IMG/VR virus record: IMGVR_UViG_3300027870_000005
Coordinates: 1 to 41,608 of that record
Source: a virus
DNA length: 41,608 bases
Strand: one strand, 5' to 3'
This document shows positions 1-41,608 of the stretch, in pieces. Position 1 is the stretch's first letter; each line of letters begins with the position of its first letter. Position numbers and translations under genes: made by a program. The notes beneath the pieces were generated by a model that saw only the letters and a list, made by a program, of their open reading frames with translations, searched no databases and was not told where the DNA came from.

Positions 1-20
1 AAAAAAGGGCCATAAGGCCC
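1..20 (-). terminator. Intrinsic terminator at the left edge
   Basis: Read on the minus strand, GGGCC-TTAT-GGCCC is followed directly by a run of at least six T. The 5-bp GC stem with tetraloop and U tract fits a Rho-independent terminator for leftward transcripts. It may serve a leftward transcript that reads through the two stronger hairpins at 550-619, or an unseen gene at the window edge. Confidence 0.6.
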
Positions 21-281
21 CTTTCCGGTACATCCAGGTTCCGGTTTTCTTGATGCATAACAACTCATCAGGAATAAGCCCGAGTAATTTCGCATACGCT
101 CGATTACTTAGAAACTGGTAGCGGGGGCAGGATATGGGCGCTATCTAACATCCGCGCCGAGCCGTATCCTGCTGCTCGTGAACGGCGAATGATACGCGCC
201 GGAGCCAGTTTTCGCAACAAAATGGCTTTTATGGCCGAATCAGGCCTAAGATATCGTTCTCTATACCAAGAGGACTACACC
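21..281. other. Non-coding left-end region
   Basis: No convincing gene. On the minus strand, positions 144 to 1 stay open for 48 codons after a TAG and could encode a short helical stretch (LSNRAYAKLLGLIPDEL near its middle). I find no ATG start or ribosome site, and the frame runs through the terminator at 1-20, so I do not call it. Short GC-rich dyads occur at 131-205 (GGCGC..GCGCC types) and 233-246 (ggccgaatcaggcc). No clear sigma-70 promoter for the plus-strand gene at 282 is visible. Confidence 0.4.
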
Positions 282-566
282 ATGCAGACACTTCGTTGGA
301 TTTTAGCCGTAGCTGGCCTGGGCGTCATGATCACCTTTGGTTACGCCATGAATCATGGCTGGAACAAGTCACCAGCACCGCAGCCTGATGTCGGGCCTTG
401 GACTCAGTACAAGGAACCCGTTGAAACAGTCAATAAAGCCGAATGGATTGCCGAAGCCAATAAAAGAATTGAAGCAGAGAATGCTTCCAAAAAGCAGGTT
501 GAAGCCATTGCTGATGCCGTCGTTGACGAGCAGGAAGCCAGAAAAGCAGAAAAACCCCGGCAATAA
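282..566 (+). CDS. Small single-span membrane protein, moron-like
   Basis: The only plus-strand gene called, convergent with the late operon. The ATG at 282 is preceded by AAGAGG with good spacing; an upstream in-frame start at 189 has no ribosome site and adds no membrane-like sequence. The 94-residue product has one hydrophobic helix at about residues 4-24 (LRWILAVAGLGVMITFGYAM), then a Pro/Trp-containing linker and a charged, Ala/Glu/Lys-rich helical tail likely to form a coiled coil. Its stop codon lies in the loop of the terminator hairpin at 550-573. The separate orientation and private terminator suggest an independently expressed accessory gene, but function is unknown. A spanin- or holin-accessory role is possible by topology only. 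Confidence 0.6.
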   Translation: MQTLRWILAVAGLGVMITFGYAMNHGWNKSPAPQPDVGPWTQYKEPVETVNKAEWIAEANKRIEAENASKKQVEAIADAVVDEQEARKAEKPRQ

Positions 567-573
567 GCCGGGG
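550..573 (-). terminator. Late-operon terminator, bidirectional
   Basis: A 7-bp perfect stem, CCCCGGC / GCCGGGG, encloses a 5-nt loop. On the minus strand it is followed by TTTTT, a textbook intrinsic terminator for the leftward late transcript. In the plus direction the hairpin contains the TAA stop of the 282-566 gene in its loop and is followed by a weaker TCGTTTC tail. Confidence 0.85.
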
Positions 574-582
574 TCGTTTCAA

Positions 583-619
583 AACTGAGACAAAATGGAT
601 ACCTTGCTTTGTCTCAGTT
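583..619 (-). terminator. First of two tandem terminators after the giant gene
   Basis: A perfect 12-bp inverted repeat, AACTGAGACAAA / TTTGTCTCAGTT, with a 13-nt loop. It overlaps the TGA stop of the giant gene and is followed on the minus strand by TTG. With the hairpin at 550-573 it forms a tandem end-of-operon terminator. Confidence 0.7.
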
Positions 620-3600
620 ATTTCGGTCTCGCTGGTTTGCCAATGCCTGCAACCGCTTCGTCATCACAATGCCGCCCTGATTCAACTGGTCGTTACGGGC
701 ACGAGTCTTGATCGATCGCTTCAATGAATCGCCTGTGATTTTGTAGGCGATGTTCTTGGCATTGAATCGACGCAAGCTTTCCAACGCATCATTCATCCCT
801 TCCCGGTCACGTTGTTCAGTGGCAAAGGCATAGTTATTGATGATTTGCTGGCGACGTTTCAGCACCTTGGCATTGGCAGATTTCAACGAACCATTCTCGT
901 CGTACTGGTCGGCCAGTTGTAGCGGCGTGAAACCAAGAGCACGCGCAATGGTGTCACCCGGGCCGATATCCGTCAGTAGATCGCCGTTAAGATTGGTTTC
1001 CTTGCCCTGCATGGCATAACGGAAAGCCCTTACCGGCGACTTAGCCAAGTTGGGCAGCATGGTTTCGACACCGCGCTCGATATGGCCCTGATGCATCATT
1101 TTCAAACCGGAGAACATGGCTTTCGGGATAGCAAACCCGGCGCCAGCGATTTGGTCCATCCAGTAGTAATAGGCGTCCTCACCTTCAAGCTCACGATCTG
1201 GCGACCGGAACCACAAGTTAGGCATGCCGATTCGTTCGGACAGATCCACGCCAGCCAGTGAGCCTGGAACGCCTTTGAGCAACACGCCGGCAGCATCTTC
1301 ACCCAGAAAATCGACTAAGCCCTGTTTGAAGCGGCTTTCGGCATCAAACGGCTCGTCATCGTCATCGAACAGACCGGCGAGCATCATCACCAAACCATAG
1401 AACGGCACGCCGGTAACGCCAGCCATCAAGCCGTACATTCCCAGCATCGCACCGAGCTGTTTGGCCGCCTCAACGCGGGCTTCTTTGGTTTCACCCTTAA
1501 ACGATGTATGGATGTCGCGGAACAGGCGATAAAGCATGTTCACGTTGTAGTTGCGGAATACCGTTAGTATTTTCGCTAAATCGCCCTGCATGAACCGGGC
1601 ACGATTGGCGGCGCTGTAATCGAAGTGAATTGACCAGGTGTGATCAGCCGCCGATTTCATAGCTGCTTCGTGGGTTTTACCGGTTTCCCGGGCAAGTCGA
1701 TATGCCGCCAAGGCTGTTACTTCGCGGTTGAAGCGTTCGGACTGATGAAAGAACCAACCAAGCTTGCTCATTACCCGGGCCCGCAATGCGGAGTATTCGG
1801 CACCAGTATCTCCAACACCGGCCAGATCATGCGCCTGAGTTTTGTCTATCAAGCCAGAATCGATAAACGACTTCATTGCGCGCTTCTCGTCGTTTGTCAG
1901 GTCCGCGTTCTCGATATGGCCCTTACCCTTGGCAAAGTCCCGAGTTGCCCGCGTCAGGGCGCTGCTGGTGCGGCCAAAACCGTATTTGCTACCAAGGATA
2001 GGCACACCCAACATGACAGTCTGTGTCGCATTCAAGAACAAGTGAGCCGGGTTCGCGCCAAGGTGCCAGACGAACGCGGCCGATGTAATGGCCTGCGCTG
2101 CCTTGCCGCCCTGCGGGTTCATCACCCACTGCAAGCGTTTGCCGATTTCGTTGGCCAGCGCCATACCGGCAACCGGCGAAACACGTTTTGCCTGTTCTTC
2201 GGCCTGCATGTGAGCTGCCTGCATGTCGATGCCGTATTTCAGGCGTGCAAGCTGGTAGCTGCCATGAAACATGGTCGATGCAAACGAACGCAGTGCGTCA
2301 GGGTTATAGCCTGGCGTTTTCTTCCGGTGGATAAAGCTCTTGCGAAGACTGAGATCCGGCAGGGTTTCCAGATAACGTTGGTAAATGGCGTCACGGATGT
2401 CCTTCATGGCATCACCATGTTCGGCATCATCGCTGGAAATATGCTCGCCATCGGCAAAGCGTTCGCCGGCCGTTGGACCTTCCGGAAGCATGCCGGCCAA
2501 AATCTGATCGACGTCGGCGATAAAGCGGGGGTCAACTGCTGCCTTGAAACCATCTTTGTCGGTATCCAGGCCAACCGTCACCGAATTGCCCTTCGCGGCT
2601 TGTTCGGAAGCGAATGCAGTGGCTTCGTTGTAGGTCTCGAATTTCGAGAACGCTATCGATGTGCCTTCCTTATTTCGAACCGACACAAAATATTTGCCGA
2701 AGCGTTTAAGCGGAAAGTATGGCTGCTCAACACGCATCGATTCGAACATTTGACGCAAACCGATGATCTTGGCAGTCGCACTACTGCTCGCCGCCTTGAC
2801 GGCTTTCTCGTAAATTTTTGCAGCGATAGCAGTGGCTTGGTCTTTGTCCTCAATGGACATGCCGGATTCTTTTATTTCATCCAGCTTGGCCTGGAACTGA
2901 ATTTCGGCTTCGTCTCGGCGATAGTCAGCGGCTTTTTTCAAATTATCTTCGAGTGCTTTTTCGATGTCCTTGGTTTGCTGCTCGTAGGCTTTGCGAACGG
3001 TGCTGTAAAGCTTTTGACCATCTTCTGGCATGGCGTTATATCGACGCTTCAAGTCGGCATGTTGCGCCAGCTTTTCCGGTTCCTTGGCATATTCTGACGC
3101 CGGCAACGTGGGGTCAACACCTGCGATTGTGGAATCGTGCATCAAGTCAGAAAGCTCTTTGCCGCGATCTGACTGTTCGCCGAGCAAGCCCTTCCAACCA
3201 CCGACGGTAGCGTATTTAAGCCAATCCTGTGCCACGGCATCAAACTGTTGGTGTTTATTGTTCCGGAAGGCTTCGAGCTGTTGACGAAGATCGATGAATT
3301 GCTTAACGGCTGGCATTCCCTTCGGTGCGTAATCGACCAGATAATTCAACGGGATTGCGGCCAGCAATGCGGGTTTCAGGTCGGTAATTTTTCCAGCAAC
3401 ACGATCGAGCACGGTTTTCACCGATTCCTTCGCTTTGTTGGAAATGTTGACGTCGCCAGAAATAGAAACCCCGCTTTTGGCGGGGCTTGGTTTCGAGTAG
3501 AGGATGCCCTGAGCGCTGGCTACGCCAGCAGGGCTCCGCTTGAGCCGATCAACGCTATCCACCACTGCGGCCCCTTCTTGTCCTGCTCGGCGTATAACGG

Positions 3601-6600
3601 ACTGCGCAAGTATTGCTCGCGCAATCGTAGTCCGGCCAAAAGCCGCCTCTCCGGTACGCTCAGCACCAGGTGCGACGGGCCGCCCTGCAAACGCGCTTCG
3701 AGCTCGGCCTGCAATTTCACGCAATCCGTCGTTGGTAATAAGTTGTCCAGTAGCGTTTCGGAATTGGCCGGCATCGAAGTCATACGAATAACCTGTGATT
3801 TCTGGGGCATAAAGCAGGACATTATTATAAGCCGTTTCCAGCAAAGATTCTAAGTTTTCTTCGTGACGGCCATCACGCCATTCAAGACGAGCGAACCGGC
3901 TGGAACCTGGGTCCAATTGCCGGGCATGCGGACGCATGAATTCGGTACCGCCGTACTTGATCGCTGCGGCGGCCATAAGCTCGGTTCGACGTATCAAGGC
4001 TTCATCACTGAGACCGTTCGGGTCGCCGATGAATTCCTTACCGGCATTCTTGGCGTAGTTGAAAATGGCCATATACAAAGCAGTGCCACGGCTTGAGCCA
4101 GGATTCAGGCTGGCGGCGTCCAAATACATGCGGCCATAGCCACCTTTTTCGACATACAGGTAAGCCGGAGCACCGTTGCCTGTGGTGATTTCATACTTCA
4201 AGGCGGCGGCATCAGCATCGTCGGACCGAGTAAAGCTGGTATGTGCTTCGCCTTTCAGTTTCACCTTCATGTCCGGGGCAACATCCGCAAACACTTCCTC
4301 GACGGTTTTCTTGTCGCTGACTTTGTATTGGAAAGCGTTGTCGATTTTACCCAAAGCTTTAAAAAACTTAGACAACGGGCCACCGACAGACGCAGCAATC
4401 TTGCTGAATAACGGCAAGCCACTTTGAGCGGCGGCTTTCATTTCAGGCGTGATATCTAGGCCGTGGGTTGGGTGTTCTTTTCCGTGGAAGCGGCTTGATA
4501 AGTCATCGCCACGAAACATGACGGTGCCTACCTTGCCGCCAAACCGTTTGGCAAATTTGTTTACTTCGGACGGCAGAATTTTATCGTAAAAGCCTTTCAT
4601 GCCTTCGCCACCGACTTTAAGCCCATTGCCTTCAATGGTGCGGTTCCCAAGCGGCGTGACCTCAGCATTCAATAGTTTTTCGGCAGCATCTTTCCCGATG
4701 TAATCTTCGAGCTGACCCTCGTTGATGCCTACTTTATTGATTACTTCCTTGCCATCCAGATCAACAGCATAGAGCTGCGAATTTTCTTCATTCCATGTGA
4801 CAGATTGCAATTTCTTGCTCAGGTCATAGCGCTCTGCCTGTTGCTCGCCAGTCGTCCAGGCGATACGGTCAAAACCATTGTCTGCGGCATAACGAATCAT
4901 CCGTTTCATGGAAAGCATCGGCCACGAGGTCTTGAATGGGGCGTCTGGAACGCTCGATTCTGAATTGGTAAATTCGATAATGCCTGGGAGTCGGGCATTT
5001 CTTAGATGCGTTTCAGCCTGTTCTTTTGTATCGAATCCTGCTACTTCGCCATGCTGCCCTTCATTACCAAGCTTAACAACCCATTTTTTCGAAGCGTATC
5101 CACGTTTACGGCCATTCTGGTGCCAATCCGACTGTATTTCCTCAATGAACAACACCTTCTTGCCATCGGCATCGGTGCGCTCGTTGAAGCGGACGTGAGC
5201 AACGATATTTGGCTGGTCGAAGTGGTGTGATAAAAATGCATTCTTTCCACCGTTGTTTTTAGCCCAACGCGAGTACATATCGCTCAACGCATCTTTTGCA
5301 TCCGACTCATAATCGACAAGCGTTTCAGGAATTAGTGATTCGTCACCGCCCATTTCAGCAACAGCTTCTGGCCGATGCACATTTTCGTACCACCAATCTA
5401 TGCCGTTAGCTCCTGTCGGTAGCGTCAACAACAGCTCACGGTAGTTCTTGCCACCTGGGAGCTGGTACTTGGAGAATTTTGTTTTTCCAGAAGCGTCTGG
5501 ATTGTCCGCAACGAAGTCATCATCCATCGCATTTTGGATAGCTTCTTCGCGGGTTTCCCCCTCACTTCTTTGGTCGCCGTCTTCATCTAAAACCACCCAA
5601 AGATCAGGTTCATCCTCAACAGCTCGCCAGCCACGCGGTAAGTTCTCGCCGCTGAAACCAGTTTTGTAATCATCGTCAAGCAAAACATCATTCACCTGCA
5701 CCTGATTGGCGCGTACGAAGTCGTTTAACTGCTCGCGTGTCACTTCGCCAGCATCGGACAACCAAGCGTCAACACCCAGCCAATCGCGTTCTTCTTGTTT
5801 GAATTCACCACGACGCTGCGCACCGTCAAGCCACTGCTTCCACACAACGGAGTTACCTTTCTTCGGTGCACCTTTCGCGGTCTGAATCGACTCGGCCAGA
5901 GCTGAAAAGAACGTGTCAGGGCGTGCGGAATAACTCGGCTGTGCAATGTCACCGCGACGCATGCCGACTTGTGCACCGTTGACGCTACCGGTTTCAACAA
6001 AGCGAGCGGCCTGCACAATGTACTGGCGCAAATCGCTGTCGTTCACCGGGGCATTAAAGCCAATCGAACGCAGCCAGCGACGGATAGCGACCATCACGCG
6101 GTCGATGATCGAGTTGCGTACACCCTTCTCGGACATCACTGCGACGGCTTCTTTCACGAAGTCGGCATCGGTTGTCTTGTAACCACGACGGGCCAGTTCA
6201 TTGAACAGATCCGCATGCTTCGGGTTGTCGCGCATTTTCGACACGATATCGCTTATGACTGCCCATTCTTTCGGACCTGAAATAGCTTCGATACCGAAGT
6301 GACCAATCGACTCATGCAACAAGACTTCCAGCGCGCGCTGGCTGTCACGCAAATTTGAAGCGACCAAGTAAACGCGGCGGGTTTCCGGGTCATACCAGCC
6401 TTCGGCGGTTTTATCGATATTGTCCGGGGTCGTGGTAATCACGGTAACGCGCGGGCCGTTGGTCCACTTGCCTAAGATCGGGGCAATCGTAGCTTCGACT
6501 TTAGTTACGGTTTGGCCTTTGGCTTTATCGTTGGAATCGCGTAAAGAATTCAGCACGCCGGCAGGCTTATCGATCACAACCATGCGGGCATTCACGCCGG

Positions 6601-9600
6601 TATTCACCGGGAGTGACGGGTCCATGAAAGAACCTTCCGGCAATTTCTCGGATGTACCGCCAACAGAATCAAGCCAGTCTCGGAAAGCCTGCGCTTTCTT
6701 GTCTTGGCCGAAGAAAACACCCTCTCCCATGATGGCCACGATACGGCCGTTCGGATTCAATAGCGTGAAAGCGTGCTGCACATGCTCGGCGTCACGGCGA
6801 TTCGAGAACGGGGGGTTCATCAAGATGCGGTCGTAGTTACCGCCATGTTCCATGAAATCGCTGCTCACCAAGTTGTAGCCCTTGGCTTCCAGCAATTCAC
6901 GACGTTCACCGGACAACTCGCCGATATCTGGCTCAGTACCCGCTTCACGCAATGCGTCGGCGATATGACCCATGCCGGCAGAAGGTTCGAGCACTGACAT
7001 GCCTGGCTCAATTTCAGCGGCAGAAATCATTTCATCGACCACTTCGCGACTGGTCGGGAAGAAGTCCATACCGTCGTTTTTACGGCCAATCATGGCGCGT
7101 TCGAGTTTCTTGACCTTATCCTCGGCTGCAGCGACTTGGCGCAGACCGATGAATTCACGGAGCGCACTGCGGAATTCTGCCGGAGTTTCGATACCCATGC
7201 GCGCCAGTGCGTTACGGTCGGCGTGTGCACTTTCCATTTGCCACGGCACAGAAACATTATTGAAACGGCGACGGTTCGCTTTGCTGGCTTTTTCAATCAG
7301 CTCGGAAGCAAATTCGCGAGTGAGTGAAATTCGCGTGTCGTTGTCGCCCTTCCACAATCCTTTTTCCTGCGCCAATTGTGGGCTCGGAATGACGCGGTAT
7401 TGCCCGCGTTTCACCTGCATTGGAATTGCCAAGCCTTTGTAGCCAGCTCGCGCAATCGATTCGTATGCGGCGTCCTCAGTGCCAAATACCGCCGACCTTA
7501 CTTCGCCGGCATTGTTTTTGGTCTGATAGTAATTCAGTAATTGAAGGTCTTTTTTCGCAAAGTCGGTGTACGGCTTGCTGACATCATCGGCGACCTTGAG
7601 CAACTTCTTGCCAAGCAATTTACTGCCGTCCACTTCCATCAATTGACGGGCCAGCTTGGCTAGGTCAGATCGGTAGGCGGAATACGTCGGCCATTCAGCA
7701 TAGTCAGCCGCTTCAATGGTTGCCGGGTCGGCTAAATGCTGTTCTCGCTTTCCGTAATCAGGATACAACGTCCTCAAGTATCCATCGTGACCACGTTTAA
7801 CCATCGACTCCAACAGCTCGACCTGAACCTTTTGACGAACACGATCAAGATACTTCGCGTCATCGGATTCAATCGCATTGGCGATGTTACGCATAGTCTT
7901 TGCCAGAGCCTTGTCGGAATTTGCTGAGGCTTCAATACGAGCGGCCTGACCGGCACGGCGCTGGGTGTTTGTCTTGCGATCAGCAGACAGCACATCGCTT
8001 GCACGGTCATCAAGACGGTCGGCCATTTCATTCAGGCGTTCGACGGCAGACTGCGTTTTGTCGTCATCGAAAGCATCACGGCGAGTCTTGACGATATCGG
8101 CCGCTTCGGTATTGTCACCACCGGCAAGCTTCTTGAAAGCTTCGGCTGATTCTTTCGTGCGGAATTGAAAGCCAGGTACAGCACCACGGCCACGGAATGA
8201 CGAGTACGATCCGCCTAACTTCTTGGCGCCCATGTTCAAGGTGTCGTAGTCTTCGCGGCTCACACGCTCGGCGAGCTGCACGACGAACAAGTCGTGACCG
8301 TGCTTCGTGTGTTTGGTTTCAACGACATCGCCGGCAACCAACTGGCCAGCGATTCGGACATTGGTTTTTGCGTCCAGCTTATTGGCAAGGCGCTCAGGGC
8401 GAGTCTGCTCAGCGGACAGGGCATCGAATGCAGCACGTTGATCCGGCGTGAGTGAAAGGCGCGCGGCTTTCAAATCCATGCCGTCAGCCATCTTCAAGCG
8501 AAGGATATTCTGGAAGTCCTGTATGGTCTTCGGCTCAGATATGCCGGCCTTGCGTTCTTCGTTTTTTGCATTTCTGGCGGCGGCTTCTGCTTGACGTTCG
8601 GCTTGGTATTCAGCCAATGATTCTTCGGTTTGCGATTCGACCAGCTCTTTCAACGCGGCTGTTTTTTCAGCCTCATATTTCGCCAGCCCGCCCATCATGT
8701 AGCTGTTCGGGCCATATTCTTTTCCAAGAGCAAAGCGATGTTCCAATAATTCATACACTTCCTTGACAATTTTTTCTTTCTTTTCGCTTTTGTAGCGCGA
8801 TGCGTAATATGAATTGAAATTGTCGAGTAAGTTTTCTTTTTTCTGCTTTCCGAGCTGTTCGAGAACGTCGGCCTTTTTCTCAGTCAGCACAGTAAACGCC
8901 GCCTTGTAATCGGCCAAGCTGGCTTCACCGTCGTACAGTGCATCGATGGTTTCTTTGACGAATTCAAGTGCTGTTTTTTCAGTCGGGACAGCATCAGCTT
9001 CGGTAAATTCGGTTTTCTTATTGCTGGATGCGATAACGCTACTCAATGGAACTTTATTGTCGTTGGTAGCTTTTTCTTGTTCCTTGGCAGATTCTGTTTG
9101 CAGTGCTGAATCACCGTGCTTCTTTTTGTGGCTGAGAAGGTTGGTAATAGCCCAGCCGATATCATCAAGCTTCTTTTTGGCGTAAGGCTTGTAAAGGTCA
9201 ACTCCCGAAACCGGGTGCCCTTTGTCATCGCGCGGCGTCCAATTGTCTTGGTCGTCGGTAATCGCTGTTTGTTTTTTTACGAGCGCCCTCATGGCCTCGC
9301 TGACTGTAATGGTTTCACCACCATTTTTACGCAGCCAATCAACAGAACGCTTCGAGTAATCAGTTTGTGCAGCCGGCTTAACAGTTTTTGCCGGGTCGTA
9401 AACCCATGCTTTGAAATCAGCAAGATTCATTTCAGTCACAGGGCCGACCTTCCAGCCTTTTTGATAGTTGCTCGAATACGCTTTGACGGCAGCGGCCTCG
9501 GTTGGCCATCCGAGCATTACTTTGGCTTCGTCGTAACTACCGTCCTTTTTGTACTGGTCGATGATGAAAACAGGCAATTCTGCATTGCCGGCATCATCAC

Positions 9601-12600
9601 TCAAAAAAACATCGACGTGATCTTTGTCAGCACCAATGGTGCCCTTGAAATAACCGTAATGGTTTTTCAGCGGCGGCCACTCCGGCTTACGGCTTGCTCC
9701 GGCCGGTGTTTCCAGACTGATATCCATGCCATTTAAAATGACGTGGCCTTTTTTGTAATTGCCGGCTTCTTTCTGGGCATCAGTCGGTTCAGGACGGTCA
9801 TTCTCCGGGCTACTGGCAGTTTCGGCTGCAGCGGCTTGAATCGGGTCATCTGGCGTTACCGATGCTAGCCAATCATTGATTGTACGCAACACGTCAGCCT
9901 CGGTGTAATTAGCGCCACGTTTGCTAGGCCCGTTGACTGTTACAAGAGTAATGTTCTTTTCAGAGGCCGATGGGATATAGCTCAGGACGCCACCTGTAGA
10001 AAGGGTAACGAGGTACATCCCACCCATATTATCGACACTGTAAAAATCCGATTTGGTTTTCAAAGCAGATAAAAATTTGGCTTCAATATCCGGGCTAACA
10101 CTAACGCCGTTTTTAAGTGAAAGCTTTTCACCTGAGAACTTGAAATTGGGGTCACTTTCGAAGTTACCAAGTTCGTGAGCGGTTTTAGCAAAATCATCAC
10201 TAGCCGTTGTTTTAGAATCAACTTCATCAGGCGCAGGGCCAGGCATGTTGCTGGCAACCCATTTCTTGATTTTTTCGACACGCTCTTGCTCCCCGGGCTC
10301 CATTCCAGACTTCGGTAGTTTCAATAAAATTGAAAGCAATCCAGAACGCTTTGCGTCTTCGGCAGTGTTGTGATCTTCACTGAGACTGAAACTACGGCCC
10401 ATGCCGCTGGTATCGGTATTGAAACCGACGGCCACCTTATATTTGCCGTTATCGTCCTGGGCTACATGTACCTCGGCCCATGGCAACCGGCGACCTTTGC
10501 GTTCCAACACGATGCTATCGGCTTTTTCCGATAGCACTTTATTCGTGTCATCGGCATTTTCTACCGACCTCGATTGCTGGTCTTCTTTACCGGTGGCTTG
10601 CTTGGGTACGGCGGTTTCATTGGTTTTTTCGCCGCCGGCATGCACGGCTTGGTTCCCTTGGACATTTTTGTTCTCCTGAGTTGGTGCCGATTGCTCGGCT
10701 GGGTTAGTTTTCTTCCGCACAGCAAGAAAGCCACCGGCTTCCTTAAAGTGTTTTACGTCGTAGTCTTTTGGGTCGTACCCGGCTTTGACGATTGCTTTTC
10801 GTGCTGACTCAGCACTCAAGAAACCTTCTTCGCGTGCCGATTTGGCACCACGGCGACCGATGTAATCAGCAACACCTAGCTCCGCATCAACTGCTTTTTT
10901 CTTACTGCCGTCGTGATCAAGGTTCTCACGATGGACCATTTTCACGCCGTCGATCGTTTCCTTTTTCTTGCCATCTTTCGTGTAGGTCGCCAGCATGCGG
11001 CGAGTTCCATCCAGATCGGATTTCATTACGCGCACGGTGTCGCCGTAGACGTCTTTTGTGGTCACCAAGCCATTGGCGTCTGGTTCTGGATATGACTGCG
11101 CTACCTGGCTGGTTTCATTTCCGGGCTGCTTTGCGACTGGACCTGCCACATCAGCAGGAATAGCCTTAGCTGGACGTACTCGCCCGCGAGTTCCCACGCC
11201 AGAAGATTCAGTTTTTCCGGGTTTGGTTTGCTGGACATTGGCTTTCTCCGTCGTGGCAACCGCAGCGGTCGGTTGTACTACCGTGGCGGTGGTAGAAGTG
11301 TCCGCAGCGGGCGCCACTGCTGTAGGATTTTGTTGGGTTTCGGTACGCGGCAAGCGAACGACATACCCACCATCGACCGGCACAACCTTTGCACCCGCAC
11401 CGGTACGCTTGGCCATGATTTCAGCGGCCTTGATTTCTGAAAAAGCATTGCCGCTTTGTGTCGTGATGTCGTCATCGAGAATATCGTGGCTATTGTCGAA
11501 TTGCTGACCGTCGGACGCAGGCGTATCCTGTGTCGATGAAGAAGTTTTGCCCTGAAATTCTAATTCTGTCTGGCCAGTTGCCGGGGAAGATTCGCTTTGA
11601 CCCGCCGTTGTCGTGTCTTGCGGGCGAGACAACTCAGCAGGCGCTTGAGCGACAGCCGTGGGTGAAAGTAATTCAGGAGCCTGCGCCGGAGCTTGATCAA
11701 TTTGTGGTGATACATTTTGAGACGACGCCACTTTCTGGCCGGTGATCGCAGCACGACGCTCTAAAATCACTTCTTTACGCAATGTCTCGACCTGATCTTT
11801 ACTCAAGCCATAGCCTTTACCCACCAAACCTGCGGGTAGCGGGCGGCCGGGATTTCTATTGAGTTGGTCATGGATATACGCCTTCGCGCCTTCCGGATTG
11901 GGTGTGACGGTTTGCTCAGCAACAGGCGCAGCAGTTTCCTGCTTTTTGGCTTCGGGTTGCTTCGCCTGTTGTTCGGCTGCAGCCTGGATAACCGCTTGTT
12001 GTTTGTCCGCCTCAGCGGCTTGGAGAACGCCGTTGTTGGCGGCCATATTAACGACACGCGACAGAACACCATTGTTCGGGTCGGGGAGATTGGAAGCAGC
12101 GGCCGGATGACGTGCACGGGCTGCATTGACGTCAGGTGTCAGGCCGACATTTTCACGGGCCTGAGTAGATGCAATATCTTCTTGTTCGGCTTGCAACATC
12201 GAATTGTCGATTTGCGATGCAGTGCCAACGGTGCCGAGCGGCGTCACTTGTAGCGCTTGGTCCGGCGCCGGCAACAAACGTCCAGCGTTTTGCAGATAAG
12301 TCATCAATTCCGCATGAGCGGCTTCTGCAACCTGGGCATTACCTTGAGCCTGTGCTTCAAGGAAATTTGAACGCAAAATATCGCCGGGATCTTTGCCGAG
12401 CGGAATGACTGGACCGGGTTTTGTTTCCGTAGTGGGTTTTGCGCCAGGCGTTGCTTCGTCCTTCTGTTTGTTCAAGGCAGCAGCACCACCAAACAAAATA
12501 CCGCCCACAGCGCCCACAGCAGCCGAATCTATGTAATCCCGCCATGCTTCTGCATCGTTGAGTGACTTGCTGGCACCGAAGCGTTCCAGTGCGGTTTGCG

Positions 12601-13567
12601 CGGCTTCTGTGCCGGCCTCGCGCAATGCACCTTCGCCACCGGCTACCGCAGCGCGGCCAGCATAATCTTTGACAGCTTGCTTGATACCAGCTTTAACGGG
12701 CTCACCGGCCACATTTTTTACACCACGAAACAATGCGCCCAGGTTAAACAGGTCAGCAGCCGATTCAAGGCCTGCGGCAGCCAATGAGGCACCAACGGCT
12801 TTGAATTTTTCACCGCCGGTAAGTTCGCGACCTTGTTCCTGCGCCTGCAACAATGCATCCGGATAGACGCTACCCAATTCCATACCGGTATTCATTGCTT
12901 GGGCGCCTAATGCAGCACCACCGATACGTTGGACGGTTTTCTCACCAATAACCTCAGCCGCTTTTTTGCCGGCTTGACTGGCGATGTAATCAACACCGGC
13001 TTTTTCAGCAACGTCTTTCGCCACACCTTTGGCGATTTGTTCGGAAACCAATTCGGCGGCTTTATCACGCACGAATTTCTTGACCGCACCTTTTGCTACA
13101 ACGCCACCGACAGCACCAGCAACGTTACCTGCACCTGGTAGTTCTGAACCCGCTAATGCACCGGCACCAGCGGCAGCTAATGTTTCAAGGCCTTGGCCAG
13201 CCACATAACCGGCCGCATTTTGCAGGAAGTCCACACCGGCACCGAGATCGCCGTGCTTCACACGATCAAAAGTTTCACTCGCGGAATCGGTCGGTTTCGA
13301 AAGCCCTTCCGTGGCGTCTTGGCCACGCTTAAATACATCCAGGCCATAGTCACGAACGGAATCAAGGCCGGTAACATCACCAACGGCAGCAAGTGTGCCG
13401 CCTGCCAGTTGTTTAAGTTCTGGCAAGGTTTTTTTGAAACCTCGCATGAAGTCGCCGGTATCGTCAGGCTTTTCTACTGGTTTTGGTGTCGCAGCAAAGT
13501 CATTCCATGGACCTTCGGAAGCTGGTTCCTGTTTTGCGTAGTTGTCCCACGGATCACCTGCCATCAC
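614..13567 (-). CDS. Giant polyvalent virion protein (MTase, InPase, zincin, PLxRFG/LPD38)
   Basis: 4,317 residues, probably packaged and ejected with the DNA. Visible modules: PW-type motifs (DPWDNY, GPWNDF) in residues 1-25; a Gly/Ala-rich hydrophobic stretch near 121-163; Gln/Ala/Pro linkers to about 900; an inorganic-pyrophosphatase-like domain about 1267-1395 with D1314-K-D1316-H-V-D1319; charged helices; an N6-adenine methyltransferase about 2160-2330 with LEPSAGMG (about 2193-2200) and N2251PPF; a zincin motif H2418ESIGH; a conserved polyvalent module about 2550-3055 ending in LPLFSK; an acetyltransferase-like segment about 3070-3240; PLKRFG at 3619-3624; and a helical LPD38-type C-terminus with a hydrophobic segment near 4038-4075. 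The first codon is GTG at 13567 with GGGAGA about 7 nt upstream; an ATG at 13564 overlaps the previous TGA as TGATG and is an equal alternative. No lysozyme or transglycosylase domain is evident. Polyvalent-protein family names are from memory. Confidence 0.93.
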   Translation of the reverse strand: MMAGDPWDNYAKQEPASEGPWNDFAATPKPVEKPDDTGDFMRGFKKTLPELKQLAGGTLAAVGDVTGLDSVRDYGLDVFKRGQDATEGLSKPTDSASETFDRVKHGDLGAGVDFLQNAAGYVAGQGLETLAAAGAGALAGSELPGAGNVAGAVGGVVAKGAVKKFVRDKAAELVSEQIAKGVAKDVAEKAGVDYIASQAGKKAAEVIGEKTVQRIGGAALGAQAMNTGMELGSVYPDALLQAQEQGRELTGGEKFKAVGASLAAAGLESAADLFNLGALFRGVKNVAGEPVKAGIKQAVKDYAGRAAVAGGEGALREAGTEAAQTALERFGASKSLNDAEAWRDYIDSAAVGAVGGILFGGAAALNKQKDEATPGAKPTTETKPGPVIPLGKDPGDILRSNFLEAQAQGNAQVAEAAHAELMTYLQNAGRLLPAPDQALQVTPLGTVGTASQIDNSMLQAEQEDIASTQARENVGLTPDVNAARARHPAAASNLPDPNNGVLSRVVNMAANNGVLQAAEADKQQAVIQAAAEQQAKQPEAKKQETAAPVAEQTVTPNPEGAKAYIHDQLNRNPGRPLPAGLVGKGYGLSKDQVETLRKEVILERRAAITGQKVASSQNVSPQIDQAPAQAPELLSPTAVAQAPAELSRPQDTTTAGQSESSPATGQTELEFQGKTSSSTQDTPASDGQQFDNSHDILDDDITTQSGNAFSEIKAAEIMAKRTGAGAKVVPVDGGYVVRLPRTETQQNPTAVAPAADTSTTATVVQPTAAVATTEKANVQQTKPGKTESSGVGTRGRVRPAKAIPADVAGPVAKQPGNETSQVAQSYPEPDANGLVTTKDVYGDTVRVMKSDLDGTRRMLATYTKDGKKKETIDGVKMVHRENLDHDGSKKKAVDAELGVADYIGRRGAKSAREEGFLSAESARKAIVKAGYDPKDYDVKHFKEAGGFLAVRKKTNPAEQSAPTQENKNVQGNQAVHAGGEKTNETAVPKQATGKEDQQSRSVENADDTNKVLSEKADSIVLERKGRRLPWAEVHVAQDDNGKYKVAVGFNTDTSGMGRSFSLSEDHNTAEDAKRSGLLSILLKLPKSGMEPGEQERVEKIKKWVASNMPGPAPDEVDSKTTASDDFAKTAHELGNFESDPNFKFSGEKLSLKNGVSVSPDIEAKFLSALKTKSDFYSVDNMGGMYLVTLSTGGVLSYIPSASEKNITLVTVNGPSKRGANYTEADVLRTINDWLASVTPDDPIQAAAAETASSPENDRPEPTDAQKEAGNYKKGHVILNGMDISLETPAGASRKPEWPPLKNHYGYFKGTIGADKDHVDVFLSDDAGNAELPVFIIDQYKKDGSYDEAKVMLGWPTEAAAVKAYSSNYQKGWKVGPVTEMNLADFKAWVYDPAKTVKPAAQTDYSKRSVDWLRKNGGETITVSEAMRALVKKQTAITDDQDNWTPRDDKGHPVSGVDLYKPYAKKKLDDIGWAITNLLSHKKKHGDSALQTESAKEQEKATNDNKVPLSSVIASSNKKTEFTEADAVPTEKTALEFVKETIDALYDGEASLADYKAAFTVLTEKKADVLEQLGKQKKENLLDNFNSYYASRYKSEKKEKIVKEVYELLEHRFALGKEYGPNSYMMGGLAKYEAEKTAALKELVESQTEESLAEYQAERQAEAAARNAKNEERKAGISEPKTIQDFQNILRLKMADGMDLKAARLSLTPDQRAAFDALSAEQTRPERLANKLDAKTNVRIAGQLVAGDVVETKHTKHGHDLFVVQLAERVSREDYDTLNMGAKKLGGSYSSFRGRGAVPGFQFRTKESAEAFKKLAGGDNTEAADIVKTRRDAFDDDKTQSAVERLNEMADRLDDRASDVLSADRKTNTQRRAGQAARIEASANSDKALAKTMRNIANAIESDDAKYLDRVRQKVQVELLESMVKRGHDGYLRTLYPDYGKREQHLADPATIEAADYAEWPTYSAYRSDLAKLARQLMEVDGSKLLGKKLLKVADDVSKPYTDFAKKDLQLLNYYQTKNNAGEVRSAVFGTEDAAYESIARAGYKGLAIPMQVKRGQYRVIPSPQLAQEKGLWKGDNDTRISLTREFASELIEKASKANRRRFNNVSVPWQMESAHADRNALARMGIETPAEFRSALREFIGLRQVAAAEDKVKKLERAMIGRKNDGMDFFPTSREVVDEMISAAEIEPGMSVLEPSAGMGHIADALREAGTEPDIGELSGERRELLEAKGYNLVSSDFMEHGGNYDRILMNPPFSNRRDAEHVQHAFTLLNPNGRIVAIMGEGVFFGQDKKAQAFRDWLDSVGGTSEKLPEGSFMDPSLPVNTGVNARMVVIDKPAGVLNSLRDSNDKAKGQTVTKVEATIAPILGKWTNGPRVTVITTTPDNIDKTAEGWYDPETRRVYLVASNLRDSQRALEVLLHESIGHFGIEAISGPKEWAVISDIVSKMRDNPKHADLFNELARRGYKTTDADFVKEAVAVMSEKGVRNSIIDRVMVAIRRWLRSIGFNAPVNDSDLRQYIVQAARFVETGSVNGAQVGMRRGDIAQPSYSARPDTFFSALAESIQTAKGAPKKGNSVVWKQWLDGAQRRGEFKQEERDWLGVDAWLSDAGEVTREQLNDFVRANQVQVNDVLLDDDYKTGFSGENLPRGWRAVEDEPDLWVVLDEDGDQRSEGETREEAIQNAMDDDFVADNPDASGKTKFSKYQLPGGKNYRELLLTLPTGANGIDWWYENVHRPEAVAEMGGDESLIPETLVDYESDAKDALSDMYSRWAKNNGGKNAFLSHHFDQPNIVAHVRFNERTDADGKKVLFIEEIQSDWHQNGRKRGYASKKWVVKLGNEGQHGEVAGFDTKEQAETHLRNARLPGIIEFTNSESSVPDAPFKTSWPMLSMKRMIRYAADNGFDRIAWTTGEQQAERYDLSKKLQSVTWNEENSQLYAVDLDGKEVINKVGINEGQLEDYIGKDAAEKLLNAEVTPLGNRTIEGNGLKVGGEGMKGFYDKILPSEVNKFAKRFGGKVGTVMFRGDDLSSRFHGKEHPTHGLDITPEMKAAAQSGLPLFSKIAASVGGPLSKFFKALGKIDNAFQYKVSDKKTVEEVFADVAPDMKVKLKGEAHTSFTRSDDADAAALKYEITTGNGAPAYLYVEKGGYGRMYLDAASLNPGSSRGTALYMAIFNYAKNAGKEFIGDPNGLSDEALIRRTELMAAAAIKYGGTEFMRPHARQLDPGSSRFARLEWRDGRHEENLESLLETAYNNVLLYAPEITGYSYDFDAGQFRNATGQLITNDGLREIAGRARSAFAGRPVAPGAERTGEAAFGRTTIARAILAQSVIRRAGQEGAAVVDSVDRLKRSPAGVASAQGILYSKPSPAKSGVSISGDVNISNKAKESVKTVLDRVAGKITDLKPALLAAIPLNYLVDYAPKGMPAVKQFIDLRQQLEAFRNNKHQQFDAVAQDWLKYATVGGWKGLLGEQSDRGKELSDLMHDSTIAGVDPTLPASEYAKEPEKLAQHADLKRRYNAMPEDGQKLYSTVRKAYEQQTKDIEKALEDNLKKAADYRRDEAEIQFQAKLDEIKESGMSIEDKDQATAIAAKIYEKAVKAASSSATAKIIGLRQMFESMRVEQPYFPLKRFGKYFVSVRNKEGTSIAFSKFETYNEATAFASEQAAKGNSVTVGLDTDKDGFKAAVDPRFIADVDQILAGMLPEGPTAGERFADGEHISSDDAEHGDAMKDIRDAIYQRYLETLPDLSLRKSFIHRKKTPGYNPDALRSFASTMFHGSYQLARLKYGIDMQAAHMQAEEQAKRVSPVAGMALANEIGKRLQWVMNPQGGKAAQAITSAAFVWHLGANPAHLFLNATQTVMLGVPILGSKYGFGRTSSALTRATRDFAKGKGHIENADLTNDEKRAMKSFIDSGLIDKTQAHDLAGVGDTGAEYSALRARVMSKLGWFFHQSERFNREVTALAAYRLARETGKTHEAAMKSAADHTWSIHFDYSAANRARFMQGDLAKILTVFRNYNVNMLYRLFRDIHTSFKGETKEARVEAAKQLGAMLGMYGLMAGVTGVPFYGLVMMLAGLFDDDDEPFDAESRFKQGLVDFLGEDAAGVLLKGVPGSLAGVDLSERIGMPNLWFRSPDRELEGEDAYYYWMDQIAGAGFAIPKAMFSGLKMMHQGHIERGVETMLPNLAKSPVRAFRYAMQGKETNLNGDLLTDIGPGDTIARALGFTPLQLADQYDENGSLKSANAKVLKRRQQIINNYAFATEQRDREGMNDALESLRRFNAKNIAYKITGDSLKRSIKTRARNDQLNQGGIVMTKRLQALANQRDRNN

Positions 13568-14985
13568 TTAATTTTCTCCCAGTTGGCTTTATCGGATGGA
13601 TCGCCGCCTTTGAATCGGTATCCGCTTTGTTCGGTACCGACTTCTGGCGCGGCCGGGGCTTGTTTGCCACCACCGATAAGTTGATTCATTTGCGCACGAG
13701 TAGCTTGACGTTGCGTTCCATCCGGGTCGTTCAAATCGTCATAGCTTTTGAGTTGATCAGCCAGTGATGACAACACGTCTTTTTGCGTTAGGCTTTCGCG
13801 TTGACCTTTGAATGGCTTTCCATCCGGGCCGGTAACTTCGTTGGCTTGCGTGCCGCGAACAAAATACGCATTTCCGTCGGCGCCCGTAGCCAGCGACCCT
13901 TGATTCTCGTTCTTGATACGTTCAAGACGGTCATTACCTGCTTGTTGCAGGTCTTGCACAATGGCCTGGCCCTTGGTTTGCTGTTGATTCAATCCGGCCT
14001 GAATGTCGCCAGCTTGGCCACGGGTGAAGGCATCGTTAGCACCGTCTTGATACGCAGACGAAGCACGATTACCCGCAGTGAGCTGACCACCCAATGCCTC
14101 CATCACTGCACGGCGTGTGCTTGGGCTACCTTTGTAGCTGCCGCCAGCAATTTCGATACGACGCAGAGTTTCAGCATCGTTTGACATCGGATTTTGGAAT
14201 GACGAAGCATCATTTCTCACATCGCGAGCAACACCACGCTGATCTGTAACGACACCACGCGCCAAGTCACGGCCATCGAATGCTGCAGGTTGATTCAGCG
14301 ATGCACGAGTAAATGGCTGGTCACCAGCGACCACATTGGAATTACCGTTACGCGCATCCAATTTTGCAATGCTGGAATTGTCATAAACAGGATTGCCATT
14401 GGCATCAACACTGGCCGCAACGCTTCCGCTTTCTACACCGCCAAGGTTTCCGGATTGTTGAAAATTTGTTGCGCCTGGACGATTGATAATCCTGCCGCCA
14501 GCAACGTTTGGCGTTGCAGTGGCAGGAACTGGATTTGTATTTCGGCGAGAAAACACTGGCGAATCGTCGGCTGGAAGGCCTTGAGTACCTCGATAGAAAT
14601 TCCTTGCCCCGCTGGCAACACCATTAACGGTATCGACAACAGCGTTGTATGACGTGTCATAGGCAGTATCGGCCGCTTTGGTCAGCGCTTGGCCAAACTT
14701 ATTCGGGCTCGTCAATGCATCAATCTTGGTGATGGGAGCCGGTGCTCCGACATCAGCAAGTCGGACGCCATTACCTTGACGAATATTGGCATTATTGTTG
14801 AATCGAACACCATTGGGCTGGCGCACTTGTGTATTGGCAGCAGCACGAGGGATAGGTGATGGCGTCGGGTTCACGCTGGTTGGTTTTTTTGTGTAGCTGG
14901 CAGGCATTGGAAACGGACTGCTACCCATTGCAGCACTGGTGCCATTGAAAATATCCATCGGGTCTTTTTTGCGGTTAAAGTCCAT
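13564..14985 (-). CDS. Putative internal/ejected virion protein, disordered
   Basis: A 473-residue protein rich in Asn, Gly, Ala, Gln and Pro, with long low-complexity stretches and repeated short motifs such as NGVRF/NGVRL in the N-terminal 80 residues. A helical Gln/Ala-rich segment lies near 290-360, and the C-terminus has the GYRFKGGDPSDKANWEKI-type tail common in phage ejection proteins. No catalytic motif is visible. The ATG at 14985 has CAGGAG about 9 nt upstream. Its stop overlaps the start of the giant gene, so the two are translationally coupled and probably act in the same ejection complex. Function is inferred from position and composition. Confidence 0.75.
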   Translation of the reverse strand: MDFNRKKDPMDIFNGTSAAMGSSPFPMPASYTKKPTSVNPTPSPIPRAAANTQVRQPNGVRFNNNANIRQGNGVRLADVGAPAPITKIDALTSPNKFGQALTKAADTAYDTSYNAVVDTVNGVASGARNFYRGTQGLPADDSPVFSRRNTNPVPATATPNVAGGRIINRPGATNFQQSGNLGGVESGSVAASVDANGNPVYDNSSIAKLDARNGNSNVVAGDQPFTRASLNQPAAFDGRDLARGVVTDQRGVARDVRNDASSFQNPMSNDAETLRRIEIAGGSYKGSPSTRRAVMEALGGQLTAGNRASSAYQDGANDAFTRGQAGDIQAGLNQQQTKGQAIVQDLQQAGNDRLERIKNENQGSLATGADGNAYFVRGTQANEVTGPDGKPFKGQRESLTQKDVLSSLADQLKSYDDLNDPDGTQRQATRAQMNQLIGGGKQAPAAPEVGTEQSGYRFKGGDPSDKANWEKIK

Positions 14986-14989
14986 TTCT

Positions 14990-16891
14990 TTATGCTCCTG
15001 CGTCTATGATTTCGCCGCTGTAACTGAATGAGGTACTGCACGATTTGCTGCGGCCTTGGCTTGAGGACACACCCGCCGAGAAATTGACTGCCGAGAAACT
15101 GGATGCAGCTACTTGTGACGATGCTTGCGCGGCTGATTCCAAAGCACGTTCCAGCAAGCCAGCGATTTGCACGGTCTGTGTGATCTGCAATGAAGCATCG
15201 CGGTTGGCAGCTTCGGAGCGGGCACGGGCACGTTCGGTTTCTGCGCTGAATGCACGGTTGTCGGCTTCAACGGCGGAAGATTCCACACGCGCTGCGGCTT
15301 CGTAAATGCGTGATAACTGCTCGCTTTGCAGGCCTTGGCTGGTCGTGTAGGTTTTGAGTGCTTCCAGCCTGGCCAGCAACACCTTTACCTGATTGTCGTG
15401 CTGGCGTAGCAATGCATCGGAATTGGTCAAATTTTCTTTGTGCGTTTCGATACGGACATCTTGCTTTTTCGCCCAGACATTCACGCGGCCGGAATAACCT
15501 TCAACAACCGTGTTGTAAAGATTGCCACGAGCTACTTCCGCATTGATTTCCGACTGCACGCCGTTCCATTCGATGCCATAGGCTTCGACACGGGCTTTGA
15601 AAGCATCGACGCTTGCTCGGTATCCATCCATGACGGCACGTTGTGCTTCAATCGATGCCCGGAAACCTTCAACCTGTGCTCGGTAAATGTCCGAACGTGA
15701 AATTTCACCGCGAATCTGTTCTGCGTAAAGCTGGGCACGTTGCACATTGATTTCTCCGCGTACCTTGGCCGCTTCGACTTCGCCACGGTACAAGTCGACC
15801 TGGGCACGAAGACCGTCGAGAAATGCCTTGTAGGCATCAACCCGAGCGTTATAGGCGGTGATCAGGGCGTTGTACCGGGCGACCTGTGCATTGAATACCG
15901 CAATCGCCACATCTTTGATCTTGATGGCCAGCTCAAACTTGCGTTGTTGAATCGCCAAGTGGGCTTGCAACAAGGTCGACTCGAGTTGAATGCCGGCATT
16001 GACGGCAATACGCAGATTTTCGACGGCGATATTTTCCTCTTGAATCATCAGGTCGCGATTCAGGCTGTTGCGATTACTGCGGTTGGTTTGTTCCACTTCG
16101 AACAAGCGATCGGACAGCATGCCATTGGGTTCATCGATGCCACGGCTGGAAAATTCTTCCCGCGCGGTTTGTTTTAATTTAGCAGTGCTTCCATCTTCCC
16201 GGCTCAGTGCCCGGCCCCACAATGCATCGGCGATAGCAGCAGGCAATGCGAAGTTGCCTTGAATCATGCCGCTCAACGTGGCTTTGATTTCATCCAGCAG
16301 AGTCGAGCTGTACGCGGTCTCGATGAAACTCACGTTTTCATTCGGTACCGGAGCATCAAATTCCGGTGCGGTTTCGCTGAACATTTCGACGCTGAACGTC
16401 GGCGCATCTGGCACGCTGATCGTGTCCAGCGTTGGCAGATCGGGCAGTGTGATGGTGGGGGCAATGGGTTTGTCGTCAAATACCAGAACCGGCAAGTCGC
16501 CGGGGTCGGTCGCGTTGAGGACCGGTTTGACGTAACTGAAATCCAGCGATGGTGGATTGTTGAGCGCATCAGGCTCATTGGGAGCTGCATCTATACCAAT
16601 CGATTCGATGGCGATGCTTGGCGCATTAGGAACGTCACCTGATAAATCGATGGCGTTGATAGTGGGTAGCGTCGGCATGGTCGGCCGAACGAAACCACTC
16701 AAGGTACCGGTGGCATCGAAACTGGAATCCCAGTTGTGAAATGACACGGTGAAATTATTCAGCCGGTCGATTTGTTCCAGTGCCCGGCTGATACCTTCAT
16801 CAGCATAGCCCTTGAAAATGCCCCAGGCCGAATCAACGAGGATTAATGCCGGGTCATCGTAAAGATCAGAACAGATATTGGTGCTAGACAT
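14990..16891 (-). CDS. Rod-like coiled-coil virion protein with heptad repeats
   Basis: A 633-residue protein. The N-terminal 200 residues are Pro/Asp/Ile-rich with repeated LPTL/LPDLPTL/VPDAPT-like motifs. From about 330 to 445 the sequence runs in near-perfect seven-residue units of the form (Y/F)-(R/K/N)-A-x-(V/I)-(D/E)-(A/G), for example YRAQVEG-FRASIEA and YRASVDA-FKARVEA. This pattern predicts a long amphipathic helix or multimeric coiled coil. More helix follows to about 600, ending in a Ser-rich tail. It is probably a tail or ejection-machine component, but I do not recognise a named family. The ATG at 16891 has no strong ribosome site; the preceding gene ends 11 nt upstream. Confidence 0.78.
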   Translation of the reverse strand: MSSTNICSDLYDDPALILVDSAWGIFKGYADEGISRALEQIDRLNNFTVSFHNWDSSFDATGTLSGFVRPTMPTLPTINAIDLSGDVPNAPSIAIESIGIDAAPNEPDALNNPPSLDFSYVKPVLNATDPGDLPVLVFDDKPIAPTITLPDLPTLDTISVPDAPTFSVEMFSETAPEFDAPVPNENVSFIETAYSSTLLDEIKATLSGMIQGNFALPAAIADALWGRALSREDGSTAKLKQTAREEFSSRGIDEPNGMLSDRLFEVEQTNRSNRNSLNRDLMIQEENIAVENLRIAVNAGIQLESTLLQAHLAIQQRKFELAIKIKDVAIAVFNAQVARYNALITAYNARVDAYKAFLDGLRAQVDLYRGEVEAAKVRGEINVQRAQLYAEQIRGEISRSDIYRAQVEGFRASIEAQRAVMDGYRASVDAFKARVEAYGIEWNGVQSEINAEVARGNLYNTVVEGYSGRVNVWAKKQDVRIETHKENLTNSDALLRQHDNQVKVLLARLEALKTYTTSQGLQSEQLSRIYEAAARVESSAVEADNRAFSAETERARARSEAANRDASLQITQTVQIAGLLERALESAAQASSQVAASSFSAVNFSAGVSSSQGRSKSCSTSFSYSGEIIDAGA

Positions 16892-16902
16892 TTATTTCAG
16901 CC

Positions 16903-18069
16903 TCACGGAATACGACGATCTAATTGCAATGGACGCCAGTAAATGCCGTCCAGTGTCGTGTTTGCGGTGTTGTCATCCAGATTGCAGAGCTCAAAGGCGT
17001 AATAGACCGACTTCAATCCGCGACCGATTTTTATACGGCCTTCACGAACGGCACCACCGCTCGGGGTTTCAGTGAGTTGATACCAATACTCGGCCAATTC
17101 ACCACGCTCACCACGGGCGACGGCACCTTGTTTATTCACCACTACTTTCAGCAATAGCTTCCCGTCACCGGAGAAACCGAGATAAGCGGATGAAATTTTC
17201 TTTTCCTTGCCGATGCCGAGCTTGCTCAGGCCGGTACGGATTCGCCAATCAATGGCGGTGCCAGCATCATCATCGCCTTCCAGCAAATACAAGCCGGTTT
17301 CACAAGCACCAAATAAACGGCCGGTGGCATTAGCACCACCTTGGAAGTTGGTCAGGCTGTTGAATTCGAAGTTGGTGTATTCGCTGATGCCTTTTGTCGT
17401 GGCATTCATTGCGATGCCCAGGTACGGGACACCCTCGAACGTGAAGCCAACACTGAAACCGATACCATCATGAATCGAGGCAATGATGGTTTGCAGTAAT
17501 GTGGTGCCGGCAGATACGTTGAACGATTCATCGACAACGACCGTCAGAATAGAAAGTCCAAGCGCTGTATCAGAAAAAGTCGCTTCGGTGACCAGTGTTT
17601 CCCATGCCACGGCTTTGATATCGAAGGCATCGGCAAAATCAATGGCGTTGGTAATAGTCTGCTCTTGAATGCGCCTTACATTGTCTGCAAATGCAATCGC
17701 ATCGGACAGTAACGCCATCGCAGTAACGGTATTGTCCGCCACACCACTGATGATCAGGCTATCGATTAACGCCACGATGTAGACCGGTGTTGCTGCTAGG
17801 CTGGCATCCAACACCAAAGGCTCATTGATAAGCACTGTCAGTATTGGAACCAAACGCTGGTCAAGACGAAACACTTCGGCCAACTGGATGACGACCAATG
17901 CCGTTTCCGTGGTGCTGGCGTTCAATGAAAGCTGCTCGATCAGTGCGAAAACAATGTAACTGTCCGGTGTTAAACCAATCACCAGAGATTCATTGATTTC
18001 GATGACATCCGGTCCAAATTCTTCGACGCCGGCAAAACTGCCGCCGCCAAAAGGCAGTAACCCCGACAT
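16903..18069 (-). CDS. Tail-associated protein with tandem ~19-residue repeats
   Basis: A 388-residue protein in two parts. Residues about 26-205 consist of some nine degenerate units of 18-21 residues, each opening with an acidic-hydrophobic signature such as ESLVI, EQLSL, EPLVL, DSLII, DAIAFAD, NAIDFAD and DESFNV. The C-terminal half, about 205-388, is a non-repetitive beta-rich domain containing ACETGLYLLEGDDD and a KIGRGLKSVYY motif, found to my recollection in many prophage tail proteins. There is no enzymatic motif. It lies 1 nt downstream of the 18071-18961 gene and is likely part of the tail or receptor-binding assembly. Confidence 0.77.
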   Translation of the reverse strand: MSGLLPFGGGSFAGVEEFGPDVIEINESLVIGLTPDSYIVFALIEQLSLNASTTETALVVIQLAEVFRLDQRLVPILTVLINEPLVLDASLAATPVYIVALIDSLIISGVADNTVTAMALLSDAIAFADNVRRIQEQTITNAIDFADAFDIKAVAWETLVTEATFSDTALGLSILTVVVDESFNVSAGTTLLQTIIASIHDGIGFSVGFTFEGVPYLGIAMNATTKGISEYTNFEFNSLTNFQGGANATGRLFGACETGLYLLEGDDDAGTAIDWRIRTGLSKLGIGKEKKISSAYLGFSGDGKLLLKVVVNKQGAVARGERGELAEYWYQLTETPSGGAVREGRIKIGRGLKSVYYAFELCNLDDNTANTTLDGIYWRPLQLDRRIP

Positions 18070-18070
18070 A

Positions 18071-18961
18071 TCAGCCTAACTCGATTTGGAAGACGTGTAC
18101 CAGCTTGACCGCCCAGATGATGGATTTCGCCACTTCGCCAGTACCTTTCAGTCGCATAACGCTGGCCGTGTAATCCACGGTCACCGCCCAGGCTGCAGCG
18201 CCAGCAGCGGCAAATATTTGTGTGATTTCCGGTGTGCCGACAACAATCAGCGACCCATCAAGCGCAAGGCCAACTTCAACACGCCATGCAGCGGTATCAC
18301 CGGTTGCCGCCTCATTGGCGTATACATAAGCCGTGAAGTGCCGAATGGGGTTACTGCCGATATCGGGATAGATCGGAAAAGCATCACCAATAAGTGTTGG
18401 CGTGGCATCGGTTGTCGTGACGAGCGTGCTTTTAACGTCAGCATCGACCACAGAACCAGACGACAACAACTTCCAAACGGCGGCGCTCGATGCCGCCGAT
18501 GTGCATTGCCACAACTGCAAACCATAACGCCACAACGAACCAGTACCGTAACCGCGTGTGTTGTCATCATTCGCTGTTGGTGGTTCGTCCACACCAGCAT
18601 CCATGTTATTGCGAACACCGGTGTTGATGCCTGACGACGAAATCGGCGATATCACAAAGTATTTATCACCGGCCGTGAAATCCACCAGTGTATGAGTCCC
18701 ACTGGAACCATCCATCGGCACATTGCGAGCGACCGTCAATGGGTCACTATCGAAGTCGTAGAAGCAAAAGCCGGTTTCCCATTGGGTCTGGCTATACATC
18801 AGGTAGGAACTACGGCAAACACCAAGGCCACCAAAAGCAAGTTGCATGCTTTGGTACAGAAGCTCCGTTGCACCCAGGGTGACCGGTCCAGTGCCGACTG
18901 TATCGGTTCTCACCTTTACTCGGTCGGCTGTTGCCGCTACTGCATCCGCGAACGTTGTCAT
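18071..18961 (-). CDS. Hypothetical phage structural protein
   Basis: A 296-residue protein, predominantly beta by composition (Thr, Val, Gly, Ser and aromatic residues), with no signal, membrane span or recognisable catalytic motif. The start at 18961 (ATG) follows the stop of the 700-residue protein by 3 nt. Placement among tail and ejection genes and the absence of charged low-complexity regions suggest a folded virion component. Confidence 0.72.
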   Translation of the reverse strand: MTTFADAVAATADRVKVRTDTVGTGPVTLGATELLYQSMQLAFGGLGVCRSSYLMYSQTQWETGFCFYDFDSDPLTVARNVPMDGSSGTHTLVDFTAGDKYFVISPISSSGINTGVRNNMDAGVDEPPTANDDNTRGYGTGSLWRYGLQLWQCTSAASSAAVWKLLSSGSVVDADVKSTLVTTTDATPTLIGDAFPIYPDIGSNPIRHFTAYVYANEAATGDTAAWRVEVGLALDGSLIVVGTPEITQIFAAAGAAAWAVTVDYTASVMRLKGTGEVAKSIIWAVKLVHVFQIELG

Positions 18962-18964
18962 GCT

Positions 18965-21067
18965 TCAAGCCCACCCTATGAAATTAAAATTGTAGAAAGT
19001 GCGTGCCGTCACCCCGCTCGGGAAGTTCTGGATAAGCACGCTATTGTTTTTGGTCGGAAACGGGCCGATATCGATGGTCGGATCTGGGGTCAGAATTCCG
19101 TTACCAATCGCAGACGCCATCACCGAATATGGGTATGTCGCTGCCCCGTAATAATTGGGTAGCCCTGAATCGTCTTGTATGTACCAGCGCGTTGACGTGG
19201 AAGGCGTCAATGACCTGGTGTTGTAAATGTAGGTAGCACCCGAATTGGGGCCGGTGACCGGAATCGATACGTCTGGCGGACTTCGATCCAGAACCGTGTT
19301 CACATCGCCTGTAATGACAAAATCAAGGCCTTCCGGTGACAACGTACCGTTGAACAGCGTGCCATCGGTGCGGCCGTTGTATGGCACGTTCTCTTGGAGG
19401 TTCCAAAGCGTGGCATCAAACGTGGTCGCAAATTCGTCGACGAGTTGTGCCGTGTAATCGTTGGTTTCAAACTTGCGTTCCCGCACCAAGAACGCTGCTG
19501 CACTATCGGTCGGGATAACTAACAATGCGCCGTGAAACTTGCGCCTGACGGCATGCAGGAATTCACTGAGATTCGGTGCCGCTACCCATGTGGCTTGAAT
19601 ATCGTCGTAGTTGAGGTCGTAACCACCACCACCGGTCAATCCGATTTTCGAGACGTAGCGATAATCCGCATCGCCAGTGTAAAAACCTGCGGTGAATTCT
19701 TGCGATTGTCGATCGCGTGAAAAAGTACCGCCAGTAATTGGGCCGGAATCAATCGGGTCACCCGTCGAACCAAGTACAAAACTGCTGCGGACCACTATCA
19801 AATTGTTGTCGCTTCGCTTGTAGAAGCAATAAACCGGTGCATCCCAGTCCGCCGGCACATTCGGATTACTGGGAAGCGATACCAGTGAACACGTCCGGTT
19901 GCCGGCATCGGCGACATACATTTGACCCGATATCGTGAAGTCCGACGCCGCAAACAAATCTGCAGGCAATGAATCGGCTTCTGTGATGTTCAGCACCAGG
20001 TCTTCATCGAAATCCAATGCTCGCTCAAATAACGCGGTGCTGTCAGAGCCGTTCCAAGTGACGACGGCTATTCCCGTACCGTCAACATTGAATTTCCAAC
20101 CATAGGCGAGTGGATTGCCGGTCACGCCTGTCATGCTGACCGTTTGCAATACCGGACCAACGCGCAAGGTACTCAACAAAAACGCTTCGAGCCGTCGTGT
20201 AAGTTGAATATCTTCTTCGGTGAGCGGGTCTTTGCGAGCCTGCAATATCCCCTGCAATGCTAAAGCACAAGGACTATTGGGTTTGGCTTCCCGCAAGATA
20301 ACGCTGTCAGGTGTAGCGATCGCAAAGAAATACTCGAACTTTTTCAGCGACCGGATTAAGCCCCAGGTTTCACCCCATCGATAATCGACATTGATTTCGC
20401 CACTATCTTCACTGAGGCATGGCAAAACCAGAACAGGCGCGGCGTCATTCACCGCTTTGTACGTGGAAATTGAACCGTAAAGCGCTTCCACATATTGCTG
20501 CATCAATCCTGTCCAAAGGCTCGGCGGTAGCCAGGCTTGGCAGGTCATCTTTTCCAGCCGTGTAGTACCAAACGTTCCTTCGGCAAAATCGTTGATGGTG
20601 ACCGACGTGAAGTTGTTATCTTCGCGGTACGAACACTGCGCGCTCAAATCAAACGACTTTGGCGGCGTCAGCACCAAACGCATCTGCCCCATCGGGTAAT
20701 TCTTGCCACACAGTGTTGAAGTGGTTTGGTAAATCGTCAGCTCGGCATCGGACAATACTGGCTGGTCAGCGAAGGTCGCAGCACTGGATTCGCCTAAATC
20801 CAAAAAACCAGCTTCCAGTGTCAACGCACATTCGATGGATTTACCGCCCTGTCCAGGACGAGATACTTTTACCTGTGGGATTGCGCCAACCCACTTGGCT
20901 TCCACCACTGTACCGTCGTCCATGATTTTCTGGCCGGATGCCACTTGATAACCGCCGGCTTTACGCTGCGCATCCAGATCCGCCAATAACTTGCGCGCCT
21001 CACTTTGCGCGGGGCCGGGAATTCCTTCTCGGCCGTCGCGCCAGTGAAGCCAACCATTGTGTCGCAT
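18965..21067 (-). CDS. Large hypothetical tail/virion protein (700 aa)
   Basis: A 700-residue, mostly beta-type protein with many short Gly/Asp/Ser turns and several Cys residues, and no recognised enzymatic motif. The N-terminus (MRHNGWLHWRDGREGIPG) is basic and Trp-rich. The gene starts at ATG 21067, 2 nt after the previous stop, and is followed 3 nt later by the next gene, so it is embedded in a tightly packed tail block. By size and position it could be a tail hub or fibre-like component, but I cannot assign a family. Confidence 0.75.
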   Translation of the reverse strand: MRHNGWLHWRDGREGIPGPAQSEARKLLADLDAQRKAGGYQVASGQKIMDDGTVVEAKWVGAIPQVKVSRPGQGGKSIECALTLEAGFLDLGESSAATFADQPVLSDAELTIYQTTSTLCGKNYPMGQMRLVLTPPKSFDLSAQCSYREDNNFTSVTINDFAEGTFGTTRLEKMTCQAWLPPSLWTGLMQQYVEALYGSISTYKAVNDAAPVLVLPCLSEDSGEINVDYRWGETWGLIRSLKKFEYFFAIATPDSVILREAKPNSPCALALQGILQARKDPLTEEDIQLTRRLEAFLLSTLRVGPVLQTVSMTGVTGNPLAYGWKFNVDGTGIAVVTWNGSDSTALFERALDFDEDLVLNITEADSLPADLFAASDFTISGQMYVADAGNRTCSLVSLPSNPNVPADWDAPVYCFYKRSDNNLIVVRSSFVLGSTGDPIDSGPITGGTFSRDRQSQEFTAGFYTGDADYRYVSKIGLTGGGGYDLNYDDIQATWVAAPNLSEFLHAVRRKFHGALLVIPTDSAAAFLVRERKFETNDYTAQLVDEFATTFDATLWNLQENVPYNGRTDGTLFNGTLSPEGLDFVITGDVNTVLDRSPPDVSIPVTGPNSGATYIYNTRSLTPSTSTRWYIQDDSGLPNYYGAATYPYSVMASAIGNGILTPDPTIDIGPFPTKNNSVLIQNFPSGVTARTFYNFNFIGWA

Positions 21068-21069
21068 GC

Positions 21070-21648
21070 TTAGGTACTGGTGGCAGTGATGACGTATTTC
21101 ACTTTCAGTTCGCTGCCGGTCGACAACGTTTGATCATCGTCAAAACGGGCTGCAGCAGCCAGCTTGCCAGTTGTTGCACTTTTGGCTGATGCCGATACCA
21201 AGAAACCACCACGAATCAAGAAAGGTCCACCTGTGCTCATGGTAAATGTTGCCGGGCTGGCGTTATTACTGAGAACACCAGCCGCAGGGTCAGCTTTTGC
21301 CCATGTTTGGCGGGTAGCTTCGTCGTAAGCAGTAAACTCGGTCGAGTTCGCCGTCACGTTGGCAGCGGTCCAGCTTGCTGCAGGCGTCACGTTGCCGGTG
21401 AACAGCCCGATGTAATGTGCAGAATCTTGCGAACCCTGATCGAGCCAAACACTCAAAGCATTGTTAAGACCTTCGGTCGGCACGATGTTGGCATGCATAT
21501 GCCAGGGCTTTTGATCAATACTGGTTTCGAAGTGACCGGCGATAAACAAGCCGGCAGCGGGCAGCAATATTCCGCGCGGCCCGATTTCATATTTGTGATT
21601 GCGCAAAGCGCGGTGGCCGTCACGGCGTAAAGCTGCGTTGATGTTCAT
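21070..21648 (-). CDS. Conserved phage structural protein
   Basis: A 192-residue protein. A sequence around residues 57-110 (EGLNNALSVWLDQGSQ, then HYIGLFTGN, then TAYDEATR) matches a widespread phage family as I remember it, with the pattern TEGLN-x-L..-Y-x-GLF-x-G..TAYDEATR. The rest is beta-rich with a Gly/Ala/Thr-rich C-terminus. No enzymatic motif is seen. The ATG at 21648 has AGGAAACC upstream. It is probably a tail or decoration component, with exact role unknown. Confidence 0.75.
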   Translation of the reverse strand: MNINAALRRDGHRALRNHKYEIGPRGILLPAAGLFIAGHFETSIDQKPWHMHANIVPTEGLNNALSVWLDQGSQDSAHYIGLFTGNVTPAASWTAANVTANSTEFTAYDEATRQTWAKADPAAGVLSNNASPATFTMSTGGPFLIRGGFLVSASAKSATTGKLAAAARFDDDQTLSTGSELKVKYVITATST

Positions 21649-21670
21649 TTAAAGGTTTCCTTCGGTTGAG

Positions 21671-21859
21671 TTACCACTTACCAGCCGGACAAACTTCACC
21701 CGGGAACTGGACTTTTGCGCGTGCGATGCAACCGCATCGATCACAAATTTCGATTGGCTTTGCGCCTTTTAGGTGCGGACAGGCTTGGCAGATAACGAAG
21801 CGGGAGCGAACTTTTTGTTTCTGCTCTATGCGCTTCTTAACTAGATTGGCGAATGCCAT
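21671..21859 (-). CDS. Small zinc-ribbon phage protein
   Basis: A 62-residue protein with cysteines C24-x2-C27, C39-x2-C42-x-C44 and C57, ending CPAGKW. This C-x2-C ... CDRCGC ... CP-x-GKW layout recalls a zinc-ribbon family common in tailed phages. I start it at the ATG at 21859 because upstream in-frame sequence lies wholly within the 3' end of the 438-residue gene and lacks a ribosome site. The 23-nt overlap with that gene, in another frame, suggests translational coupling. It probably binds one zinc ion; a role in virion assembly or nucleic-acid contact is inferred only. Confidence 0.78.
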   Translation of the reverse strand: MAFANLVKKRIEQKQKVRSRFVICQACPHLKGAKPIEICDRCGCIARAKVQFPGEVCPAGKW

Positions 21860-23153
21860 TGGTGAAGATTTCAGCGCTAATAGAATCGGTGGCACGGATG
21901 CCGGTTTGACTGCCACCGCGCAGCGATGCAATCAAATGCTTCATGCCCTGATATTCGCGCATGGCCGAGGCACCGCTTTGCACGTTGGCCGGTGCCGAAT
22001 AGTTTTTTTCGTGCATGCGACTGACCACGCCACCGGGTAAACCGACAACGTATTGCCCGTTCTTGTCGAGCCAGTAAGGCACTGGGCCCGATGACTGAAA
22101 GCCCAAGTCGCTGGCTTCTGCTACCGCCGATGTTCTCGGCACAGCACCTTGCGTGTAGGCAATGAATTTCTGCCAGTTTTTCGGGTCTGAACCTTGCAAG
22201 TAATAAGTGCGTTTACCTGCAGCAACATACAGGCCTGAATTTGAAGCTTGCCCAACGGGCTCCATCAAAGTGATAGTGTCATCGAAGCTCAAATAATTGG
22301 CGTGCAGCTTACCCATGCCGTAGTGGTCGGCTTCTGCCCAGATCAGAACTTTGCCGCGTGCCACTAAATGCCGGCCGTTGTGCATTTTCGTAATTTGCCC
22401 AGCAGGCAATGCTTTCAAGAACTGCATTTCCAGTTGCTTGCCCGGTGTATGCACACCGATGGTGACCGTGCTCAAGCCTGGCAGGATGTTGCGCACCCAA
22501 TACAGAATTTCGCCGTTCTGGCCGCTCAGGTAAATCCGGATATAAGCCGTGTCACTACCTTGCGGTTGTGGAATGTCGGTAAGCGTAATGCCCTGGCCGT
22601 CGGCCAATTGCACTTCTGTTGCCAACGTCGAACCAGATTCGCGACCGCGATCATCAAGGTAGGTGATGGCTAATTGATAAGTGCCTGCATACAAACCGCC
22701 TGCTCCCGTCGTTGCGGTAACGGTAGGCTGACCGCCCGGTGCTTCGGGTGCCCAAGGCAAATTAACGAAATCGGGAAAAATCCGGCCACTGTCGGTACCG
22801 TTGGTCCAATACACACTGCCGGATTTGAAGTCATATGAAACCGGCGCATCAACAGCCGTGATGACATCGGACAATTGCTCAAGGTCGAGATTGTCGTCCC
22901 ATGAATACAAATGATTGCCGGCCGCTGCCAGCATGAAAGGATATTGCGGGTGTGACCACACTGAATGCAGGTTGGTGATACTGGATATCAGTGCGCGTCC
23001 AGGACGAACCTGCATCTTGCCTTCGTTATCCAGATCCACATTATCGGCAGCACGCAAAGTGCCGTCTGGTAATGCATGTTCTTTGGCTTTGTTGTTGATG
23101 CCTTGCGGCCACCCCATCAGCGGGGTTAATTCATCTTCGCTGACACCAGCCAT
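21837..23153 (-). CDS. Putative tail hub / head-completion protein
   Basis: A 438-residue beta-rich protein. The N-terminal pattern PLMGWPQGINNKA ... LRAADNVDLDNEGKMQVRPG is typical of phage proteins immediately downstream of the head-tail adaptor. These sit in short tails as hub or stopper, and I compare them loosely with P22 gp10. Repeated WS/YSW and LYSW-like beta strands suggest a propeller-like fold. The start at 23153 (ATG) overlaps the adaptor stop as TGATG. Its 3' end overlaps the zinc-ribbon gene by 23 nt. The assignment rests on N-terminal pattern and position; no catalytic residues are evident. Confidence 0.72.
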   Translation of the reverse strand: MAGVSEDELTPLMGWPQGINNKAKEHALPDGTLRAADNVDLDNEGKMQVRPGRALISSITNLHSVWSHPQYPFMLAAAGNHLYSWDDNLDLEQLSDVITAVDAPVSYDFKSGSVYWTNGTDSGRIFPDFVNLPWAPEAPGGQPTVTATTGAGGLYAGTYQLAITYLDDRGRESGSTLATEVQLADGQGITLTDIPQPQGSDTAYIRIYLSGQNGEILYWVRNILPGLSTVTIGVHTPGKQLEMQFLKALPAGQITKMHNGRHLVARGKVLIWAEADHYGMGKLHANYLSFDDTITLMEPVGQASNSGLYVAAGKRTYYLQGSDPKNWQKFIAYTQGAVPRTSAVAEASDLGFQSSGPVPYWLDKNGQYVVGLPGGVVSRMHEKNYSAPANVQSGASAMREYQGMKHLIASLRGGSQTGIRATDSISAEIFTNGIRQSS

Positions 23154-23821
23154 CAGATTGGCCTTGTGGTGACGCGGTAGCGTTGATAGTGCTTACGTTG
23201 CACCCGAGCGTTATGGCGCTTGCCAAAACGGGCTTCAAAGGTGTCGTATGCAATTTTGGAACGTGCAGCATCTTCTATTTCATCGTCCTTGCTCGAATAG
23301 GTTTTGTAGAGCAACCACTGCACGAGATCACGGTGATATTGAAAAGGAATTTCAGGCTCGTCGCTGTCGTCTTCCATGTCGTACATGGGCAAACGGTAAA
23401 TGGTGAGGCGCAACGTGCCGGCAGTATTGGGAATCGGATACAAGCGGGCTTGTGTTGGCGATAACTGGGCAATGCAATCAGGACGTGAGCACGAATCGGT
23501 GCGCCAGTCGTCCAGATCGGAAATACGGTCAAAGCCGGTCAGGCTTAAATTCTTGGCCCGGCCGCCAGCGCTCGACGTGAATTGAGCGCTGATGATTTTT
23601 CGGGTTACTGGGTCTAAATCAATGGTGGCTTGGTCAGCACTGATAGCAAAGACGGTTACATCGTCGGTTTCGCTGTCATCCAAAATCAGATCGCCCCGCT
23701 CACACGTTTCACGCTCAGCTTCGGAAGCCCAGAGTGCCAATGTCTCGTCCGAGATTCTTGGTGGTGTGGCGTTGTCGTCCGCTTGGAGGCGGTACTCAGT
23801 GATGATATCGGCCAAGTCCAT
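23153..23821 (-). CDS. Head-to-tail adaptor protein
   Basis: A 222-residue protein with the signature of phage connector adaptors: an N-terminal helical region (IITEYRLQADDN ... ISDETLALWASEAERETCERG), a middle beta part and a helical C-terminus rich in Arg/Lys (KTYSSKDDEIEDAARSKIA). These adaptors dock under the portal ring. Its place between capsid and tail-hub genes agrees. The start at 23821 follows the previous gene with 3 nt between, and its stop overlaps the next start (TGATG). Family recognition is from memory of the LxDxxxxxxISDExLxxxxNEAxREA pattern. Confidence 0.75.
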   Translation of the reverse strand: MDLADIITEYRLQADDNATPPRISDETLALWASEAERETCERGDLILDDSETDDVTVFAISADQATIDLDPVTRKIISAQFTSSAGGRAKNLSLTGFDRISDLDDWRTDSCSRPDCIAQLSPTQARLYPIPNTAGTLRLTIYRLPMYDMEDDSDEPEIPFQYHRDLVQWLLYKTYSSKDDEIEDAARSKIAYDTFEARFGKRHNARVQRKHYQRYRVTTRPI

Positions 23822-23824
23822 CGA

Positions 23825-24253
23825 TTAACCCTCAGTGGTATCGGTGGGATTACCGGCAGCAGCTTCAAGTGCAGCGGCTTCGTCCTGCATGGCGCGATAA
23901 ACACGCAAAACGTCTTCTTTGCGGAAAGTCATTCCGCCAAGACTTGATACGATTTTGGTATTTGGCAGGTTGTCTGCGGTGAAATCGTTTTCGAATTCTG
24001 GTTCGCCTTCGCGGGCAATCATCAACTCGATCGCTTGACGGATGACGTCATCGTGCGTATTCGGTCGGCCCTTGGCTTCATCGCTGGATTTGAGTTCAAC
24101 GTGTTCTGCCTTGGTGCGTTCTTGGTCGCATTCGCACGAAGCCAGTGCTTCGGAATGGAAAACTGGTGGTAACTCACGCCATTCACTATCAACAATGGCG
24201 GTATGACCGGAGGTCAGTGCAATACGGACCGGTGGATCTGCTCGAAACTTCAT
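23825..24253 (-). CDS. Hypothetical head-region protein
   Basis: A 142-residue acidic protein. The N-terminus (MKFRADPPVRIALTSGHTAIV) is beta-like, with two close Cys (CECD), a charged middle segment and an Ala/Glu-rich helical C-terminus from about 110. No family is recognised. The ATG at 24253 has CAGGAG upstream, immediately after the terminator at 24278-24304, so the gene is the first after that attenuation point. It may be a minor head or connector protein. Confidence 0.68.
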   Translation of the reverse strand: MKFRADPPVRIALTSGHTAIVDSEWRELPPVFHSEALASCECDQERTKAEHVELKSSDEAKGRPNTHDDVIRQAIELMIAREGEPEFENDFTADNLPNTKIVSSLGGMTFRKEDVLRVYRAMQDEAAALEAAAGNPTDTTEG

Positions 24254-24277
24254 GGTGCAACTCCTGTGCAGGGAAAT

Positions 24278-24304
24278 AAAAAACCCGGCCTAAGCCGGGT
24301 TTTT
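24278..24304 (-). terminator. Internal terminator upstream of the connector block
   Basis: A 9-bp perfect stem, AAACCCGGC / GCCGGGTTT, with a CTAA loop and flanking A and T runs makes a strong bidirectional hairpin. On the minus strand it ends in a long U run. It separates capsid-region mRNA from the adaptor and tail genes and would lower their expression unless transcription is antiterminated. Confidence 0.85.
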
Positions 24305-24316
24305 CATACTGGTGAA

Positions 24317-24697
24317 TTACTCTTGAATTGCATCGCCCTTGCCAACTTGCGCATACAAAACAACACCGACCGTTGAACCGGCTGTTGAATCGCTGCCTGC
24401 ATCGGCAATGGAGAACGTGATGGTGCCACCGGAAGGGTAATACTTGTTGGTGGCAGCCACGGTCTCGGCACCGGTAGTTTTGACGTTTTGAGCACTGACG
24501 AAAGCCAATGTGCCGTCAGTAATGGTTCCCGTGACTGTGCTGGAACCATTAAATGCGATATCGGTGTAAAGGCTGGCGCCAACTACGACAGCACCAGGTG
24601 GTAAATTTGCCGTCACACTGGCCGCGCCGATATTGGCAAAGGTCAATGGGACAACAATAGCCAGAAGTTTCTGGCGGTTGAAGTTATTGGTGGACAT
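24317..24697 (-). CDS. Small capsid-associated structural protein
   Basis: A 126-residue Thr/Gly/Ala/Val-rich beta protein with a short basic start (MSTNNFNRQKLLAIVV). Start chosen at ATG 24697 because AGGAGA lies 8 nt upstream; the longer frame to 24745 has no ribosome site and encodes an unlikely extension. It lies just downstream of the capsid gene between two intrinsic terminators, so it would be highly expressed with the capsid protein. A head-decoration or cement protein is plausible by position and beta-rich composition. Confidence 0.73.
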   Translation of the reverse strand: MSTNNFNRQKLLAIVVPLTFANIGAASVTANLPPGAVVVGASLYTDIAFNGSSTVTGTITDGTLAFVSAQNVKTTGAETVAATNKYYPSGGTITFSIADAGSDSTAGSTVGVVLYAQVGKGDAIQE

Positions 24698-24732
24698 TAC
24701 AGTTCTCCTGAAAATTGAAAGAAAAGGTGGGC

Positions 24733-24756
24733 AAAACAAAGCCACCCGAAGGTGGC
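24733..24756 (-). terminator. Terminator after the major capsid gene
   Basis: On the minus strand GCCACC-TTCG-GGTGGC is followed by TTTGTTTT. This compact UUCG-type hairpin with a U-rich tail lies between the capsid stop and the next ribosome site. Confidence 0.83.
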
Positions 24757-24777
24757 TGAGTTATTGATCGTTCCCGC

Positions 24778-25896
24778 TTACAGCGCGTGATCGACTGCGA
24801 TGGTCGAGAAGTCTTCGACGGTGCCGGTGAAGCTGTCCTTGAACTTGGCTTTGATGAAGCCGCCCATTTTGTCGACGGACAAACCCCAACGACTGCCGTA
24901 GTCCTTGGTGTCTTCTTCCCAGTTCATGGCACCGAGATCGACCATGCCGAGTGCTTGCGCACCGAGCAGCAACGAACGCGAACCATTGATCGTGCTTGCA
25001 GCACCCCATTTCGAGCCGGATGCAGCGCCCAGGGTATTGAAGGTTCGGTTGTATGGCTTGATGATCAAACCATTCATGGTGGTAAAGGCACCCTTGAAGA
25101 TTGGGTTTTCATTACCACGGGAACCGGCATTCACCACGATCGAGCGGAAATCCGAATCGCGCCACAAACGAGCCATGGTGTTGGTGTGAATCAACCACAC
25201 ATAGTGCTCGTTGCCGCCAATACGGATTGGTGTGATGCGACGGGTTTTCGCCAGTGCTTCCAGTTCAGGAATGATGCCGTAGGTCGCGGTATCGCCGGCG
25301 ATGACAGCAGTGGTATCACCTGCAACCAAGGACGATGATGCCGAGCTCCAACGGACGTGGCGGTTGGTGGTAGGTGCGGACACGTCAGCGGCATAGTCCA
25401 GATCGGTCCAGTTGTCTTGACCGGCTGGGGTAACGCGAGCGGAACCGTCGGTGTTGAAGGCGTAGCTGATACCAGAGGCAGTCAACACGGCTTGGTCTTC
25501 GTACACTTCGGCCAACCAGCGAGCCATTTTCTTGCGGAACTGTTTGCGGGTGTCGATCACCGATTTTTGTTCGGCTTTGCGGCCTTTGGTGATCATGGCA
25601 TTGCGGATTTGGTCGAAGTTGCAGCGCAGCCAAGAAGCTTCGAGCTCGCGTTCGCGGCCTTCCATCGTGTTATCACCGACAACACCGCCACCGTGCACGT
25701 CGCAGATCAATTTCAGCCAGGCACCAGCCTCGCCTTTGTTGTTTTTCGACAGTTCGGTAATGTGTTCGATGATGGCGTTCTCGCCTTCGCCGAGCATGCC
25801 GGTGAAGAAGAACATTTCTTTGTATTCGTCGTAGGCTTTATGGCCCCAGGCATCCTTGTTGTAAGGTTGGCCAGCGTAAAAATCAGTAGCGGTCAT
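24778..25896 (-). CDS. Major capsid protein, N4-gp56 family
   Basis: A 372-residue coat protein. The stretch GEGENAIIEHITELSKNNKG, the GDNTMEGRE motif and a following FDQIRNAMITKGRKAEQKSV segment are characteristic of the N4-gp56 family of major capsid proteins (HK97-like fold) as I know it. The C-terminal half contains the RIGGNEHYVWLIH pattern seen in these proteins. The ATG at 25896 has GGAGA 8 nt upstream. It is preceded by a 243-bp leader with a terminator and followed by another terminator, which isolates its mRNA. It sits after the scaffold as usual. Confidence 0.92.
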   Translation of the reverse strand: MTATDFYAGQPYNKDAWGHKAYDEYKEMFFFTGMLGEGENAIIEHITELSKNNKGEAGAWLKLICDVHGGGVVGDNTMEGRERELEASWLRCNFDQIRNAMITKGRKAEQKSVIDTRKQFRKKMARWLAEVYEDQAVLTASGISYAFNTDGSARVTPAGQDNWTDLDYAADVSAPTTNRHVRWSSASSSLVAGDTTAVIAGDTATYGIIPELEALAKTRRITPIRIGGNEHYVWLIHTNTMARLWRDSDFRSIVVNAGSRGNENPIFKGAFTTMNGLIIKPYNRTFNTLGAASGSKWGAASTINGSRSLLLGAQALGMVDLGAMNWEEDTKDYGSRWGLSVDKMGGFIKAKFKDSFTGTVEDFSTIAVDHAL

Positions 25897-26139
25897 GATG
25901 ATTCTCCGTTAAAGGATCAGGTGGTTGGGATTAAGGTTTTGCGTTGTTGCGGGTGACCTGATCGCTGGTCGGGCGGAATCACCGTGCTGACGCGACGGAG
26001 CGGCGGCCATTGCCATGGCATTGGGTATGCGCCTTACGCTTGGCATACGAAGCTGAGTCGCCGTACTCGGCGAGCGAGCCCAAATTGCGGGCATAAAAAA
26101 ACCGCTTTCGCGGCCGTGGTGTTGCGGTAAAACGATTTT
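25897..26139 (-). promoter_or_regulatory. Leader of the capsid gene
   Basis: About 240 bp without a convincing gene. From the right it holds the terminator at 26095-26113, a 6-bp inverted repeat GTATGC / GCATAC (26025-26030 with 26043-26048), and a 10-bp palindrome TGCCATGGCA (about 26011-26020), then the capsid ribosome site. A strong promoter for the capsid gene would be expected here after the terminator, but I see no clear -35/-10 pair. The 61-codon minus-strand frame inside has no ribosome site. Confidence 0.45.
26095..26113 (-). terminator. Terminator after the scaffold gene
   Basis: On the minus strand CCGC-GAAA-GCGG is followed by seven T. The GNRA-type loop and U run make this a good intrinsic terminator between scaffold and capsid genes. 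Confidence 0.8.
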
Positions 26140-27108
26140 TTACAGTGCGCCGGGGCCGAGCAATTCTTCCTGCTTGTCTTTCGGCAATTTTGAGAAGTTT
26201 CCGGGCTTGATGTTCGCGACATCAACGGTAGATTGTGGACCGCCACGAGAGCCAACACCGCCAGTAACGACAGGTGGTGTATTAGCAGCAGCCGATGACG
26301 CACGAGCGATGTCAACGGCCCGTGTGGTCGTCTTATTCGCCTGCGGTGTCTTGATTTCAACACCAATCATTCGAGCGGCTACTTCATGTGCCTTCGCCAG
26401 CAATTCAGTGGGCGCCAATTCTGGATTTTCGCTGTCAACAAAGTTAATAGCGTTTTGCATAGCGACGCTGGCGCCTGGCAGTGCGAGAAATTCAGTGTTG
26501 GCTTTTTTCCAGTCAATATTGGCCGACTTCCAATCCTGATCTATTGTTTCTTGAAGTTTTTGCTGTTCATTTTGTTCGCGTTGTTTTTCACGCTCATTGA
26601 TCTTTGCGTCAACGTCAGCCTTCTGCATATCGGCGAGCAGTTTGAATTTTTCGGCCTCGTATTCAGCAAAGGTAAGGTCGCCATCTTCATCGTAACGCCG
26701 CATAAGTTCGGCATGTTCAGCAACGAAATCACGCTGCGGAGCTGCTTCTTTGTTCCCTTTAAGAGTTGCAATTTCTTGAAGCAAGGCTTGGTTTTCGGCC
26801 TCTTTCAATGCAGCAGCTTCTTCGGCAGCGTTACGCTGTGCAACCACTTCGGCGAATCGCGGTTCCGGAATCACTTTTGGTGCATGCTTGATAGCATCGT
26901 CGGCAGGCGGTTCTTTATCGGCCACCTTGTCCGGCGTTTCGGTCTTGTCGTCTTCGACAGGCTCTTTCACCTTGTCATCGTCATCGTCTTCCGCACCGGT
27001 AGAAGGGACATCATCATCGAATGCCGATGGGTCTGATGCTCGCAATGCGGCCAGCGCTTCTGGTGTCATGTTGTTTGGGTTTTGAATGTTGTCAATGTCG
27101 CCGCTCAT
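26140..27108 (-). CDS. Capsid assembly scaffold protein
   Basis: A 322-residue protein with the usual scaffold profile: a very acidic disordered N-terminus (a DDDDDK run and many E/D/P residues to about 75), a charged coiled-coil middle at about 85-200 rich in E, K, A and Q, and a basic, Gly/Pro/Thr-rich C-terminus ending LGPGAL. It lies between portal and capsid genes, where scaffolds sit. No protease motif is seen, so it is a scaffold rather than a protease fusion. The ATG at 27108 has GAGG upstream. An internal DEDGDLTFAEYE is EF-hand-like but is probably ordinary helix-turn sequence. Confidence 0.8.
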   Translation of the reverse strand: MSGDIDNIQNPNNMTPEALAALRASDPSAFDDDVPSTGAEDDDDDKVKEPVEDDKTETPDKVADKEPPADDAIKHAPKVIPEPRFAEVVAQRNAAEEAAALKEAENQALLQEIATLKGNKEAAPQRDFVAEHAELMRRYDEDGDLTFAEYEAEKFKLLADMQKADVDAKINEREKQREQNEQQKLQETIDQDWKSANIDWKKANTEFLALPGASVAMQNAINFVDSENPELAPTELLAKAHEVAARMIGVEIKTPQANKTTTRAVDIARASSAAANTPPVVTGGVGSRGGPQSTVDVANIKPGNFSKLPKDKQEELLGPGAL

Positions 27109-27118
27109 AAAAGCCTCA

Positions 27119-29218
27119 TCATGCAGGGGGATTAGCAGGGGAATCAGTTAGCCCGCGTTGAAAACCAACGTCGGGGCTTGCTGGGTTTTTCGGTGTTAAT
27201 GGCGATGTATCGCCGGGTGCAGCAATATCGACGGGTTGAACACCCGGAGGTGCCGCCGGGATAATCGGTGCAGCGTCTTGATCGACGAAGCCAGCCGACT
27301 TGGCGAGCTGGTCGGCAATGGCCGCCGATTCTGGTGTGAATACAATGGCGCCGGCGGTTTGAATGGCCGAGTAAAGGGCTTTCAAGTTCTCGCCAACGGC
27401 ACGAGCATCGGCAAGACGTGTATTGGCTGCCTTGAGTGCGGCTTCTGCTTCCACCAGCGGATCTGGTTTGCCTTGGGCAGATTCGAGAGCATCCGCAATT
27501 TCCGACTTGTCGGCCAGGTTAGACGCACGAATAACAACAGCATCCGGAATTGCGATGCCCATGTCTTTGCGCATGGCTTTGAGTTGTTCAAATTCCGAGT
27601 TGTTGAACGTAGCATTCGCAGGACGTTCTGAAATGGCGATGTCATATTCGCCAATGGTCAGGTCGTTTAAGATACTGCCATCTTCCTGTGGCACATTCAG
27701 TGGCAACTCGACACGCTGCTCAACACCATAGGCGTTGACTTCGGTAATACGGACAATGCGTTCTTGCCCCATGAATTTTTGAATATATTCACACACCCGG
27801 TCCGCGACCATGTGACGGGTGCGGCTCAAGTTATCGAGCGCAATGGCCAGTTTCTTTTGTTGCATGTAATCGAGCTTTTCCAACGCGATACCGCTCATGT
27901 CGTTGGTATCGATTTGCATGCCGTTGGGGTCAACGCCGGAAACGATGTTCAGGTGGTTGTGGGTGAAATCAATGATCTTGTCGATACCGCTTGGAATTTG
28001 GTTCGGCGTTATCTTGGTGAATTCTTTAGTGCCCGGTGTACGCAGCAACACCAAACCGGTTGATGCACCTTTATTGGTGAATTCATCATCGGTCATATTG
28101 GTCAGAACGTTTTCTTCACCCTGCCAGCCGCTATTGGCACTGGAATTCACGACATGCTCGTATTGGCTCACGAACTTGTTGAGCATTTCAGCCGGGCTTT
28201 CCATGTTATCGATCATGCCGATGGTGCGGCCACGACGGAAATACGGGAAAAACGGGACGATGGTGAAATGATCGTAAGGTGACATCTTGTCGACGAAGCA
28301 CACTTCTGGCGCTGCTACTTCCCATCGCACACGACGAACACGACGTTTGATGATGCTGACGCCATGATCGATCAACCAAGCAAGATGCTCACGCGGTAAA
28401 TCTTCGACAACACGGAAATCGCCGCCTGGCCATACTGCGACCAGTGCCTGCATGTATTCGTGTGACTGTTGGTCAATGATGCGGTAACGACGTAGTTGCT
28501 TGTTCTCACCGTACCAGCCCATGCCCATTGCATAGCTGATCGGCATATCGTTATCAAAACCACCACGTTTAACGATGCCGTCGCCAAAATTGACTTCATC
28601 GCAGTAATTTAAACTTGAGCCGACCACTTGTTCCGCAGCGTCTTTACCGTAAACGCCTTCGATCTCGCGCTCTGTAAGCCAGCGTGTGGTGCGGACATCG
28701 GCCCAGTCATCAGGATCATAGGATTTTGCGTCCGGGTCAGGAATCACATCGAGCGGATCAGGCACAGTGATTTTTACTTCACCATCAAGCGAGTCCTCGT
28801 AATCCATACGGATATCAAGGTAGCCTCGCTGTTGAATCAAGCCATCCAAAAACATATCGGTTTCTTTGTAACGAAACTTCGTGTTTTCCAATGAATGCTT
28901 GGTCACTTTTGACATCAACTTCGCGCTTTGTTCGTCGGCTCGTCCACCTTTAGGCAGATATGAAATATCGACGCGGTTAGCGATTTGATAACCAGCGGCT
29001 TGGTTGACCGTAGGTAAAATAGTGTTCACTTCACGACATGGGCGGCCATCCATTTCCATAATTGCCCTGTCGTCTTTACGCCAGTGACGACCACCACCGA
29101 GATACAAGTCCTCCATACGACGAGCGTGCACCATGTATTGCTCGTGACCACGCGGGTAAACGTCTTGGAAACGCCAGAACAGTGCCCGCGCCTTGTCTCG
29201 ATTATTATTTGTGCTCAT
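27119..29218 (-). CDS. Portal protein, P22 type
   Basis: 699 residues, close to the P22-type portal length of about 725. The N-terminal pattern WRFQDVYPRGHEQYMVHARRM ... EVNTILPTVNQAAGYQIANRVD, with PLDVIPDPDAKSYDPDDW downstream, is typical. The portal ring is the DNA channel and docks the terminase. A long basic/aromatic core is followed by an Ala/Pro-rich tail from about 600. The gene lies directly behind the large terminase (4 nt between) and ahead of the scaffold. The ribosome site is weak (GAG about 4 nt before ATG), suggesting coupling to the terminase. Confidence 0.92.
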   Translation of the reverse strand: MSTNNNRDKARALFWRFQDVYPRGHEQYMVHARRMEDLYLGGGRHWRKDDRAIMEMDGRPCREVNTILPTVNQAAGYQIANRVDISYLPKGGRADEQSAKLMSKVTKHSLENTKFRYKETDMFLDGLIQQRGYLDIRMDYEDSLDGEVKITVPDPLDVIPDPDAKSYDPDDWADVRTTRWLTEREIEGVYGKDAAEQVVGSSLNYCDEVNFGDGIVKRGGFDNDMPISYAMGMGWYGENKQLRRYRIIDQQSHEYMQALVAVWPGGDFRVVEDLPREHLAWLIDHGVSIIKRRVRRVRWEVAAPEVCFVDKMSPYDHFTIVPFFPYFRRGRTIGMIDNMESPAEMLNKFVSQYEHVVNSSANSGWQGEENVLTNMTDDEFTNKGASTGLVLLRTPGTKEFTKITPNQIPSGIDKIIDFTHNHLNIVSGVDPNGMQIDTNDMSGIALEKLDYMQQKKLAIALDNLSRTRHMVADRVCEYIQKFMGQERIVRITEVNAYGVEQRVELPLNVPQEDGSILNDLTIGEYDIAISERPANATFNNSEFEQLKAMRKDMGIAIPDAVVIRASNLADKSEIADALESAQGKPDPLVEAEAALKAANTRLADARAVGENLKALYSAIQTAGAIVFTPESAAIADQLAKSAGFVDQDAAPIIPAAPPGVQPVDIAAPGDTSPLTPKNPASPDVGFQRGLTDSPANPPA

Positions 29219-29222
29219 AGTC

Positions 29223-30656
29223 TCAAGAGGTCATGGGGGAGCGTGGTGCTCGTGACATGGAATGAAGTTTTTTTTGCCACTCCGGCGGCTTGACGTGCTT
29301 TTGTGCTGGCTCGAAACCTTGGCCGAATTGACGGAATGCATCGGCATAGTTCGAAGACCAGTCATGCACATGCGCGTTGGTGAACGCGCCGAGCTGGTCA
29401 TTCCATTTCTTACGGTAGGCATCCAATGCCGCGATGCCATCAACACAACCTTCGGCGTCGAAATAACAGTTACCAAACACCTTGCGGGTTTGGTTGATAC
29501 CAACGATCAGGTGTGGGGTGCGCGGTACGGTCACAAACTTGTGCCCTGGTAACGCTTCCCGGAAAAGTTGAATCACCATCTTGCCGGCGCTGGCCAATGT
29601 GGTGTGTGCTGCGTCATGAGGCAGGTAGTGCGTGCCGTAGACGTAGCGGAAATCTTTGGCGAACTGTTGCAGGATTTGAGCGTAGTGCTCGATACCTTCA
29701 CCGCTATTTTCGTAGCAGCGGACAAAACGATTGGTTGGGCCCATGCCTTGATGGAACCAGATCGCGGTGGTGTCGTTCATGCCGAGATCCCAGAAGGTAT
29801 TTACCGGGACGCCTGTTACGGCTGGCACTGCACCAATACGACCATCAGCACGGGCACGCTGCATTTCATTGAAGTAGAAAGCACCTTTAACCTGGTTACC
29901 GTTCCACAAGCCGAGCAGCAAAGCATCGCGCTCGTCCGGAGACATATCCATCAGTGTCTCGCGGTAACCAGTACCACGCAGATACGGGTTATCGGTCAGC
30001 TTCGATGGAATGAAGGAACGGATGATCATGCGCTGGACCATTTGCCAGCCACCTTTACCATCCGATTCTTCAAACTCGGTCGGTACAACGATGCGACTTG
30101 CTGCCCCGCTTTGCTCAATCGCCCAGTTCTTCATTACCCACTTCTGGCCGGGGCCATCGGGGTTGGAATTTGAACGCAGATAACGCGGCAACAACTTGTC
30201 AGTGGTACGCAGTCGTGACTTCAAATACCGGTAACAGGTATCGGTCGGCCATAAGGTCAATTCTTCGAAGCCCATCCAGTTGAAAGCACGGCCGCGATAC
30301 TTGAACCGGTCGTTATCGTGGTTTAAGTGACCGAATTCGAGCTTTGCACCCCACGGGGTACGCCAGATATGTTCGACCTTGTTGTATTTCGCGCCTTCAA
30401 TGAAGTTCGGATACAACGAGTGCGACCGCTCGATGATGTCTTCGAGCTCTTTGAAGGTGCGACGAAACAGGATGCCGCGATGGTTCGGGTTCTGTGGACC
30501 GTCGTATTGGCCACACCATGCATCCATGAGGATTGCATCGGTTTTACCACCACCTGCCGCACCACCATAAAGCACTTCGTAATCATCGCAGGACAAAAAC
30601 TCAGCCTGTTTGGGTGTTGGTTCCCAAACAATGTCCTGCTCTTGATTGTCGTCCAC
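29223..30656 (-). CDS. terL: Terminase large subunit
   Basis: A 477-residue packaging ATPase/nuclease. Walker A is G31GAAGGGKT39, and a Walker B-like FNWMGFEE lies at 125-132 (E131/E132 candidate catalytic carboxylates). The nuclease half starts near FWDLGMNDTTAIWF, with further acidic motifs at LPHDA and HDWSSNYADAFR, consistent with the RNase H-like nuclease. The first codon is GTG (30656), 1 nt after the small-subunit stop TGA, so translation is coupled. ATPase and nuclease motifs are seen; the overall fold is inferred from the family. Confidence 0.94.
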   Translation of the reverse strand: MDDNQEQDIVWEPTPKQAEFLSCDDYEVLYGGAAGGGKTDAILMDAWCGQYDGPQNPNHRGILFRRTFKELEDIIERSHSLYPNFIEGAKYNKVEHIWRTPWGAKLEFGHLNHDNDRFKYRGRAFNWMGFEELTLWPTDTCYRYLKSRLRTTDKLLPRYLRSNSNPDGPGQKWVMKNWAIEQSGAASRIVVPTEFEESDGKGGWQMVQRMIIRSFIPSKLTDNPYLRGTGYRETLMDMSPDERDALLLGLWNGNQVKGAFYFNEMQRARADGRIGAVPAVTGVPVNTFWDLGMNDTTAIWFHQGMGPTNRFVRCYENSGEGIEHYAQILQQFAKDFRYVYGTHYLPHDAAHTTLASAGKMVIQLFREALPGHKFVTVPRTPHLIVGINQTRKVFGNCYFDAEGCVDGIAALDAYRKKWNDQLGAFTNAHVHDWSSNYADAFRQFGQGFEPAQKHVKPPEWQKKLHSMSRAPRSPMTS

Positions 30657-30657
30657 G

Positions 30658-31233
30658 TCACTTCGGTCTTTGGAGCAAGCGATTCACACGTCTTGGTTGT
30701 TCCAAAGGTTGTGGAATCGCCTGGATGTCGATGATGGTGGCATTGCCTTGATGATCGAGCGATGTTGGCGTTTTAGGTGGTAACACCACGATGCCAACAC
30801 GCATGCCGTTACGATTGTTGTGTGGCGCCAGTGGTGTGCCGTAGGTAGCGCGCATGCTCATACGGGCTCGGGTTTCGCGCGCTTTGACCTTAATCGTTGC
30901 TGCAGCAGCAGAATCACGATCAAAAGCCACATCAGCTAAAGCCACCATTTCATCAAGGTCGCCTTCGATCATGTCCTTGCGGGCTAAATCGAGCGCTTCC
31001 TTCATCATCTTGTCTTCGCGTTTCTGCCTACACCAAACAGCACGATCGATCCCCATTTCTTTCAACACGCAGGTCTCGGTTTTTAGTTCGAGAATCATCA
31101 TGTCGCAAACTTTGTTGATGGTACTGACCGGGAAAACCATCTTTGGTCGCCCGGCTTTATCTTTACCATCGGCGCGCTTTTCCCTCGGTGCCTTTTTAAC
31201 TTTGGCTTTCAAGGTTTTCTTACGCGCAACCAT
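30658..31233 (-). CDS. terS: Terminase small subunit
   Basis: A 191-residue protein with a very basic N-terminus (ARKKTLKAKVKKAPREKR) and GRPK, then a helical DNA-binding-like segment: STINKVCDMMILEL ... VLKEMGIDRAVWCRQKR. The pattern xLKEMGxxxxxxxxW is helix-turn-helix-like. Placed directly before the large terminase with a 1-nt gap, it is best read as the DNA-recognition subunit of the packaging motor. No clear packaging site can be pointed to; it may lie within this gene. Length fits small terminases. Confidence 0.82.
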   Translation of the reverse strand: MVARKKTLKAKVKKAPREKRADGKDKAGRPKMVFPVSTINKVCDMMILELKTETCVLKEMGIDRAVWCRQKREDKMMKEALDLARKDMIEGDLDEMVALADVAFDRDSAAAATIKVKARETRARMSMRATYGTPLAPHNNRNGMRVGIVVLPPKTPTSLDHQGNATIIDIQAIPQPLEQPRRVNRLLQRPK

Positions 31234-31246
31234 TTATTAATCGATA

Positions 31247-31825
31247 TCAGCACTTAGCAAGGTTTTTCAGTGCAGTACCAGCTCGATAACCGCCTGAATA
31301 TTTCACGATGTTATTGTTTGCTCCCCACGACTGCCATACAGGGGTATCGCGTGACGGCAGGTATTGAAACATTACGAATGGAATGACCACGCCAGCACCA
31401 AGCGCAGCCGTTGATGGGTTTGGACCGAGTAGCCTGTTTTTTTCCACTACCCCGGATTTTCCAAGACAAAAAATAGTAGCCACTGCGTCAGCGCCTGGCC
31501 CAAGTCCTGCCCATCGAAGTTTAGCGGCTTCATCAGGGTCAATGACCTTACGCTGATAATGCTCATAAATAATCGCAGCTTTTTCTGCTTCTGTAGGTGC
31601 TGCTTCGCCTTGAGGGTAATAGAAAATTATTTGGTTCGGAGCACCGGGCGCTTCTTTCCACACAAACGACGAAAGTCTCGGGTTACTTTCGTGGTGTTGT
31701 TTTTCGTAAATGACTGGCGTCCATGCTTCGCCTTGTTTTGCTCGCATATCAACGCCATGACGTTCCATAGTTCCGGCACAAGCCGTTAGCATCATTGCCA
31801 ACAGCGCAATCATCAAGAATTTCAT
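31247..31825 (-). CDS. Hypothetical lipoprotein
   Basis: A 192-residue protein starting MKFLMIALLAMMLTACAG: a short basic n-region, hydrophobic core and lipobox L13-T-A-C16, so it is predicted to be acylated at C16 and exported. The mature part has a charged N-half and a hydrophobic/Gly-rich stretch GPNPSTAALGAGVVIPFVMF. No family is recognised. Its position just before the terminase is unusual for a lysis component. An outer-membrane accessory or superinfection-exclusion role is possible but is inference only. ATG at 31825. Confidence 0.75.
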   Translation of the reverse strand: MKFLMIALLAMMLTACAGTMERHGVDMRAKQGEAWTPVIYEKQHHESNPRLSSFVWKEAPGAPNQIIFYYPQGEAAPTEAEKAAIIYEHYQRKVIDPDEAAKLRWAGLGPGADAVATIFCLGKSGVVEKNRLLGPNPSTAALGAGVVIPFVMFQYLPSRDTPVWQSWGANNNIVKYSGGYRAGTALKNLAKC

Positions 31826-31835
31826 AGGGATTTCC

Positions 31836-33305
31836 TTAGTTTGTTGTCACAGTCCAGCCACGGCCCTGCATGATGGCTTTGTTGGCCAATCCAGCACCGC
31901 TTGGAGTCGCATTGGTACCGCCACTAAGGGCGATATGTTTAAAGTGTTTTCCAACCGTTGTTGGGTTTGCTGCAACGTGTGCAGCAAGCAATGCATCGAC
32001 GGCTGCTTGTGTCAGTGCGTTACTTTCCAGATTAAGGTAATCGCACGCTGCTGAAATCGTTACAGCTTCATCGAATCCGGTCAGTGCATTTTCGCGGAAG
32101 TGATAACGGTACATGGATGGGAAACGGCCAGGATTTGGAGCCAGCCCTGTCCGATTGCAACCGTGCAGATCCAGACGAACTAAATTGGTCGGAAGTGTTG
32201 GCACCGAACCTGCCGTAAAATTCACATATCTGAAATCAATCGACGTCACGTTTGGAAGCGTGTCAAGCGCCGGCATTGGTCCAGTGGTGGTGAATCCGTG
32301 AAATCCATACGTCGTGATGGAGTCTGGCAATGCATCGACGTTGACCGTATCCCACTTCATACCTGGTGCTGTGATGATCAGCGTGGCTAAATTTGGCGGG
32401 ATATCTTCCAATGCCGGGAAATCACCACATAAGCCGCTCGCGTCATTCGATGAAATGGCAAGGTATTCGAGGTTACCATCTTGCGGGTATGACGAGAACG
32501 GCGGTAGCGTGCCTTGAATGAACCCGAGTATTTCCATCCACAAACATTCGGTGTACTCACCGATATTGGCTGGTACCATGCTTGTGGTTTGAAAAAAGGT
32601 TTCACCATCGAGCTCGTATTCCTGCACATTGGCTTTGTCATCCGACACAAAACGAAGGCCGACACGCGGTGCAGCTAAGGTCACCAGCTTCGTATAGAAG
32701 TCCGGGGCGTCCCATGGTGGTGCTTCTGCGGTTTGGCCGTCACTGAACGTCAATACGAAAGAACCAGCCGGGTTTTCGTAGCTCAGAAGGTCATGGTTGT
32801 ATTCTGTCCCAAGAATTTCGGCATTCCAAAGCACGGTGGGACACTTGCTTTGCATGTAAGCAAGCAATGAAGCCTGTTCGCCGGCATCCAGTGCTCGAGC
32901 AATAAATATCGCTTCAATGAACTGGATGCGTGGCGGCTGTGTACCAGGTCGAAGGGTGAAAACTTGCGCACCATGAATCGACGCAAAGGCAAACGTGCCG
33001 GTCATACCGTTCATTGGCCATGTGATCGTTTCACTCGGTACAGTCAAGTAGTCATATTGCAGGTAGCTGACGCCGTAACGTGTTGCAACCGTCGGAATCG
33101 TGGTTCCACTGGCTTCAAAGTCGTTGCTCTGCCCTGATAGGTCAGTGAGCAATTCAACAGGCGAAGTTGTTCCAGCGGTGACGCGGTACCAAGCAGCATC
33201 ATCAGCACCGATCAAGCCGAGCATATCGAAGCTTGAAGAACTGCCATTGGTAAATGCGTTGTTGAATGCGCCAGTGAAGGCACCACCGAATGCTGATTCC
33301 GACAT
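31836..33305 (-). CDS. Receptor-binding/fibre protein with leucine-rich repeats
   Basis: A 489-residue protein. Residues 1-60 are Gly/Ala/Phe-rich with repeated AFxxAF motifs, suitable for particle attachment. The C-terminal half (about 250-440) is a leucine-rich-repeat-like solenoid with segments such as NLEYLAISSN, LPPNLATL-like, TLPNVTSIDF, LPTNLVRLDLHGCN, FPSMYRYHF and CDYLNLESNAL, spaced about 22-24 residues, followed by GKHFKHIALSGG and a Gly-rich end. The true start is the ATG at 33305 rather than the in-frame TTG 6 nt upstream: the previous gene's TGA ends at 33308, and no better ribosome site exists. Confidence 0.73.
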   Translation of the reverse strand: MSESAFGGAFTGAFNNAFTNGSSSSFDMLGLIGADDAAWYRVTAGTTSPVELLTDLSGQSNDFEASGTTIPTVATRYGVSYLQYDYLTVPSETITWPMNGMTGTFAFASIHGAQVFTLRPGTQPPRIQFIEAIFIARALDAGEQASLLAYMQSKCPTVLWNAEILGTEYNHDLLSYENPAGSFVLTFSDGQTAEAPPWDAPDFYTKLVTLAAPRVGLRFVSDDKANVQEYELDGETFFQTTSMVPANIGEYTECLWMEILGFIQGTLPPFSSYPQDGNLEYLAISSNDASGLCGDFPALEDIPPNLATLIITAPGMKWDTVNVDALPDSITTYGFHGFTTTGPMPALDTLPNVTSIDFRYVNFTAGSVPTLPTNLVRLDLHGCNRTGLAPNPGRFPSMYRYHFRENALTGFDEAVTISAACDYLNLESNALTQAAVDALLAAHVAANPTTVGKHFKHIALSGGTNATPSGAGLANKAIMQGRGWTVTTN

Positions 33306-33307
33306 AT

Positions 33308-33592
33308 TCAAGATTGCGTTACAAACAGGCCAACAGCACCAGCGGTCACACCTTTTTCAAACAGGTAAAGGCCAGGCACCCGGATAGGAATAGGTGTTTT
33401 TGTTGCCGTCAACACCACAGCGGTGTCGTTGTCGTCATAGGCAACCTGTTCAATTTCGTCCACACCATCGACAGTTTTCACCGTGATGGTTTCAGCGCCA
33501 GCCAATCCTGTGGCAACGACACGAGCAGGAACATCAGTGATGTTGACCGTCACACTTGCGGCTGCAGTAGTGGGTTCAATTGCGGTAGTCAT
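33308..33592 (-). CDS. Small hypothetical structural protein
   Basis: A 94-residue Ala/Thr/Val-rich beta protein (MTTAIEPTTAAASVTVNITD) with no recognised motif. It starts inside the previous gene's stop as an ATGA overlap (33589-33592). It sits between fibre-type genes and is likely a fibre accessory or chaperone-like piece. No signal peptide is evident. Confidence 0.68.
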   Translation of the reverse strand: MTTAIEPTTAAASVTVNITDVPARVVATGLAGAETITVKTVDGVDEIEQVAYDDNDTAVVLTATKTPIPIRVPGLYLFEKGVTAGAVGLFVTQS

Positions 33593-33801
33593 TGCTCAAT
33601 TCCTTCTATTGGTGCGGCTACTTTCTTGACCTTTGGTGGCTTCGGGTCAGGAATGATAATTGCGGCCATCAATTTCACTTTGGCGTTGTGCGAATCTGGT
33701 GTGACACCTGCTAACCCGTGATAACGGAAACCACCATCCGCCAATTCAACCAGTGCCAGATATTCACCTTCTGTCAGTCCTTTAATTTCTCTTGTCGGCA
33801 T
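33589..33801 (-). CDS. Small hypothetical protein
   Basis: A 70-residue protein, acidic and hydrophobic in its first half (EGEYLALVELADGGFRYHGLAG), then a Pro/Lys-rich C-terminus (PDPKPPKVKKV). The start at 33801 has GAGG upstream. It is co-transcribed with, and coupled to, the next small gene by an ATGA overlap. Function is unknown; it may be a fibre-assembly factor. Confidence 0.68.
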   Translation of the reverse strand: MPTREIKGLTEGEYLALVELADGGFRYHGLAGVTPDSHNAKVKLMAAIIIPDPKPPKVKKVAAPIEGIEQ

Positions 33802-33812
33802 ATAAACCTCAG

Positions 33813-35144
33813 TTATGCGATTGTTACGCCGGTGGCGTTTGCGTTCATCAACTTGGCGTAAACAAGGCAGGTATGGTTCGTAGAAGAACCACCAGATCGG
33901 CTGATCGTCGTGTTGACTGTGAATGTATTGCTTGCACCGACTGCACCAGAGACCGCGCTCATGGCTGCAGTACAGGTAACCGTTGCGGCACCAGCGACGG
34001 CTACAGCACTAGCACCACTTGCCGTAGATATTTGCGCAACAGCATTTACGCCTGCTGTTCGCGTGATTGTTATGGTGTAGCAATTGGTTGCGGTGGCTTC
34101 ATTTGCTCCAATTGCACCACCGGCACCGAGCGAGCCACACACTTCTACATAAACCTGACAAGACTGTGCAGAATTTGGCACCGTGATAGTCAGAACCCCA
34201 GTACCCACCGCGTTGGCGATACCCGTGAAGAGCTTATTGACTTCATTTCTGGAAACGGCAGACCCAGCAACACCGGTTGCACTTACTACAACACCATTGG
34301 CAATTGAACGTCCGAATAAAGTGTCTGGGGTATCGTATGCATTGACTGGGCCCCAGCCTAATTTATAAGTTGCGCCCATTTGCTGAATCGTCGTCGTCGC
34401 AAATAAGCCGCCGGATGCGTAACCACAACGAAGACTTGAACTGGCATTGACGGTACTTAAATCAATCAACAGGCCTGTATTGCCAGCATTGCTAGATATG
34501 AAACCTGTTTCTGTTGTGTCATCAGCACCATAAAACGAAATGAACCTGGACTGTGTTTCATTGACAGGGGCCCGCATTTTCAGAGCAGCTACGAGTAGTT
34601 GCGACGAACTTGGGCTTGTAGGCTTTCGAATCCAAACAGAACCAGCATTGGCGGTACCGATGCCTAATCCTGGAACTAAATTGACGTCACCACCCGCAGC
34701 GTTACCGCTCGTGAGCCTTGCCGCATTTCCACCGAAAATGCTGGCACTACCACCAACAGCAGCACCGGCTGTATTCGTTGAAGCTACAGCGTTGGATGCG
34801 CTCAGACTGGCTAGTTTACCTGCCTGGCTTGCACCAACAGTGGGAGCTGCGTCGGTAGCCAATAGAACTAAAGCGGTTCCGGCCGATGTAAATAATGAAA
34901 CTGAAGAACCGGATAAATCCGAAACAAATAGGTCTGAGCTTTGGATTATCTTTCCGGTCGTGGCATCGAATCGTGTTATTGCATTATCGACAGAACTTGA
35001 AGGACCAACAACAAGTGTTCCGCTGGTATCTGGTAACCCGAATGTACGAAGCGCTGTGAGTCCAGCAGTATCAAAAAGCGCTTTGTTCTTACCGATACCG
35101 AAGGTGGATTCAACAGTACCTTTAAGGTTTGCCCAGACGCCCAT
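33813..35144 (-). CDS. Tail fibre-like protein
   Basis: A 443-residue protein rich in Ala, Gly, Ser, Thr and Val, with many low-complexity beta segments (SASNAVAS, GGSASIFGGNAARLTSG), typical of a fibre or receptor-binding stalk. The N-terminus (MGVWANLKGTVESTFGIG) is related to that of the next gene. A KFISFYGAD-like knob and a C-terminal VTCTAAMSAVSGAVGASN region follow. No enzymatic motif. Its start overlaps the neighbour's stop by 1 nt (TGATG). It is probably a trimeric fibre component. Confidence 0.72.
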   Translation of the reverse strand: MGVWANLKGTVESTFGIGKNKALFDTAGLTALRTFGLPDTSGTLVVGPSSSVDNAITRFDATTGKIIQSSDLFVSDLSGSSVSLFTSAGTALVLLATDAAPTVGASQAGKLASLSASNAVASTNTAGAAVGGSASIFGGNAARLTSGNAAGGDVNLVPGLGIGTANAGSVWIRKPTSPSSSQLLVAALKMRAPVNETQSRFISFYGADDTTETGFISSNAGNTGLLIDLSTVNASSSLRCGYASGGLFATTTIQQMGATYKLGWGPVNAYDTPDTLFGRSIANGVVVSATGVAGSAVSRNEVNKLFTGIANAVGTGVLTITVPNSAQSCQVYVEVCGSLGAGGAIGANEATATNCYTITITRTAGVNAVAQISTASGASAVAVAGAATVTCTAAMSAVSGAVGASNTFTVNTTISRSGGSSTNHTCLVYAKLMNANATGVTIA

Positions 35145-35842
35145 CAGCTTGGGATCACGTATTCGTCAAGGATGCGAGCAGCACCTGCACCTGCACCGCC
35201 AGCGGCGTAAGTAATGATCAAAGCTTCCGTTGTACCGACGGAAGCAAGCCCAGGGTCAATTTCAAAGACAGTGCCGGCGGCAGCGGTCAAATCAATCTGA
35301 GTTGCTGCAACATATTTTGAAGTATTTCCTGCAATACCGATGCTCATGGTTGGCGCACCGGTAAATGCTGTGTCGATTACGATTTTGTATAACTGATGCA
35401 CTGCATTGGCTGGTGCGGTATACATCGCCAACGTGCCAGCCGAACCGAAAACTAGCGATGTCGTGTCTACAACGGGTTTGTCCGTGCCGCCAGCGATCGT
35501 GGTGTATTCCAGTGTGATTACACCGGAAGAATAGCTTTGAACCGTAATCGCTTGACCAGGCGCCGGAGTACCAGAAGGCATTACGACAGTAAGCGCCAAT
35601 GTCATGCCGGTGCTAGGACGACGAAGTGTGTATTTCCAATCTGCACCAGAACCAGCAGCGCCTGAATTTAGTTCGAAGTCGTTGCCGTAGGTTTGGAACA
35701 ATAATGCAGCCATTGCGGAATAAGCAGCATCCGCTGTATCGCGGGCTTGAATAACGCCAGCGCTGTTCTTGAGTTGTGGCCCACCGATGCCAAGTTTGAA
35801 CTTGGAGTTAAGCGTACCGAGTAAATCAGAAAAGCGGCCCAT
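35144..35842 (-). CDS. Tail fibre/adaptor protein with N-terminal motif shared by 33813
   Basis: A 232-residue protein that begins MGRFSDLLGTLNSKFKLGIG. This lines up with MGVWANLKGTVESTFGIG of the adjacent fibre gene through the pattern MG-x-phi-x-x-L-x-GT-phi-x-S-x-F-x-(x)-GIG. The rest is a Gly/Thr/Ser/Val-rich beta protein ending EYVIPS. The ATG at 35842 has AGGAAATC upstream. The shared N-terminus suggests both proteins dock on the same particle site. Confidence 0.72.
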   Translation of the reverse strand: MGRFSDLLGTLNSKFKLGIGGPQLKNSAGVIQARDTADAAYSAMAALLFQTYGNDFELNSGAAGSGADWKYTLRRPSTGMTLALTVVMPSGTPAPGQAITVQSYSSGVITLEYTTIAGGTDKPVVDTTSLVFGSAGTLAMYTAPANAVHQLYKIVIDTAFTGAPTMSIGIAGNTSKYVAATQIDLTAAAGTVFEIDPGLASVGTTEALIITYAAGGAGAGAARILDEYVIPS

Positions 35843-35851
35843 GATGATTTC

Positions 35852-36325
35852 CTAAATTGATAACGGGGACAGAACTATTTGGCCGCTGCCTTGTGTGGCA
35901 CCGGTTCCGGATGTGATGAACAGGTAAAGCGATTCGCCTGATGACAATTGCTTCTCGGGGCTTGTTTCGTATGTCGCGGCTTCGTATGGGTCATTGCTGT
36001 TGAGCGATATGACAGACTCGTGATCTGCCATTGTTCCAACACTCAAGGAAGCGCCGACGCCATCGAACACTGTGCGAAGTACGATCTGGGCTAGGTCGAT
36101 AACAACATTGTCCGTAGGTGTGTAAAGAAGCTTCGGTGTTGCATCGCCATAACTGAAATTGATCGGTGCCAATGTTCCACCGGTTGCCCCAGTCTCTCCG
36201 CGTCGGCCTTGCGGGCCCGGGCTCGAGACTTCGACAATGGTTTCCTCGCGTTCCAGCGTGACTACCGTTCGACGATCAGTGACCACCACCGTATTGGCGG
36301 TTCCGGTATCGATGATGTCAGGCAT
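35852..36325 (-). CDS. Collagen-like phage protein
   Basis: A 157-residue protein with a short collagen-like tract GPQGRRGETGATGGT (five Gly-x-y triplets, about residues 37-51), a usual trimerisation element of phage fibres. It is preceded by a charged beta segment and followed by a Ser/Thr-rich beta domain with VDFE-type acidic stretches. Likely a minor fibre or fibre-tip component. The start is at 36325 (ATG); the preceding stop lies 1 nt upstream. Confidence 0.73.
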   Translation of the reverse strand: MPDIIDTGTANTVVVTDRRTVVTLEREETIVEVSSPGPQGRRGETGATGGTLAPINFSYGDATPKLLYTPTDNVVIDLAQIVLRTVFDGVGASLSVGTMADHESVISLNSNDPYEAATYETSPEKQLSSGESLYLFITSGTGATQGSGQIVLSPLSI

Positions 36326-36326
36326 G

Positions 36327-36743
36327 TCAGCTTCTGATGACGGTGCCTTTGACCGGGATGGAACCGCCGACCAAAGGAATGACGTATTCGGGGCTCACGT
36401 TGTCGTTGTAGAGCTCGACACTGTAGTAAACGACTGTCTTCTGCAGGTTCCGTGGATTCAACACAACGTGTACGGCAGGTCCGACTTCAATATTTAGCCG
36501 GCACGGAACCGTTTCACCTGATGGTGTGTCGATGTTGAGAAAGAAGTTATCGGTAGTTAATTCCAGCAACAGTGTCGTTGTCGTGGTAAGACCATAACGA
36601 CCTGCTCGAGTACGAACCTGCATGCGGGCTTTATAGTCCGTCAGGTCAATGGCTACATTGTCTTTATCGCGGTAAACGAATTCATCTTCCCAAGTAGCAC
36701 CAGCTTGTATCGGCATGCTAAAGGTGGCCGGCTTACGACTCAT
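36327..36743 (-). CDS. Baseplate-adaptor-like (BppU-N-like) protein
   Basis: A 138-residue protein whose pattern IQAGATWEDEFVYRDKDN ... IDLTDYKARMQVRTRAGR resembles the N-terminal domain common in phage fibre-anchoring proteins (a short beta-sandwich with DLT-x-Y-x-ARMQVR). It probably links a receptor-binding element to the tail. It overlaps the next gene by 4 nt (ATGA) and is co-translated with the spanin genes. Recognition is by pattern only. Confidence 0.72.
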   Translation of the reverse strand: MSRKPATFSMPIQAGATWEDEFVYRDKDNVAIDLTDYKARMQVRTRAGRYGLTTTTTLLLELTTDNFFLNIDTPSGETVPCRLNIEVGPAVHVVLNPRNLQKTVVYYSVELYNDNVSPEYVIPLVGGSIPVKGTVIRS

Positions 36744-37063
36744 TGCACAATCACCTTCTGTTCTTCAAGGCGGTTAAGGCATTGAACGCATGCTTTACGA
36801 CGGGTTTCACAAACACGCAGGGCATCGCCCAGTTGCGTCGTGGTATCGGCGCCCAGGTTGTCCCATGTATTTGGGTCAGTGTAATCGCCTACCCACTGGA
36901 TTCCGGTACCGCCTTTGTCATCGACGCAAGGCGTATAGCAGATCGCATTGCACTGTGACGGGATAGGGTTGCGTTTAACGAACTGGTCCATCGAGCAAGC
37001 AGACAGAACAATCATCAACGCCACGATCAACATGATGCAGACTGATTTAGCAAAAATACGCAT
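36740..37063 (-). CDS. Rz1-like outer-membrane spanin subunit
   Basis: A 107-residue lipoprotein. I take the ATG at 37063, which has GGAGC about 5 nt upstream and puts the hydrophobic n-region at MRIFAKSVCIMLIVALMIVL with lipobox L20-S-A-C23. The longer frame to 37090 overlaps the upstream gene. The mature part has C-x3-C-x3-C near the start and CETRRKACVQCLNRL near the end, a pattern I recall in phage Rz1-type o-spanins. It would act with the i-spanin encoded at 37292-37672 to fuse inner and outer membranes at lysis. Confidence 0.75.
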   Translation of the reverse strand: MRIFAKSVCIMLIVALMIVLSACSMDQFVKRNPIPSQCNAICYTPCVDDKGGTGIQWVGDYTDPNTWDNLGADTTTQLGDALRVCETRRKACVQCLNRLEEQKVIVQ

Positions 37064-37076
37064 GAATTGCTCCAAG

Positions 37077-37295
37077 TCAGGCTTTAGCATGGCTATCTGC
37101 CATTGGCTCAGCCTCTACGTCGGGTTGAATGGGTGTATAGGAAAAGATTGCGACGGCAACTTCGTCCGGAAATTCACGAGTTGGGTGAAGCGATCGCATT
37201 GATTCATGCAACCGGTCGGTGAAAGCTTGAAGCTGTTGCGGTGAGTGCACCGGCAGGTTCATGAATTCCACCGAGAAACCGGCGTACTTAATCAT
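37077..37295 (-). CDS. Small protein between the spanin genes
   Basis: A 72-residue protein without recognised motif (MIKYAGFSVEFMNLPVHSP ... EFPDEVAVAIFSYTP), neutral to acidic, with a likely beta middle and charged end. It starts in the i-spanin's stop (ATGA overlap) and ends 13 nt before the o-spanin ATG. No signal or membrane span. It may be a lysis accessory or an unrelated insertion. Confidence 0.65.
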   Translation of the reverse strand: MIKYAGFSVEFMNLPVHSPQQLQAFTDRLHESMRSLHPTREFPDEVAVAIFSYTPIQPDVEAEPMADSHAKA

Positions 37296-37672
37296 TTCTG
37301 CGGGCCAAGGCCTTTGTTCACTGCATCCATGCGTTCTTTGCCAGGCGCACAGTTCAGTTCGAGTGGTGCCTTTGCAGCAGCAGTGCGGTAAATCGTGCGT
37401 GTTGCCTGTCCGCGTGCTGCAATGTCTTCAAGGCTTTGCATCAATGCTGAGTTGTCTTTAGAAGCACGTTCTGAAAGTGCCTTCGTAACAGCAGCATCTT
37501 GTTCAAGCCCGGCATTGTTGGCAGCGAGCGTCTTGCGTTCGGCTTCACCTTCACTGAGGCCAGCCGTTTTCGCAACGTGGTAGAAAAAAAAGGCATTGCC
37601 GCCTAGTGAAACGAGCAATGCCAAAGAAAGCCCACCGATGATCTTGGTGAGCGTTGGGGAGAGTGGAGTCAT
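37292..37672 (-). CDS. Rz-like inner-membrane spanin subunit
   Basis: A 126-residue protein with an N-terminal membrane span (about residues 8-32, IIGGLSLALLVSLGGNAFFFYH), a charged Glu/Lys/Ala coiled coil through about 105 and a C-terminal CAPGKERMDAVNKGLG tail similar to i-spanins. This topology (N-in, single span, periplasmic coiled coil) is that of Rz. It is in the lysis cassette between the 105-residue gene and the o-spanin, which strengthens the call. Starts at 37672. Confidence 0.75.
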   Translation of the reverse strand: MTPLSPTLTKIIGGLSLALLVSLGGNAFFFYHVAKTAGLSEGEAERKTLAANNAGLEQDAAVTKALSERASKDNSALMQSLEDIAARGQATRTIYRTAAAKAPLELNCAPGKERMDAVNKGLGPQK

Positions 37673-37681
37673 ATCCGTTCC

Positions 37682-37999
37682 TTATGTCCGTGGCGGCCAG
37701 TGCCAGCAACCTTGACTCGGACCATGGGATTCATACTTGTCTTGAGCCCAAAGGGTATCAGTACCATCGAGCAGAACCTGGCCATTGACCGAGTTGTATG
37801 CAGTGGCTCTAACAACAATCATCGGAAAGGTATCGCCGGCACTAACTTGGGTGCCGATGTGAGCTTGTGCACCCAATGGCCATTTACCGCCATGGATGCG
37901 TTCAAGAATGCTTTCGCTGTTGGTGCGACGACGGTTTATTGCGTCAGCATCAGCAGCCGTCAACGTGTAGAGCAGTGTTCTTCCGAGTGTTGCGTTCAT
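37682..37999 (-). CDS. Conserved small phage protein
   Basis: A 105-residue protein. The pattern LYTLTAADADAINRRR ... GAQAHIGTQVSAGDTFPMIVVRA ... NGQVLLDGTDTLWA matches a small family I have often seen next to lysis genes of podo- and siphophages; no function is known to me. No signal or membrane span. The ATG at 37999 has AAGGA upstream. A 117-nt gap containing a 9-bp hairpin separates it from the lysozyme gene. Confidence 0.72.
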   Translation of the reverse strand: MNATLGRTLLYTLTAADADAINRRRTNSESILERIHGGKWPLGAQAHIGTQVSAGDTFPMIVVRATAYNSVNGQVLLDGTDTLWAQDKYESHGPSQGCWHWPPRT

Positions 38000-38027
38000 A
38001 GCAGGGTTTTCCTTACAGGGTGGAACG

Positions 38028-38052
38028 GCAGACAGATTAGGGTTCTGTCTGC
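38028..38052 (-). repeat. Hairpin between lysozyme and next gene
   Basis: A 9-bp perfect inverted repeat GCAGACAGA / TCTGTCTGC with a 7-nt loop. No U tract follows in either direction, so it is not a classic terminator. It may stabilise mRNA or modulate translation of the 105-residue gene. Confidence 0.5.
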
Positions 38053-38116
38053 AACGACGTTGAACGTGGGCGATCCTGCCCTGCCAGCACCGGCCAATTC
38101 AACGCCGTGCAGGCGG

Positions 38117-38728
38117 TTATAACGAGTTCAAGCACGAATTCACTTCAAGGTCGCGTCGTGTGACGAGCCCTCCGCAGATTCGTTTCATGTCGGGGTCACG
38201 GCAATTACGTTTCACGCCGTGCAGTGTGATGTAGGTGTATTTGCCCATCGATTTACAGGCTTCAACGTGGTTGCCGGCAGTGAGATTGCGGCCGACCGAC
38301 GAGCTGCAGAATGCTCCGGTGTTGTAGTCCCAGTGACCGTACGAGATCCACTCGCCATAGGTCATATCGTTCTGAACTTTGGCAGGCACACAGCTTTGCA
38401 TGCGGCCGACCATCTTGTTGAGATAAGTACGCTCCATCGTTTCGCATTCGGCATCAGTGAACTTCAAGCCAGCTTTGTAGCGGCGAGTTACTTCCGGGCC
38501 GATGACGCCCATGCATGCGGTGGGAATGCCTGCACTGTCGAGATACGGTTTCAGTATCCGTCCACCTTCACTTGGTTTCAATGCAAAAAACAAACCCGAT
38601 ACGATCAGCGCGGCAACAGCAACAGGCCCGCCTTTCGGTTTCGATTTCCAATCCGGTGCACCTGGTTGTTTTGGAAATTGTGGCTTCGGTGGCACCAATG
38701 GTGTTTTTGGGTAATCCGGATTACTCAT
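38117..38728 (-). CDS. Signal-anchor endolysin (T4-type lysozyme)
   Basis: A 203-residue lysozyme with an N-terminal Pro/Lys-rich cytoplasmic-like segment, then one hydrophobic stretch (about 35-50, PVAVAALIVSGLFFAL) consistent with a SAR/anchor signal. The glycosidase core carries E54, D64 and T70 in the order E...D...T of phage lysozymes. E-D spacing is 10 (one longer than the E11-D20 of T4 lysozyme); D-T is 6. At least seven Cys occur in the exported part, compatible with disulfide control of SAR endolysins. It degrades peptidoglycan. The start at 38728 overlaps the upstream gene by 8 nt. Confidence 0.85.
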   Translation of the reverse strand: MSNPDYPKTPLVPPKPQFPKQPGAPDWKSKPKGGPVAVAALIVSGLFFALKPSEGGRILKPYLDSAGIPTACMGVIGPEVTRRYKAGLKFTDAECETMERTYLNKMVGRMQSCVPAKVQNDMTYGEWISYGHWDYNTGAFCSSSVGRNLTAGNHVEACKSMGKYTYITLHGVKRNCRDPDMKRICGGLVTRRDLEVNSCLNSL

Positions 38729-39332
38729 GACTGACAGCGAGCTCGTCTTCTTTGACTTTACGGATGACGCCGACCCAGCGTTCGCAGGGAATGACGCCTT
38801 CGGGTATCGGTGTTGCGGTGGCTTCTACCAATGTGCCGTCAAGCAATCGGTATTTCATGTTCGATGCACGGCCTTCAATAACCGTCTGGTCCCATTCTTC
38901 GCTGACGCGATCACGATCAAGCGGGTGAACGGTGTTTTTCCAACCATGATTGAGAACTTCCTTGAGCTCTCTGTTAACCCAACGTGTATACGTCTTGTTT
39001 ACAGCGATTAACATTCCTTCGGCATTGGCTTCGAAGTTTGCTTCATGCGGATTGGCATCAGCACGCGCTCGTGTAATCGATGCCAGGGTGGCCACATCGG
39101 CAGCAACGGCACTGATTTTCGTCGTCGTGCTTTCGTGGTTCGCTTGCTGGTTCGCAATCAAGGCATCGAGCTTTGCCGGCAAATCGTTTTTGGCTTTGAC
39201 GCGCTCACGATACGATGCCCACAACTTTGAAAACCGTGGCCACACCCAGTAGTACGCGGAAATAATACCGCCGGCTATCACGCCCAGTGAGGTAGCGAGT
39301 TCGCCGTATTGGTTTATCGCTGCTGGGCTCAT
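38721..39332 (-). CDS. Membrane-anchored PAS-domain protein
   Basis: A 203-residue protein: one membrane span near 12-32 (ELATSLGVIAGGIISAYYWVW), a charged coiled coil about 45-85, then a PAS-like domain about 90-195. The PAS signature is EGMLIAVNKTYTRWVNRELKEVL..GWKNTVHPLDRDRVSEEWDQTV, followed by a beta-rich end. Such proteins occur in several phage lysis cassettes as I recall, but their ligand and output are unknown. It directly precedes and overlaps the SAR endolysin gene. It could sense redox or a small molecule, or act as a holin accessory; that is inference. Confidence 0.75.
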   Translation of the reverse strand: MSPAAINQYGELATSLGVIAGGIISAYYWVWPRFSKLWASYRERVKAKNDLPAKLDALIANQQANHESTTTKISAVAADVATLASITRARADANPHEANFEANAEGMLIAVNKTYTRWVNRELKEVLNHGWKNTVHPLDRDRVSEEWDQTVIEGRASNMKYRLLDGTLVEATATPIPEGVIPCERWVGVIRKVKEDELAVSHE

Positions 39333-39517
39333 TGATGCTGGTCCGGGTAATGGTTAAAGGGTAACGATCTCGCTGACAGGCGATGGCCGTGTTTCAGGCC
39401 GGTGTTGCGCCTAGAAATCAAGTTTGGGAATTGCATTAAGTTGTGCGCCTGTAGCCCACCGATGCGTCACCGCAAAGTGAATTGGCATGCGCAAGATCGA
39501 ATTTGGTGAAAGCCGGA
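39333..39517. other. Intergenic region between small gene and PAS gene
   Basis: 185 bp without a gene. It contains GGCC-GTGTTTCA-GGCC (about 39385-39400) and no clear promoter. The first 21 bp downstream of the 80-residue gene can form GCCGG / CCGGC around its stop (39512-39530), a weak terminator followed by TTTC on the minus strand. Confidence 0.4.
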
Positions 39518-39760
39518 TTATTCGGCCGGCGTAAAATCTACATAATACTTTTGGCCAGGCTCGAACTTGCCGAACAATTCTGGGTTCGCGATTGAGACCT
39601 CGCAGGATGCCGATGGCGTGAACTTTGCAAAGGTATTGTCTTCGTCGCTGCCGTCTGCTGGGTAAGAGCTCGATTTACCTACCGCGTTAAATTTTACTTT
39701 CTCGCTGGTCGCGAACTTTTCAACGCTCGACACTTGGAATTTTGCGCGCATGGCTGTCAT
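39518..39760 (-). CDS. Small conserved acidic phage protein
   Basis: An 80-residue protein (MTAMRAKFQVSSVEKFATSE, then NTFAKFTPSASCEVSIANPE and a C-terminal PGQKYYVDFTPAE). This small beta protein pattern is common in phages in my memory but has no assigned function. The start is set at ATG 39760 with GAGGAAATAAC before it; the longer frame to 39820 runs into the tRNA-His gene and is an artefact. It is probably cotranscribed with the tRNAs. Confidence 0.75.
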   Translation of the reverse strand: MTAMRAKFQVSSVEKFATSEKVKFNAVGKSSSYPADGSDEDNTFAKFTPSASCEVSIANPELFGKFEPGQKYYVDFTPAE

Positions 39761-39781
39761 TGTTATTTCCTCATGGTGAAT

Positions 39782-39857
39782 TGGGGTTAACGACGGGATT
39801 CGAACCCGTGACAGGCGCATTCACAATGCACTGCTCTACCGCTGAGCTACGTTAAAC
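39782..39857 (-). tRNA. tRNA-His (GTG)
   Basis: Complete cloverleaf on the minus strand: D stem GCTC/GAGC, anticodon stem GTGCA/TGCGC with loop TTGTGAA (anticodon GTG), variable CTGTC, T arm ACGGG-TTCGAAT-CCCGT, acceptor ...CGTTAAC, discriminator C73 and encoded CCA (39784-39782). G at -1 and C73 are histidine-type identity features. The 1:72 pair is T x C, a mismatch, which is unusual for His tRNA. Confidence 0.9.
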
Positions 39858-39989
39858 ATAGGTCGGCCCAACAGCTACGCGCTCGGCCAGAAGCGGTGTC
39901 GGTCCTTAGCTGCCGCAGGCATGCGGGACCAATCTCATGTTTCACCGTTATCTTCCGTGGAAGGTTGTAGCTGATGGACCTACACGTTG
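39858..39989 (-). ncRNA. Structured spacer between the two tRNAs
   Basis: 132 nt without a gene or recognisable tRNA. Minus-strand elements: closing pair GGTCC/GGACC (39980-39976 with 39905-39901), hairpin CCGCA-TGCC-TGCGG (39926-39913), hairpin CTTCC..GGAAG (39963-39952) and an 8-bp helix GGCAGCTA/TAGCTGTT with two G-T pairs. They could fold into a stable RNA or be processing linkers. No family recognised; ncRNA type is tentative. Confidence 0.35.
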
Positions 39990-40061
39990 TAGCGAGGGAC
40001 GGATTCGAACCGCCGACCTTCGGGTTATGAGCCCGACGAGATGCCGCTTCTCTACCTCACA
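39990..40061 (-). tRNA. tRNA-Met (CAT), initiator-type
   Basis: Cloverleaf on the minus strand: acceptor TGTGAGG/CCTCGCT, D stem GAGA/TCTC, anticodon stem TCGGG/CCCGA with loop CTCATAA (CAT), variable AGGTC, T arm GGCGG-TTCGAAT-CCGTC, A73, with no CCA encoded (ACAA follows). Initiator hallmarks are present: mismatched 1:72 (T x T), three G:C pairs at 29-31/39-41, and A11:U24. The order of bases in the anticodon arm matches bacterial initiator tRNA. It is therefore likely a phage initiator tRNA-fMet. Confidence 0.88.
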
Positions 40062-40075
40062 AAATTCATGCCCCA

Positions 40076-40108
40076 AAAAGAAACCCCAGTTTTTAGGCCG
40101 GGGTTTCT
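40076..40108 (-). terminator. Intrinsic terminator before the tRNAs
   Basis: Minus strand AGAAACCCC...GGGGTTTC with an inner loop, followed by TTTTT. The perfect 8-bp arms (GAAACCCC/GGGGTTTC) and U tract make a strong terminator for leftward transcription between the 66-residue gene and the tRNAs. A second small hairpin TTCGC-TTTC-GCGAA lies at 40118-40131. Confidence 0.85.
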
Positions 40109-40205
40109 GAAACGCACTTCGCTTTCGCGAACGGTTTGCACTGGTGACATGGTTGGATGTTGCGGAAATTAACCCATAGGGCGGATCAGTGTCAACATGC
40201 TTAAC

Positions 40206-40406
40206 TCAGGCGCCCATTTCTTGCGCACAGAGCGTGTCGATCTGTTCGTCGGTGATGGCACACAGCGCAACATTGACGTACATCGGGGCGTTGGCAGCGG
40301 CCTGGGCACGGACAGCGTTCTTGAAGTCGCGGAACCGGGCTCCAAAATCGGCAGCTCGCTCGATGTGGGCTTTCATTTCAGCCTCAAGTTCTTTCATGGT
40401 GCTCAT
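40206..40406 (-). CDS. Small helical protein
   Basis: A 66-residue protein, charged and Ala/Glu-rich (MSTMKELEAEMKAHIERAAD ... ANAPMYVNVALCAITDEQID), with no recognised motif. I use the ATG at 40406, preceded by GAGGACAC; the frame to 40436 would add ten residues without a ribosome site. It is the first gene after the dyad-rich region and the last before the strong terminator. Function unknown. Confidence 0.65.
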   Translation of the reverse strand: MSTMKELEAEMKAHIERAADFGARFRDFKNAVRAQAAANAPMYVNVALCAITDEQIDTLCAQEMGA

Positions 40407-40466
40407 GGAAGTGTCCTCACTATGGGTCAAAGTCAAACATTACGCGCCAACTATGCCATAACAACG

Positions 40467-40490
40467 GTATAAAGTACATTATTGTTATAC
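40467..40490. repeat. Inverted repeat GTATAA/TTATAC
   Basis: 6-bp arms at 40467-40472 and 40485-40490 around 12 nt. The AT-rich arms overlap TATA-like sequences in both directions. Confidence 0.55.
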
Positions 40491-40496
40491 TTTCCT

Positions 40497-40520
40497 CGCG
40501 CGCGCGTACATGCGCGCACG
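40497..40520. repeat. Alternating purine-pyrimidine tract, potential Z-DNA
   Basis: 24 consecutive bases alternate pyrimidine and purine (mostly CG with CA/TG/TA steps). Positions 40500-40505 and 40512-40517 are GCGCGC arms of a hairpin with loop GTACAT. Confidence 0.75.
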
Positions 40521-40545
40521 ACAGTTTATAAATCAAATCTTGTGT

Positions 40546-40584
40546 ATCGAACAAAAAGTCAAAAATGTGGCCAATTTGTTCGAT
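40546..40584. repeat. 10-bp inverted repeat, operator candidate
   Basis: Perfect arms ATCGAACAAA (40546-40555) and TTTGTTCGAT (40575-40584) with 19 nt between. Centre-to-centre spacing is 29 nt, close to three helical turns, so a dimer or tetramer regulator could bind. Confidence 0.6.
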
Positions 40585-40605
40585 GTGGTGAAAAGTTCCA
40601 ACCAT

Positions 40606-40632
40606 ATACAAACTGAGGGTGCTGGTTTGTAT
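40606..40632. repeat. 8-bp inverted repeat, second operator candidate
   Basis: Perfect arms ATACAAAC (40606-40613) and GTTTGTAT (40625-40632) with 11 nt between. It shares the inner ACAAA / TTTGT half-site with the previous repeat. Confidence 0.6.
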
Positions 40633-40648
40633 CAGGGAATGCAATTAT

Positions 40649-40855
40649 TCATCGAATTGTGACCTCGGGGCCAGGCAGGTTGGCAACCACCAGGTCTGTG
40701 TACTGCTTGCTGGAATAGCTGATCGTGACGGTGTTGAACTTCTGGTGGCTCACGGCTAGGTTCATGCCCATTTCAAGTAGCTGCTTGATACGGCGAGCTG
40801 GCCTGTCGTAATCCTTTGCACTGAATTCTTCCTGTTGAATGTAATCGTCGGCCAT
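40649..40855 (-). CDS. Small hypothetical protein
   Basis: A 68-residue acidic/charged protein (MADDYIQQEEFSAKDYDRPA) with a helical centre (RRIKQLLEMGMNLAVSH) and a beta end. The ATG at 40855 overlaps the stop of the Q-like gene by 1 nt (TAATG-type). Function unknown; it is co-expressed with the antiterminator candidate. Confidence 0.68.
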   Translation of the reverse strand: MADDYIQQEEFSAKDYDRPARRIKQLLEMGMNLAVSHQKFNTVTISYSSKQYTDLVVANLPGPEVTIR

Positions 40856-41499
40856 TAGCCAATCTCCTGCATGACGCCGGCACCTGCCCTGTCAGCCATG
40901 AAGCTGTAGGTGTCCAGAATGCGGCTGTAGTGGGTTTGAACGTGCTGGTTCCATTGCCTGGCGGGTAACCCGGCCAGCTCCGCACGGCGCTTGTAGCCCA
41001 TGGGGATGGTGCAGGCTCCGCCGCATGTGGGGCAGTCGATGATTACCGGGGCTGCGTAGTTGCCGTCCTTGTCGGTGATTCTCAGGACCGTACCGAGTCC
41101 ACGACAGCGATAACACAGGCTTGGGTCTCGGAATTCGCCCAATAACTGCTTCGCAAGGCCGTCATCGTCCAACCGGTAGGTGATCTTCCACTTCGTGGGT
41201 TCGGGTACGGTGTGCCATGTCTTCTGCAGGCGACGGCTGAACATGCCGGTCGTGATGCCGATCATGGCGGTCAATTGGTCTGGTCTCAGGCCTTCCGGCC
41301 AATACCGAAGCATCATCAGCATCACGGGGAACTTGCGTCTTGGTTTGCCACGGGAATAGGCTCCAATGGCTGACGCAATCGTGAAAGCATCCTCAGATTC
41401 CCACGATTCGGAATGCCCGGTTGAGCCCTTGCTCGGCATCAGTTTTGCCACTCTTGGCTGCAACCGGGCGAATTTTTTGGCGGTGGATTCGATGCTCAC
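40855..41499 (-). CDS. Q-like late antiterminator candidate with DnaJ-type zinc finger
   Basis: A 214-residue basic protein. It carries a zinc-binding module C129-x2-C132-x-GLG ... C156-x2-C159-GG with C163, like the DnaJ-type CxxCxGxG units found in lambdoid/phage 82-type Q antiterminators. The N-terminus (MSIESTAKKFARLQP) and the C-terminal helix ELAGLPARQWNQHVQTHYSRILDTY recall that family. It heads the late region, upstream of several intrinsic terminators. Start is GTG at 41499 with AAGGAC upstream. Assignment is from motif and context; a zinc-finger DNA-binding regulator is the alternative. Confidence 0.6.
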   Translation of the reverse strand: MSIESTAKKFARLQPRVAKLMPSKGSTGHSESWESEDAFTIASAIGAYSRGKPRRKFPVMLMMLRYWPEGLRPDQLTAMIGITTGMFSRRLQKTWHTVPEPTKWKITYRLDDDGLAKQLLGEFRDPSLCYRCRGLGTVLRITDKDGNYAAPVIIDCPTCGGACTIPMGYKRRAELAGLPARQWNQHVQTHYSRILDTYSFMADRAGAGVMQEIG

Positions 41500-41502
41500 A
41501 GG

Positions 41503-41608
41503 TCAGTCCTTGTGTCGGCCGGGATAAAGCCGTGAATAGTCGGGTTTGAAGGTGCAGCCGTGCTTTTTGTATCTCGCCGGCCGTTTCAGGACACACTCGG
41601 CAAGCCCA
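41503..41608 (-). CDS. 3' end of an unidentified gene (partial)
   Basis: The window edge cuts this minus-strand gene. The visible 34 residues (LAECVLKRPARYKKHGCTFK, then PDYSRLYPGRHKD) and TGA at 41503-41505 are basic with two Cys, suggesting a small nucleic-acid-related protein, but I cannot identify it. It ends 3 nt before the GTG of the Q-like gene. Confidence 0.55.
   Translation of the reverse strand, partial: GLAECVLKRPARYKKHGCTFKPDYSRLYPGRHKD

Follow-up and report, generated by a model that had tools for sequence, protein, structure and literature searches.

The polyvalent class of phage proteins, together with its InPase domain and the set of zincins that carry an HEXXXH motif, was described by Iyer et al. 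in 2017 (PMC5512222), and the archetype of the class, DarB, joins an adenine methyltransferase (MTase) to a SWI2/SNF2 ATPase in one fusion (PMC5512222). DarB of phage P1 is targeted to the capsid through its first 30 residues, a signal for which the Dar proteins yielded no consensus (PMC9024508). For a DarB-like protein of Burkholderia phage JC1 (gp69; 4,515 aa), 51 unique peptides were recovered from CsCl-purified virions (PMC9144972), and the annotation of gp60 of Pseudomonas phage H66 states that mass spectrometry confirmed this protein in the virion. Here we compare with these systems a giant protein encoded on an IMG/VR contig of 41,608 bases, all of which was analyzed (hereafter, the window).

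The giant protein is encoded by a single open frame of 4,317 codons that takes up 31% of the window, as had been predicted from the sequence alone; its location on the minus strand was not part of that prediction (Table 1). A GTG at 13567 directly precedes an ATG at 13564, and because this ATG overlaps the preceding gene's stop codon (TGATG) and has GGAG ahead of it, it is probably the start, which would give a protein of 4,316 residues. The genes for the head closure protein Hc3, the major head protein, the portal and TerL lie upstream on the same strand, making the giant gene the last of a late operon. A hairpin resembling an intrinsic terminator lies directly 3' of the gene, in a scanned region where two such hairpins were found against 1.2 expected by chance. 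The source is a podovirus (short-tailed phage) with a short-tail gene set; a near-identity DNA search against phage records returned no match.

Table 1 Features of the giant gene and its surroundings, with positions in the window and residues of the giant protein
Feature	Residues	Position	Strand	Remarks
Intrinsic-terminator-like hairpin		553..575	-	directly 3' of giant gene
Giant polyvalent ORF		614..13567	-	open frame; ATG 13564 likelier start
N-terminal peptide doublet	5-25	13493..13555	-	DPWDNYA ... GPWNDFA; candidate capsid-targeting signal
Gly/Ala-rich segment	110-370	12458..13240	-	264-365 weakly similar to the giant of Vibrio phage D478
Low-complexity segment	370-1262	9782..12460	-	partial matches only in L112 and L118
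InPase domain	1263-1389	9401..9781	-	Pfam PF18823
Conserved, mainly helical block	1533-2150	7118..8971	-	phrog_11358 and 15406; phage records; AlphaFold
Small alpha/beta domain	1745-1817	8117..8335	-	TKHTKxGxDLFVV ... YSSFRGxGAVPGFQF
Gamma-class N6-adenine MTase	2160-2340	6548..7090	-	FPT 2170, LEPSAGMGH 2193, NPPF 2251
Zincin-like metallopeptidase	2360-2530	5978..6490	-	HESIGH 2418-2423; third-ligand candidate E2473
EIQ module	2550-3058	4394..5920	-	HHFDQPN ... EEIQSDWHQ
LPD37	3068-3327	3587..4366	-	Pfam E 2.3e-58
LPD39	3384-3575	2843..3418	-	Pfam E 1.7e-48
PLxRFG domain	3616-4307	647..2722	-	PLKRFG at 3619; NCBIfam NF032893; phrog_10089 DarB-like
Upstream late genes		13564..30656	-	late operon before giant gene
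Head closure Hc3		21837-23153	-	upstream late gene
Major head protein		24778-25896	-	upstream late gene
Portal		27119-29218	-	upstream late gene
TerL (large terminase)		29223-30656	-	upstream late gene

Eight modules are recognizable in the giant protein: InPase, a helical block containing a small alpha/beta domain, MTase, zincin, a module that we name EIQ, LPD37, LPD39 and PLxRFG. Taking at least two unrelated enzyme or LPD domains per polypeptide and a position among late virion genes as marks of the polyvalent class, the giant protein shows both. Enzymatic activity of each enzyme domain is predicted from its motifs. The pyrophosphatase-like domain proposed in the original prediction was confirmed by a Pfam match to InPase (E 5e-39) and by the residues R1293, D1314, D1319, D1346, E1347 and K1349, conserved across 30 aligned rows and including the acidic metal-binding positions expected of such domains. 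It also matched chain 9b41_L in the PDB (E 5.8e-17); a related InPase domain is part of this solved phage portal.

At the C-terminus, for which PLxRFG/LPD38 had been suggested, PLxRFG scored 736 bits against a curated NCBIfam cut-off of 100, while LPD38 gave no Pfam match at E<1 and LPD37 and LPD39 were found instead. PHROGs likewise assigned the C-terminus to a DarB-like family, and residues 1257-2350 to families of giant phage proteins. Two regions had been left unassigned, as possible sites of undescribed modules. The one at 1400-2160 is largely conserved: a query with residues 1390-2350, which include the MTase, matched 222 phage records, among them F116/H66-type and Vibrio phages, and the mostly helical residues 1533-2150 were modeled by AlphaFold at a pLDDT of about 90-98. 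Within this block, the small alpha/beta domain is a mobile neighbor of the MTase, found on either side of it among relatives. For the region at 900-1260, as for residues 1-1262 as a whole, tblastn against 50,697 phage records found nothing, and two metagenomic giants gave only partial matches to the N-terminal part (L112, residues 809-945; L118, residues 1151-1403). Single-sequence scans of metagenomic viral contigs with residues 1430-2160, 3330-4317 and 880-1262 found no relatives because single-sequence patterns are too restrictive; a query built on an alignment recovered relatives for residues 1540-2345, where the single-sequence scan had not. The suspicion of undescribed modules was borne out most clearly outside both regions, by EIQ.

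The N6-adenine MTase proposed for the giant protein is supported by the gamma-class motifs FPT, LEPSAGMGH and NPPF, which are conserved in 101 rows, and is detected weakly by Pfam. Structure prediction of slices had been suggested as a check, and the AlphaFold model of residues 1500-2560 (mean pLDDT 88.7) matched type I HsdM subunits and M.TaqI, with E-values from 6e-7. The giant protein thus carries the gamma-class adenine MTase that characterizes DarB. The second half of the DarB dyad, an SNF2/SWI2 helicase, is missing: there was no match in Pfam at E<1, no Walker A and no DExH motif in the giant protein, and the gap between MTase and zincin is too small to hold a helicase. The absence is a true difference, because the identical scan recovered SNF2 and Helicase_C in Atu_ph08 gp21 and in L002. 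We therefore rejected an assignment to DarB, whose mechanism is not transferable to a protein without the helicase. A label of DarB-like antirestriction for the giant protein would accordingly be presumptive, and its MTase has to function with no helicase of the kind in the DarB model.

The protease motif had been read as HExxH, which is absent from the entire giant protein; the motif is HESIGH, of the form HExxxH. The zincin-like character of the region stands. The putative ligands H2418, H2423 and E2473 and the motif glutamate E2419 are 98-100% conserved in 53 relatives, and the pattern of the HEXXXH set, in which HExxxH is followed by a downstream glutamate in the next helices, is present, with the strands and helices in the predicted model.

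At least 571 viral stretches carry EIQ. The module had no consistent Pfam match among 70 members, its profile found nothing in the PDB, and the region in the giant protein had no NCBIfam match; in PHROGs it occurs essentially only within one family of giants named endolysin. It is also absent from the LPDs that are deposited in Pfam. The AlphaFold model has a pLDDT of 81 and a pTM of 0.78, with a core above 90. In the aligned sequences EIQ holds a strictly conserved polar core: 24 alignment columns are invariant, and residues invariant in 68 sequences include H2782, N2787, H2791, R2793, Q2812, S2813, D2814, Q2817, W2882, Q2910 and R2913. Some loci had been collected with patterns, among them EEIQSDWH and HHFDQPNI, which inflates conservation within those two blocks; W2882, Q2910 and R2913 lie outside them. 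Solo EIQ genes adjoin TerL and portal genes, and one protein of Dolichospermum phage Dfl-JY45 carries two EIQ copies.

A fold search with EIQ against the PDB gave no match at E<=0.001, with GNATs among the weak matches, and a viral fold search listed 25 uncharacterized or polyvalent proteins followed by weak N-acyltransferase matches. The GNAT CoA motif Q/RxxGxG/A was not found in EIQ, which has RxxGY with a variable next residue instead. EIQ was considered as a GNAT because GNATs stood among the weak matches in both libraries, and was not accepted as one, there being no significant match and no CoA motif; it may have a derived GNAT-like core. EIQ is probably a further enzyme acting on the host, and it offers a concrete target: a widespread module with a well-predicted fold and a conserved polar core, unlisted in the libraries searched.

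Within the first 60 residues of giants of this kind, a short peptide often recurs in two or three copies, and its sequence differs between phages, such as KPWEEF twice in F116-type giants, FVNPF[DE] twice in L123 and PDLSDIFG three times in L038; PWEEF copies occur, for example, in the F116-type relative L092. Self-match scores of at least 35, a threshold picked after inspecting the data, were reached by 27 of 92 giant N-termini. The other N-termini of these loci reached them in 17 of 956 cases (Fisher p about 1e-19), and internal windows in 34 of 2,116 (p about 5e-23). Starts were set by a simple rule, and N-termini sharing more than 35% of 4-mers were removed, but more distant kinship remains in the counts. 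Several of the 17 other N-termini above the threshold are truncated giants. The doublet of the giant protein studied here is of the PWxxF type, like that of the F116 group, and scored 27, below the threshold (shuffle p 0.033). The N-terminus of P1 DarB has no doublet, which shows that targeting can do without a repeat; P1 DdrA does have one. Sharing of the N-terminal peptide between a giant and further virion proteins of its phage was seen in one clear case (L079, where the upstream gene begins PDLLDDV) and was not significant overall. A joint reading, which we put forward only tentatively and regard as rather doubtful, is that giants are marked for packaging by a lineage-private N-terminal peptide repeated two or three times by copying within the protein (here PWDNYA/PWNDFA), and that EIQ is an undescribed family of injected enzymes in hundreds of phages. 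If true, private repeats would account for the absent consensus capsid-targeting sequence among P1 Dar proteins, and a doublet serving as packaging signal would provide a simple rule for spotting virion-packaged cargo.

The giant protein had been predicted to be a polyvalent protein that is packaged in the virion and injected to counter host defence. Packaging and injection are likely, given the homologues H66 gp60 and JC1 gp69 and the gene context, and the protein would then work like a virion-borne multi-enzyme package; a counter-defence role is suggested by the MTase, the SNF2 partner being absent. We propose that the giant protein is the last product of the late operon to be translated, with coupling to the upstream gene suggested by the start/stop overlap, and that it would be recruited into the prohead via its extreme N-terminus, as P1 DarB and the N-terminal doublet suggest. 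The PLxRFG/LPD39 C-terminus may serve in holding or ejection, and the mass spectrometry-verified homologues point to delivery together with the phage DNA, after which the protein's own HExxxH zincin might cut it into working pieces. Inside the host, the MTase would methylate adenines of the phage DNA ahead of host restriction without an SNF2 motor, and would need another way of moving along DNA or act only locally; InPase may remove pyrophosphate or a related nucleotide signal, and EIQ would probably add one more enzyme with a host target. Several observations count against this explanation: the helicase is missing, homologues of the N-terminal 1,260 residues are almost lacking, and, against self-cleavage, N4 vRNAP is packaged without being cut despite a similar domain (PMC5512222).

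We nevertheless consider it likely that the giant protein belongs to the polyvalent virion proteins of phage type (PLxRFG/InPase/MTase) and acts by these steps. A mainly structural ejection-channel protein, like T7 gp16 or P22 gp16, in which the enzyme domains are minor passengers, would fit the short-tail gene set of a podovirus, the 700-residue PLxRFG C-terminus and the Gly/Ala-rich N-terminal part, but even in divergent relatives InPase, MTase and zincin retain their catalytic residues at 85-100% and EIQ has its invariant columns, which makes this reading improbable. We see a very low chance that the giant is an unpackaged cytoplasmic late protein that, for example, modifies progeny DNA before packaging: the late gene position agrees with it, and a late-expressed MTase could mark progeny DNA, but virion homologues have been verified by mass spectrometry and the gene sits after virion genes. 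An artefact of assembly or fusion that joined unrelated genes into one ORF is scarcely credible; among about 200 related ORFs surveyed, in which the modules occur in many orders, the exact order of the giant protein was seen in no other, yet the order is retained across the 3,754 residues of L123 except for EIQ and an ART exchange, and these modules also come together in other giants of 3,400-5,700 residues.

L123 (IMGVR_UViG_3300022221_000012), the closest full-length relative found, is co-linear with the polyvalent giant described here through InPase, helical block, MTase, zincin, LPD37, LPD39 and PLxRFG. In L123, however, the EIQ core is missing and an ART-PolyVal domain (ADP-ribosyltransferase) stands between LPD37 and LPD39. 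Such giants evolve by swapping enzyme cassettes between fixed neighbors, with EIQ in one case and an ADP-ribosyltransferase in the other. Among described phages, the F116-type PLxRFG protein of the Hollowayvirus group, represented by H66 gp60, shares the helical block, an MTase that is also without a helicase, a zincin-like motif and the PLxRFG end, with 53% identity over residues 1547-2336, and its gene is likewise the last of the virion cluster. It differs in carrying LPD23 and LPD3, in lacking EIQ, LPD37, LPD39 and a Pfam-scoring InPase, and in a PLxRFG region that is 26% identical. The DarB-like set (P1 DarB, Atu_ph08 gp21, Pavtok gp27 and Bcep22/JC1) shares the adenine MTase, and its podovirus versions also share InPase and/or LPD39-PLxRFG, with C-termini 40-43% identical, whereas DarB-like proteins have the SNF2/SF2 helicase (in Atu_ph08 by our scan, in DarB according to PMC5512222) that the giant protein lacks. 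With the polyvalent proteins of Iyer et al. (PMC5512222), it has in common the joining of several unrelated enzyme domains in one protein of the virion cluster, as well as InPase, an HEXXXH zincin, LPD37 and LPD39. The giant protein is a member of this phage polyvalent class with a new mix of modules and a corrected anatomy, and not a DarB.

The extreme N-termini of the phage giants often carry a short peptide in two or three copies (27 of 92, versus 17 of 956 other N-termini), as found in a survey of window positions 13493-13555 and the N-termini of the related giants in loci L002-L208. The sequence of this repeat is private to each phage. In phage P1, DdrA has a near-repeat at its N-terminus and DarB lacks one. 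At locus L079, the motif PDLLDDV occurs at the N-terminus of both the giant and the product of the gene just upstream of it, as if one targeting peptide served both proteins.

Coordinates of features in the window and in loci with related giants
Feature	Location	Strand	Remarks
Gene directly upstream of giant	L079 4406-5140		product opens with PDLLDDV, the motif found at the N-terminus of the giant itself
tRNA-His and tRNA-Met genes	window 39782-40061	minus	upstream of late region
ART-PolyVal domain	L123 giant, residues 2621-2782		flanked by LPD37 and LPD39
Dolichospermum phage Dfl-JY45 protein	L087 6142-13362		two EIQ copies, zincin in between
P1 ddrA	L209 27542-27907		20-residue near-repeat at DdrA N-terminus, self-match 54

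Many relatives (L123, L118, L122, L108 and L090) have an insertion of 60-92 residues in the MTase directly ahead of the NPPF motif, at a site corresponding to near residue 2245 of the window protein, whose own MTase is without it. The interval between LPD37 and LPD39 also differs: in L123, the closest full-length relative found, it holds ART-PolyVal, whereas in the window protein it spans only ~55 residues.
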